Positions 1 through 64,000 of a stretch of DNA of 64,000 nt are shown here, one piece after another. Both the position numbers and the translations under genes were made by a program. The DNA lies in the NCBI GenBank assembly GCA_010405405.1, contig MU004230.1, positions 3,955,119-4,019,118 of the forward strand, read 5' to 3'. The notes beneath the pieces are model-generated. The model ran no database searches. It was not told the DNA's origin and saw only the letters and a list, made by a program, of their open reading frames with translations. Numbering within the stretch: the stretch's first letter is position 1; every line of letters begins with the position of its first letter. This DNA is from Microthyrium microscopicum. Its lineage: Eukaryota > Ascomycota > Dothideomycetes > Microthyriales > Microthyriaceae.

Positions 1-517
1 GGCGCTAGCCTTTTCAGGACTAGACAGGAGGCTCTTCAGATCTCAACAAGCTTAACTACGACATAAGATCTTGCATTTCTTGATCTGCATAGTAATTTGT
101 AATTTCTGCTATTCAATAGCTTCTGAATTGCCTTTTGTCCTCTTTACTCCTCAAGCGACTCATCTTCCAGCGCCCATCCCATCACAGACCATGAGTTCGT
201 CAACTTATGCTGAGCCGCAGTCATCTGGCTTTACTGGCGCTTATGGCTGATGATTTGACCTTGGACTTTGGTATCAGCTCGGCATGGCTAACCTGTATGC
301 GTTACTGGTAGCATTTCCTAGGCTATTCTGCAGCCAAAGAATAGGACATTCATGGAGTAATACAGGAATTACACCCGCGCTCGATTGATTTCATCAGACC
401 CAGGCCTGTGCAAGTCACGTATAAAAGGTCACCACGTCTTCATGGTACGGACTCTCACAATGATCTTTGACAAAAGCCATCTCTGCTTCACTTTGTAAGG
501 TACGGTTCAGATCTATC
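1..517. promoter_or_regulatory. Upstream region of the carboxylesterase, with TATA box
   Basis: No gene is supported in this left-edge stretch. A consensus TATA box (TATAAAAG) lies at 420-427, about 90 bases before the chosen ATG at 518, in the right place for a regulated promoter of the esterase. A 19-codon ATG frame near 190 ends at a stop and has no splice support, so it is not called. Confidence 0.5.
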
Positions 518-2379
518 ATGTCTCCTGCGTGTTACGTTTACTACGCCTTCATTGGCGGGGCCGTTGCTGCTGCCGGGTGCTCCAGTGGTTCAACCAGCAT
601 CCCAGCAAAGGCATCAATAAGTGGTTTACCTGTGGTGGATTTGGGATATGGCCTTTGGCAAGGCACGATCAATGTATGCTATAGATCAAACAATCATCCT
701 CAATACTGACAGCGAAAGGAAACTGGTGGTTATTACAATTTTTCCAACGTGAGATACGCGCAACCACCGGTTGGACAACTACGGTAAGTTTCTTTCTAAA
801 CGTAGTATACTTCAATGGCCATTGCTTACCCTCGATCAGCTTTGCTGCCCCCAAACCTCCTCGCACCAATCGAAGTGTTATTCATGACGGACAACACGGC
901 CGAGTGTGCCCTCAGGGTTATCCCGCATGGACAAAGGAGAGGAACATGTTCGTTGATGCCTACCTGGCTGATCCAAAAAACATCAGTAGCTTCACGAAGA
1001 AGCCAGCACCCGGTATAGACCCAACGGCAACACCACCACCACAGGACAATGGCTGGGCAACAGAGGACTGCCTATTTCTCGACGTTATTTCTCCAGTTAA
1101 TGTTTACGATAGCGGGTCTCTCAACAACTCGGGTGGTGCTCCAGTCCATGTCTGGCTGTTTGGTGGTGGATTCTATTCTGGTGACAAAAATGACAACAAC
1201 CCATCAGGATTTGTTGTCGAGTCAATGAAGAATCCCCAAACACAACCTGGTGTCATCTGGGTAGCGATCAACTATCGAATTGGAGCTCTCGGCTGGCTTG
1301 CCGGAAGCAACTTTACGGCAAGCGGTGGTATACCAAACGCAGGTCTTCACGATCAAAGATTGGCTCTGCATTGGATTCAACGAAACATTCACCTCTTCGG
1401 TGGCGATCCCAACAAGATTACTCTCATGGGCGCTTCTGCCGGTGCTTCATCAACATTACATCAAATCACTGCTTATGGTGGCAGCAAAGGTAACGCGCCA
1501 TTTCAGAAAGCTGTTCCTGAATCGCCTGCGTTCGCTCCTTCCCCTTCAGATGCCTTTCAAAACTCTATTTACCAACGATTCTTGGCCTCCGCAAATCTCA
1601 CAAGCTTGGCTGATCTACGGAAACTCTCATCAGAAGACGCGATCAAACTCAATAGTTTAACCATATTCAACGCTCTATATGGTAATGATGGCGGGCTTGG
1701 TCCGGCTGTAGATGGAACATTCGTACCTAATCTATTAACAATCCTTCTCAAGCAAGGCAACTTTTCCAAGAACGTTCAAGGAGTTTTCGCGGGCCACAAT
1801 ACCGACGAAGGTCTTATCTTCACCGATCCATCCATTCAAAACACAACTGCGTTCAACGCATTCATTCGACAAGTACTCCTCGCGGGAACAACAAATCAAA
1901 CTTACGAGTACATCGAGAACACACTGTATCCTGCAGTCTTCAACAACCTTACTGGTCTAGGCTACAACGATACCACGTCAAGATTAGCGACTTTGATTGC
2001 TGATTACACCCTCAATTGTAACGTTCGAGCCGTACTTGAAGCCTTCAATGTCAACAAAACCCATGGATATCTCTTCACCGAAGGTGCAGCACTGCATAGC
2101 GAAGAGACTCCATACATGTTCTACAGTGCATCTCCCACCGTCGATGAATGGAAAATAGGGGTCGTCAATGGAACGGTCGCTCAGACGCTGCAGAACTGGA
2201 TTTTGAACTTTGGTGCTACTGGAAACCCCAATGGTGAAGGGTCTCCATCAATTCCAACCTATGGTCCAGATTTCACGATGGGGGTTCTTTCGCAGAAAGG
2301 TGTTGGCAATCCCGTCAAGGATCCAGCTGGTAAAGAGAGGTGCGAGTTTTGGCAGTCCGGCGCATACGCTAAGCAATAA
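518..2379 (+). CDS. Type-B carboxylesterase / lipase, probably secreted
   Basis: Predicted alpha/beta-hydrolase of the cholinesterase/type-B carboxylesterase family, 588 aa. Three exons, 518-673, 713-783 and 840-2379, join in frame through 39- and 56-base introns. Visible family features are the RYAxPPVGxLR block near the N terminus, EDCLFLD, the oxyanion-hole segment WLFGGGF, and FGGDPNKITL before the nucleophile. The likely triad is Ser275 (GASAG), Glu399 (NTDEG) and His495 (LHSEETPY). The usual GESAG is GASAG here, so the residue before the serine is Ala instead of Glu; the serine itself is intact. The N terminus has a short hydrophobic stretch with an AAGC motif, compatible with a signal peptide. 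Substrate cannot be told. It faces the UstYa-like gene tail to tail, which allows but does not prove a metabolite-cluster role. Confidence 0.9.
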
Positions 2380-2649
2380 AGATTGTGACTTCGCCTGGAG
2401 ACATCTGTGCGCTTTTGGAAATGGGAGGGCCTTAATAGACGTTGAAGCATCTTGATAGGTTCTTGTTGGCTGCTGTGACTCTACTTCTAATAATTTACCA
2501 CTTCAATAAACATATTTGCTTCAAGTCCTACAGTTTGCTTCAAAGCCTGGGAGATGGATGATGATACACGGGCCCTCTCAGAAGGTAGATTGCCCTCTAA
2601 TTAGTAGATACGGATAACAAGGTATCTATGTATTGTTACAATTCGTGTC

Positions 2650-3608
2650 TTATCCTGAGGCACCTATCAAAGGTGCAATCTCATCAACTGTTGAGTGGTC
2701 GAAATGGTTCTTGTCCATGTACTTCTCAATCGCATCCTGTGCACATGTTAGTCAAAAAGATCTTATAAGTAAGAATGGGGTTACTTACCCAATCTTTGCA
2801 CTCGTGTGGGATACCCCAACCATCAACGGCAAACCGCTGACCGTTTGGCTCCGTTCGTGGCCACTCCATGGCCATATCTCCGCCACACTGTATAGTTTGT
2901 CGTAGATAGTCAAAGCAATGCAACATATGCTCGGCATGATCATTCTTTACGAACATACGATCAATCTCTCTTTGCATGACCGTATCGTTCTTATGGATCG
3001 AATCGAGGAACATGTAGCTGAAGCGGCGGATTTGGCCTAGGCAATGCATTTGATGGAAGACTGCGGTGCTATAGATCATGCCGTACGAGGTATTCTGTCC
3101 AGGTGGAAGCTCATACTTTTCCCAGTCCTTGATATACACGAAGCCGCGGCCATCCTAAGCTTGTTAGCCGATGTTCTACCTAGCAAATGTGAAAACTTAC
3201 AGGTAGCAGTTTATTCCAAGCTTCGTCGCTAACTGGATTTGGGCGCTGACCGTAGATGGGATGCTTCTCGAAGGTCATCTTGGTTTTGGCGAGGGGCGGT
3301 ACTGGCGTTTTTATCAGAGGCTCGTCGTCGCATTTGGCGGACTTGACTATTCTACGCATAGTGTCTGGCACATTGATGGAGAGAATGGCAAGCAGGCATA
3401 CGCAGAGCATGCCAATAATAATCTTGAGAAATAGGTTCGTCCGCCGTAATGATCGGCTCATAGCGTAGAGCTCTGGATGTATACCGGACATCTCATCGCC
3501 GGCATGATGTTCGTGTTGCTCTCTGAGTGGCTTTGCCTCATCGCCAGCCACTGCAGAATAGTCCTCTCTCGAATCGTTCGAACGTGACCCGGAACTGAAT
3601 AGCGCCAT
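2650..3608 (-). CDS. UstYa-like (DUF3328) membrane oxidase
   Basis: 286-aa type II membrane protein of the UstYa/DUF3328 family. Characterised members catalyse oxidative or cyclising steps in fungal RiPP and other secondary-metabolite pathways. Exons on the minus strand are 3608-3201, 3154-2789 and 2736-2650, with introns of 46 and 52 bases, all phase 0. A cytosolic polar N terminus is followed by one transmembrane helix at about residues 59-79. The lumenal part carries both diagnostic HxxHC motifs, HQMHC (170-174) and HMLHC (212-216), and the late C-x-DW motif (CKDW) that spans the last splice junction. All signature residues are present, so the protein should be functional. No synthase or precursor peptide is visible in the window; any cluster partner would lie to the left, beyond position 1. 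Confidence 0.92.
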
Positions 3609-4640
3609 CTTGAAAGTCGGAAGTCAAGGAAGGAGGGAAGAGGAAATGCTGGATGATGTCGATGAGCAGTCCGTCAGTGGTTCTGGAGTAGATGGGGCTT
3701 CAACGAAAGGGCTGGTATGCTGAGTTAGTTTTCTTGTACTCTTCTGGAGCTTTTAAGAGCTAAGATCCTTCAAACTTCTAGAAAGAAATAGCGACCAAGA
3801 GATTTGGAAGAGGCCAGGTGTGGCGAGAGCATGGTTCGAGACAAATGCTGTTAGAGGGCCTAAAGGGTCGGGCAGGGGTAAACATCTTCATGAGCACCAT
3901 AGTTGCCCCAATATATATTGCTCTTGGCGCTTGTCAAGTAGTCTGAACATTTGTTATTGGATGCCTTTGCTCACAATATGACTAGAGGGGAGTATAGTGG
4001 TTTGAGAATGAGGGTACGTTATGACCCCCTGGAAGCCATGGGATCTCCATCACAATTACTAACCATAAAACAATATAAGACCCGCGTGATATTTCCATCT
4101 AGCAGATCATGATTGGACGAGAACTTCATTTGTTTTAAGGCTATCACGACTGTGTCCAAACAAGTTCAGCTGTTTCAATGCTCTTATAAAACTGTAAAAA
4201 ACTTCAAAATACAATTCGAAACCGATAATGTTCATATGGTCAAGACTCTTAGCTCCCATCAATACCATCATTCAAAGAATCAAGAATTGATAGTGAAGCA
4301 TATGCCCGAATCCTGCAAACTGGTAGGTCCCCGATCAAATGTTCAGAGAAGTGGACAACTAATCGAACACAATACGAAGTTGATTTTGATACCAATTTTG
4401 TACCGAATTGTACCGAATTGTATCTTTTGTACCCACTGTACCCACAAGATCATATCTCTAGAATCCCAGACAAGCCACTACACCAGACTGTGAGTTGACG
4501 TCTGCGTCTTTCCGACAAACACCATCCGGAAACACTTCTCAATCACACTGGCCCTTACCCATCAGCACCCCATTCGTGGAATACGATCCATCTTTTCCGC
4601 CCAAAAAGCTGTGGTTTTCCAGGAGATCGGAACTCGAGGT
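3609..4640. other. Intergenic region without a gene
   Basis: About 1 kb between two minus-strand genes; the first part is the promoter of the UstYa-like gene. No coding frame, RNA or splice signal is convincing. A ten-base unit (TACCGAATTG) is repeated twice in tandem at 4401-4420. The rest is AT-rich and unremarkable. Confidence 0.5.
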
Positions 4641-5549
4641 TTAAGGCCGCATGTGCTGGACATCCCCATTGTAATCTGTCGCGGCGGAATCGTCTACTCC
4701 ATTTTCAAGTTAGCAAAAGAATTACGTGGCCAGTGAGATGCATCGGAAGCCACTTGCCTGGCATAGCGTCAGGTCGCGCTTGAAGCGCAAGACTAGTACC
4801 AACAGCACCTTGACCTTCGCTAGCGACCAGTCCCTGATCCAATGCATATTGTTTCTGTTCCACCAAATAGAGTATTCGTGATTCGAGCATTTTGGCGTGC
4901 ACTAAGGAGATGATTTTGAGGTGTTCGATGGTTTCGAGGTCTGCGGCCTCCATCAATTCGGGGAACCCGAAGAATCGTGGGTTTGCTTCTTGATTCCGCT
5001 GGAAAAGTTCGGCATGTTTTGGGTCGCGCAAATGAAGGCTGATTTGAACCAGATTTGGGGCCGGCACTAGCGCAAAGGTGTTTTTGAACCCTTCGATGTC
5101 CGAAACCATGCGAAAGGTTTTTTGGCCAAATGTATAACGTAGGAACTTCAAGAAGCGGCCCAAACAACTCGACAGATAATTCTGTCTGGCTTAGTGGGCT
5201 GAGATAATGGCCAGGGCCAGCATTAGGTCGACCTGGTAAAAGTCGGTGCATAAATCTTTGGGCGAGACGTCACATCAGTGTTATGGGAGCCAGTCGCAGA
5301 ATGTGAAGGAGACACCTCTGGAGATGGGCTGAACAAGAAGATGATCTTACCAAATGTATCTAAGCTATCATCTTGACGACGCAAGGCAGCGTCAAAGCTA
5401 AGAGCTTTCTGGTCGTCGACGGCGGCATCATTGGCGATAGTATTGTTTTGGTTCTACGAGGAAGGAGTGTCGTGGTTCAGTTGCTGGATGTCAGAGTCTT
5501 CTTGACTTTCAGTGGTAGGTGTGGCTTCTTGAAAAAGGGTATGCGCCAT
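4641..5549 (-). pseudogene. Unknown protein gene with two in-frame stop codons
   Basis: I do not recognise the family. On the minus strand three exons (5549-5351, 5255-4758 and 4696-4641) keep one reading frame over 251 codons across a GT-AG intron (95 bases) and a GC-AG intron (61 bases, with a GCTAAC branch-like motif). Two in-frame stops interrupt it: TAG at 5454-5456 and TAA at 5191-5193. Frame and splice sites are otherwise preserved, so the disabling changes look recent, and both fit C-to-T (or G-to-A) transitions from Gln or Trp codons. The second exon encodes an alpha-helical, Leu/Glu-rich region without a known motif. It sits beside the YTH-like loci. It may be a young pseudogene, or a gene read through or edited under some condition. 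Confidence 0.55.
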
Positions 5550-6246
5550 GCTGAAGAGCAGGTAGGACAAGCTTTGAAAAAATGATGTGCGCAGGTCTTG
5601 TATAGAAATTTGGGTACGGAATGAAGTTGGAGGGATGGCGAGAGATGGAAATGCTATCGAGGAAAGGTAAAGAGTGTTGCTGGTGGAACAAACTAGGATT
5701 GTCACCGGTAGCAAGTGTTCCAATCCATCATTCGTTCAGGTTCATCATGCTGCTACCTCAATGCTCGCTCATTTTAAGTTGACATTTCTGAACGTTTTGA
5801 TCTCAGGATCTGACTCTTCCTCTGTGATCTATCAGAGGAGACATATCCAGCGTCTAGATCAACCGATACCAACCGCCCCTGAGACTAGCCGTCGGTAACC
5901 ATTTGTCAAGGGAGCCTATAGTGCGAACAAAATCAGCAAGTCTAAAGGCCCATAGTATGGATTGGAAATTGATGGATAATGGAGATCCTTGATGATGATG
6001 ATAGTAACTATTATTATTGGAGATGAAGCTAATACTGTATTTTATACTTCAGAAAATTGCAGCCATAAGGCTGGATTCACAGCCTTATAGAGTTCTGACG
6101 CCTCGTCGGATCTTAGCGCCACAAAAACTTTTTGGCTAGCAATTTGAATTCGAATTGATTTTTTGAGACGCCATGAAAGAGGTAATGGCATCACGGGATG
6201 TTTCGAGTCTCCAGAAGGAAAGCTAGTACAAGGAACAGACCAACTC
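5550..6246. other. Intergenic region without a gene
   Basis: About 700 bases between the stop-interrupted gene and the first YTH-like locus. It includes an ATGATGATGATAG/TTATTATT microsatellite-like patch near 5990-6020. No gene is supported. Confidence 0.4.
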
Positions 6247-7131
6247 TTAGCGGATGGCAAGAACAAAGGTTCCAGACGACTGAGAACCCTCGGTTGGATT
6301 TGCATTTGGATCAATTGCAACTTTATCCAACCATCGGACCAGATTCTCACCGCCTTGTTCTTCAATTCGAGTAAAGGGAAACGACAAAGCTTGCCGAAGA
6401 GGATATCGCGGGTTCGTCAATTCGCGCAGGAGCTGAGGGTGATTCCAGAAGCCCACCGGCTGCGTGGCATGCCAGTGGAGTCGAAATGGCTGGCTGTTTT
6501 TCCAGTTGCCTTGGTACCACTTTGGGCGAGGATTCTGAGCAGATGCTGGCGCCGGAGCCGTTTCAACACGTGCCTAAACAGCTACTCAGCGAGCTGTGAC
6601 TTTCTTATCAAGAGAATTAAACACTTACATATCCCCTGAACAATCCGTTGATCTGTTCATATCCTCCATTAGACTCTGTCTTGTAAAACACAAGGTAGAC
6701 GTTATCATGTGTGGCGAAGGCGCGTTTGATTTGACGCTGAGGTGTATGCGATACTACATAAATGCCGTCCGTCATAGATTCAGTCATGAATTCCATGTCT
6801 AGGGGTTCATGGAGGAAATATGTGCTCGATCGCGCGCGTGCAGACAGAGGAGATCCTGCTCCATTGCGGATGCGCTGGTTCGACGGGAAATCCGACCTTC
6901 GACGAGGTAATCCGATATCGTGTCCAGAAACCTTACTATGGTTGGGGGAAACTACAACGGTTAACAAAGCTTAGCTTCAGAGACAGACTCTCGGAGCTTA
7001 CAAGATAGAGTTCTAGCAGAGCTTCTTAGCTCAACGTATTCCTCAGCGGATTGCCCAGAATTTGGCGGATGATTTGCTTGACTCGTCGAACCACTGAAGT
7101 CAAGCGGATCAACCTCCATTTCTGTGTCCAT
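6247..7131 (-). CDS. YTH-like domain protein (type A); 5' end unresolved, possibly decaying
   Basis: Two exons are well supported: one ending at 6629 with its upper border near 6931-6935, and 6573-6247, separated by a phase-0 intron (6574-6628). Together they encode a YTH-like domain. The first exon has STYFLHEP, a GIYVV segment at the position of the first YTH cage tryptophan, QIKRAF, VYLVF and the terminal LFRGY. The second has ARV, KWYQGNW, PFRLHW, PVGFW and a final basic/acidic strand. An upstream frame from an ATG at 7131 could supply the N terminus, but no donor/acceptor pair joins it in frame. Where the sister gene at 11.8 kb has its donor, this copy reads AAGCTTTG, so the donor may be lost. 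It may be a pseudogene or have an unusual 5' structure. RNA binding is inferred from fold similarity only. Confidence 0.55.
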
Positions 7132-8180
7132 CGCTTGAGCAGATTGCGAGGTTACACTCAAGATCTTCGAAGCTCCGGTTGACAGTGTGAGACCCTTTGA
7201 AGGCTTTGGTGGAATCGGATAGATCAAAGGTAATGTTGTGGGCAAAACAATGAAGTGGGAGGTGTAGGAGCTTCAGGCAGCCACAGTCAACCTGAGCAAT
7301 TCCGCGCGGTAGAGCTGGACCTTTTCACCTGGATCAATAGAGCTGCCAATGCTAATTCGATATTACTTGAACAAGTACCTGGGATTGCTTTCGCTCGCAA
7401 CAGATTGCTATACAGACAGCAGCGCTCCATAGGCGTTGTCTTCTCGGGATTATTTGTCGTCTGATAGGCTTTTAAAGGTTCATTGTATCAATTTTAGAAC
7501 CAATGAAATTCATTGGCAATCAAGTTATAGACTAAATTGGCAGTTTTTAAGAATTATATGCTCCTCTCTTAGAGTTGAGATATGCTCATATATTTGTTGA
7601 AAATGGTGAGAACCTCTTCAACGTAACTCATAACATTTTGTGCAGACACAAGAGATATCTTGATTTCCTATAGTATTATCTCCAGCTTTTTTCCTTTAGC
7701 CGTATAAAAAACTTATTGGATCATTGGGGTTTGAGGTCTGTCATGTAGAAGCATTGTGTCTGTAAACCGTCCGGAACGTATTTACAATCTTGATTGAGAG
7801 ATTGTCAATAGCCTCCAAATAGTCTTATAGGCTGGAGCGCTGTAATGGACGGTGGATCTACTAAGTATGAGTCCTTCGCGTTGCATGTCAGGGATTCTGT
7901 CCGAGATACCTTTTTTCCAATGCTATAAGTTCAAAGAATCGAATAAGATGACTTGTAAATGTACTGTTCTAGGAAATGGGATGGCTTGGTAATTCCATAC
8001 GATGAGGTCTACGACAACTAATTTGCTGGAGCTCTAGCTATTAGCTCTATATTTATTGCTTCTGGTAATTTGTCTTTAAAATCTTGTCCAATTCACTTTG
8101 AAATCGCTGGAGTTCTCTCCCGAGCTAAAAAAAGCTCTAGCCCAATTAAGCCTTACTTTCTTGGAGCTAAAAATAAATAA

Positions 8181-8305
8181 CCGAGCATTCTTGCGGCATG
8201 CTATGTCTCGGAGAGTACCACTGGATCGGTACTGCAAAATAGTAAAAAATAATCGAGCGTCAATGTGCTGCCAACGTCTCGAAGGGTATCACTGGATCGA
8301 TACCC
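8181..8305. repeat. Two diverged direct repeats, each with a hairpin
   Basis: Two units spaced 72 bases apart (starting 8181 and 8253) share a CGAGC start, a GTCTCG core and the end ACTGGATC flanked by an inverted repeat. Hairpin 1 pairs 8214-8219 (AGTACC) with 8228-8233 (GGTACT); hairpin 2 pairs 8284-8290 (GGGTATC) with 8299-8305 (GATACCC). Both have the same 8-base loop, ACTGGATC. The stems differ by changes that keep pairing. Confidence 0.6.
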
Positions 8306-8539
8306 AAAAGAAATCTCAAAATCTAACACAGCGAGGACCTTTTTTTTTAATTGCCTATTTTTTCTGGACTCCTTAACTAATCTTTTGTGGGGCATTCTGT
8401 TTTTTGTCTTGCTTGAGGGCATGGTACGTTCTATTCGCAAAGATATATCAAGAATATTACTGCTCGCTCATCCCGTGTTGGAATTGAACGAGGGTCAACA
8501 ATCTAAACAAATGCAGTTGACATTGGTTGTGTCCACAAC

Positions 8540-8640
8540 CCTGAGCAATGGAGGCTTTTGATTGGTAAGATCGCTCATGCACTAGCGCAAGGCTGCCAAG
8601 ATAAGGCTGAAAGTTAACCACACCTCATGCATTGCATCAG
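8540..8640. repeat. Dispersed repeat, copy 1
   Basis: A 26-base block at 8586-8611 is identical to 56509-56534, in the same orientation. Similarity continues weakly on both sides (TTGATTGGT upstream; AACC..CCTCA..TTGC downstream). This is probably an old mobile-element relic; no coding capacity or clear ends are seen. Confidence 0.45.
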
Positions 8641-9201
8641 GAGAGCTTGTTGGATATTAAGAAACTGTACCTGAAAAATTGGCAAAGGCCATACCTACAG
8701 TTTGAAAAGGCTTCTAACAAATGGAACTCTAGAAATGAGCCCATTTGTGTCAGGTTATTCCTGGTCAATGAAGAAAGTTGGAGTGTTGGACCAATACTGT
8801 AAGGAAGGCGGATTTCCAATTTTTTGGCTAACAAGTTTAGTAACCGAGTCTTTTCATATGAAGCGTATAGGCAAACTGTCCTGCACATCTGGCAGAGTAG
8901 TCAATTTAACCTCTCAACACCTTTGAGCCACATACTTAGGTAGTATTTCGGGATTTGAGAAAAGGACCAGATCTCAGTCAGGTGTTTCTACTTGCCTTAG
9001 GTACCTAGGTACTCAAGAGAAGTGTGTGCCCCACGGGCCGTCTAGTTTCTATACCTCTAATGATCTCAATCTTGCCACTTTTGGTTAGCTTTACCTTTTT
9101 CACCCCTCCATGTCATCTCTGCCTCAACAACAACCACCTTTGAAATCTACAAACCCAATCCAGACTTTGTGCGACTTGATCATAGCGCACCGGCAACCTT
9201 C

Positions 9202-11019
9202 ATGGCGGACGGTGAGACTGACGACATATCGTCTCTCCAGTCAGTAACCATCATGACACCAACAAATAGCGAACTTTCCTCTTTGCAATCACCAGAAAGC
9301 CTTGACAACAGCACAGATCACACTACGACAGAGCCTACGTCGGCTGACTTTACTGCGATATCAGCAAACTCATTCAACCACATGCCTCAAGGCAGTACTG
9401 TTATCGATTCTCTTGATACTCAAGAGGATGGTGTCTCTAAAAAGCGTTTGGAGGATTTCGACGTAACAAGAAGATCTATAAACGCGGCATTAGTGAGACT
9501 GGAAGAAGAAGGTCGTCAAGATTCAGCCAAAAATGAGCACAGCCTCACAATAAAATTGAGAGAGATTGACTATGAGTATTGGCCGAAAATACTGCCTCTA
9601 CTCGAAGAGCTCGAGGCGAAACGGGACGAACTGCGGGAAGCGCACCATAAGAAACAACTAGACCTGGAGGCAAAGCAAGCTACAGCCAAGGAAAAGCTTC
9701 TGCTCGCGAAAGCCGACAATAAAAAGAAAAGAAAAAAATGCTTACTATCCCCGAGCAGACGAGCAAAGCGTAGGCAGGAGTTGGAGGAGTTTGAACAACG
9801 AAAAGTTGCTGGAGCCCGTAAGTAACCTTCGCATTTGGAGACCAACGTGGATTAACGTCTATAGACACAACTCACAACCCTATTGGCTCCATTGATCCTT
9901 CTCACCAACGTCATCCCGTCAACTCTACAAATATCGACAATAAGCGCATGCGTCTCGATCAACCTACGACCTCGGAAACATCTCATTCCAATACCGGGCT
10001 TGAACAGCAACTCTTACGATTTGAGCGGACAATCTCTCCGGCGGGCGATATGGTAGGTTTTTTCTTTTCACAAACACCTTCCTCTCCATTTCTCCATGAA
10101 TGTGATCATATTTCACGCATCAAAAGGCCTCCATCCGTCCTGATCGACATACTTCAGTAATCTGACTGAAACTTATCTTCCAAGTTTGATCATTTCGATT
10201 CGACCAATCTTGTCATCATATTCAATTCGTCCCCATCGCAGTTGATGATTCGGATCGCATCCGATGGTCGTTCTAGCGTATCATCCGACTTTGTCCCAGC
10301 GGACAGATCATATATTGACGCGCGCTGGTTTTGACATCTTGCTAGGTAGTATGCTGACAGACTCCAGATCTCAGAACAGCCAAACACATTGTCTTCCTTG
10401 CGTAAGTCGTATTCCTTGATCCTGATTGGCATTTCGTGGACTAATACTCAATAAAAGCCCGGGCATCAACTATTTACTTTCTGGTCAAGCCACAACCAGG
10501 AGTGACAATGGCGGAAATGATGATGGAGGACTTTCTGATTGTACCAGAAGGGCTCCATACGAAGATAGACAATCTGTGGTGGTGTTACAAGAAAGGCATT
10601 TGTATCATATTTCTTGAGCAAGAGCGGGGTCGTAAGAAATTTCATGGATGCGTAAGTATTGCCACAGATCGTAGGAATGCTTATCTAGTTGAGAGCTGAC
10701 GGGATCTTAGGCAAGAGTTACTCTGGTTCCAGAGGTTACGAGCTTCTTACTGCCATTCCCAAGCTGGTCTCGCAAAGCCAATCTTGAGAATAGCAAACCA
10801 TTTGCTGTGAAATGGGAGAGTACGCAGTGGGCGCTCTTCCGCGACGTAGGCCAAGTGCAGCGGAAACTTCCAGACAATTTGTACGATACCGACTTGAAAT
10901 CGTTCCCGTCTTACTATCAGCTGCCAGATTCTGAGATCGGAGAAGAATTGGTGATGGGAATAGAAGAGGCAGCTGCACGCGCTATCAACAAAGCCTCTGC
11001 CGGGCGTCGTGCCTGGTAG
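9202..11019 (+). CDS. Coiled-coil protein with YTH-like (type B) C-terminal domain
   Basis: Proposed 477-aa protein from exons 9202-9817, 9865-10052, 10185-10277, 10368-10401, 10458-10651 and 10711-11019. The first two and the last two exons are solid; the two short middle ones were chosen because they keep frame (donor GTATCA at 10278 is weak). The N-terminal third is Ser/Thr-rich. It is followed by a long charged helix with heptad-like Leu/Glu/Lys content and a basic tract (KKKRKK, RRAKRR) that suits a nuclear localisation signal. The C terminus is a YTH-like unit: FLVKPQPGVTM, IIFLEQ, KKFHGC, intron, ARV, LPFPSW, PFAVKW and a final acidic helix. The same VK-x-PPGVTM block occurs in the type-B unit at 58.8 kb. 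The start is the first ATG of the frame. I infer a nuclear RNA-binding protein. Confidence 0.65.
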
Positions 11020-11761
11020 CCAGTCGCGAGATTCAACGACTGGAGTGTTCAACAGAAAAACGGAATATTGAACCATCGAGGTGGGCAAACTCAGACATGT
11101 TAGCGATGCCTGGGATCCATTTCAACGGTACCGATAAGTTGATTGAAATCAAATAAGCATGCTACTCCGTCAAAAGACTGGACGACTGGGTTATGGAAGG
11201 TGCAAATGGCGACAGTACAGTAAAACAATGTCTCCGGGGTGGGAGAATCAAATTGCTGCTACAGACAGAATGAGTGCGAAGCGACAGGGCAAGATAATGA
11301 ACTGAACCCCGGCCAACTTAGCCAAACTTCACTTTGTCTGTCAACCCAGTTCCTGAATTTGATACATATATAGCACTCAATATAGCGCGAGAAAGTTCTT
11401 TAACAAAGTACCATCGACGCTTTTGATGGAGATGCGTCAATGAGCAATGCCATCGTTTTGAACTGGGTGCTAATTTGAAGCAATTGTCAAGTCACGAGTC
11501 GATTAACTGCACAGAAGTGATTCTTCTTATTTAATTGGCTGAAAATGAGGCCCATGCAGACATTTGTTGCATTCTATTGGCTCAAAACGATCAGGCTGCA
11601 GCCTCACCTCATTGCTCCGCTGTTACTTTCACACCTTGCTTCGCCTTTAACACTCCATCCTTCCCCACTCTCTATCTAGTGCTCCTTATCCTTGCTTTTC
11701 TGGCTGATTCAATATCCATCCATTCGCAGCTCACAAAATCGACCTCTCGAACATTTCATCA
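11020..11761. other. Intergenic region / promoter of the next YTH-like gene
   Basis: About 740 bases between two plus-strand genes. No gene is supported. The last 150 bases before the ATG at 11762 are pyrimidine-rich and lack a clear TATA box. Confidence 0.4.
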
Positions 11762-12696
11762 ATGTCTTTCTGGTATCCCGCCCCACCACACAACTTGTCC
11801 AGCGCACATGAAGCGCAAGATGCACCAAAGATTCATGAAACTCGGGCTGAAGACGAAGAAATGCGTGATGCTCTCACTGTCGAGGCTTGTAAGTTTTCAC
11901 CTGTCGTCTCCCATCGAATGCAATGGGGGACAGCGTGATTGATGGGAGAATACCCATTAATTACCCTTCTGCAGCGCACGATCTAGGAGCTCCTTATTTA
12001 CATGCGAGCGAGCAAAACATCGACACGAGGCTAACCAAAATGCGGGTAGTGCCAGAAAAAGAGATAATCGTTCCTATCATCTCTGATGATTCTGTTCCCA
12101 CTCCGACGATGTCTAGATTCTCTGGTGAATCTGTTGCTTATTTCATGCACCGACCCAGTCAGAAAAGCTACATAGCCGAATCAATCAAAGATTCAACCTA
12201 TTTGCTGTCAGAGAGACATCAGAAGAAATTGGCCCAGGCTTTTCTAGAGCATGATCGCGTTTTCATCATCTTCTTCGACATCGCTCCAGCGAAGGAGAAA
12301 AATGGCACGTTCGAGGGACTGGTGAGTTTCACGTCTTGATGCGACTTAGAAATGAAGAAAGTTAATCAGTTCCAGGCACAAGTCAAATCCGCACCAATCC
12401 GTTCCTCTGTTGTTCCTTATCCCCCTTGGCATCGCCATCAGCATAGAAAGAATTACCCATTTCGCCTGGAATGGCTAGCTACCGAACCTGTAGGATTTTG
12501 GGAAAATCCACCTCTACTCCGCGCGTTACAAGACTCCTTCTCGACAGCAAAACATTTCAAAGAATGGCCTTGGTTCCATTCAATTGATATGGGCTTGGGT
12601 CATGCGGTAGCGGAAGGACTATGTGCGAAGGCAGCTGCTGCAACTGATAACCGAGAAACTTCAACGCCATCAGAAGCCGCTCTAATTGAGGGATGA
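11762..12696 (+). CDS. YTH-like domain protein (type A), apparently intact
   Basis: 264-aa protein from exons 11762-11888, 11975-12321 and 12376-12696. It starts MSFWYPAP, matching the MPFWHHAP start of the locus at 60.9 kb. Residues about 95-245 resemble the YTH fold: VAYFMHRP (first strand), SIKDSTYLL with Tyr where canonical YTH has its first cage Trp, KKLAQAF, VFIIFF, GTFEGL, then the conserved phase-0 intron, AQV, PPWH (a candidate second cage Trp), PFRLEW, PVGFW, and SIDMGLGHAV where canonical domains have the RDGQE segment. The domain is almost the whole protein apart from an acidic N-terminal tail. Canonical YTH domains bind N6-methyladenosine in RNA; whether this diverged pocket does is unknown. 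This is the cleanest copy in the window. Confidence 0.75.
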
Positions 12697-13027
12697 AGCC
12701 GAGTAACTTGTACATTGCGGAGGCTAAACGCATAAAATTGATGTTGGCCCGGCTGATTTGTTACAAGTTTTGGTCAGAGGCTATGGAGAAGACGCTTGTC
12801 AAACGGGGTCGATTGAACGGGCGCGGCGAGTATTATGCTCAAATTGATGAGTAGTCGCATTTGACCAATGGAAATTCAAGTCTTTGAAGATGCGTTACTA
12901 TTCATGACATTATATAAGACTATATTACATGGGCCCATGATTCCTAAATCCAACCAATATCCCAACACCTGAACGTTAACAAAATATCAGACAAATCATC
13001 AAAATTTTGTATCAGACAAAAGAGATT
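12697..13027. other. Convergent 3' intergenic region
   Basis: About 330 bases between the ends of the YTH-like gene and the LEA-repeat gene. Nothing beyond AT-rich 3' UTR sequence is seen. Confidence 0.5.
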
Positions 13028-16000
13028 TTACTTTCCACCCAACAATCCACCAACAAGCGGCAGACTACCCATTCCACCTCCCTTCTTCTTCTCCTTCTTG
13101 CCACCACCAAGCATATCTGTCACACTGCCTAGACCTAGTCCACCAAGGAGTTTGTCAATACCCAAGCCTCCAAGTAGGCCGTTCACTAGACCACCAAGAC
13201 CAAGAGCATTGAGGAGCTTGCCAACCAGTCCGAGAACACCAGATAGCAACAGACCGACGGCGGCGATGATCTGGAAGAGTGGCTCGGTGAGAAGAGCCCA
13301 CAATGGGTTGAGCTTCTTCTTTGCGTGTGGCATATCTTGAAGCTTCTTCTTGGCGTTGTCGATGGTAGTGACGACTGATGTTGTGAGCTCCTTGAGTAGA
13401 TCTGCAAGGCGATACTCTTCTGGTGTAGCTTCTCTTGTTGCAGCACGGCCCTTGGCTTGTTGTGCGATGCGACCATCGGGATCAAGACCACGGAGAGAGC
13501 CATTACACTCTTGGAGGATACGACTACCTTCCTCGATGAGGGGTTTGACATTGTTGACGAGCTCTTCTTCATCAAGCTCGTCCTTTGGTGTACGATCAGC
13601 TTGTTCGATGTACTAGAGACCTGTTAGTTGATTGTAAAGTGAATACAAAGTGATTAATCGTACCTCAGTGATCTGTTTCATGACTGGCTGCACACGCTCA
13701 AGTGTTTGTTGGCAGATATTGCCCATCTTGTCAGCGAGCTCAGCATCTTCCCGCTTGTGCTTCTCCTCTTCGCTCTCATCCTCATCCACTTCCTCTTCAA
13801 CGATGTTCTCGAGAAGAGTAGCTTCACCGACGCGGTTACCGTCATTGTCAACAACGTAACCGTTGTCGTCAATCTCAAGGCCGATGCAGCGACCAAGATC
13901 ACCAGCAGTGAGGCGGCCGATGACATCTCCGTTCTCATCACGGATTTCACCCTCCTTGTTGACGTGGCGGCCAGACATGGGGTTGATCTTGCGCTCCTTC
14001 TCTTCTGGCTCCCAACGTTCAGCCTTGCCAATGGAGTTGCCATTCTTGTCAGTGATGTCACCGTCTTCGTCGACCTTGTGACCAACAAGCTTCTTGACAT
14101 CACCTTCAATGACGCGGCCGATGATGGTACCGTCGGCGGTTTGGACTGTGCCGTCTTTGGCAACAGTGTTACTGTCGAAGCCTGCAAATGGACCTTCTGG
14201 AGATGTATCTTGTCCAGAGACCAATTCAGCCTTGCCGATAACATTTCCGGAGTTGTCCCAGATTTGTCCTTGGCCATCGACCTTTCGGCCAATCATGTTC
14301 TTGAGTTCGCCCTCAGATACACGACCAACGACGGCGCCAGAGCTGTCAACGACATTTCCAGCCTTGTTGACGGTGCAGCCTGCAAGAGCAGAGAGGTCGA
14401 CTTCTGGAGTATCTTCCTCCTCGTATGGCTCAGCATGGCCCTTGACGTTGCCGTACTTGTCGATGATGTCTCCATCTTCGTCAACGGCATGGCCTACAAG
14501 GCGCTTGGCATTACCTTCGGTGAGAACACCGACGACATTGCCATCTTCATCCTCGACCTTGCCATCCTTGACAACACGGAGACCTTCGTATCCAGCGAAT
14601 GGACCTTCAGCCTTGGCGACGCGCTCGTTCTCTGGGATGAGTTCGCAACGACCGACTTGCTTTCCAGTGTCGTTGAAAATGAGGCCGTTCTCGTCACAGC
14701 GGCGGCCAGCGAGGTCTTTGGCATTGCCTTCGACGAGGCGACCGATTGGTACACCTTCATCTCCGATGACGTTGCCTTGTTTGTTGAGGATCTTGCCAGC
14801 GAGGATTGAGAGATCAGCTTTCTCTTCCTCAGCTTCTGGAACTTCTTCCTCCTCGTAGCGCTCAGCGTGACCGACAACTGATCCGCGCTTGTCGATGATA
14901 TCTCCGTCTTCATCAACGGCTCGGCCAACGAGTTTCTTGGCATCACCCTCTGTGACCACACCAACAACGTTGCCGTTCTCATCTTCGACATATCCGTCCT
15001 TGTTGACGATGAGACCCTCGAGGCCAGCGAAAGCGCCCTCCTCATCAGGGTCTTCAGCCGCAACAGTCTTGGCGCGACCAATGACATGGCCCTTGTTATC
15101 CCAGAATTGGCCTTGGTCGTCGGCTTGGGTGCCGAGCTTGGATAGCTTCTTGGCATCGCCTTCGACGAGTTCACCCACAATGACACCGTCGCTGTTGATA
15201 AGCTTGCCTGCCTTGTTGACCTTGAGACCTTCGAGAATGGATAGAGGTGGAAGATCATCACCCTCCTCGCCTTCCTCAGCACCCTCTTCCTTGGCTTCTT
15301 CGCCTTCGACACCTTCAGCGCCTTCTTCAGCGCCCTCCTCTTCAGGGTTCTCTCCGGCTTGAGGAAGAGTCTTGACGCGGCCGATAACATTGCCTTTCTT
15401 GTCGAGGACTTCACCCTTCTCATTACATTTTTGGCCAGCACACTTCTCAATGTCACCATCAACAAGTTCGCCAATGACGTCGCCGTCCTCGTTGAGAATC
15501 TGGCCCTTCTTGTTGACCTTGAGGCCTTCAAGAACGTCGAGACCAGGTGTATATTGGTTGGCCTCTTCTTCGACATCGGCAAGCTCCTTCATAGCTTCGT
15601 CGGCGGCTTCACCAGGGATGACCTTGACGCGACCAATGACGTTGCCGCTCTTGTCGAGGACTTCGCCCTTCTCGTTGACCTTCTTGCCAGCGCACTCAGC
15701 AATGTCGCCGTCAACAAGTTCACCAAGTTCTTCACCGTCAGAGTTAAGAATCTTGCCCTTCTTGTTGACCTTGAGGCCGTCCAAGATGCGCAGGTCAGGT
15801 AGACCACGAGCGAGAATTTCTTGGGCGCCTTCAGCGAGTTCGACCTTGCCAATGACGTTGCCTTCTTCATCGAGGACTTCTCCTTGGTCGTTGATGGTCA
15901 TGCCCTTGACTTGGTCGATGTCACCTTCAGCAAGGTTGCCAATGACATTTCCTTCTTGGTCAAGAACATCTCCATCGCTGTTGATTTCGTGGCCCTCGAG

Positions 16001-17392
16001 GGCTTCAATGCCTGGGAGTTCGGCATCGATGGCTTCGCCTTGCTCGTCGACGGCATCTTCGGCACCGTCAACGGCTTCGCCAGCTTCGTCTTGGGCTCCT
16101 TCGGCACCATCTTCAAGGTCTTCGCCGGCGCCGTCGACTTCATCGCCAACATCTTCGCCAGCGTCTTCGGCGTCTTCTTCGAAGCCGTCAATGTATTGGC
16201 CGGCATCGGGGTGTACTTGAGCGCGACCAATGACGTTGCCGTCGTCATCGAGGAACTCGCCCTTCTCGTTGAGGGTACGGCCCATGAGTTCATGTGGGTC
16301 ACCTTCAGTCAATTGACCAATAGTGTCGCCATCGTCGTTGAGGATATTGCCAGTAGCGTCAACAGTGAGACCTTTGAGGACTTCAAGACCTGGGACATTT
16401 GATGCGGCGCCCTCAGCCTTGCTCTTGGCCTCGTCGAGGAGCTCTTTGGCCTTCTCGGGAAGAAGTTCGCAACGACCGACAAGATCGCCGTCATCGTCTA
16501 GGATTTCGCCGTCATCGCCAATAGTGTATCCAGCAAGATCTTCAGCGTCACCTTCGACTAAGTGGCCAATGGCATTGCCTTCACTGTCGTGAATGAGACC
16601 TTCGTCATCGACCTCGAGGCCAGTGAGAAGTTCGACGCCAGGTACATCAGGGAGTTCTTGGCCAGTAGCATCTTCAGCAGTGTCCTTGACACCTTCAGCA
16701 GCGTCGCCAGCAGTTTCGCCAGCATCGTCGACTGTGCCCGTAGCCTCTTCTTTGACGCCTTCGAGGTCACCTTTGCCGAGTTTGCCAGCAGCACCAGCTC
16801 CACGGCTCGCAAGGTTCTTTGCGCCGCCAGCGAGACTTGAGCCGGTCTTCTTCACGCCTTCGGTAGCGTCTTCTGTGTCGTCCGCGTCCTCGGAGATGGC
16901 AGTGTCGCCAGCCTTTTCGGTCGCATCGTCGTCTTCTTCATCCTCCTCGGGCTCTTCGTCTTCTCCTTCTGTGGCACCGCCAGTAGCCTCCTCTACATCT
17001 TCTTCTGGTTCGGGGGCCTTTTCTTCTAGATCCTTGGGAGCATTCGATACCTTGGATCCGACATTTGATGGTGCGTCCTCGGCTTGCTCCTTAGTGTCCT
17101 CGACATCGTCTTCGACGTCAGGTTTTTGGGTTTTGGGTGCTTGTGGTGTGGATGGTGTTTTTGATGATTGGCCTCTTGAGCCAGATGCTGCTTGCTGTGG
17201 CTTGCGAGCGAGCTTTGTGGGAGTTTTGGGGTTGGCCTTGCCAGCTGCGGGTGAGGGAGCCATGTTTGGATTTTTGCGTTTGCGGGAAGGGGGAGTAGGG
17301 GAAGCGTCTCTTTCAGCGCGAGATGATGAGGGAGTTGGAGAGATTCGAGATGGTGTAGGTGGGAATGAGTAGAACTGATACCGACTTGACAT
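13028..17392 (-). CDS. Giant DUF3659 / LEA-like repeat protein
   Basis: 1437-aa acidic repeat protein from exons 17392-13664 and 13612-13028, joined across a 51-base intron. The N-terminal 270 residues are Ser/Pro/Ala/Glu-rich with LEA-like amphipathic segments (repeated GDAAEGVKDTAEDA-type phrases). Then come about 12 repeats of roughly 60 residues of the DUF3659 type, each with two half-units of the pattern V-N-x-x-G-x-V-x-D-x-x-G-N-x-x-G-x-x, the first ending in an EGD-like linker. After the intron an alpha-helical linker leads to a hydrophobic Gly/Leu-rich tail (LLGGLGL...) near the C terminus, which could associate with membranes. Related fungal proteins are annotated as LEA domain proteins, and desiccation or stress roles are assumed but unproven. 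Strong codon bias makes long antisense frames, which are not genes. Confidence 0.92.
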
Positions 17393-19688
17393 ATAATGTT
17401 GGTCACAGTCGAGTTTTAGCGAACTGGAGATCCAATTGGCATTTACAGAGGTTTATGGTGTTGTGTTTTACAGAGAGTTGAGGTGTAAAAAGGGATAATG
17501 GATTGAAGAGATGTTAGTGGTAGAAGATATCTCCTAGATATATCTGGGCATCATGGTACATGAATCTAGAGAAATACTACGATTACATCATAACCCACAA
17601 GGCTGGCAAGGCCCGTCAGTGGCCAACATACATGTTCTTGCAAAGTTGCTAGGCTGGAAAAGTTGCGTCGACTGTGAGTCTGTGACACTGGATAAAGTTG
17701 GAAGAAGGCAGGATGTCACAGACCTGAGTGGAACCCCAGCACAACCATGATACATCAGCCTTGCGAGACAAGTTGTTGAGAAATTCTAGGCCAGAGCACG
17801 CAGAGTACTTGAAAAGCAGCCAGGGGTTTGATAGAGAATGATGTCGTCCTTTGGCCAGGTGGAAACAATGAGAGCGTTGGAACGCCTCTCTGGCAGTCTT
17901 CTGCGAGAAATCCTGGCCATAATCCTGGTATGCATCCTGGCATTGCGGCATTGTCTAGCATCTTGATCCTTGGAAAAACACCAACACCAAAAAGGGTCAA
18001 AGTGCTGATCCTATACGCAGCACTGCAGCTTGACGTCAGGAATGTTGCACTGGAACCAATAATTAACCGGAAAGTAAACACCAAGTTGCTCGTTTCGATT
18101 GAATCGACGGGGATAATTGAGTAAACTGGGGTAAACTCGACGTCTCAGACAAAGCCCATTCGTATGCGCCGCTTTGGGGCTGCTCTTGAAGGACCGAATC
18201 TGGTACCCCTGGTCAGGATGGGGCAAACTGGAACATACTCCGTAGTGACCTTGCTGCATGGAGAAGTGCAATCAGTGCAGGCACATCTGGTGTTCGATAA
18301 GTCGATATAAAATAGTTGGCATTCTCGCGAACATGTCGTTGACTAGTAGCTTTACCCCATATTTGGGAATGGACTGCAAGTACCTATCAGTCAACTGGCA
18401 GCAGCTCTACAAGCCAACGGTCGCGGCCGCTTGTCATGCCCACGTTGACGGAGGACTAGTGTCAGTGGCCACGAGGAAACGTCGGAAACTTGGCAATTCA
18501 TTTGTCGGGAAAGTAGCAGAAAGTACCGACTGACGCAAAGCTAAGGGATATTTAGCAGTGGTCACTGGTGGGAGGGGCTGGTGGTGGACTGGTGGACTGG
18601 TGGAGGAGAAATGGTTGGAGCTCTGCCAGCTTCGAGCTCGTGAGCTCAATCTTGGTGGAGATCAGCGGTGACATCATCAAGATCAGCCAAAAGTGTTGTG
18701 CCTCGCGAACGTGCTGATCGACGATGCCACTCTGCCCATCCAGCATCTGGACATCGCCAAGTACTTCTCCTCTTTCTCATTTAAAAAATCTCATGCGATT
18801 TCCTGCTGCTTAATTTCTGGTCTTGTCATTCATTGGTTTTCAGGAACGGTAGATTCACTGCTGCTTGGTGGAAAATCCACACTAGTTTTCAGCCTTGCAC
18901 GCTGTCATTGGTCAATTGAGAACAAGATAGCCTCAGCTGCTAGAAATTAGAACCATTTTCAGGAACCGAAGTACTAGTATCCGCTTCGGGGATTGAGGAG
19001 GGCATATTTGGTCCCTCAAATTATATTTAGACTCTGCGTGAGCATGTGGTTACAGGCTTTCAAAAGCTGCTGACAGCCTCCGTAAACTTCCTATATACCT
19101 TACCTACATGCTCCCGCGGGTAGTACACTCTTTCATTTCTATTCTAAGTTTCCATCTTAGATATTTCCCTTTTAACTAAATCTTTGGCCTTGATCCTTGG
19201 CTTGCACACCCTGATGAAGATCGAGAAATTGGACAGTTCCACTATGATTTTGTTGGCGAGGTCCACTGTTCCCCAGATTGGTACACCATGAAAGTACAGC
19301 TTTATCTGCCCAAAGAATCCAAGTCAAGAAAATCATAATCTTCTTTTCTTTCAAGATCATTCAAGAAGTTCTCTTCACGCAGGCATTCTTTATAGCGTAT
19401 TTCTAGTTGTGGAATCAGAGATAAATGGCAGTCATCACCGCGTACCTTGATCTCGAAGAGCCCGACGAATACGGCAAATACACATGCCTTTGGGGAATTG
19501 CGGTTGCCCAGCTGTGAATACAATAGAACATGAGGCTATCAGGCTCCATTTACCCACCCATTGGTTTGGACTATCGTTTATCGACCCAAACCTCCCCAGA
19601 CCCCGCTTCAGCTATGTAGATATATCTCTCTCTTCCGTCCTGTGCGTCCATTTCTCTGTCCTCTTTCTTCTTTGGCGCCATCTCCAAC
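17393..19688. other. Gene-free region, promoter of the LEA-like gene on its left
   Basis: About 2.3 kb between divergent genes. No coding frame, splice pattern or RNA gene is convincing. A short Gly/Thr-codon-like tandem (GGACTGGT repeated) lies near 18587-18605. It is probably regulatory and UTR sequence for the two flanking genes. Confidence 0.5.
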
Positions 19689-20600
19689 ATGTTGGGACTT
19701 TTCTCTTCCTCGAAGGAGCTTCCTTATAACCACCCTTCAAGACAGGTTAGGTCTTTTGCCGTTTATGGCAAAGACCTTGAGTTTCCTGCCTTCACAACTT
19801 ATCCTCAGCAAGATCATCGTGAGTCTGAAGAGAGAATCAGAATCGCATCAGTAATTGATATTCGTGCTACGCCATGGAATAATGTGATCCGGGCCAATCT
19901 TCACAAAATGGAAGCTACCAGTCTTCCTTCTCTAGCGTGAGTTTCCCTTCTGCTTGACATACTTCCAGGTCTTTCTTGATTGAGGACCGTCATCTACCCA
20001 TCACGGTGAACTCTCTGCCTACTATATCGCTGCCACTATTGTCCACAACCTAAACCTGTACACTAACAACAAGCCAGTGCGTCACCCCAAGAAGTGCGCG
20101 AGTTCCTCTACTTCATTCTCGCCAACCAAACATGGTCCAAGATCCCTGATGACATTCCCCAAGAAATCTGCTCCACCCTCATGGTCTGGAAATGGAACGG
20201 CAAGAAACTTCGTCAACTCGATACCATTCGCAAAGGCCGCCTTTGCCCACCCAAGTGGACCGATGTATATGGTTATGTTCACAACATCTCCAGCTGGAAC
20301 CGAGCACGCATTGAAAGCCGCATCAGAACAGTTGTGGGTAAGCTCGTTAAATTAGAAGAGATAGCTCAGGCCAGAACGATAGTGTGCGAGAAGGAGGGTG
20401 CGGGAGCCAAGGTCAAGGTAAGTCGTTGATGGTTGCTGGTGTATGGAGCGGAGTGCTAATATGATCTTCAGAGTAAGGGCTGGAAACGGTTCTTCTGCTT
20501 TGGTGATGAGTTTGATGTCATTGAGGATACGGCGAGTGCTAGCTCTTGCTCTGTTAGGACTTCATCCTTGTGTGATGAGAAGAGAGCGCTTTACACTTAG
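19689..20600 (+). CDS. Hypothetical protein, 238 aa
   Basis: Three exons, 19689-19936, 20078-20417 and 20472-20600, join in frame (introns of 141 and 54 bases). I do not recognise the family. The product is soluble, without signal peptide or membrane helix. The middle part holds a Trp-rich stretch (WKWNGKKLRQ, PPKWTDVYGYVH, SSWNRARIE) and the end is Cys/Ser-rich (CSVRTSSLCDEK). The ATG at 19689 is the first of the frame and follows a pyrimidine-rich leader. Intact splice sites and coherent frame suggest an expressed gene. Confidence 0.65.
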
Positions 20601-20815
20601 TAAGTTTGGGCTTGAGAAAGCAGCAACTTGCTCAGCGCACCTCACATGGAAAGTATCAACCTGAGCTGATTGTGGGGGAAGCCACTACGGGGTGAGAGGT
20701 CTTCTTTCGAACATTATTACAAATTAATGCCTACTACTGTCTGTAATAATCTAGCAATGCCTCATCTCAGCCTTATCGTACATTACTCCTCAGTCTCACG
20801 GGACCATGAAAGCAT

Positions 20816-21363
20816 CTAGCTTCTCGACGGTAGCTTTCTCCATTTTAATCCACCCGCGGGCTTCTTAACGACGTTTCGTGCAGGTGCTCCAACGATTGTT
20901 GGAGCCACACAATCCATCTCCGTCAGATATCCAAATCCCTTCCCATATTCTTCGATCAAGTTAACAATCCCTGCCGGCGCAGATGCTGAGATGCCACTAT
21001 CGTCTGTTAGCGGGGTGCCCATTCAAAAGAAACGAAATATCGATCTTACCGAAAGCTTGTTGACGGTACAGTCAGATTACTCCTAATCACTCCACCCGAG
21101 CCCTGTATAGCGCCCAGAACCATAGACATGACCAGCGGCGGAGTCGTAGCCGGCGTACTCGTCCAAAAAATAAACGGCTTCAAGTCCAGACCGCCCGTTG
21201 AAGTAGCATTGAAAACAGCCGCCTTCCCACCGCTGCTGCAGGAGGCTATTGACGGGCCAGTCGCTATTGACGGCAAAGTAGCAGGTTTGGCCGGTTCCAA
21301 GGGCATACCGATGGCCGATGCCAGTGCTGTAGAAGCAAATAAAAACATCGATAGTGACTTCAT
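20816..21363 (-). CDS. Small secreted protein, 164 aa
   Basis: Exons 21363-21050 and 20996-20816 join across a 53-base GT-AG intron. The N terminus (MKSLSMFLFASTALASA) is a textbook signal peptide with likely cleavage after ALASA. The mature part is small, Ala/Pro/Thr-rich, with few cysteines (about two), so not a classic Cys-rich effector. No domain is recognised. Its role could be cell-wall or extracellular; candidate effector status is speculation. Confidence 0.7.
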
Positions 21364-22136
21364 GGCGATATGTTTGGGGATGTGCAGATTGGTCGGAATT
21401 ATTTTTGAGTAGAAGATCGGCCAGATGTATGTACAGCTGTGCAGCTACCTTATATTAATCGAATTTACCCATTACTCGGAAGGACATGGTATCGGAAAAT
21501 ATTTAAAGTTCCCACGATATCGTTTGACGTGTGCATCCCCTGTTTCGATGGTTCAAGTAATTGTGCTGTTTTGAAACTTGTTGAAACATTAACCTGCGCC
21601 AAACCAACAGACTCGCAGATCATACTTACTCGGAGAGACCTCGTTAAATAGAAGCCCGTGGCACTCGATAAGAAACTTTGAGAACTTCTGGATGATAATC
21701 TGATCAAACCGTTTCAAACTCCAAGACGGAGGATTTCGGACGGCTTGGCCATGCAAAACCCTAGATCTGATTTTCAGGAGTTCTCGTGATGTGGTATCTT
21801 GCCAGCCGGATGATTCTCTAATAGTAAAAACCGACGCGACTAGGAAGTCTGAGAAATATCTTGATTGCCCATCCCAAGAATCACTATGCTCCAATCACTA
21901 AATATAAATACAAAGCAAAGAAACCCAGAGAACCACCACCAGCTCTCCTTCCAAGAATTAAGGGCATGACAATCTCGATAGAACGCAAGAGAAATCGTTT
22001 GTCGTCAGTCGTGAAAAATCATATGCAACCGAAGAAGCAAAATCGCAGCAATAGAAAACAATAAGCCCCGTTGCCGAAAAACCTTCCCAATGCTCGCATT
22101 ATTATCAGCCTAGTCAAGAGCAACTTTTTCACCTCA
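21364..22136. other. Intergenic region
   Basis: About 770 bases with no supported gene. It contains the promoter of the small secreted protein on its left (no clear TATA box) and the 3' region of the GBD/FH3 gene on its right. Confidence 0.4.
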
Positions 22137-24481
22137 TCACAACCACTGTTCCACCTTAGCACTTCTACTCATCGGCTTATGTAGCTCGTCAAAGCCAAGC
22201 TTGAGGTCGAAGTTGGGAGCGTCTAGGACGGGTGGTGCCTCCTGCTTTTTCATCGGGCTTCTCTTTGGACTGGCATACGTCTCCATTCGCGGGCCCATAC
22301 GGACATCACGAACTGGCCAGCCGTCGGCCACGGCGGCGGCCACCCAAGTCCGTAGTCCATCATGGACGCAATCGTAGAATTTCTCTTTGCAGGTTCGTAG
22401 AGTAGATCCCATGACTTTCTCCCATCCACTAGCTTGCATCTCGCGCCGAAGTTCATTGCGCTCCTGCTTTGTAGGTAGCGCAGCAATCAGGCCATTCATC
22501 AGGTCCAGATGACCAGCCACATAGTTAGTCGCGTCCCACTCAACACCACCAACGTATGGAGCCGCAGGCACAGGTGGTCGCGGTCGAGGGAAGTACAAGT
22601 CCAGATATTCTTGCGCAGATAGATCAGTCTCTAGCTTGGACACATCGAAATCCTTGGTCGCTCCCTTGACATGAGCTGGAAGTGCAACCACGTTGAGATT
22701 GTGGAGGAAAATCCAGAATACCTCTTTGGTGACATTTGACACTTCCCGATGCCAAACCTTGTAAGGCCTAGCTTGGTGCATTTCGAGAATGAATGGGACC
22801 GGTCGTTTGTCTTCTGGAGGCATGGGATCGGACACGTAGGACAAGATGTCTTTGGCGCGAGCGTACAAGGCTTTTTGGTCTTTGGAGCATGCATTGAGAT
22901 GTGCGACGAGAATGTTGATAACTATTCCGCGGGTGGTGAATTCGCTGGGTCCCTTGTGTTCTGGATCGAAGAGCATGCTAAGAAGAGCTGGGAACAGTGT
23001 CTTTTCGATGTCACATAGTTTTTGTAAGGCGCTGTCGGTGGTGCATAAGGCCTTTAAGCAGAGAAGAGTCTCGTGCAGCAGCTGGTCTTCGTGGTCCTCC
23101 CTGTATGAAGTCAATTTTGATGTACAATAGAGATGAGTGTGTGTAGCTTACCGCCATTCCACCTCCATAATGCGATGGAGGAGGTCCACAATTTCCATCA
23201 TACCACCCATTTTAACGAAGGATTCAACCCAAGTGACCGTCTCATTGCGAAGAAGTTGTCGGAGTTTGTGCACTTTTCCGACCAGAACCTTTTGAGGCTT
23301 TTGTTCGGAACGAAGATACGTCACGAACTCTTCGGGCGTAGCAGATTTTCCACCATCCATAGAAGGTCGACTCAGCGACACAGTTGAGGAGGACTTGGGC
23401 AACCAGACATTCTTGCCGGAAACATGTGTGTCACTGGGGGTTTCTCCCTTTGCCTTCTTTGTCCCAGACTTGCTGAATGTAAATGTCTTGCTTCGCGCTC
23501 GTGATCGTTTTGTAAACTTCTTTTGTTCTGAAGTTTGAGTCTTCGTATCAAGGGATTCGTCTGAAACATGGCCGCTAGCCACCGGCTTATCTTTTGTTGA
23601 ACCTGGAGCAGATTTGGACTTGCTCATAGCAGCGAAATCGATGTCGTTAGATTTGATGAGCTCGGCCTTGACACTTGGCTTCAGGGAACGTAAATTGCTT
23701 CGCATGTTGGCAGGAATGTTTCGAGATTGCTGTTAAGCTGTTAGCTTGGTTATGAGATCCGAGTGATTCAAGTTACCAATAGAGCTTCAAAAGCACTCTC
23801 AATCTGCTTTGGATCCAAGGCTTTCTCGGAATTATCGTCACTTTTGCCATTAAATGCAGCGACCAGTCCCATGACTCTAGAGCCCTTCTTGGCCATGGTG
23901 AACAAGTCTCTTGATGCAGATCGAGTGGCTTTTGCGACCTTTTCAGCGCCTCCTTCTGGCTTGAGTGGTACTTTGGAAGTATTTGTCGTTGGGTGAACAG
24001 CCTGCGTCGACTTTGACCTCTCTTGCACATTTTCACCAGTAGCCTTACGATTCAAAGCCTCAAACACAGTCATACTCGATTGACTACGCTCAAGTACAGA
24101 TGATTTTGGGCGTTCTCGTCGACCCAAGGTCGGTCGTTCGGTGTCAAAGGTACGTTGTTTAGAGGGCGAATAGTCTCGTGGGGTGTATAAGTTGATTTCC
24201 TGCTCAACTGTTCGGTCATTGAGGGGAATTTTCGATGCCGGAATGAGTTGTGATTTTGGACGTTGATTCGCTGGACGTATTGCGGTGCTCAATTCTGACC
24301 AAATTGGCGTGCTTAATGGAGGAGTGGAAGAATTCGCAGTAGAAGGTGGGGTAGTGTTTTCCTTGCCCTTAACTGGGGCCTTGGAGCTCGAGTTTGGGAT
24401 GATAGATTTGAAGATAGATGTGGAGGACTTGTTCCGCTTGTGACCTTGAGGTCGAAAGCCGGCCTTGGAGGCAAAGTCCAT
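22137..24481 (-). CDS. GBD/FH3 domain protein (formin N-terminus-like, no FH2)
   Basis: 748-aa protein from exons 24481-23777, 23729-23152 and 23100-22137. The first half is basic, Ser/Thr/Pro-rich and probably disordered (GHKRNKS, RPKSQL, SRASRD-type phosphosite-like motifs). From about residue 370 it matches the Rho-GTPase-binding/FH3 armadillo region of diaphanous formins: PEEFVTYL, VGKVHKLRQLL, WVESFVKMGG, HETLLCLKAL. The C-terminal part continues the helical array and holds WHREVSNV and VEWDATNYV. No FH1 or FH2 actin-nucleating domain follows. Such formin-related proteins without FH2 are widespread in ascomycetes and are likely involved in polarity or septation downstream of Rho/Cdc42; this is inference from the family. 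Confidence 0.85.
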
Positions 24482-25215
24482 TTTGTAAACAGTTCAATAT
24501 AGATGATTAATGCTGCAGGTTCAAGGATAGAAGGACAAAACAGAGTTGAAACACCAGAGCCTGACAATACAAAGTACTGGAGCAAGATAATGGTGGGAGA
24601 CAGTGGCAACAAGCTTGAAATTAAGGCAATCGTGATAATCTCAAAGTCGAGATTGTTTGAATCTGGTTGCATAGCAACGGGAGGCAGGAGCAACGCACTA
24701 AAATGCAGGTGGGGTGGGGAAGCGCCACGTTGTCCCTTGTTCCAAACTAGCAAAATAGCTTGCCCTTTACTCTCAACTCTTCAACTGTTGCTTACGGTCC
24801 ATCTACAGTGATCTCGTTTGAGTAATTCGACTAGCCTCAACTTGTACTCAAGCGGATAGTAAGACAGCAATAAAAGCCAGAATGCGTATTATAATCTCAA
24901 GAGGCAGCTATCAATAGTCGCTCTGTCTTCTGTTCGCTTGAGGACGGTTACTTTGCGAATGTCTCACCCACGTGTGCCAAGAAACGCCACGCGGAACGGG
25001 CCGTGGTAGCATCTCAACGTTCACGCGAAGCTCAACAACAGTTCGTCTTGCATGAGCTCTCCCATGATCTTCTCGAACGTTTGGCTCGTGATTTTGCCCA
25101 TTTGTCCCTATATTCATCTTCTTATTACTCGTCTATAAGAGAGCTCACTTGCTCTGCCTCATTTCGCTCTCTGTTGTTTTGTATTCGCTAGTTACCACCC
25201 AGTCTCCTGTTGACC
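24482..25215. promoter_or_regulatory. Divergent promoter region of the GBD/FH3 and RNase T2 genes
   Basis: About 730 bases separate the two divergent start codons. No coding exon is certain, though a hydrophobic ATG frame at 25149 (MLCLISLSVVLYS) resembles a signal peptide and could belong to an alternative 5' exon of the RNase gene; I found no splice that joins it in frame. Confidence 0.5.
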
Positions 25216-26255
25216 ATGAGATCTCTTGGAAGCTTCCTCCTGAACACCGGGCAGGTTTTGCTCGGTTTCAAGAACTCCACCTCCACATCCACGACTCAGC
25301 TAGGAACAGGCCGGGCTCAAAGCTGTCCAGCTAACCCTCCTCTAAGTTGTTCGACGGGCTTGTCTGCTCTCGAAGATGACTCTTGCTGTCTGAATTATCC
25401 TGGCGGTCAGTTTGCGCAGACACAATTCTGGAACTCAGATCCGCATAGAGGAACACCTGGCTACCTTGGCCCCGAGAAGAGCTGGACCATCCATGGTCTA
25501 TGGTAATGCCGCAGCTCCAGTTTATTATTGCCCAGGCTCACCTATCTTAGGCCTGATCACTGCAACGGTCGATATGATTCCGTCTGCGATTGTGACCGCA
25601 GCGGCGATTGCAGCAGCCGGAATTACAAATGTCGTGGAGACGCATGTAATCGCGACTATTCGAGTATTTCAGCCATTATGGAGAAGTTCGAGCAACAAGA
25701 ACTACATCAATTCATGCAACAGTATTGGAAAGGCAATCAGGGCGATGAGAGCCTGCATCAACATGAGGTAATAGGGACATGTTTCTCCAAATAAATTTAC
25801 TAATCAAAGCATAGTGGAGCAAGCACGGAACCTGCATCAATACTCTAGAGCCGAAATGCTATGATGGCTATGTTGCGGCACAAGAAGTCGTCGATTATTT
25901 TAGAGTTGCTGTAGATTTATTCAAGCAGCTTCCAACTTACGAGGCAAGTCTCACATTTCTCATTGGAAAGTTTCTGACTAACAGCAAACAGTGGCTGGCC
26001 AAGGCGGACATTGTTCCCACGCTTGCTAGAACATATAATCGAGATGAGATCCTAGCAGCTTTGCATCTACCACGCGGCGTAAGTGCTGTCATTGGATGTC
26101 AAGGGGCAGAATTACGTGAAGTTTGGTACTTCTTTAACGTTCGTGGCTCACTCCAAAATGGCCAATTCGTGGCATCGAGACCAGACTTTTCTGGAACCAA
26201 CGGACCAGGGAAGTCCTGTCCGCTGCAAGTGAGATACTTGCCCAAAGATATCTAG
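25216..26255 (+). CDS. Ribonuclease T2 family enzyme
   Basis: 298-aa RNase T2, which cleaves single-stranded RNA through 2',3'-cyclic intermediates in secretory or vacuolar compartments. Exons are 25216-25502, 25551-25767, 25815-25943 and 25992-26255. The third intron has a GC donor (GAG|GCAAGT), the others GT. Both active-site blocks are present: CAS1 SWTIHGLWP, split by intron 1, and CAS2 HEWSKHGTC, split by intron 2. Cys-rich spacing (CDCDRSGDC) agrees with the disulfide-rich fungal enzymes. The N terminus from the chosen ATG is only weakly signal-like (MRSLGSFLLNTGQVLLG), so the true start may lie further upstream. Length fits the family. Confidence 0.9.
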
Positions 26256-26664
26256 CTTACATTTCATCGTGTATATGCTGTTTGTACTATTAGGCACTTG
26301 CTAGAAGAATGCAAAGTCCTACCATAAATAAGGAGAAGAACTCTTCAATTGTTCGAGTAAATGTTCGTCTTTGAAAATTGCAGATACCTAGGGAATATAC
26401 TCAGCTTCTCCACCAACATCGCAGCCGAACCTAGGTATATAAAGAAGCCAAGACCATCTCGTCCTTTTCTTGGCTCATATCTCAGCAATGGGTTAAATTG
26501 TATGACACCATTCAGAAAAGTCAAAAATCAAAAGCCCATCTATCCAGCAAGGTATACAGCGATGACAGGTATACAGTGATGATACACTGACCCAGATGAA
26601 ACATGTGCGCCAAAAAAAAAAGCGATTGCCATGTGCCCCAAAGCAAACCATAAATCATAAACTC
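26256..26664. other. Convergent 3' intergenic region
   Basis: About 410 bases between the 3' ends of the RNase T2 and velvet genes; no gene seen. A short repeat of GGTATACAG(C/T)GATGA occurs near 26551-26583. Confidence 0.4.
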
Positions 26665-28136
26665 CTAATCTGTTCTCCGCTTCTTCGAATCCTTGGTGTC
26701 CTCTTCACTGCTTGGGCTGATTCTCTTTCGTGCCAAGGCCTTCTCATTTCCTTTCTTCACCTGGATGTTGCATCCCTGTAGCTTAAGTGCCCGTGTAAGA
26801 GCACTGCTTGGCCGCATACCTGGGAAATCCTTGGCGGTGTAGACCTGGAAGGGTTCGGACAAGACCTCAGTTAGGATCGGGGATGATCCACCAACACGCA
26901 AGTTCTTGTGGTCGATCCGCATAAGCACAAACCGTAGGCGATACTTGCCATGTGTTCGGCAAGACAGATCGGGGAAGCAGAAGAAGCAACCTTCGACATC
27001 ATGTTCATCTTTAGCAACGCTGGGAGATGCCACCAATTGGCCCATGAGTCGCCGCGTAGTCCGTCTATCGGGTTGGATGAGAGCAGTTTCTTCGCCAGTT
27101 CCATCGGCGTTCCAAAGGGTGCAGTGAACTACGTTCAAGGAGAATCCCAGCTCGTCTAGGTTCTCAATCTCGCCAGTGTCCTGGTGGCTGACGACTAGCT
27201 GGATGATTGGGGGTGGGTCTATCACCCGGCGGTCTCGCTCGCCAAATCCACATGCTCTTGCGGCAATCGGTTGTTGTCTAACTTTGAGCTCGTAGTTCCA
27301 TGGACTAGAATAAGGTTAGCATTTAGATGCAGAGCTTGGCGGGACATGTATTACTTTTCAGGTTCTGCCACCGGCACAGGCGCCGGAATTGGAACTGGCA
27401 TCAAGCTCTGTGGATGTGCATGGGGATGTGCGTGCGGATGATCTGCATATTGAGGTGGTGCATATGAATGAGGAGGTGGAGGAGGCGGTGGTGCAGATAT
27501 AGCCGTTTGAGGGATGGCAGGGCGATAGTGGGAAGGCGGTTGACTATATGATGGAGGATAACTTGGAGCTGGATGATAAGTGGGTGCTGGTGATGGAATT
27601 GAGTGGTATGAAGGACGTGTTTGCTCTACTGGTGACATGTAGGACTGCTCAGGATGATATGCTCTTGGCTCGTCAGCATATTTGTGAGTAGTGGGCCTGG
27701 AAGTGTGTGGTGGAGGCGGCGGTGGCGGTCTTGAATCTATGCTAGATCGTGGTGGAGACCTTTGTGGTGGTGAATATGGTTTAACTTCTGATCGGGGAGG
27801 GGTGTATGAATGTGGTGATAGAAGCTTTTCTAATGGAGCTGCCTGGCTAGAATATGAACGAGGCTGAGATCTTGGAGCCTGTGCTGGAGGTGGAGGTGGA
27901 GGGTTAGCATGAATTGAGGGTAGTTGTTGAGTTGGTGACTGTTGATATTCTGATCTCGGGCTATGCTGTGGCGGTATTGCTAATGGTGGAAGCTGTATAG
28001 GCTGAGGAAGCCTTCGATTTGGATAGTCCATGAATGATGGTCCTGCAAAACTTGGGGCGTTTTGAGTTTCCGCCATGGTTGGAGAGCCAGATGTATATGA
28101 ATGAGCGGACGAAGCCACTGGGTGAGGACGGGACAT
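26665..28136 (-). CDS. velC: Velvet-domain regulator, VelC type
   Basis: 473-aa nuclear regulator of the velvet family (VeA, VelB, VosA, VelC), which controls development and secondary metabolism through an NF-kappaB-like DNA-binding fold. Exons 28136-27355 and 27304-26665 join across a 50-base intron. The first 260 residues are Pro-rich and disordered, with PPPPPP runs and an alternating His-Pro/His-Ala tract. The velvet domain begins at the splice junction: NPWNYELKVRQQP, ARACGFGERDRRVIDPPP, VVHCTLWN, RRLMGQLVASP, GCFFCFPDLSCR, KYRLRF and AKDFPGMRPS. GFGERDRRVIDPPP and the single uninterrupted domain at the C terminus favour VelC over VelB (which has an insertion) or VeA (N-terminal domain). 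The C-terminal KKRRTD tail is a likely NLS. Confidence 0.9.
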
Positions 28137-31100
28137 TCGAGGTATTGTCCTTGGGATGTATGTTGACTTATTTCATTTGGACTATGGTAGCATGTGGTGA
28201 TGTTTCAGAGTAACCAGTCGATATATGGTGACAAACTATGTATGAACAAACCAAAGGAATGAAAGAAATCCCAAAGGAGGAACGAGGCGAAAGTCGCTTG
28301 CTTATAGAGTACTTTACCCTCCCTGGTCTTTGGATCGACGGGTGTGGGGTTTTCCTTCTCAGTTAAGCATTTGCCCTGATGGCCCACGTCTGTGAAAGTG
28401 TGCTGGTTTACGAACTTGTCAACAGGTTATGGAGGCTACTCTGGGATTGTATCCAGGATCTGGGAAGCGGCTGCCGAACACTGCAAGGAGCCAACGACAG
28501 ACCGTTGTCAGATTAGGTCTTGTAACAACTTACCTACATGGATTGGTGTGTTCAGGCCATGGATGCTGTGCCCGTGGTCGTTGATATTACCGCGGGATAA
28601 CCAAGGTAGACCCTCGTCGACCATGAGTGTGGAATGAGAGTTAGATGGGTCTAGGATGAGGGTCTGTGTAGTCTTTCTAATATAGCAAGGAAGTACGAGC
28701 TAATGCGCAAGACAGTAGGACAGTACCGCTGAAAGACCTATTGCAACCAGGCGGCAGGTCAAGCAGCCCGTGAGCGTTTCTGTTCTGAACCCACTCATCC
28801 CCTCCCTGTGCTGCCTTCCCACGAAGTTATGGTGTAGCCAATTGTCAATTCATCGGCAAACAAGCCTAAAGAAATTGCCCGGAAGGTATGACCATCCAAC
28901 TTCTCGTGCTCGACATGGTCAGTAAACTTGGTTGCAAAGAGGTGGGAAACAAGTTTCCCACTCTTAACTTGCTGGACCGAACAGTGAGAGCAGGCAACGC
29001 AGACCGCACACCTGGAACTGGTGCATCGGACTTTTTCAAGCTCGCAATGTACCATTGCACAGCAGGGACAAATGGATAGCAACATGCATTCAACTTCATC
29101 CTTGTCTCTTGCTTTCAATGGTTAAGATACGGGCCAGTTCTCATAGCCAGTCGGAGAGGTGTGAAAAGTTGCTGGGCATCTAGATGCTTGCCAGTCTACC
29201 AGGAAGGAAACGAGAAGGATGATTAGTGGAGGCGAGGGTTGAACCTGTGAACGAGCATATTCGCCTTGTCTATGCCTACCCACGGATTGGAGAGTGCATC
29301 TGGATCAGCAGAACTACCACCACATGGCTGCATTCGCGTGGTAGGGTTTGGCCTCGCGCCAGCGCCCGTTGGTGCCGTAGACTTGCCGTTCAGGAGTTCC
29401 AAAGTTGTCCTAGACAGATCCTCTTTGGTTCCAAAAGGAAGATGATAAAGGGAAGGGTGGAGCTAAGCGGCCTCGACTCTACCAAGTAGGGATGTCACAA
29501 CTGGCAGCGGTGCCAGCCATTCAAGTGCCTGATGCAAGCCCCATTATCAGACATGCTGAACCTCAGGCCCGCCAGTTCTGGTTAAGAGGTACATGAAAGC
29601 AGTGCGGCCCCTCGGCCGTGGCGCACACTATGCTGCGTAGGGTTTTGATGCACATGGCGGACAGGGTTTTGCGACTTGTCAATCTGCAAGTTGTGTGAAT
29701 CTGCAATTTGGCGTGCAGCAGCCCTGTCCGGTTGCTGACAGTTGAATTGGTGGTCTATGGTCCATGGATGGTGAAGCCCGTCACGTTGGATGAAGTAAAA
29801 GATGCGGATTGGGCCAAGACGAGATTTTTGGCAGCACATGCATGCAGCTTGGCTTGAGCAGACGTTGCAGCCGGGTCGGTCCAGGATCTCTACCAGCCAT
29901 TTGTGCAACAAATAAATGAATAAAGTGCATTTTCTGGTTGAGTGAAGTGGAGAATGACACCTCAATTGGCCCATGTAAAGTTACTTTGGTTACAGTCAAC
30001 ATCGCTCTTTTCTAGCGATTTGAACCACCAATACCTGCAAGGAAGGTTGGTTCACAGCCAGTTCGGAGGTACAGGTGGATCAACCGTAGCGCAGAGGAGC
30101 TTTTGCTGCACAAACCGAAACAAATTCTGCGTGCAAGACCCTTGTGCTGCATTCGGAGATACTCCTAGTGGCGAGATTGCCAGCAGCAGTAGTCCTCGCA
30201 ATTGTCACATCAGTCCGCCGGTAGACGTCTAGACATGGTTTAGCATGACGACCGAGTTACAGCCTCTATGCATCTCCTGCTGCTCCATAAAAGCCACTTT
30301 CGCGTGGCTCCAGGATTTTGTTCCTTCTTCAGCAACACAGCATGTTCCATTGTTCAGCATGGGCAGTTGAGCATGGCATGGCGCTGGGCCGCTGGCCAAG
30401 CACCCCTATCCTATTTATCAGAAGCTAGATTGAGGTACAACAGCTATGGATGTCATGGTTCAGCACTAACGATTTGGGCAGTCGTATAAGCCCTCAAATA
30501 AATCGGGTAATGGCTGCGTGGGTGTGACGAACCAGATATTTGGATGAATACTCGCTGGGACTCATCCAATGCTTTGCGAGCATCGTCACGCGCCCGAAAA
30601 TCGCAGAATGGCAGTGGTCAAGCAGATGGCGTGTTTGAGGTACAGAAGCAATAGCCAATCTGTACATCGTTAAGCAGCAGGCACAGAAATGGCTGTCTAG
30701 GGTTCGTTGCTGGTACTGTGTGCTGCTGTTCTCCAACTTGGTCAGCGTCCATGTGCACAAGCGTCTTTGTACAGCGCCCAAGACTGTCTCCACTGCCTGC
30801 CCTGGTGGGAGAATAAGGTAACTGTCACTAATTTGGTGACACAAGGCGCTCTGGAATCCAACATGGACAGTTGCAGAAACGACATATAAGCCAGAAAGGG
30901 TAGTCAGAGGAGGCGGAGCAATGGAGCCGTGGAACCGATGTTGACCAAAGTTCCAAACTCAGATCAACCGCTCCGTGGATGGCCGATGGAGAATCATAAT
31001 TGATCCACCAGTTTGCGCGGCTGCGCTAGAACCGTCGAGAAGAAGGTAATTTGTCCTGACACGCTCGTCTTGAGCTGTGAGTGGACGGAGGCGCTTGGTC

Positions 31101-34100
31101 AGTCCTGCCCTGCTTCGATACTTAATGTATTATGGCTCCGGCTTCCCGCCCGTGCTTCAGCTTCGACCCCAAATCTTGGGGATGGTAAAGTCGTTTTAAT
31201 TGCAAAGCAATATTTGATTTCCCAGGCCAGGTCAAGGCGGTCATAGAGCAAAGTACCCACTATAGAACCAAAAGCTGGATTGGAAGTCTTGGTTGCGATG
31301 CCGACGGCCAAATGACAGCGAGCTTTCCATCTGCTGTCCATCTCAGCAATCAATTCCTCATAGTTATCAAACCTGCTATCTTGGCTGCATCAGCCTGAGA
31401 GTATCGTCAGACAATCCTACATCGGTTGAACGTCGCAATCGATTGGGAAGCTGAAGGATTGATGACCAACACAAGATCTAGAATATGGATAAGACATCTG
31501 CCCAGCCACCCAATTATCCCCGATGTGGGTTTGTCTTATCATTTCCCGATCTGTCGACTGCAAGCCCAGTTCTAACTTCACTTCTTCCTCTGACTTGCTT
31601 ACTGCTTCATTCTCTATGCTCTGTCCATATCTCAATGCCACTTAGAAACACTGTCAGAGTCTTACCGACTGGTACCTACCTGTTCTGCAGGAGCAGGCTT
31701 ACCTTGCCATCATCTTCAAGGTGGAGATTTCCGCTGCCTGAGTCAGGAGTCAGAGCCGGTTTCTGGATCGTCTTCAATAGATTAACTCACCCAGGCTGAT
31801 GGAAAGCAACCAACTACTTACCACCGCGATTTGGTCACCATCCAATAGCATTTCTATGACAAACCCTTCTCTCACACCTCCCTGCCTCCATCGATCCTGG
31901 GTTTTGTCTACTTGTCCGAGCTCTCAATACCTTGTCAATATCCAGTCCGAAGCCCCGTCGCGAATACCAATCTTTTGGATGTTCAATTTCGATCCTTGTC
32001 GAACAGTGGTCAATCTCTTAATCTAAACCTGAGTCGTTTGTTCGCCATTCCCCGGATACTGGGGCCCGCTTGCAACGTCTACTGAGTGAGTATCAAGCCC
32101 TTGCTTTCCTCTTTAAATCCCCGGAGCCTGGTGAGTAGTAAAATCTATCCACTTTGCGTCCTCGCTCGTGACTGAAGTTTGACTCCGCACCGCTCATATT
32201 TACAAATGAACCCGCCCCGGATGTTTTCATAGCGTCACTTTCTTACGAGCGAGGACGTCATTGATGCTTTGGATTGAATACTACTGACCAAGGCCTGGCT
32301 CGTTTCAACAAGTTCGGGAACTATAGTCAAGACTCTGTGATGTTTGAAAGAAAGAGATCAGATAGAGCGAAAACTTTACAGAGATACAAAGGTGGGCACA
32401 CTGCTCGAGTGAATTTCGACAATCAGTGGTATCATCACTTCTTTGATTGTTGGTTTCCGCATATTGAGGCTGATATAAGAGGCTCTGTGGGCTGATTCGA
32501 GAGAACCATTTCGTGTTTGAATGACGATCCTTATCGGTTTCCAATGTCACCGATTCTTATTTCCCTCGAAATGCAGATAGAAACCCTCGAATTACCGCAC
32601 TGCGAGGTCAATCCCCGCACTCCGTCTTCTTCCTGGCGTCGATCTCGAATTTGTCTACAAGAACTACTCTACAATTATTGGGAGAAATCGTTCTAGAAAC
32701 CTTCCTGTTTGGGCTCATATTGGGGTTACATCTTCGAGGAGCGTGCTCATATTAATGATCGTGGAATATCTTGGTTTGCAATTTGGTCCAGCAGCCAGTA
32801 AATACCTTGAGCCCTCTCAAATCCCTACACTTATTAGATCCAAGACCCTTGTATTGACCCGGTGTGGCAGGTCGATACATCAAGCTCTCCTTCCCTGTAC
32901 ACATCTATCGGGGTTATGAATATTTCAGCCAGAGAATGTTTCCTTTCACTGGTAGCACGCTCATTTCCACTTGTCGGTTAGTGCATACCTGTATTCGGGT
33001 CCAACGATGGGCAGTACGGCAGTCCACGAGGATTACATTCTTTATCTTCGAGTGGAGGGTAAGCTCGATAAAGGATTGGGTTTCCGTCCTGAGTCTATCT
33101 CTCTACTCACTTAGGCACCGATCGCGGCAAGATTTGTAGTCCAACGCAATCTTCTCAATATGCACTATCACAAGTTATTGTGTTTTATGGGGCTCTAGGT
33201 AACTTCAATGTCATGTCGGTCTGGCGATCATCAAAGCAAATTAGTGGCTTATACACTGATTTAATAAAATGCGCCAAATACAGAGATGAACGAGCCTATC
33301 AGCCTTCTGCAGATATTTCATATATCTTCCATATCTTCCATTAACCACATAGAATATAATGTGTAGAATGACTTGAGAAGAGCGATCTCCTACGATCCTG
33401 GCGTGATTATCTCACGCCATCCACACCTCAACCCAACCTTGCACTTATGCATGGTCGAGCCAGCGTGGCAAACGAAAAATCTCCGAGCCTGATCAACAGC
33501 CCGGTATGTGGTTGGTGTTGTTACCTTGCTTTCCTCTACCCTTGCAGATGCAGCAGGCAGCTTCACTTGCAGCTGTCAGTTGCAAGGAACCACGCGAGCC
33601 AGGGGATCGTTCATCGTATGAGAACTTGTGACGTGAGGTGCCAGACCTTCGCTTGGGAGGTTGGTTGAGATATCCACACCTTCTTGCTAGGCCTCCTAGT
33701 ATCTTGCTTTACACGTATCTTGACCTGCCAGGTTCTCGGTCCTGGGATCATCTCTAGCTTCTTGTATCCTGGCTTTTTACCATGAGCTTTTCGGGGAGGC
33801 GGTATGTCGCTTGGAGGGCCCTTGAACTCAGCTGGGGTGCAATATCTTTTATGCAGCCTTTGAAAAGCGATGCAGTCGCTTAGGATTGATGATATCTGCC
33901 GATCGCCAATCCTCGCTTTGCGTATCGCCATTAGCGGGAAGAATGAGAAGAGGTGTGCATCTTCCCCATGCTCAATTCTCTGATAATCCTTTCACTCGGG
34001 AGAGTTCTCCTATCGAAGGATAGTCTAATGCATCTTGGACTGCTCATGAACATAATCAGCGCTTTATCCGCCAAATCATTAAATTGATAGCAAGCATCAT

Positions 34101-36598
34101 CATACATTAGACACACTTGTGAAAAATGTTCCGGCAAGCGGTAGATCAGGGAGATGGCAATGTTTTCAATCAGCTGTCATTATTGCTACCGTCCAGCCGC
34201 CATATCCAATTACCCGGGTTACTGGTGAAATCAATTATTCCTGATCTACGAACAAAGGAAGTGATGACTGCTTTGGTAGCATTATTAATGCTCAGCCAGG
34301 TTTACGGAAATAGGCGTTCTCATATAGGCTGAGGTGATCTTATATAGTATTATAGTATAGGTACGCGTATAGAGCATGTCAGATTGATGTTCTTTGTGTG
34401 TTTTACCAGGTTCGACAGCATATTCTCAGCTCAGCAGCCGAAACCCAGTGTTCCCCTTTTCAAAGCCAGTATTCTCCTGTCCATATTTGGTGTTGTGATA
34501 ATGTAGATCTTACTGTGAAGTTAGAGATCGCATATATGATAATTGTCCTTGCCCCCAAATCTTGCGCCGATAGTAGTTCATGATTCGGAAATCGGTAGCA
34601 CCTACCGACGATCTTTTCTTCATATAGGTACGGACGCGGAGCCCCGTTGTGCGTATTTTTGGTAGTGTTTAATCAGCTTCAGGGATAGAATATGGTAGAT
34701 ACGAAGGATAGTATATGGAGGATGTTTATTGTGGTTAGGGGAATATCTACAGACCAAAGCGCGAGCACACGGAGACTTTCATCTTACTATACTATGGGTC
34801 TCCCTAACGTAATTGATTAAGAAGTTCTCGTGCTTTCAAGCTCAAGCCCAATGCCAATGTGCGAGGTTCAAAGTAAAAGAGATCATGCTCGTCGGGAATA
34901 AGAATGTACTCTACGCGAAAATTGAGGACCGGAAGACGGGAACCTGCTCATATATCGCTGGTTATAAAGCTTGGAGGGCAATTACAATATTCAGCGCCAT
35001 TCGACAGATTTTGAATGAGAAACCAGGTGAGCTGAGCAAGTTCTTCGTATTGAAGAACCCGATTGATCCGATATAGGGAAAAGACTCGATGGTTAAAGGT
35101 GCGCACTCGTATGGTAAGTCAATAGGAGGAGAGAAACCAGTTTAGGATCACATTTCCATGACGATTTTCACAATGGGGCTCGGAACTTGCCATTTACCTT
35201 GAATGTTCAATGTTTGATGAGTGCCGGATTTGTTGTCTCAATCCGTGACAGGACTGCGGAGCTGTCAGCGCTAAGATCACGCACTGCTTCGGCGACTTTA
35301 TGCATTCCTGGTTCTACGGCGTCCCGGCGAATTTTTTGGTGACATTCCCAGACAACGCAGATGGGACAGGATGGTATTTGCAAAGGTTTGCGGACCTGAG
35401 GTTGGAGCGAAGATTGAATGCAGGACTTGGCCGTGTGATGATTGGGGGAGGTTTTGACGGTCGGCTGTGCCGTTGCCTCCCACCAAGAACGACGCGTCTC
35501 TTCAGAAGTTCAGCTTGATCTTTGGTCTTGGCCACCATCTCTTCATGCCTGAACTTTGCTTCAACTCTGTTGTTTTCCTCGTCGGGGCCAAAATGTATTG
35601 CTATCGCGCAGATAGCCCGGTACTGAGTGGCAATAGTCGCGATGATCAGAAGCCAGTCTTGACCAGTGCCACGACTTACCGCCCGGACGCCCCATTTGGA
35701 GTTGTGAGGAAACGGCTTTTGGAGTTGCAAGCCCAATTCGCCCTCATTGCGAACAAACCAACAATATGTTGCAGGCCTGTCTGCACAAGGTAAGGTTCCA
35801 TGGGCGTCAAACGACGCTCAAGGAGAGAGTAGACTGACCAACAGTGCCACGTTGAGGGTGCAGATTGTTGGTTTATGAATGCTCGCTTTCTGTGTGGATG
35901 CTTGAACTTTGAACGGTCTATCGACTACAACGGAGTATCGCTGAGAGAGACAACGACGCAGCAGCGACGAGGCAACCAACAGTTGATAGTTCCAATCGCA
36001 CCGTCGAAGCCTTTGCCCATTTCTCTCTTCTGGGCTCAACTATCTGCAGCCCTTCGGAAGAAGGAGCGAGAGGCGTCAAGCTCTTAGCGGACGTGCGACA
36101 AAAAATTGCCTTGGTTGGCGCGTGAGCGGCCTTAGTGCGATACCTTTTCAGCTGTGCAATGCTGCTTTTGAGCCACGAGTACACGACTTGTGCTCTTATG
36201 AGACACGAATCTAGATTGTTTAGGACTGAACAAGTAACCCAAGTATATATACTGCTTAAGCCCACCTGAAATATGAGGATTGCTATTAATCCAAACACCA
36301 CCACGATAGAGTAGTAACAGAAGAAAATACAACACGCATCCCTATCGTCTCCGCTCGTAAGCTGCCAGATTGTTCATGTCCTTACTCTCAAAACTAATCG
36401 TTATTTCCAGTTTGGGTAATTATAGACGAACAGCATCGGCCCATCGCCGAATATCCATGAGCAATCGAGTTTGCCCAGTTTGTGTGCGACCTTGATCGTG
36501 TGAGACGATCGCCTTTTGTCGCTAAAACTCCTCCCTGGCGAAACCATCTTGATGACCTGCTCCTCCATACCAAATCGCCACCCGAACGGAAACCAACT
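28137..36598. other. 8.4-kb stretch without a convincing gene
   Basis: Only short, non-conserved frames occur on both strands. The left part is the upstream region of velC. From about 31.4 to 33.1 kb the plus strand is rich in CT-rich runs like those of fungal 5' leaders, so a non-coding or very long leader transcript is possible. From about 33.3 to 35.1 kb the sequence is AT-rich with TATAG-type simple runs; one coding-looking frame ends at 35076 (listed separately). No tRNA, rRNA or transposon ends were recognised. Confidence 0.45.
34813..35076 (+). other. Orphan coding-like frame, possible gene relic
   Basis: An open frame without ATG at its beginning encodes a sequence with protein-like composition (KEIMLVGNKNVLYAKIED, KAWRAITIFSAIRQIL, FFVLKNPIDPI) ending at TAG. 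A possible acceptor (GATTAAG) precedes it, but no upstream exon was found. I recognise no family. It may be a relic of a gene or element. Confidence 0.25.
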
Positions 36599-37300
36599 AT
36601 GCGACGTCGAGGCCCTGTCATTGACTATTGCTTGAGTGGGATCAACGTTCCTGTGGAAAGAATTCCTCGACACAATGATTCTTTTACACTAGCAGCCCAG
36701 CCACGGACTGATCTCTGGCGCAAATCTCCTGGACAAGACACTTCTACGGCCCCAGCACTCTTTGCTTCGCTGCGTTTTCCGTTTGCGTCGGCCGAAGTCA
36801 CGGTTGACGCGAAATGGGCGCTGGAATGGGACCAAGCAGGTCTCGTTATCTTTACAGGAGCACCACCGGGGCGCATCGTGGATTGCAATAATCAGGTGCA
36901 GGATGAGCAGCCGCCGCCATATACAGCACCACCCAAATGGGCCAAGGTCGGCCTGGAATTGAACAACAACATTCTGCACGCATCTTCGGCTGTGGCGAAT
37001 GCCGAAGGGACGGATTGGTGTCTGACAGCGCTTCCCAGTCACCTTTCGCAACGAGGTTTCCTTCGGATCAGATTAGAGCGTATCGGCCGGGCGCTTTGGA
37101 TGTACTACGAGGACGACTTTACTGGATGGAGAAAGTTTCGAGAGTTGACCGGCTTTTTCTGTGGAGTAGAAGACAAATTTGTCAAAGTCGGAGTTTATGC
37201 GTCACGACCAGCGAGTGTTACGACTTCCTACAGCGGACGAGAGCTTGACGAAATGGATCGAAGTTTGGTTGTGGAGTTTGAGGATCTTCTCATTTTTTGA
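36599..37300 (+). CDS. DUF1349 (concanavalin-like) domain protein
   Basis: 233-aa, single-exon protein. The DUF1349 signature is clear: TDLWRKSPG, WDQAGLVIF, PPKWAKVGLELNNN, SSAVANAEGTDW and a C-terminal KVGVYASRP strand. The fold is a beta-sandwich of the concanavalin-like lectin/glucanase type. Members are cytosolic proteins of unknown substrate (one yeast relative is named for an enolase-linked role). The open frame extends upstream, but the first ATG in it is at 36599, which gives the usual family length. No signal peptide. Confidence 0.85.
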   Translation: MRRRGPVIDYCLSGINVPVERIPRHNDSFTLAAQPRTDLWRKSPGQDTSTAPALFASLRFPFASAEVTVDAKWALEWDQAGLVIFTGAPPGRIVDCNNQVQDEQPPPYTAPPKWAKVGLELNNNILHASSAVANAEGTDWCLTALPSHLSQRGFLRIRLERIGRALWMYYEDDFTGWRKFRELTGFFCGVEDKFVKVGVYASRPASVTTSYSGRELDEMDRSLVVEFEDLLIF

Positions 37301-37748
37301 AAATGCCTGGTTATTTTAGCGAACCATTACGCCTGAACGACCTGACGTATTGTTGCAAGCGGCTGAACAACAGCAAGCCGGTTGCTATACCTTAAGCTTG
37401 AACTATTAATTTTAAGTTGATGTGGTAGATTTACTTTCTTGGAGGGTAGGACCACAAATATACAGTCCTGGGAGAATGATTACGGACATATGCGGTATTT
37501 GCAATCTCGGGTGAAAGAGGTCCTCTTCAATTCGAAATATGAAGATTATCATTTATCATTTGGATATTGATGTTGATGTACACTATTGAACATAACCCAA
37601 AATCAGAAACAGAGATGATTTCCCCCAACGCATTTCACTCTACGCTACAGGCGTATATCGCACTGATTCCTCCATGTTCTGAGCTGGGTATATACATTGA
37701 AAAGCTCCAGAATCGTTGAACGCCCGAAAACTCCAAAAAAAGATGCAA
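37301..37748. other. Convergent 3' intergenic region
   Basis: About 450 AT-rich bases between the DUF1349 and lipase genes. Only 3' UTR-like sequence is seen. Confidence 0.5.
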
Positions 37749-39952
37749 TCATCGCAGACCGCCAACGGTAACGGCCTTGGTCGCTAGTATTTCAATACGA
37801 TCCATATACATGGCCATGGTATGACAGGCTGGATCGCCAAAAACAACTTCTCTCAAGATCTCATCGCTAACGGTAACGGCTTCAATATCATCAGGTCCGT
37901 ACCCTTGGAATTTTGGCCTGAGTAGAATGACACGACCCCCAAGGCTGAGGGTCGCGTTTGGTATTGGCCATACTGGTTGACTCGGTGTATATGAGTCCGG
38001 AGACCAAGTCGATGGTTTCGTCCACTTGAAATGGGATTTTGATTGTGAACGTAGATCCGAATTCGATGGAGCAGGAGTGGCATAGAGCTTGAGCAGACTA
38101 GTGACGATCTGCTTGTCTGCACGCGCGACTGGGTCTCCTTCATTGACGAACGTGAAAAAGAGACTCTTCCTGTTTTGCCTCGAACGAGGAGTTGTGAGAG
38201 GCAGTAGAGACACTGGTGGTGTGCCAAAAGTGACACAATGTACTCTCTTGAAGAATCCAGTAAGATATGTAAGCTCACTTTCTTTCTTAGAAAGCATGTG
38301 AGCATATAAAAGCTGAGCAACAGCTCCTCCAGCCGAATGTCCGGTAATGAGAAGACTGGAGGCACTCCTGCCCGGATTTTCTGCTAGCAAGGTGCGTAAT
38401 CGAGCCGCGACTGATTTGACCATTCCTTTGGCAATGCTTAGGAAGCCCTTGTACGATGTTAGAAGAGGTTTTTTTGGAAGCGAAATAACATACCGCATGA
38501 CATAGATTTCCAGGATCATCAAGGAAACCTTCGGGGGATGATGGAGCGGGTCTAAAATTGACTGCCCAGTCTAAGAAAGAGGATGAGCCGCGGATGGCGA
38601 ACACAATTGTGTTCATGTCATCAATTGGTAGAGATTTAAGGGTCATGGCCTTGGTTCTATGCCAGATAGAAGCCTTGATATGATCTTGCCGTTCTGAGGA
38701 TGATGGTTTATCGTAAACCTGGAACGAGTATCTCGCAGCCAGGCAAAGAAGAGGATATGTTGCCATGTACACCTTCAATGGAGGAAGATATGGCGGTAAT
38801 CTCGAGTTGGCGTAGAGCCATACTTTAGAAAACGAAGTTGATTGAACTCCGTGTCCACCGGCAGCCTTTACAAGGTTCCTCGTCGCAACGCATGGTCCAG
38901 TAGTTCTTTGCAGACCACTTGCTTGTTGATTCGGATCTATTCAGTATATTAGCGGATGATATGAAGATAGAGCTTCGGCTCTGAGTGTGTTTGAGCCAAT
39001 CATTGCATATATCGAAGCTTGCTAAGAAGGGCGATACATCTGCGGATGCGCCGGAGCTAGATCCCGCGGAACGCATCCATTGTATGAGGCAAGCTAGAGC
39101 TGAAAGCTTGTTCCACTCTGTATAATCAACAAATCTGATGTAGTTTGCATGGAAATTCAATATCAAATTAGGGATATTGTTGACATGCCAACGTGTTTGG
39201 GACCGGGCTGTAATCTTAATTTCAAGGTACGTACCGATGACTTGTTCTCCACCAAATATTTCGCAGTCAATCTCATTGATCACATCATTTAAGCGTGTTG
39301 AGATTCGGTCATAAAATACACCATTCTGGCTGGCAATTGTATCCAGATTTGTAACGGAATCGGCGGCCGCGTGGAGTTGGCCCACAAGGGACGAGGCTCC
39401 CACATTATTTCTCGAAGCTGCCGCAACTCGAGAGTACCTGGTAGTCGGATATCCAGGGCTTAGGAGATCTGTATTCGACCGCCACGGCTCGTTCGCCGCC
39501 ATTTCGTACGCATAAGGTGGTGGAGAACCCGATGAAGAGAGAGCTGAAGACGAGTATACTGGAGGAGTAGGTGCTGGGCAGCTGTTTGTTCTGGTGGTAT
39601 TTACAGCGAGTGGAGTGACAGAAGTAGGGAGAGAAGCGCGTTGAGGGCGCTGGGGCCTGGATGACGAGCGAATTCTGGGGCTTGGTCTGTGGGATTGTCT
39701 GTGCTGAGATGAGGCGCGAGGCTGTCGAGTGGTAGTATTTATGTTAGGCTGAAGCTGTTGCATCTGCGGTTGAATATCTGGAAGAAGAGGGATGGGATAG
39801 TAGGCGACGCTTGGAGGATAGTACTGGTGGCTTGGTGGTAAGGTTGGCCTCGTGGCTTCAGGGTGTCCATCTGGACTCCATAATCGCAGTCCGTACCCAG
39901 AAGAGCCGGACCATCTTTTTCTCTTTCCTGCACCACCCATTTGAAGGCACAT
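37749..39952 (-). CDS. Class 3 lipase-domain protein with disordered N terminus
   Basis: 619-aa protein from exons 39952-39235, 38936-38494 and 38447-37749. The first 150 residues are Pro/Ser/Arg-rich and disordered. Then comes a conserved helical segment (SVTNLDTIASQN, RISTRLNDVINEID), and after intron 1 the lipase domain: KVWLYANSRLP, MNTIVFAIRGS, FLDWAVN, GFLDDPGNLCHA, the nucleophile elbow GHSAGG with Ser425, VTFGTPPVS, NEGDPVARAD (candidate acid) and a late DPACH (candidate His). No signal peptide, so it is probably an intracellular lipase. Intron 1 (298 bases) is long for this genome and stays open in the upstream frame; splicing it restores the family-like sequence. The first ATG of the frame is used. 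Confidence 0.82.
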
Positions 39953-41044
39953 CAAAACATGAATAGTCGCGGGAAGTTGTTTTCATAGCCTTTCATGTGT
40001 TCATATGCCCAAGAGTACGTCAATTGACTCCCTATTCTTGCTTCTTGTTCTGCTGATTCTTGGTTCCAATTCGACAAGGCTGACGTTGTATGAGGCTGTG
40101 TCAAGACGACCACGAGCGAGTTGCTATCAGCCAGATGGTTGGATAGATCCAGCGGCAAGAACCGTCAATCAAAGGTCGAGAAAGCCAAAAATTAATTTAT
40201 CTCTCTGCAGAGTAGTCCAGGGGTGGATAAAGAGAAATAGGAGGACAACAGGCCAGTATATCAATCACGCCAGCACTAGAAAATGCAACCTGGGGGTCAT
40301 TGAATTCATCAGTCTAACTAAGAGTACTGCTCCTTCTACAGGCTTCCAGCTCATCTCCCTGGCGCCATGTTTGGAGCTTCGGAGAGCTGCCAGCCCACTT
40401 TACTACTCCCTGGCTTCGTTTTTCCCACCCATGCTGCGGGTGGTGATGGCAGTGGTGATCCTACACTTGCCAAGAGTTGTCATTGTGAGTGAAAGAAAAT
40501 ACCTCCTACAGCGGCTACTACTAACTGAAGGCTACAACTAGTGGTACATTAAAGGTTGCATGAGCCTGTTGAAACAATCACCCAACCGGATTCATGACTG
40601 GACGTTGACATTACCAGGGCCCATGCGAAAAGTCTCTGTTGGCAGCTTTGGCATCTTTCGATGCTTGCTCCGCCACGAAAGGCATGATAGAATTGGGCCT
40701 ATGACAAGGACAAGGCAAACTCAACGGGGCTAGTGCCACCTACGAGTCGACATAACTGGCGTGAACTGTCCATGCAGCCGCATGGCAGGCTTGCTTCCGC
40801 TTCAACTTCCCGAGCCTGGTTTCCTCAAGTCTCTCAGTAATCAGCCAGTGAAGTTGAAGATTTTTGGATTGCGGAATAAGTGGAGTACTTTTTCGGAACT
40901 TCGGTGGTATTTTTCCAAAATCTCGATATCCAAATACTACCACTGCTGCCAAGAGCATTCATGCGATATGCAGTTAGTTTGGGTATTTATTTGCAGTATT
41001 CGAAAGAAAAAGAAAAGTCTCTCATTCTGGATGGCTGATCAAGT
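39953..41044. other. Intergenic region upstream of the lipase gene
   Basis: About 1.1 kb with no convincing gene on either strand; short frames lack splice support. Holds the lipase promoter; no clear TATA box noted. Confidence 0.45.
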
Positions 41045-41783
41045 CTAGACCGACATGATGCAGATATTCCTCTTTGCATATGCTGTATCCAATAGCAAGT
41101 CATTAAAAATCCAATTACCAGGCTGATACAATTCTTCCACGATCACCGTCCATGTTATCGAATCGATCTTTCCAAGTCTTGGAAAAAAAAGCGACTTTGA
41201 ACCGTGGTAGATGTCCTGATCCCCCGAAACATCAGTTTCTGCAAACACGATCTTCTCCTAGGACATGACAATCAGTTCCACGATTACCAAAACTCTTCAT
41301 CAACCAACAGCCTATCAGATACTCACTTTCCACTCAGTATTCCGCATTCCGCATTCCATATCTACAAGTAAAGATGTACCAGTACTGACGCTACCAGTCC
41401 AGTTATGAACTAGGCGCACAAGTTCTCCAATTTGTAAACAAGCTTTTCGCGACCCATCTGACAAGTGACAACCCAGGTATCCGCTGTATGGACATCAACC
41501 CGTATCTTGGCCCACCAGCCACGAATAGTTTCAACAATCATCCACCTTCATGGCGACAACTTGCATACTGCGGAAGCGCATCTGCCTGATACCGTAGAAC
41601 AGAAGCGTCATATCGCAGTACAACGCCACATCATGAACTGACAGCATGCCATAGAAGGAGCAATACTAGCACGTATAGCCTCATGGTTTAGCCAACCACC
41701 TTTCTCTTGGCTCAAATCCACCCAGTGGGGAAATTCACCCAATCCCCATCCCCTGAGTCGTGCGAAAAAATCGTCGTGTTCAT
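41045..41783 (-). pseudogene. Frameshifted gene relic of unknown family
   Basis: Protein-like sequence runs along the minus strand but changes frame at least twice. From an ATG at 41783 one frame gives a Trp/Gly-rich start (RGWGLGEFPHWVDLSQEKGG). A second frame continues with ALYCDMTLLFYGIRQMRF, a third with TIRGWWAKIRVDVHTADTW, and another with VRLVHNWTGSVSTGTSLLVD. The last joins over a good intron (41267-41327, GTGAGT donor, TAG acceptor) to EKIVFAETDVSGDQDIY and runs to a stop at 41045. Poly-T/poly-A runs mark some frame changes. The preserved splice site and coding composition show it was once a gene. I do not recognise the family. Confidence 0.5.
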
Positions 41784-42945
41784 ACTAAGCCCTTGAGTAG
41801 GATCAGGGGAAATATGTTTCGACCTCAAAAGTCAGTTACAGTATAACCAGCCTTACAACATGCTTTTTTTCGCAAGCCATTGCGTCCCGTCGCAATTTCA
41901 GGAGTTACGAGAGATTGATTTTCGCGCAACGCCGAGTCGGTGAGCCCATGTTATGCGGTTGGAAAGGAATATTTAGGAGTTGGGAAAGTGGTGACGTTGG
42001 TGCATCAAATGAACCAGCATCCCATGCCCTGCAAAGTTGTGCGGAGAGAGCCGATGGGTCATCATTCTCATCCTTTAGACACTCTTCTAAGCATGCATGG
42101 CATGTAGCTGTGCCTCTTTGATATATCCACAGGGCTATGAACTGGGTGGCATAAGATAGACTAGCAATGAAAAGGGAAGTACGTAGTAGAAAAAGTGCTT
42201 AAGAAACCCCTCTTATTGACCCCTCAATCTGCTTTCGTGGCTTGCTAAAAATACTGCGTGGCGTGTTTGGGTGTGTTGTGATTGGCGTGAGAGATTAAAC
42301 TTCTGGGTGGGTCCGAGATTCAACTGTGATCGATTTGTGGATTTTCTGCCTCGTGGCGTAAGGGCAGGATAAGGCTGGAAAAGACGGTATGATACTGTAT
42401 CTTGCTTTTACATGCTTTAGTAGGTACGTACTCCTTTCTGAATGTTTCGATGGCTTTACATTCCGAGTCGTGTCGGGGAACTATCGGAAATTGGGAAACG
42501 ATATCCATCTGTATCTATTGCGATTAGAAAGGCTTTGCGTGGTTGGTTTTGCAAATTGTGTGCAGAGATGAGCTAGCTGTAGATTCCTTTTCATACAATT
42601 TGATCACCAGTATTTTATCTGTGAGATATTGAGAGAGTATGAGCAACGGATGTGACAACGAATTGGTTGATGAGTTCCGCATGCCGTAGACGACAAGCCA
42701 CACAATGAGTGATGTCTTTTGCAACATGAGTTTAATTCGATCTATGCGCTAGAAACCTGAACAGAATAAAGCAACCAAAACATCAATCCTTACACAGATT
42801 ACTCCTTAAACCCCCATGGAACGATCCCCAGTTGAAGCGCAAAGCATGATTCGCTTACAGGGCAAAGTCCAACCAGAGCTCTTTTGTGCAATTCTCATCA
42901 AAAAGAGCCGCCATATTGATTCGCAGCTATACTGACTTGCAAAGC
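41784..42945. other. Intergenic region
   Basis: About 1.16 kb between the relic and the end of the CPSase gene. No gene is supported. Confidence 0.45.
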
Positions 42946-45900
42946 TTATAGAGGCTTGCCGCCAATAAACTCGCTCCAGCGACGAACTTCAGATGGGATG
43001 CTGCCTTCTTGTCGGGGCAGCTTTTGGTTCATACATGTCGCAAAGAGGACAGCAGTCTAGACACAATTGTTAGTATAAATTACAGTGAAGGTTGAGGTGG
43101 AGGATATCATACCTTTGGTTCCAAAAAGAGTGGCACACCGAAATCAACAGCATTTCGACGCATAACATAATCTTCATCAACGAGCGACTTTGCGCGGCTG
43201 TGCGCAAGGTTGAAGACACCACGAATATCGTTCTTTGCAAACACTTCGCGCAGAGCTTTCTTGTCTTCCACAGGGAAGTCAATGACTTCGACTGACGCAC
43301 CCTCTACCGCGCTCTCCAAGGCAGCCTTGGTTGTCTCATTGGCAGCAAACAATTTGTACTTGAGTGGCGCTAGTTGTCGGACAATTTCAGAAAGCTCGTC
43401 GGTGAACTCACCACCGAAGAGCAGACCCTCACCAGGTTCGGGCATGCGGAAATTCATAGTGCTTTGCATGGCGGCCCAGTAAGCTTCGATCTTGTCGCGA
43501 CCGAAGCAGGCCATTTCTCCGGTTGAGCTCATTTCGACGCCGAGATATGGATCGGCACCGGCGAGACGGGTCCAGGAGAATTGAGGGACCTTGATGGCGA
43601 GGTAGTCGCGCTTGACGGCCATGGGGTCGACAGGCTCAGGGACCTCTTTGCCGACTAGAGCTTTGGTTGCTACGTCGATGAAGTTGGTGCCGAGAACTTT
43701 GGAGGAGAATGGAAAGGAACGAGACGCGCGGAGATTACATTCGATAACTTTCAGAGCGGGTTCACCACCGTTGGGATTCTCGGCTTTAATGATTTGCATG
43801 TTGAAGGGACCGGTAATTTTCCAAGCCTTAGCAACACGTTCGGCAATGTCCTTGATGCGGTCCATGGTGGTTTGGTCGAGGTCAACGGGAGGTAGGATGA
43901 GTGTGGCATCACCAGAGTGGACACCAGCGTTCTCGACATGCTCCGATACAGCGTGAATGAGAAGCTGCCCATTGCTGCCGACAGCGTCAACATCGATTTC
44001 CTTGGCTCCTTCAATGTACTGTGAGATGACAACTGGATGGTCTGGTGATACGTTGGCAGCGGCGGTCAGTTTCTCAGCGAGCTCAGCTTGGCTCTTGATG
44101 ACTGTCATAGCAGCACCCGATAGAACGTAACTTGGGCGGACAAGAACAGGGTAACCAACAGAGTCAGCAAACTCTTCAGCCTCCTTGAGGGAGGTAAGTT
44201 CCTTCCAGGCTGGCTGATCGACTCCAATGTCATCAAGAATAGAAGAGAACTTGTGACGATCTTCGGCTTTGTCGATGTCATGTGGATCCGTTCCGAGTAC
44301 CTTGGCCTTTCCGGTTTCTTGAAGCTTGAGGGCGATATTTTGGGGAAGCTGTCCTCCAACGGAAACAACGACACCGGAGGCAGATTCGAGATCATAGATA
44401 TCCATGACACGCTCGTAGCTGAGCTCTTCAAAGTAGAGTCGGTCGGCAACATCAAAATCGGTGGAATAAGTCTCTGGGTTGTAGTTGATCATGACGGTTT
44501 TCTTTCCAAGCTTGTTGAGCGACAAGGTAGCGTTCACAGCACACCAATCGAACTCGACAGAGCTTCCAATACGGTAAACACCGCTTCCAAGAACAAGCAC
44601 ACCATGGTCGTCAAATGTGACATCGTGGGTGCTGGCGTTATAGGTAGTGTAAAGGTAGTTGGTATCGGCAGGGAACTCAGCAGCAAGGGTATCGATCTTC
44701 TTGACCCAGGGCCTGATGCCAAAGCTCAGTCTCCTGGCTCGAACCTCATCCTCAGTGCTGTTTACTGCAGCGGCAATTTGCTTATCCGAGAAACCCATCT
44801 TCTTGGCGCTGGTAATGAGCTCTTTCTTGAGCCCAAAGAGGCTGCCAATTTCTTGCATTTCTTTGGTGCAGTCGACAATGTTCTTGAGCTTGTAGAGGAA
44901 CCACTTGTCGATTTTGGTTAGATCGTGGAGCTTGTCAACTGAGTAGCCTTCATGGAACATGGCCTGGCCAACAGCAAGCCATCGACGATCGGTCGGGTTC
45001 TTGAGGGTGTCGTCGAGGTCGTCGAATTGATCTCCTTGGAAACCGTTCCACTTGGGATCAACCATACGGGCAGCTTTCTGGAAGGATTCTTCAAAGGTAC
45101 GTCCAATAGCCATAACTTCACCGACCGACTTCATGGAACTTCCAATATCACGCTTGACGTTTTGAAACTTGGCAAGATCCCATCGGGGCATCTTTGTGAC
45201 AATATAATCCAGAGAAGGCTCGAAGTTTGCAGTGGTAGTCTTGGTGACAGCATTAGGTAATTCGGGAAGGGTATGACCTAGACCAATCTTTGCGGCGGTA
45301 TAAGCGAGGGGATATCCGGTGGCTTTCGAAGCGAGAGCAGAGGATCGAGATAGACGAGCGTTGACCTCGATAACCCGATAGTCGAGACCATCAGGCTGTA
45401 GGGCGTACTGAACGTTGCATTCGCCCACAACTCCTAAGTGACGAACAATCTTGATAGCAGCGGATCGGAGCATATGATATTCCTCGTCAGAGAATGTTTG
45501 ACTGGGAGATACGACGATACTGTCACCAGTGTGGACTCCGAGGGGATCAAAATTCTCCATGTTGCAGACGGTAATGCAGTTGTCGGAGGCATCACGGACG
45601 ACTTCATACTCGGCTTCCTTCCAACCCTTGAGCGATTTCTCGACCAAGATCTGAGGCGACAGTGTCAAAGATTTGGAAGCTAGATTCTGAAGTTCCTCGG
45701 GGTTGTTGGCGAAGCCGGATCCAAGACCTCCAAGTGCGAATGCAGCGCGAACAATGATGGGATATCCAATCTGATCAGCAGCTGCGAGAGCATCATCCAA
45801 GGTCGTCACTGCAATAGACTCTGCAACAGGAATATTGATATCTTTCAAGGCATTGGCGAACAGCTCGCGATCTTCGGAAAGCTCCAATGTTCGGACACTA

Positions 45901-46698
45901 GTTCCAAGGACTCGTACACCGTATTTCTCGAAAATACCCATATGCTGCATCTTGACACCCAGATTGAGAGCCGTTTGGCCACCAAAGCTGAGGAAAATGC
46001 CATCTGGCTTCTCTCGTTGGATAACATATTCGACGTATTCTGGAGTGACTGGGAGATAGTAGATCTCATCGGCAAGGACGTGGGAGGTTTGGATAGTCGC
46101 GATATTAGGATTGATCAAAACGGAGGCAACGCCGGCTTCTTTGAGGGCCTTGAGAGCTTGCGAGCCTATTTTGAATACGAGTTAGCGACTGTAGTCTGCA
46201 ATAGCAAGTAGAACTCTTGGCAGGTACATGCTCCTGCCGCTCTCGCGAAGGCGGTGAGTCACAACCAAAGTACAGAAGGACATGTAAACAACAATAAAAA
46301 GACGTGGAAATGCAGGAAATTGGGTAATTGATCGTACCAGAGTAATCAAATTCACCAGCTTGGCCAATTGCCAGACCACCAGAGCCGATAACTAGCACTT
46401 TCTTGACATCGATCAAGTCGCGTGCTCCAGCGATAGCCCCGCTGTTCAGATAAGCCTGAGCATTGGGTGCTTCCTGGGTAGCGTTTTGCTTGGAAGCAGA
46501 GGCAGAGAGAAGGCGGATTTGGCGATTTGAAGCCTGGATTGGCTGTTTGGCAGCAATTGAGGCTCTAAGGGGAGCGCGATTGGCTGTTGTGAAGCTCCGA
46601 ATGGAGCTCTGCTGCCATCGAGTGCACTGCGGGGAGGAGCATGACGAGAGACGGGTGCGGGAGAGAAGATGTCGAGGCAGGCGCATAGAGGATGCCAT
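42946..46698 (-). CDS. cpa2: Arginine-specific carbamoyl-phosphate synthase, large subunit, mitochondrial
   Basis: 1174-aa large (synthetase) subunit of the arginine-pathway CPSase (yeast CPA2, Neurospora arg-3 complex). It makes carbamoyl phosphate from bicarbonate, ATP and ammonia supplied by the small glutaminase subunit. Exons are 46698-46338, 46165-43113 and 43056-42946. The first 60-80 residues are Arg/Ser/Ala-rich with no acidic run, typical of a mitochondrial presequence. Both ATP-grasp halves are present: VLVIGSGGLAIGQAGEFDYS at the first, then GGQTALNLG, AFALGGLGSG and NARLSRSSALASKATGYPLA; in the second half LVLGSGVYRIGSSVEFDW, VSVGGQLPQN, RPSYVLSGAAM and ECNLRASRSFPFSSK. The C-terminal MGS-like domain ends with VRRWSEFIGGKPL. 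It is a stand-alone subunit without glutaminase or ATCase fusion, which separates it from the pyrimidine enzyme. Confidence 0.97.
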
Positions 46699-47510
46699 TG
46701 CCAGAGGAATAGTACGAGAAGAAAAAGAAAGGAGCCCTTTGGCTCAATGGGTGTGTTTGAAGCTCAGATTGAAGAGCTGGTGGAGAGTAGCGACTTTAGA
46801 TAATTTTGAAGCTGGGAGGGGTGCGTCAATGGTCAATCAATGGTCAATGGCGGAGACCGAGGAGAGACGATGAATGTTTTTTGGGACCCCTTCACAACAC
46901 AACAGAAATAAAAGAGAGGTAAGATACAAAATTAAGAGGAGAAGAGGAGTCGGTAGAAAGATGGGCAATGATAGTCATTAATTGGAGAAGATTTGCTGTT
47001 TCGTCATTCTCTGAAATTTCTGGACGGGAAAATTCTAACTGGAATGAGACGTCAAAAAAAATTCCTGCAGCTCAACTTTCTCTCCTCCAGAGTGGGGTTA
47101 ACTCCAACCCTGCCGCATCTCAACCATTTCTTCTACAACTCGGAATTGACTTTGAATTAGTATTAACTACTAGCCGTTTGGTTGGCTGCTTGGGCTACTT
47201 TGGTCCACGGCTGTTTTAAACGTGGAAATTTGCGCGCTCACGCAATACACCTGGCCTTGAGCCCTTCAGTCTCTGCTCTTGCGTGACTGATGCCGTGTCT
47301 CTCCATATTTTTATGTCCCTCTTTTGTGTACAAGTAAACAAACAATATTGGGGTATCCATACAGTAGGTATTATGTTTGTACAATCGTGGCCCGTTCTTC
47401 AATGCGCGCCTCTCAGGTAAGGTTTGATGATGCTTTGGTCGTCAACACCATTGTGATATCGTACATCCGTCTTTGACATCTGGTCTGGCTGTCGTATCTT
47501 GATCCTCTCT
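46699..47510. promoter_or_regulatory. Region between the CPSase and LCL3 genes
   Basis: About 810 bases holding the CPSase promoter and the LCL3 3' end. GGTCAATCAATGGTCAATGG at about 46828-46847 is a short direct repeat close to the CPSase start. No gene is seen. Confidence 0.4.
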
Positions 47511-48364
47511 TCATACCTTATCCCCTATATCTTTCGTCCTCGTCTTATACTCCCTCGGACTCTCCAACTTCTTCGCTCCCATCAATCTCCTCCACACACT
47601 CTCTTCCACCCACATCCCCACCCTTCCCTTCCTCGCCTTCTCCTCCGCTTCCTTATACATATTCTCCCTCCCACCAAACTCTGCTCCAAACTTGGCCTCA
47701 TACATCCCCGCCATACCCGCCTTCAACATCTCCAAACCCACATCCTTCCTCATCAACCACCCCAGCACTCCCCGCCGAATAAACACCGTACCCACGACCC
47801 GTGAATACTGATCTTTCCGCCACAACTGAACCCTCACGCGCCGACCAAGCACATACGCCGACAGCCAATCCAGCGCCTCCCTTCCATAAGGTTGCGCCGG
47901 TTTCCCAAAATGCGCCAACTCAGGCGCATCAATTCCCGCCAACCGCACATGTATCTAACAACCCCATCAGCACTCCCCTTCCCACTCCCCTTACGTTCGC
48001 TGTCATCACTCACCGTATTATCCCGCAATTCCTCCCTCGTCGCAGGGACCTTCCGTCCAGGCATCCAACCCCAGCCCGCGAGCCGTCCACCCGGCGTATG
48101 AAAGACTCGAAAGTTATCACCATCGCCTACACTCGTAACCTGTCCAAAGACAGTGCGCTCACGCAGCCAATGCGGAGGTATATGATCGGCGGTAGGAATG
48201 CGGCGTAAGTTACGTTTGTAGAAGCGGATTGCGCCGAGGGAGGCGGCGGTTAGGAGGACGGAGGAGGCGAGGACTTCAGGGCGGGAGAAGGTTGTTGTTA
48301 GACGCGTGCGCCAATCGTCGGCGGTTTGGTCATCTGTTTGGGCGCGTGAGAGGGGCCATGGCAT
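47511..48364 (-). CDS. lcl3: Membrane-anchored staphylococcal-nuclease-like endonuclease LCL3
   Basis: 264-aa protein from exons 48364-48014 and 47954-47511, with a 59-base intron. An N-terminal transmembrane helix (residues about 30-50, [16 protein letters not shown]) precedes a thermonuclease (SNase) domain: [60 protein letters not shown] and a [10 protein letters not shown] helix. The Asp/Arg/Glu catalytic set of SNase appears retained ([22 protein letters not shown]). LCL3 proteins are mitochondrial or membrane-associated predicted nucleases of uncertain role. The ATG at 48364 gives the family length. It is divergent from the YOS1 gene 266 bases away. Confidence 0.93.
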
Positions 48365-48630
48365 TGTTGTAAGCCGGGCGTTGAGGTGATTGAGTGGAGA
48401 GAGGGGGGAAGGTTGTGTGTAGTTGAGGATTGATGGGGGAAGGAGATTTAAGTGTTTATTCTTTTTTTGGGTAAAGGGATGGGGACAGATTCTTGGGGGT
48501 TGTGGTCTGTGCTTTTTTTGGGGGATTGTGCATCTGGCATTTGATGCAAGATATCTGGTCAATTTAAGCTTGCCATTCTACACTTACATTTCCTTCTACT
48601 TTTCCTGCGCGTGAAGTGATTACGACCATC
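48365..48630. promoter_or_regulatory. Head-to-head promoter of lcl3 and yos1
   Basis: 266 bases separate the two divergent ATGs. The segment has long T and G runs (around 48462-48480 and 48505-48525) and no TATA box, consistent with a shared housekeeping promoter. Confidence 0.6.
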
Positions 48631-49069
48631 ATGTTCTTCGGCTTTGGAAATATAATACTCGGTATGCTACTTTTATTCACAGAGCGACTTGCGCGCGTGT
48701 GCTAACATTGCCTTAGTTGGCCTTCTCCTGGTGAATGCCATCGCCGTACTCTCAGAAGACCGCTTCCTGGCGCGCAGTAAGTCCTCCTACAGACAAAACC
48801 CATGCGATACGAACTGATGAGACATTAGTTGGATGGTCGACGACAGTGCAAGAATCTAGCTTTGGCGGCGCGCAAGATAACCAGAGTGTCAAGGCCAAAC
48901 TCGTCAACCTAATCGCTTCCGTCCGCACACTACTACGAAGTACGTCGCCCGAATATCCTTACTATCCACACATATACATCCGAACGTCTTTGCTAATGTG
49001 TTGTGGAAAACAGTACCGCTGATCATATTAAACACCGTTGTGGTCATCTACCTTATAATCCTGGGTTAA
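48631..49069 (+). CDS. yos1: YOS1-like ER-Golgi transport protein (IER3IP1 family)
   Basis: 85-aa protein in four short exons, 48631-48661, 48717-48776, 48829-48939 and 49014-49069, too fragmented to appear as one open frame. It begins MFFGFGNIILVGLLLVNAIA and includes LSEDRFLARIGW, VKAKLVNLIASVRTLLR and a final hydrophobic helix IPLIILNTVVVIYLIILG. These are the hallmarks of Yos1/IER3IP1, a small two-helix membrane protein of COPII vesicles that works with Yip1 and Yif1. Length, both transmembrane helices and the RxPLI motif match the family. All introns are phase 1 with good GT/AG sites, which supports the model strongly. Confidence 0.93.
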
Positions 49070-49674
49070 CGAGCTTGGGAATTGCATTGCAGGTGTATAG
49101 GAGTCTGGGATTCCCTGTGGGACGGCGTTTTGAACGAAACCATGTACGAATAATACAACAGGGGTGTAGACAAGAGCTTGTTGACGGAAGAACGTTGGCG
49201 CATAATCTGGCTGAGGGATCTACATCTACAAATATCTTCACCAGCACATCAAGGGGGTGAGCGGCATCACGAGGCTGGTATCAACAAAGTGAGAAAAGAT
49301 AGTGCCGAGACTCACACCGAGTCGGCTTGAATTGGATGTCACTCCATCAAACATACATGTACAAAAGCTGGCTCCAAGCCATATCAAAGCGTCCACCATT
49401 TGCCAAATGAATCGGGCATTTCATTTCGTCCTTCATTTCCAGTCATCGAATGTCAAGCCCCCAGAGCAGCGGTTTCCTGCGGGTGACAACTAGTTCTATA
49501 CAAAGACCAAGAAAGTTTCGCGTTAAGTCTGTGATAAGCCACCTTTCGTGCAGAATGATCGCAAATGATGCTAGTCTTTTGTTATGTACAATGCCAGGCG
49601 AGAGAATATAGACAATCGAGCAAAAGAAGCATAATGCATGTGCCGCCAAACAGTGCAAAATAGAAATAATGGTA
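49070..49674. other. Convergent 3' intergenic region
   Basis: About 600 bases between yos1 and creB with no supported gene. Confidence 0.5.
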
Positions 49675-52511
49675 TCATATGCCTGCGACGCTCTTTTTAC
49701 GTCCAAGGCCGAAAAATCCGCGCTTTTCCTTCTTTCGACCGCTTTGCTGCTCTATTGGAGGTAGCGCGGTCGGAGTCGGCGTGCGAGCCATCGTCTCTCT
49801 CGTATCCGGCGTCAGAGATCTATTGTGATTCGGTATTTGATGATCGGGTGTCTGTCGGCCAGGAGTATGATTCTGAGGTGTGTGATTTTGGGGTGTATCA
49901 ATGGGCGTGGGTATGGCGTGGAACATCGGAGGTGGTAGGCCTGGTGTGGGAGGTAGAGGCGGGAGATTGGGTGGCTCGGCGGGTTCATGTTGGGACATCG
50001 AGGGAATGGAAGGAAGAGACGGTGAGGAGGCGAGTGAGTACTGAGAGTCAGAGGGTGGCGACATTATATGCGGTATTGGCGGTATTATGAGTGAGGGCTG
50101 CTCAGGAGCTTCAGCTACAGGCTGAACTGATGGTGGATTATGGGACAATTCTCCTTTGCTTTTAGTCGAGCCCCAAAGTTTCGGTTTGCCTTTCATGCTC
50201 TTGGTCTTGAAGCGGTTCATACTCGAGCTGAAGAAACCATTCGTCGCCGAATCCTTGTGAGGTTCTGCCAGGGGCGTGGGTGTTGTATCTTCTTGTACCG
50301 GTGTAACTACTGATTCCTGAGCTGCTGGTAGTTGTAAAGTGGCTGGCATTTCTTCCTGTGTTTGGCTGTTTCGACTCCCACCTTCTGATATTGACGTCCT
50401 GGATACTACTGGAGATGGAGCGACGTCTTCTTTCAGAACGTCTCTCTTACTCTGCCACCTATGCAGCATATTAGGCTCCCTTTTCTTCTCCTTGGGCAAT
50501 TTGGGCAAGTCTTTTTCATGGGCTTTGGCATCCGCTTCTTGATCGACGGCTTTCTTGAGTACAGTGCTCTTCTTTCGATTAAGGAATGGTAAAATTGGAC
50601 TGCTGGTAACATGCTCTAGGGCGTTGGAAAACGGGGGCGCGCCATTTGGCGGCGCTGCGGAAGGACTAAGTGGTGCCGTGAATGATCGATCTAGGCTTGG
50701 AAATTCGGTTTCTTCGTGAGTAGGTGATGGAGGTGAGAATGATCCGTTTGCATTTACGTATGGTCCGTTTGCCTTGCCGTTGGGTTGGAGGCCTGGTTCT
50801 TTGGATCCCATGGTAAATGGCTGTGATATCGCCATTCGATCTTCCTCATCCATATCCTTCTCCGCTGCCTCAAATGTGGTCTCCTGGTAGAACAGGACGT
50901 ATGCGCAAGCCAGTCCTTGTTCGCTGCCAAAGTACTGACGCACAAATCCCTTCTCAACGGGTTCCACATTCTCGTCGTCGAAAAGCAGCCAACCCCATTC
51001 TTGAGTTTTTATTATAGACACGTAATGACCCTGATAAGGGCTCATTCCGATGTGAACCACAACCGCATAAAGTTCGTAGAGCTTGTCCTGGTCCTCGGCA
51101 TCGTCTGTCAAATTAAAAAGACGTAAGTAGTAAGGATATGCTACACGATGGTGTAATTTCTGAAGCCGTTGGAGATCCTCGGTATAAGTAAAGCGCTTCA
51201 AATGCAATGCAAGGATTTTTGGTAGCCTTTTGATCTTCATCCGTTTTTCCGCCTCTTGCAGGCCATTACAGCTGTCGCAATGAAATTTGTTGCGTTCGTT
51301 CAGCATTTCTTCTTCTGAGAATTTCAACAGGCATGATGTAACGGACGAAAACAGTCCAAGGTCCACCGAAAGATCCAGATAGGCCTCTTCTCGAGCTGAT
51401 GTGTTTTGGCACGTCAAGCATTTCGTTTCCGATGTCAGCGTTCCTTCAAACAGTTCATGAACCCATTTGGTGTTGGGAATGACCTGATGCAGAGAATCTA
51501 TCGATGAACCGTCTGATCTAGCATGGCTTCCGCTTTCCGAGTTTTGCTTGGACATTTGTTTTGCGTATTTTTCCATGTCCTCAACAATTTCATTCAGCAC
51601 AAAATTTAAGCACTCGTGTGCATCCTGATGCATAGGAACCGAGAATACACTATTCAATGATCTGACAAGATCTGTTCCTCGTCTCGGGCTGACCACGCCT
51701 ATCCTGGATTCGTGTTCTATTATGTTCTCAAAAATATCTTTCAGACTTGTAAACATGCTCTCAGGCATGTCATATCTCGACCCGCTGGCCTGGTCCATTT
51801 GTAGTATTGGGCCGGTAGCAAGAGCCAATTTCTTCTTATACTCGGACGAGTCTTTGTTTTCCTCCTTTCCGGGTGGTGGTGGTGGCACTACGACGGGAGT
51901 ATTCGATTTCTTGACGGGTGAGGCAGGCGAGGCATTGTTAATCTTGAGCCGTAACGGGGATAACGGAGCCATGATACCAAGACCATTGGTGTTAACAGGC
52001 GACGTCTCGGCGCCATTGGTTTCTATGGGTGTGGAATCGAGGTTCGTCGCGTGCGGTGCGCTTAATTGCGATCGGTTCGGAAAATTAAGGATGTGTTCCC
52101 GGAATGGAGGCGAGTGGTATAGGCACTGTATTATGGAGTTGTAATAGCTGCAAATTGCGTTAGCGAATTCACAATGAAAGAGGTAGAAGTAGTACCATGT
52201 GCTCCCAAACTGCTTCATCGTTAGCATGGATCTTTGCAGGAATATCAGGCCAGACTCACATTTTCCATTCCAAACAATTTATCACTTCCATCATCTCTGT
52301 TCGGCCCAGCATCGGCCAGGAGCTTCTCGAGGGGTGAAAGTTGCGGCGCATTTGGATCTTTCTTGGTCGCAGCGTGGCCATTCGCAGTCGTGGCGTTGCC
52401 CTACGCGAGATCTGGTGTTAGCCGGAACAATACGAGGAGTAGTGCAACCGAGGGTGATCGCAGAGAGATACATACTGAGCTTCCTTTGAACTTGCTCAGA
52501 AACGAGGACAT
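49675..52511 (-). CDS. creB: Ubiquitin-specific protease CreB (USP12/46, UBP9/13 type)
   Basis: 887-aa deubiquitinase from exons 52511-52476, 52400-52260, 52209-52196 (14 bases) and 52147-49675. In Aspergillus CreB acts with the WD40 protein CreC in carbon catabolite repression; the human relatives are USP12/46. The protein starts MSSFLSKFKG, then PLEKLLADAG, and the Cys box GSTCYYNSIIQCLYHSPPFR with catalytic Cys64, whose codon is split by the third intron (TG|C). Further landmarks are EYKKKLALATGP, PESMFTSLKDIFENI, MHQDAHECLNFVLNEI, the zinc-binding CxxC pairs TKCLTCQN and FHCDSCNG, and the His box VVHIGMSPYQGHYVSII followed by GWLLFDDENVEPV. The C-terminal 400 residues are disordered and Pro/Ser-rich, as in CreB. 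The box reads F-G-S-T-C where most relatives have G-N-T-C. Confidence 0.95.
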
Positions 52512-55500
52512 GCTGGCTGGGGTTTATGCGGGAGGTATGTGCCAGGCGGACAAAGGTCGTGGTTGAGCGCGGTGCAGCAACTCAACTGTGCGACGGGGAG
52601 GGTCCACGAGTATGGAGAGCGGCGCGCAGGTCAAACACATGGGAGGCGGCCAACAGATGTGGTGTCAGTGAAGGAGTGATGGCTTTAATGGGCGTTGGAG
52701 GAACGTAGGAGGGATTTGGGGCTGAGTTGTTGGTATGGAGTCGGGCGCGGTTGGAGGTTGGTTGGTGGAAGAAGCATTGAGTGCGGCAGTGTAGTGGAAG
52801 CTGACGATGATGTGTAAGGCGGAGACGGGATTATTGCGGAGTAACAGGTAGCAGCGGCGGAAGGCTAGTGGAAAAGTACAAGAGGAGAGAGACGAGTTTG
52901 GGTGATAACTGCATGTGTTGTAGGAGAGTGGAGTTGTAGTATGGACATACAGTAACAGGTGGTAGCAGTCTCCGGGCCAGAGGCGGCGTTCCTTCCCAGG
53001 ATTTGGTTAAGAGCAGCAAGCGCCCATTCGTGAATGAAATGGCGATTGGATCCGTAGATTGTACCGGTAGTAGCCTTCTCTAGTACTCTACCAGCTCGTA
53101 CATGCGTGAAAGCTAGCAGTTAGCAGGTACTAAAGACACCGTAGCAATGGGCCGGAGTGGGCTGCTGCAGTAGTGCAAGTTGGAGTTGGGAGCGGAAGCG
53201 AGAATTGATGCAATGATGCGAGGGCCGACTTTGTGGGATTGAAGTCTAAGCGACTCAAAGGTCGACTATTGGATGTATTTGCCCGAGAGAACGATTCTGC
53301 GACTTTATGAGTTACCAATCAAATGCAGCCCATCCGCATGTCAGTCTTGGTAAAAAGCTCGGAGGCGTAGAAGCGTAAAAGCGTTGATCTTCTCTCGTCT
53401 ACACTCTGCAACATTGGCTGTGTGAGTAAGTACTTTTGATACCACTATTCAACGTTCCATTATTATCTTTTGATGGCCTACGCCGCTTCAAATCTCTAGA
53501 ATTGAAGTTCAACTGTACATGGTACCGAGCTCTAACTGCCAATGATTTCATCACCCAAAAACTGGACACCAGCGCTTCCGCAGGTCCTACATCCTACGCG
53601 GCGTGGTAACTGGCAATTAAATGTATCTTACACAGGCAGTTACCAATAAACGACATATCCCGCCAAGCATTTCTTGCCATCTACTCTAACTCTCTCTATC
53701 TTATTGCCATGTCTACATGGTACTCATCTAGAACACCCGCTACTTTGCGCTGTTGATACTGATCTCTCACCTGACTCTAACTTGACATCAAGCCGGTTGA
53801 AGTGAGTCGCTGAGTCCATTCATGATTCCGACCGAACAACCAATCCTTTACTCGGTACTACCCAGTCGGCAAATCCGTAATGCTTCTCAACCTGTCCACC
53901 AGGGCCCTGTCTTTCATTCAACCCGGATAAATTTCCAATGTTCCATCTCCAGACTTCCCTCGCCATCCCAGGACCCAGCCTGCCCAGGTCTTTCCCTGCG
54001 CAAAGGAGCCCGAGAACCACTTCCCGACACCCGCTGCATCCCGTCACGCCCGTCGTTACGTCTTTCCTCCCAAAAAAACAGTAATTCTTGCAGTTCCACC
54101 CCCATCCCACCTGCTTGGATCTGACATGTCTTTTTCCCACGTTTGCCCATCCCCTCACGTTTCTCCTGCAATGTGACGACATCTTCATGCCACAACAACG
54201 AACCACTCGTATTATCGCCTTTAACTCTGCAACCTTCTCCTTTGCACTCAGTACTCTGCAGTTGCTGTCTGCCTAGACCCTTATCATACCTCCTAACGCC
54301 GCATCATTCTATCGTCTAGGCTCACAGACAATGCCTTTACTTTTTCTTAACTTCTTGGCATGAAGCTTTAGGATCGGTGGTATGTGGGCAATCGAGTATC
54401 GGTGCGCATTGCTATGATAGGCTCTCAGCGGCACGGCTGCGATACATCATCCATGCTACAATTGTACAATAATGAGCGCGGTATAGCAAATGTACCAACG
54501 ATGACTGTGGGTGACAGTCGGAAATAATTGCCCCGAAGGGCCCGGAGGTTGCAGCACATGGCCATCTTCGGCTCTTCAACGTGACGCGAGTTAGTTGCGG
54601 GCCTAGATCTTACTCCTCACGCTAGTGCAAGTAACTTTACTTTACTTCATGTTGAAAGTTTGGAGGCAAGATGTCTTCCATGGCTTTGATGTTGAGCGAA
54701 ATACATCCTCATTGGTTCATATTCTTATTGAATTCGGTGGAAACAGTATACATCAGCCTTGGTACGAAAACATCATACTGGATAGATGAGAGCAGACATA
54801 GTGACACAGGGAGGCGGTGCTCCGGATCGCCGTCACAGGAGTTGATGACCTCTGAACGCTCACCATACTGAAGTGCCAATAATTAACTGTTGGAAGGACT
54901 GGACATGAAGAAGGACGAGACCCACAAAATCACGATGGTTTCAGGACTACTCATGAATGGCTATCGTCGAATGAACAGTTACCAATTGAACACGGTTCTT
55001 AAAGGTCTATTGGCAGTCAATGTGGCAGTCCTGTGGCAGATGAATATAGATGTAAATTCAGAAAGCACTCCTACTGTACATGCAAGTAGATCATGAAATA
55101 CTCCGGAAATAAATCTTTAGATCCTTCTCAAATTTCTTTTATCTTACCACGAAATGTTTTGGTCGAGAAAACGTTGACAGCCAAAGGCTGGGTGCAATAA
55201 TGCAGCTGCTCACTATCAATTCAAATTGGAGGTATCTTAATATCAAGTTCCTGATTTTTGAAAATATGATCTCGGCATCTGGATGAAAGAAAAGGCCGGT
55301 TACACGTAACTCGGAGAGATGTTATTGAAGCCTGATTAGTCGGCAGAGAGCATAGTGCTCGTCTTATATGTGCTTATAGATTATGGACGACAGGAAAAAT
55401 ATGTAAAGACTGCAGGACATAATAATCATTTCGGTTTAGGGCCTAGAATTACTTTGTTTGAAATGCTCGGTGCTTCTCTTAGAGAATGCCAGTACTCAAC

Positions 55501-55844
55501 TCAATATTGAACTTTTGCAAGATATAAAATTGCTTCAATAACCAATATTGAACAATGCCGAAATAAGTGGCAAGATATTTCCTGTAGAACGAAAGATATA
55601 ATCTGATGTCAAGCGAAGAGGAATTCAAGTTTGGAAGAGGAAAGATGCTAATCGTGCGCTATATATTGCTTGGGGTGTGAATTCCTAATAATGATTAAGC
55701 CTATTCCTCGTTCACGAGTTGAAGAAGAACTTAAGTTGACAAAATTTCAGGCTAGCCTTAATAGGTTACCTGAAACTCTCACATAGCCCCTTATGCCCAA
55801 AAAATGTCACTGTAATCCCCTATGCCCATATGCAACATGGTTCT

Positions 55845-55902
55845 GAGGGTTCAAATCCCTCTATCGGCTTACCAGACTTCAAACTGGGTCATGGTTTTTT
55901 TT
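55845..55902 (+). other. tRNA T-arm-like hairpin with B-box and T8 run
   Basis: GAGGG (55845-55849), loop TTCAAAT and CCCTC (55857-55861) form a perfect 5-bp stem and 7-base T-loop, with the B-box GTTCAAATC. A run of eight T (55895-55902) follows, as in Pol III terminators. The rest of a tRNA, including a 5' acceptor strand pairing with ATCGGCT, is not found upstream, so this is a tRNA fragment or a SINE-like head at most. Confidence 0.35.
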
Positions 55903-56479
55903 GCATCTTTTCACCCCTTTTATGCTTGTAGACATCGAATTTCATGTCAATCCTTTCTTTGCACCTAATTTTCGACTTCCCTTAGAGTTCCTATGTCTTT
56001 TCATTTTGCATCTAATGTTAATGTGCCGTAGCCTAGAGTTGAAAGCATGTCATTACCTACCTCTAGCCCTTTTGATTATGGTCAGATCCAAACGATATAT
56101 CCAGAATCTACGGTCTACTGCAAACTATTTTCGACTCCGAGCCCATGAGCTGACGCAGAAAAATCTTCCTTTTCAAAAGATTTATATACCATACCTATGG
56201 CGGCGATATAGCGAATCTGTCCACATTCTTTGAAGCTCTTCGCTTCCAAGTATCTCAAGGCTTTCAGATTATCCGAACCATAGAATGGGCTCAATCAATC
56301 ATCCCTCCAAAGTTGTTAAATTCCTTCGACGAAGATCGATAACGATAGGGTTCTGAGAAAGAGAAATCAAGAAGATAAAGTACAGTACTTGGTCAAGGGC
56401 TAAGGCTGAACCACGTTTTTATTGGCTTCAACAAACAGGGTTCAGCAGGGTCTGGGATCAGATCTTTGACATGCCGTCT

Positions 56480-56600
56480 TTTCAATTGGTTGAGACCCAT
56501 GTGCAAGCCGCAAGGCTGCCAAGATAAGGCTGAATGGCCAACCTCACTTCTTGTTTTGCGAGAGACAAAGTAATTGACAAATCTGAATGGGGAAATGGTT
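56480..56600. repeat. Dispersed repeat, copy 2
   Basis: Contains the 26-base block (56509-56534) identical to 8586-8611, with weaker flanking similarity (CAATTGGT upstream; CCAACCTCAC downstream). Same orientation as copy 1. Confidence 0.45.
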
Positions 56601-57197
56601 AGTGAGTAGTAATAACCGGTCTTCAACCAGTAGGAGAAGGGGCCTCGGACCGAATCAATTTGTGGTGATGAGGCTCACGATTTGATCATGGGCATGAAGT
56701 GTACTTAAATCTCCTTTAAGTCTGAAGATAGCTCCGCATTGCTTCAAGTGTACGAAGCTGAAATATTCGGGGTGTGATGGAAATCGAAGGCGGTGCTTTA
56801 GATAGGAACATTGTACGAGATAATACAAATTTTCATAGATTATAGAAAACTGGCTGAGGTTGCAATTCATTTCTACCTCACGAACTACTTATAATCCGAC
56901 TAGGCTGATGCAGAATAGCTATACCACCTCGAACAGAGGCACATTTTTCTCAGTCAGCCCGCCACTGACCTCGTTACCCTCCTCATTTCCCATTCATCTC
57001 ATTTGAGACTCCCAAATTCTCCCTCGTACACCATCGTCACACAAAATTTGCAGCCACTCTATTTACAATAAAAACCTACTAGCGATTACTCTTCAAACTC
57101 TGATTCAAGGGGGGACCACTACCTACTAGTAGCACCACTGAAAAGCGCCATTATGGACGACAATGCGCAACTCTAGGACCTCTCCATCCTGCAAAAG

Positions 57198-57770
57198 ATG
57201 TACCAAGGTCGTGTTCCTACAAACCAAGAGATGAAGGACCTCGCGAACGAATGGCATACGCAAGAACAGCGATTCGATCTTCTAGAAGAACGGATACCCC
57301 AAATCCACCGCCAAGGAGTCGAAGACGCTTGGAAAGACCTCGAAATGGCACAAAAAACATTCGCCAATAGCCTGTCAGAAAATGACGACGACTGCGCCGA
57401 GCTTTATAAAGAGCTTAGGGAAGAGAAGCAATCCACCAAGATCGAGTACGAGAACACCGCAAAGGTTCTACTGGAGCAAATGGAAGCAGGAGAGCAGGTC
57501 TTGGAGGGACCATTCGAGCAAATGGCGAAGCGACATCTCGCCGTCTTGAAAGAATATCGGGACCTGCAAATGGACTTGGAACAGATGATTGGGCCTGATG
57601 ATTTGACTGACGTTCTCGACCATCTCGCACCTTACCTAGGCTTCTTTCGCAAGGGCCAGGGCGAGGGAAAAGATTTGAGAGGAAACTGGTCCATTAGATA
57701 CGACAAAGCGCAGGAGGCCTTGTGCAAAGTATCCAATGTATTCAAACCGTATCAGTCTGATGCTGCTTGA
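57198..57770 (+). CDS. Coiled-coil hypothetical protein, 190 aa
   Basis: A single-exon, Glu/Lys/Leu-rich protein, mostly alpha-helical with coiled-coil heptads (EERIPQIHRQGVEDAWKDLE, LYKELREEKQSTKIEYE, EQMEAGEQVLEGPFEQMAK). No family is recognised. The ATG at 57198 is used. A better-placed ATG at 57153 is in the same frame but is separated by a TAG at 57174-57176; the intervening codons also read as plausible protein, so the N terminus may have been shortened by a C-to-T change (CAG to TAG). There is no signal peptide or membrane helix. Confidence 0.65.
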   Translation: MYQGRVPTNQEMKDLANEWHTQEQRFDLLEERIPQIHRQGVEDAWKDLEMAQKTFANSLSENDDDCAELYKELREEKQSTKIEYENTAKVLLEQMEAGEQVLEGPFEQMAKRHLAVLKEYRDLQMDLEQMIGPDDLTDVLDHLAPYLGFFRKGQGEGKDLRGNWSIRYDKAQEALCKVSNVFKPYQSDAA

Positions 57771-58302
57771 TTAATGCTTGGGGTGATCGTATGTCTACTC
57801 TTCACTCTCGGCCCTTCTTCTGCTAATCTAAGACAGGACTCACTTGGGTTGTGTGGAGACTTAAGAGAACTGGGTCATGCAGCACTTTGATTGCGGCGCT
57901 GTTGGTGGAAAGTTCTTTTCAGCTTTCTCTTCAGCTGATCGTTTGCTTAGTAGCAAAGGACGCTTTACTTGGACTTGTACAAAACTCTCGGCGTAATTTG
58001 ATGAGATAGGCAGAGTTCTTTCTGATGGTGTCTGCCGCTGACGGCTTGATATTGGTCCTCAGTCTAGGTCGGAAATGTAATTGGGGCTGCCAAAAAAGTG
58101 AAGAAGACTTATAATTCTACACTTGCTTTGCTTGCAGCACACCGTGATACATTCTAAGGTTGTACCATGACGTCTCTCCGCCCATTTAGCTCTGACCAGC
58201 AGTCTACTCCTCTAATATGAGTTACAGTTTATCGTTCAACTTCCCATATTTCTCCCAACCCATGCTCATCTCGTTCGCTGCACTTTGACTGAAGTAGTGT
58301 AC
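57771..58302. other. Convergent 3' intergenic region
   Basis: About 530 bases between the coiled-coil gene and the dual YTH-like gene; no gene is seen. Confidence 0.45.
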
Positions 58303-60857
58303 CTAATGATTGTCAATCAAGTAGTCGATGTTCTTAGAATCCCAGCGTTTGCTAGCATTGAAGGTCTGGTTGTGTTTTTCGCGTAGTATGTTGTGGATAC
58401 GTTCGTGGGCTGATGTGCTGATGGAGTTCTGGATAGGTTGAGCAGCAGAGCGAGTGACAGTGACGGCCGAACTTTTGTCGTTTTTGATGGCTTCTCCAGT
58501 AGATGGATGCATGGCCTCGCTCAAGTTCTTTCTCACCATCGGATCTAGAATCTGATAGAATGGCGGAAATAGAATCCAGTCCTCATCGAAAAGACGCTGC
58601 TCTTTGAGTAGAATCTCTCCAACTTCAGTGAAGAATACAGATCGCTTACTCATCCACTGTACAACAAATGCCTTACTTTCTTTGGCCTCTGTCTTGTCAT
58701 GCCAGGCGGGAAGCGGAATTGGAAACTGAGACCCGAGCTGGACTCGCTTGACTTCGGCCTAATTTTTGATCAGCTCTCGTTTCAAATTTGGAAGTTTTCT
58801 TGAACCCTTGCAGCGAATACTCACATATCCATGAAACATCCTATACTCCCGATTCTCTTCATGAAAGATCAAGAAAACTCGTTGCTTTGACCGATACAGC
58901 TGGCATAGCAAGTTCTCGGCCGACTTCGTCACAACCAGATAGTTCTCGCTCATCATGTCCTCCATTGTCACTCCAGGTGGAATCTTGACCAAGCAAACGT
59001 GGCTGAGAATTGCTGTGTTCTTCTCGCTATGCTTTTGTAACATAACTTCGGGCTTACTTGTAGAGTTCTGTGGTGTTGGCTGAATTTGAACCTAGCATTC
59101 GTTAGTGGGATACAGAAGACCAATGTAATGTTAACTCTGAAAGATTCTTCTGTCTCCTCGTTGAGCAATCCCATTCAGCGCTATGAGGATCATGCAGTGG
59201 CATATGGGCCATCGAGTGCGGAGAGGTTAATTCGAAAATCATGATGTGGGGAAAAGCGCGATTTCAGAGACATCTTGCAAGTTGTGATCGCATGCTATGG
59301 GTTCCATCGCATTCGGTGGGAGCCATAGCATGCGATGCAGCCACCATGTTGTCCGGTGTTATCGAGTGTACGTCAAAAAGGTAATTCCGCAAAGAGGCAA
59401 CTTACCATAGAAGATGTTTTCCGAGCAGCCATAGGTTGATCAGCTTGAACAGACCCCTCGCCATTGTCGATAGAATCCGGATGCTGAAGATTTTGCAAAA
59501 GGTCTGATGACTGATTCGTGACATCTGATGCCGCCGCTTTTGTGTATAGTGCTTCTGCAATCGAATAGCCCAAGTTGGTGTCAATTTTATGTAGCCATGG
59601 CCATTTCTTGAAAGCACATGAGGGCGAGAAAGAGTTTTCTATAGCACGCAGCAGCTTAGGATCTTCCCAAAAGCCAACCGGTTTTGTAGCTGCCCAATTC
59701 ACTGGAAACGGCTCATATCTTGTACGATGTAGTGGATGCCAGGTAGGATAAGGGTTCACGTCAGACTGCGGCATTGGTGGTCTCTCGACTCGTGCCTTGT
59801 GAATGATTAGCCGCCGTATCCATTTATCAACAGCTCTGAAAATGAGCACTTACTAGTCCCTTAAAACTACCATTGTTCTCTCCCTTAGGCGCAACCGTGT
59901 AGAAAATGATGAAAACGTGATCATGGTCTGTGAAGGCTTGATTCACTTGTTTCTGTGTCTTTTCTGATAGAATGTAGATCGATTCGGCCATTGATAGTGC
60001 TATGACACCACTTTGAGCGGGCCGGTGGATAAAGTAAGCAACTGACTGGCCATTGGATTTGAATGCAGTCGGAGTGCAATCGAAATGATCATTATTAGTC
60101 AGGGCGATTGAGAGATAATGTGGCACTGTTGGGCTTATAGTTAGTTCGGCCTTTCTCCGTGGTCCGCCAATCCAGATTATTGGCAGAAGAATTGTAGAAC
60201 TTACAGGCCTCTACATCAGTGTCTTCTCGTAGTCTGATTGGAAGATCTTCATTTTCATCCAGATCTTCAGCGCTCTTTTGCTTCTTTCGAGATTGCAAGC
60301 CTCTCGTCCAGCCTTCCATTTTCGCTTGAGCAACTTGAAGTCTTACCATTCGAAGTTGTGCAGGTGTTAGTTCTTCTTCAAGCGTGTCCATATTGGAAGC
60401 TTTCCGTTTTCCGGAAGACATGGATGGCGTCGAGATTGAGGGTGCGGGTTTGAGTTTTGTAACGTCAACGTTCTTTTGGGCCAATTCTTGAGTATATTCA
60501 GGTACCAGAAGATGCAGGTAGAATTCGAGTTCAGCGTCATGAGCGTTCTGGGTCAGGCCCCTAGAGAGATACTGCTCTACTTCAGCAGATGGTGCTTCTA
60601 TAGTGTTAGTGTTATGTAAGAGATGAATGAATTGGTAATTTTGAGAATAGAATCTGATAGCACTATTTATCATTAGAGTACCACAGAAACTATCCTACGA
60701 TAAGATGTTTCCCAGTGCTTTGATGTTGCCAAATAACGTGGGTGGATGAGAGTCCTGCGATAAAAGATTTACCTTGAAGTAGTGCTTTGCTAGACCAGAA
60801 CGCTTCGTGCTCAGCGTCCGAAGCATCGCTCGATGGAGCGTGGTGCCAGAAAGGCAT
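58303..60857 (-). CDS. Protein with two YTH-like domains (A then B), 620 aa
   Basis: Six exons on the minus strand, 60857-60773, 60597-60205, 60125-59854, 59795-59406, 59091-58825 and 58758-58303, keep one frame. The start MPFWHHAP matches the MSFWYPAP start at 11.8 kb. A charged helical region with a basic RKKQK tract follows. The type-A unit has VAYFIHRP, SIYILSEKTQ, FIIFYTVAP, SFKGL, intron, ARV, YPTWHP, PFPVNW, PVGFWEDP. The type-B unit has CLVKIPPGVTMEDMM, VFLIFHEE, MFHGY, intron, AEV, IPLPAWHD, AFVVQW. The 314-base intron joining A to B (59092-59405) has a GTAAGT donor and CACTAAC..CTAG acceptor but is long; the halves could instead be two genes, the A part ending at 59373. It also contains a 14-bp perfect inverted repeat. 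RNA binding is inferred from fold resemblance. Confidence 0.62.
59287..59336. repeat. Perfect 14-bp inverted repeat inside a predicted intron
   Basis: Arms 59287-59300 (ATCGCATGCTATGG) and 59323-59336 are exact reverse complements around a 22-base spacer, within the long intron of the dual YTH-like gene. In the transcript this would fold into a stable hairpin. Confidence 0.8.
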
Positions 60858-62354
60858 GAATGTTGCGAGGTGTGGATGAATGAGGGTGATGGTTGAGAGA
60901 CTCCTAAAACTTAGAGGGTGACCAACAGAAGCAGAGTGCGACAGCAAATCTGCGTCCAAAACCGATGGCAAGGGAATGAGACAAGCTTGACTGGTTGGAC
61001 AGGCACTAGTAACCTGTGGAAGACGTAAAGAAAATTGAAACTGCAAGTGCCTCCATGGAGGCGTCTAGAAGCGGCAAGATCATTTTTGAACTCGTCTTAT
61101 GCACCTCGTCCATTCAGACTTTGTTGGAGGTGGCTTCAAGGTCTTAGCACGGTAACCAATTATCCTTGAGTTACCACCCATGAACAGTAGAACTACTGAC
61201 TTTCCAATCTATTATCAGTCCTTAGAGCACTTTCAGACAGGCCTTGAATTTTTTCTGATAGCTTTCTGCACAGAAATTTGAGCATTGGGCGAACCTAATT
61301 ATACATCATAATCATTGACAGCTGACAGATTGCAGGGCAAGCTCTCAGCACCAAGAATTGTTATCATTATCTCTTAGTTCTTTGAGGCGAGTAGAAAATA
61401 TAAAGATAGTATCAATTGCGGACAAGTATGGGAAAATTCCGAGTTGTGTTCGTCACCAGATCGAAAGTGAAATGCTGCTTCTACCAAGAATGGAGGTTTC
61501 ACAGGTGACATTCATTTTGTTTTCTAGATTGCATGGTTAAAATACTATATGATCTCTCAAGCTTTTCTCGTGGTGGGTATGCCTGTTTGCTTTAGAAAGT
61601 CGGGCCCCTCTACTCCAGTATACTGATGAAGTGAAGTTGTCTCTACACGCTGCATAAGGCTGAAGCCTCATGTCCGCAGCCAATAGAACGCTAGAAAATC
61701 TATGAAGCGCGTTCGTTCTAGCCAATCATCGTAAGAGATGGTTCGCCTAGCGCGACTTAGACGCCACAGTGCAAACACCTCAACCCATCTTATCACCACC
61801 ACCTACAATTCACACGATAAAAGTTGTGTTTGTTCATCTATAGCCTGACAATAACCTTCGCAACGAACTAAAAAAAACCCCGGATAACTCGGTTCAATAG
61901 CCTGACTGTGATTAATTCCATGAAACATCAAAAAAGAAAATCCAAAAAAAAAAGATTTCTTGTCGAGAATTGAACTCGACCAATTGCCCTGTTTTGTTGT
62001 AGCCGTAACTTCGAATTGAATGGGAACGAGCCTGACTAAGGTCTGGCGTCGCTCAATTCGGTCTAGCGACCATGAAGCAGGAGGACAACAACATAAGCAT
62101 TGTGCACCACTACACCAATGAAACCCAAAGTTTTATAAACCAACAGCATAAAATAGTATATATCACTGAATTCTTCGGCCACCAAAAATTCAAGTCTTCT
62201 GGTCCCAGCCCTCAGCCACTTGATTCCACATTTCCTATTTTACTCTTTTTGACTATTGCTGTATTGCCAATTGGGTTCGTCAATTGATGACTTACTTGCA
62301 CTATATTATGGCTGGTCACAATCATAGTACTCCGCCAGTCATATGCAACTGGGT
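60858..62354. other. Intergenic region
   Basis: About 1.5 kb between the promoter of the dual YTH-like gene and the 3' end of the aminopeptidase gene. No gene is supported. It contains a tRNA-T-arm-like hairpin on the minus strand (61944-61980, listed separately). Confidence 0.45.
61944..61980 (-). other. T-arm-like hairpin with B-box and T10 run (minus strand)
   Basis: On the minus strand GTCGAG, loop TTCAATT and CTCGAC (61980-61962) form a 6-bp stem with the B-box GTTCAATTC, followed after ACAAGAAATC by ten T (61953-61944). This has the layout of a Pol III 3' end, but no matching acceptor 5' strand was found, so a full tRNA is not supported. Confidence 0.35.
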
Positions 62355-63896
62355 TTATTCAATCCAATCTTGATGTCCACCGCATGCACTTCCTCTAAGT
62401 TCTATTAAAGAATCTACAGCTCTGTTCCTTCCAATCGTAGTGTTTGTGATTACCTTGGGAATGCGCTTCTCTCCTTCCATGGCCAGAATAGAAATCACTT
62501 GAGCTGTTATCTACGGCAAAGTTCAGCGAACACATTACTTCAAATGAATCTTCTGTGTACTCACCTGAGCGTTCGTGGTCAGAACTTGGGCATTGATATT
62601 GTCCACGGTATCACATTTCCTATGATAGCAAGGATCCTGTGCATAACCAGAACCGGTATGAAGTCCTCCACTTGGCTTGTTCAGCCGTCCAATGAAGGAT
62701 CCGTAATCACTGTTGCCAGCAAACTTCTCTGGGACTGTGGAGTTGATGCCTTTATTGATGAACGCATCAAGGAAGAGTTTGTGCAGGATCTCTGAGCCTG
62801 GAGGTCCTCCCATGCCTGGTCTTGCACCAGAGCCATCAAAAATTCCAAAATATCCTCTGGCTATCATGTCGAAGTTGAGATAGGCAAGAATGTTATCAGA
62901 CTCTGTCTTAGCCAAATGACCGGTGTAGAAATTGCTTCCCAAGAGACCGCTCTCTTCCGCTCCCCACCATGCGAAACGAATTTTGTTCTTAAAGTCGTAT
63001 TTCTGTAGAGATTTGAAGATCTCAAGTAGAAGAGTCACGCCGGATCCATCGTCGTTTATTCCGGGGCCAGCTTGAACACTGTCAAGATGTGCGCCTAGCA
63101 TGATCACGTTGGCTGGATCACCAGTCTTTGTTTCGGCAAACACATTCTGTGATATCCTGGGCTCGTTGATCTGGGTTGTCTGGAATAGTGCATTCTGTGC
63201 AGTCCCGTCACTGAGCTGGTCCGCAAGTGCTTTTCCATCAGTCTGGGATATGAGACCTGCAGGAATCAGCTTTTGGTTCGCGGAAGTTCTACCGCGCAGT
63301 GTTCCCATTCCCATAAAAGGCGAGTCGTTGTAGATGATCACTCCAGCGGCACCAGCTTCAGCGGCGGCATGAACAAGACCGGCAAATGTAGTACCGTCTG
63401 GACAGGCGCGTCTCCCAACAAGGACAATGTTCTTCTCCACATCAAGATTTTCGTACCCATCCCTAGAGCATGCCTCAGTTCCCTCTGGTCCAAGAATGAG
63501 AGAAGCTGAGATGCCGGTCTCGGAAGTCGATGGTGAGTGTTGAAGGAAGTTAATCTTGTAGTCCTTACTACCGACCCGGAGACCAATCGACTTGAATTGA
63601 CTGAAAGCCTCCGTGAAGTTTTGAGTCCAGACTTTAGCATTCTCCAGTTTTGCTGTTTGCGAAACAACATAGTCGACGGACGCTGCAAAACCTGGTAGAC
63701 CAAAAGCTCGATTGCCGCCATTGGCTTTACCAATATCGTCGAGAGATCGAAGATTACTCATGAGTCCCTCAGAAGTGATATCAAGTTCAAGTGGGAAGTT
63801 GACGTTGTCGTGCGACCATAGTTGAGGCTTCTTCGCATTGGCGCTCAGGGAAAGACACAAGATCTGACACCATACTTTAGACCTGAAGACATACAT
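62355..63896 (-). CDS. Secreted M28 aminopeptidase with PA domain
   Basis: 495-aa Zn-peptidase of family M28 (aminopeptidase Y / fungal LAP2 type). Exons 63896-62565 and 62510-62355 join across a 54-base intron. After a short hydrophobic N terminus (QILCLSLSANA, a plausible but weak signal) comes the N-terminal part of the catalytic domain, then an inserted PA domain (KNIVLVGRRACPDGTTF, AGAAGVIIYNDSPFMG). The metal-binding segments follow: GAHLDSVQAGPGINDDGSG (His/Asp), AWWGAEESGLLGS (Glu-Glu), YLNFDMIA (Asp) and the late DPCYHRKCDTVDNI (His). The C terminus after the intron is a conserved helix. Length and order fit the fungal enzymes, which release N-terminal residues from extracellular peptides. 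No disabling change is seen. Confidence 0.92.
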
Positions 63897-64000
63897 TCTT
63901 CGAATTAATACAGCTCTGAAAGATACAAGGTGATTCTTTGTATTGCCAAACAGCCTGCAACAGGTATCGAAAGATCTTCACTGTTGGACTTGAATCAAAC

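Follow-up and report, generated by a model that had tools for sequence, protein, structure and literature searches.

A clustered family of divergent YTH-fold genes in the fungus Microthyrium microscopicum

YTH-like genes in the window and along contig C1

The DNA analysed here, referred to throughout as the window, is a 64,000-nucleotide stretch of contig C1 of Microthyrium microscopicum (C1 3,955,119-4,019,118), within a genome of 36.9 Mb in 20 contigs. Four loci encode five YTH-like domain units in this stretch, as a sequence-only reading of the same letters had claimed, and every unit is present with a GT-AG, phase-0 intron at the same place. All four have the look of genuine genes. In the following list, positions are those of the window unless C1 is named, the cage site is the position aligned with the first tryptophan of the m6A cage (W377 of YTHDC1), and the second W is the one aligned with W428.

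6247-7131, minus strand: gene A, 259 aa, three exons (7131-7002, 6951-6629, 6573-6247)
6829-6629 and 6573-6313, minus strand: the two halves of the unit of gene A, separated by a 55-nt phase-0 intron; Y at the cage site, second W present
9202-11019, plus strand: gene B, with the first exon (9202-9817), two domain exons and the stop placed, the middle exons being provisional
10460-10651 and 10711-10983, plus strand: the two halves of the unit of gene B, separated by a 59-nt phase-0 intron; L at the cage site, second W present
11762-12696, plus strand: gene C, 264 aa, three exons (11762-11888, 11975-12321, 12376-12696)
12124-12321 and 12376-12639, plus strand: the two halves of the unit of gene C, separated by a 54-nt phase-0 intron; Y at the cage site, second W present
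58303-60857, minus strand: gene D, with two domains and six exons (60857-60773, 60597-60205, 60125-59854, 59795-59406, 59091-58825, 58758-58303)
59529-60051, minus strand: unit D1 of gene D (halves 60051-59854 and 59795-59529), 58-nt phase-0 intron
58492-59007, minus strand: unit D2 of gene D (halves 59007-58825 and 58758-58492), 66-nt phase-0 intron
C1 3.357 and 3.368 Mb, outside the window: genes E and F
C1 3.842 Mb, outside the window: gene G
C1 4.021-4.024 Mb, outside the window: gene I and the two-domain gene H (units H1 and H2)

Exons 1-5 of gene D come from a splice model and exon 6 (58758-58303) was taken from the open frame. The exons modelled for A, C, E, F, G, H and I, and exons 1-5 of D, are free of internal stops, and genes C and D have in common a phase-1 intron after V-E-A and a start of the form MxFWxxAP. 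The first exon of gene B (9202-9817) is long, charged and, by eye, helical-looking.

Genome searches, for which the Pfam YTH model and the single members C, H, F, G, I and B served as queries, gave a family of nine genes and eleven units, which is a lower bound, all of them on C1 within 667 kb; with the same queries, no family members were found off C1. The chance that nine independently placed loci would all fall on C1, which makes up 12.3% of the genome, is ~5e-8. No units beyond the eleven emerged when half-domain HMMs were run over 2,641 reading frames taken from the window and four loci, the next best match having an E-value of 0.18. A local, diverged expansion had been proposed from the window alone, and it is borne out on one contig, although the count of four genes and five units was too low. 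Two further hits of the H query, both weak (C3:1261820, E 0.06; C1:1174732, E 0.23), overlap the RS-rich linker of H and were dropped as probably compositional. A palindromic motif found near C, D and H was rejected as a mark of the family, since it is dispersed: exact copies number 52 across the genome and none for a reversed control.

Homology to YTH and descent of the units

The identity of the units was examined by profile and fold comparisons. The 264-aa spliced protein of gene C matched the Pfam YTH model (PF04146, cut-off 22.1 bits) with 45.7 bits and an E-value of 7e-12. Among the spliced units of the window, C scored 47.6 bits, A 46.9, D1 45.6 and D2 36.2, and across the family eight of the eleven units (A, C, D1, D2, E, F, G and H1) lie above the cut-off, with unit F, at 76.1 bits, the most YTH-like by this measure. 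Unit B lies under the cut-off, at 18.4 bits, and pairs with D2 at 96% support in a tree that is unrooted and built on a short alignment. H2 and I gave no Pfam YTH match. Family HMMs built without these two units recovered I with both halves (N-half 7.5e-4, C-half 5.7e-9) and H2 with the N-half only (9.9e-4), the C-half value of 4.5 not being significant.

A family profile made from ten units, I being left out, was compared with the PDB, and YTH chains accounted for 39 of 40 among the matches listed; the remaining one, an 'Antigen A' chain with an E-value of 0.015, is unrelated. The best matches were the YTH domains of CPSF30 (3.3e-14 and 2e-13), followed by YTHDC2 (1.3e-11) and YTHDC1 (5.2e-11), with Mmi1 (5.2e-8) ranking after these and the YTHDF group next. 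As a single sequence, C alone gave a weak YTH match (E 0.0027), and the other 11 of the 12 rows were formyl-CoA transferases at E 0.83 or worse. Structural models of C and D2 include intron residues and are of modest confidence (pLDDT 66.9 and 55.8, respectively). With the C model, in which the intron is read through (pTM 0.65), Foldseek found YTH domains in 50 of 50 among the matches listed, at TM scores of 0.40-0.57 by query and 0.46-0.73 by target and an rmsd of 4-10 Å; the low-confidence D2 model likewise gave YTH in 50 of 50 among the matches listed. The proposed YTH homology is upheld by the Pfam match of C, the PDB profile matches and the Foldseek matches. For the 264-aa protein, for which a YTH match with the aromatic pocket in place had been named as support, the fold was recovered and the second pocket Trp is there, with Y in place of the first cage Trp.

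The intron between F-x-G-x and A-x-V is a GT-AG, phase-0 intron of 54-66 nt in all five units of the window, and a phase-0 intron after F-x-G-x, 50-66 nt long, is present in 11/11 units of the family. In the same unrooted, short-alignment tree, C groups with D1 at 100% and H2 with I at 90%, and a branch with 99% support sets the six reference YTHs apart from the eleven family units. Common descent, which had been argued from the shared intron, is supported by the same phase-0 intron in all units together with the tree. Judged by profiles, intron and tree, the units are YTH domains by descent, with identity to C falling to 12-13% for some of them.

Two canonical YTH1 genes lie elsewhere in the genome (C10:931501 and C4:2086174). 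Both combine RRM_YTH1 with YTH and carry the D, W, W and RDG residues of the pocket; their intron follows the A-F-N/A block, a position absent from the family units, whereas that of the family follows F-x-G-x in 11/11 units. A domain scan of full-length C detected YTH only, without RRM_YTH1, and exons 2-3 of A and the scanned frames of B gave no RRM_YTH1 match; for D, E, F, G, H and I the scan covered the domain units only.

One genome search for MT-A70 located a single, METTL4-like locus, whose sole PDB match is 'Methyltransferase-like protein 2' (7cv6), which we take to be a METTL4. The same search gave no METTL3/METTL14-type match in this genome, and the control genomes also gave none. A locus of PF05971, the Pfam family of METTL16, is present as well. 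According to PMC10826363, loss of IME4 and KAR4 may have left Pezizomycotina with MTA1/METTL4 as their single writer, a picture that the single MT-A70 locus fits. PMC10826363 and PMC11361730 assign an m6A-writing role to METTL4-type orthologues of other filamentous ascomycetes.

Residues at the m6A pocket

The pocket sites were mapped on YTHDC1 in one alignment at ~20% identity, in which the reference rows were the two canonical genes of the same genome and four PDB chains, without Mmi1 and the YTHDF group. The roles of N367, W377, W428 and the RDG motif are taken as described in PMC6112328. At the W377 site, the first cage Trp, W is retained in three of the eleven units (E, F and G) and in none of the five in the window, with Y in A, C, D1 and H1 and L in B, D2, H2 and I. 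At the W428 site, the second cage Trp, W is found in 11/11 units and in 5/6 reference rows. YTHDC2 has a gap at W428 in the alignment used. Both expectations that had been formed for the window at these two sites agree with the mapping: Tyr or another residue replaces the first cage Trp (Y in A, C and D1; L in B and D2), and Trp occupies the second position in all five units.

The remaining contacts are altered throughout. Asn or Asp at the N367 site is seen in 0/11 units versus 6/6 reference rows; the site is occupied by T in B, D2 and I, by Q in H2, and by F, Y, V, M or A in the others. The Arg of the RDG motif (R475) is found in 0/10 alignable units versus 5/5 reference rows that reach the site, and the D-G of the motif (R475, D476) is kept only in unit F, as HDGDE. 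Unit F keeps both tryptophans and D-G but shows A in place of the N367-type residue, and aligning F directly to YTHDC1 with phmmer gives an agreeing picture.

Several local features were noted around these sites. Next to the N367 site, two residues are inserted in unit F; B and D2 carry F and Y, respectively, at the place just before the first-cage-Trp site; and in unit I an RHDG follows the RDG site at a distance of a few residues. An alignment shift at the pocket sites is possible, given the early F and Y of B and D2 and the displaced RHDG of I.

As mapped, the N367-type Asn/Asp is lost throughout, the RDG Arg in the ten alignable units and the first Trp in 8/11, and on these grounds it is unlikely that the family reads m6A in the known way. 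The earlier suggestion that the expansion could mark a new class of RNA readers is a conjecture at this stage, with these m6A-recognition features missing. The invariant W at the W428 site may reflect a pocket that still serves a methylated or other base.

Putative function of the family

The domain pI is 8.9-9.2 in eight of the eleven units, 7.9 in G and 6.2, slightly acidic, in B and D2; the net charge of the domains other than B and D2 is only +1 to +4. RS/SR dipeptides, counted in A, C and E to I, number 10 in E, 9 in G and 11 in H, all of which lie outside the window, and are few in A (3), C (2), F (3) and I (0). The RS-rich stretches of E, G and H are N-terminal or linker regions. By eye, B, F, G and I have long charged N-terminal segments with a helical or coiled-coil look.

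We favour, at a probability of roughly 0.55, the reading that this clustered YTH-fold family consists of probable RNA-binding regulators, probably nuclear, that act without canonical m6A recognition in a manner resembling Mmi1. The putative role as nuclear RNA-binding regulators is suggested by the domain pI, the conserved pocket Trp and the RS-rich regions of E, G and H; the low net charges, the slight acidity of B and D2 and the position of all RS-rich stretches outside the window speak against it. The first cage position has turned to Tyr or Leu in 8/11 units, the N367-type contact is gone from all eleven and the RDG Arg from the ten alignable ones, and the second Trp stayed; the basic, RS-rich or charged N-terminal regions of several members would fit RNA-binding regulators, and under such a scheme the copies would diverge toward different RNA or protein targets.

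The best sequence and fold matches of the family are CPSF30 (Toxoplasma CPSF4, Arabidopsis CPSF30), YTHDC1 and YTHDC2, with which it shares the second cage Trp and also the W of the core strand. However, compared with these proteins it has lost the N367-type Asn/Asp (11/11), the RDG Arg (10/10 alignable) and the first Trp (8/11). The fungal YTH1/PHO92 type, represented by C10:931501 and C4:2086174, has the same Pfam domain and resides in the same genome, but differs in its RRM_YTH1, its D/W/W/RDG residues, its intron place and the 99% split in the unrooted tree. The nearest working analogue is Mmi1 of Schizosaccharomyces pombe, a YTH fold in which the N367-type contact is lost and the second Trp kept. 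The YTH domain of Mmi1 uses a different surface to bind an unmethylated RNA motif, and the protein feeds transcripts to decay. In PMC6112328, Ala is given for the N367 site of Mmi1, which does not bind m6A specifically; PMC6005420 describes the reliance of Mmi1 on a disordered low-complexity extension, and this extension before the YTH domain is a feature paralleled in the family. Mmi1 differs in that its RNA motif is known and in being a weaker match to the family profile (5e-8), and the likeness was drawn from the fold, the N367 site, the second Trp and the extension.

A more tentative alternative is that the modified pocket, made up of the invariant Trp and a Tyr or Leu, serves another ligand, for example a different modified base or a specific unmethylated motif, with the copies having separate targets. 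If this were true, members with two domains would read a pair of marks or motifs simultaneously.

It is doubtful that the units are true m6A readers with a rebuilt cage, in which Tyr or Trp would join the invariant Trp and another residue would replace the Asn/Asp contact. Such a cage would suit the second Trp in 11/11 units, an aromatic first site (W or Y) in 7/11, and the presence of a METTL4-like MT-A70 writer and of the PF05971 locus. However, the N367-type Asn/Asp is missing in 11/11 units and the RDG Arg in 10/10 alignable ones, Leu stands at the first site in 4/11, the genome already has a canonical pair of YTH1 genes carrying W, D and RDG, and one search gave a single MT-A70 locus with no METTL3/METTL14-type match.

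Another unlikely explanation holds that the domains are pseudo-readers, YTH folds binding proteins (each other or canonical YTH1) rather than RNA and working as adaptors or antagonists. Degraded RNA-contact residues, the two-domain genes D and H, the long, charged, helical or coiled-coil-looking N-termini of B, F, G and I and the slight acidity of B and D2 are consistent with this view, but the pI of 8.9-9.2 in 8/11 units, the RS-rich regions of E, G and H and the pocket Trp suit nucleic-acid binding better.

Selective constraint was assessed from dN and dS, calculated by NG86 for nine pairs of units. Values were 0.34 and 1.44 for C versus D1, 0.62 and 1.61 for B versus D2, 0.68 and 1.23 for D1-H1, 0.80 and 2.26 for E-G, 0.92 and 3.99 for F-E, and 1.26 and 1.78 for H2-I; three of the nine pairs (A-H1, A-C and C-H1) were saturated, and the dN/dS ratios are rough because dS is saturated or close to it. 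In the closest pair, C-D1, differences at the three codon positions were 0.30/0.23/0.54, highest at the third position, and in the most distant, H2-I, they were 0.69/0.58/0.61, with the third position not highest. On these codon comparisons C-D1 looks to be under constraint, and the other pairs are too distant to say much. That the family consists of decaying, functionless duplicates is very improbable: the very high divergence (12-13% identity to C at lowest) would fit, but there are no stops in the modelled exons, the intron is kept in 11/11 units and third positions differ most in C-D1.

A published fungal survey states that 868 YTH proteins from 695 species were kept, ~1.25 each, and that proteins of <300 aa were excluded (PMC10826363), a filter by which genes A, C and E would be hidden. 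We recognised no published expanded or divergent fungal YTH family matching this one in the open-licence PMC literature. Counting nine divergent and two canonical genes, eleven YTH genes occur in one fungus, beside the one METTL4-like MT-A70 writer found. Together they constitute a natural series of YTH domains at various stages of m6A-pocket loss, and the family offers a way to ask what the YTH fold binds after m6A reading relaxes.

Genes around the YTH-like members

The YTH-like members stand in surroundings of ordinary genes, listed here by window position:

685-2376 (+), carboxylesterase
43110-46181 (-), carbamoyl-phosphate synthase large chain
49678-52278 (-), ubiquitin hydrolase
62538-63977 (-), M28 peptidase

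A Velvet-family regulator (PF11754; 26668-27315, minus strand, 215 bits) lies about 14 kb from the YTH-like gene C. A large frame with 12 DUF3659 stretches (13616-17452, minus strand, 831 bits) ends in a weak match to DUF6987, the match proper (276 bits) being found in the adjoining frame at 13031-13612.

A dispersed palindromic element

A short palindromic element centred on CCATCGCATTCRRTGG was located as follows:

Window 59286-59337, in the intron separating domains D1 and D2 of gene D
Window 11911, in intron 1 of gene C, a copy with mismatches
Position 4040 of L016 (the locus of members H and I), beyond H

With 52 exact copies genome-wide over many contigs (reversed control, 0), the element was rejected as a YTH mark and is a dispersed repeat.

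Pairing of unit classes

The units C, D1 and H1, together with A, constitute one class, a unit of which adjoins or is fused to a unit of another class. B adjoins C (window 9202-12696), D1 is fused to D2 in gene D (window 58303-60857), and H1, differing in class from its partner, is fused to H2 with I adjoining (L016, C1:4020700-4024604). This repeated juxtaposition of different classes suggests an ancient two-domain arrangement, later split or fused.
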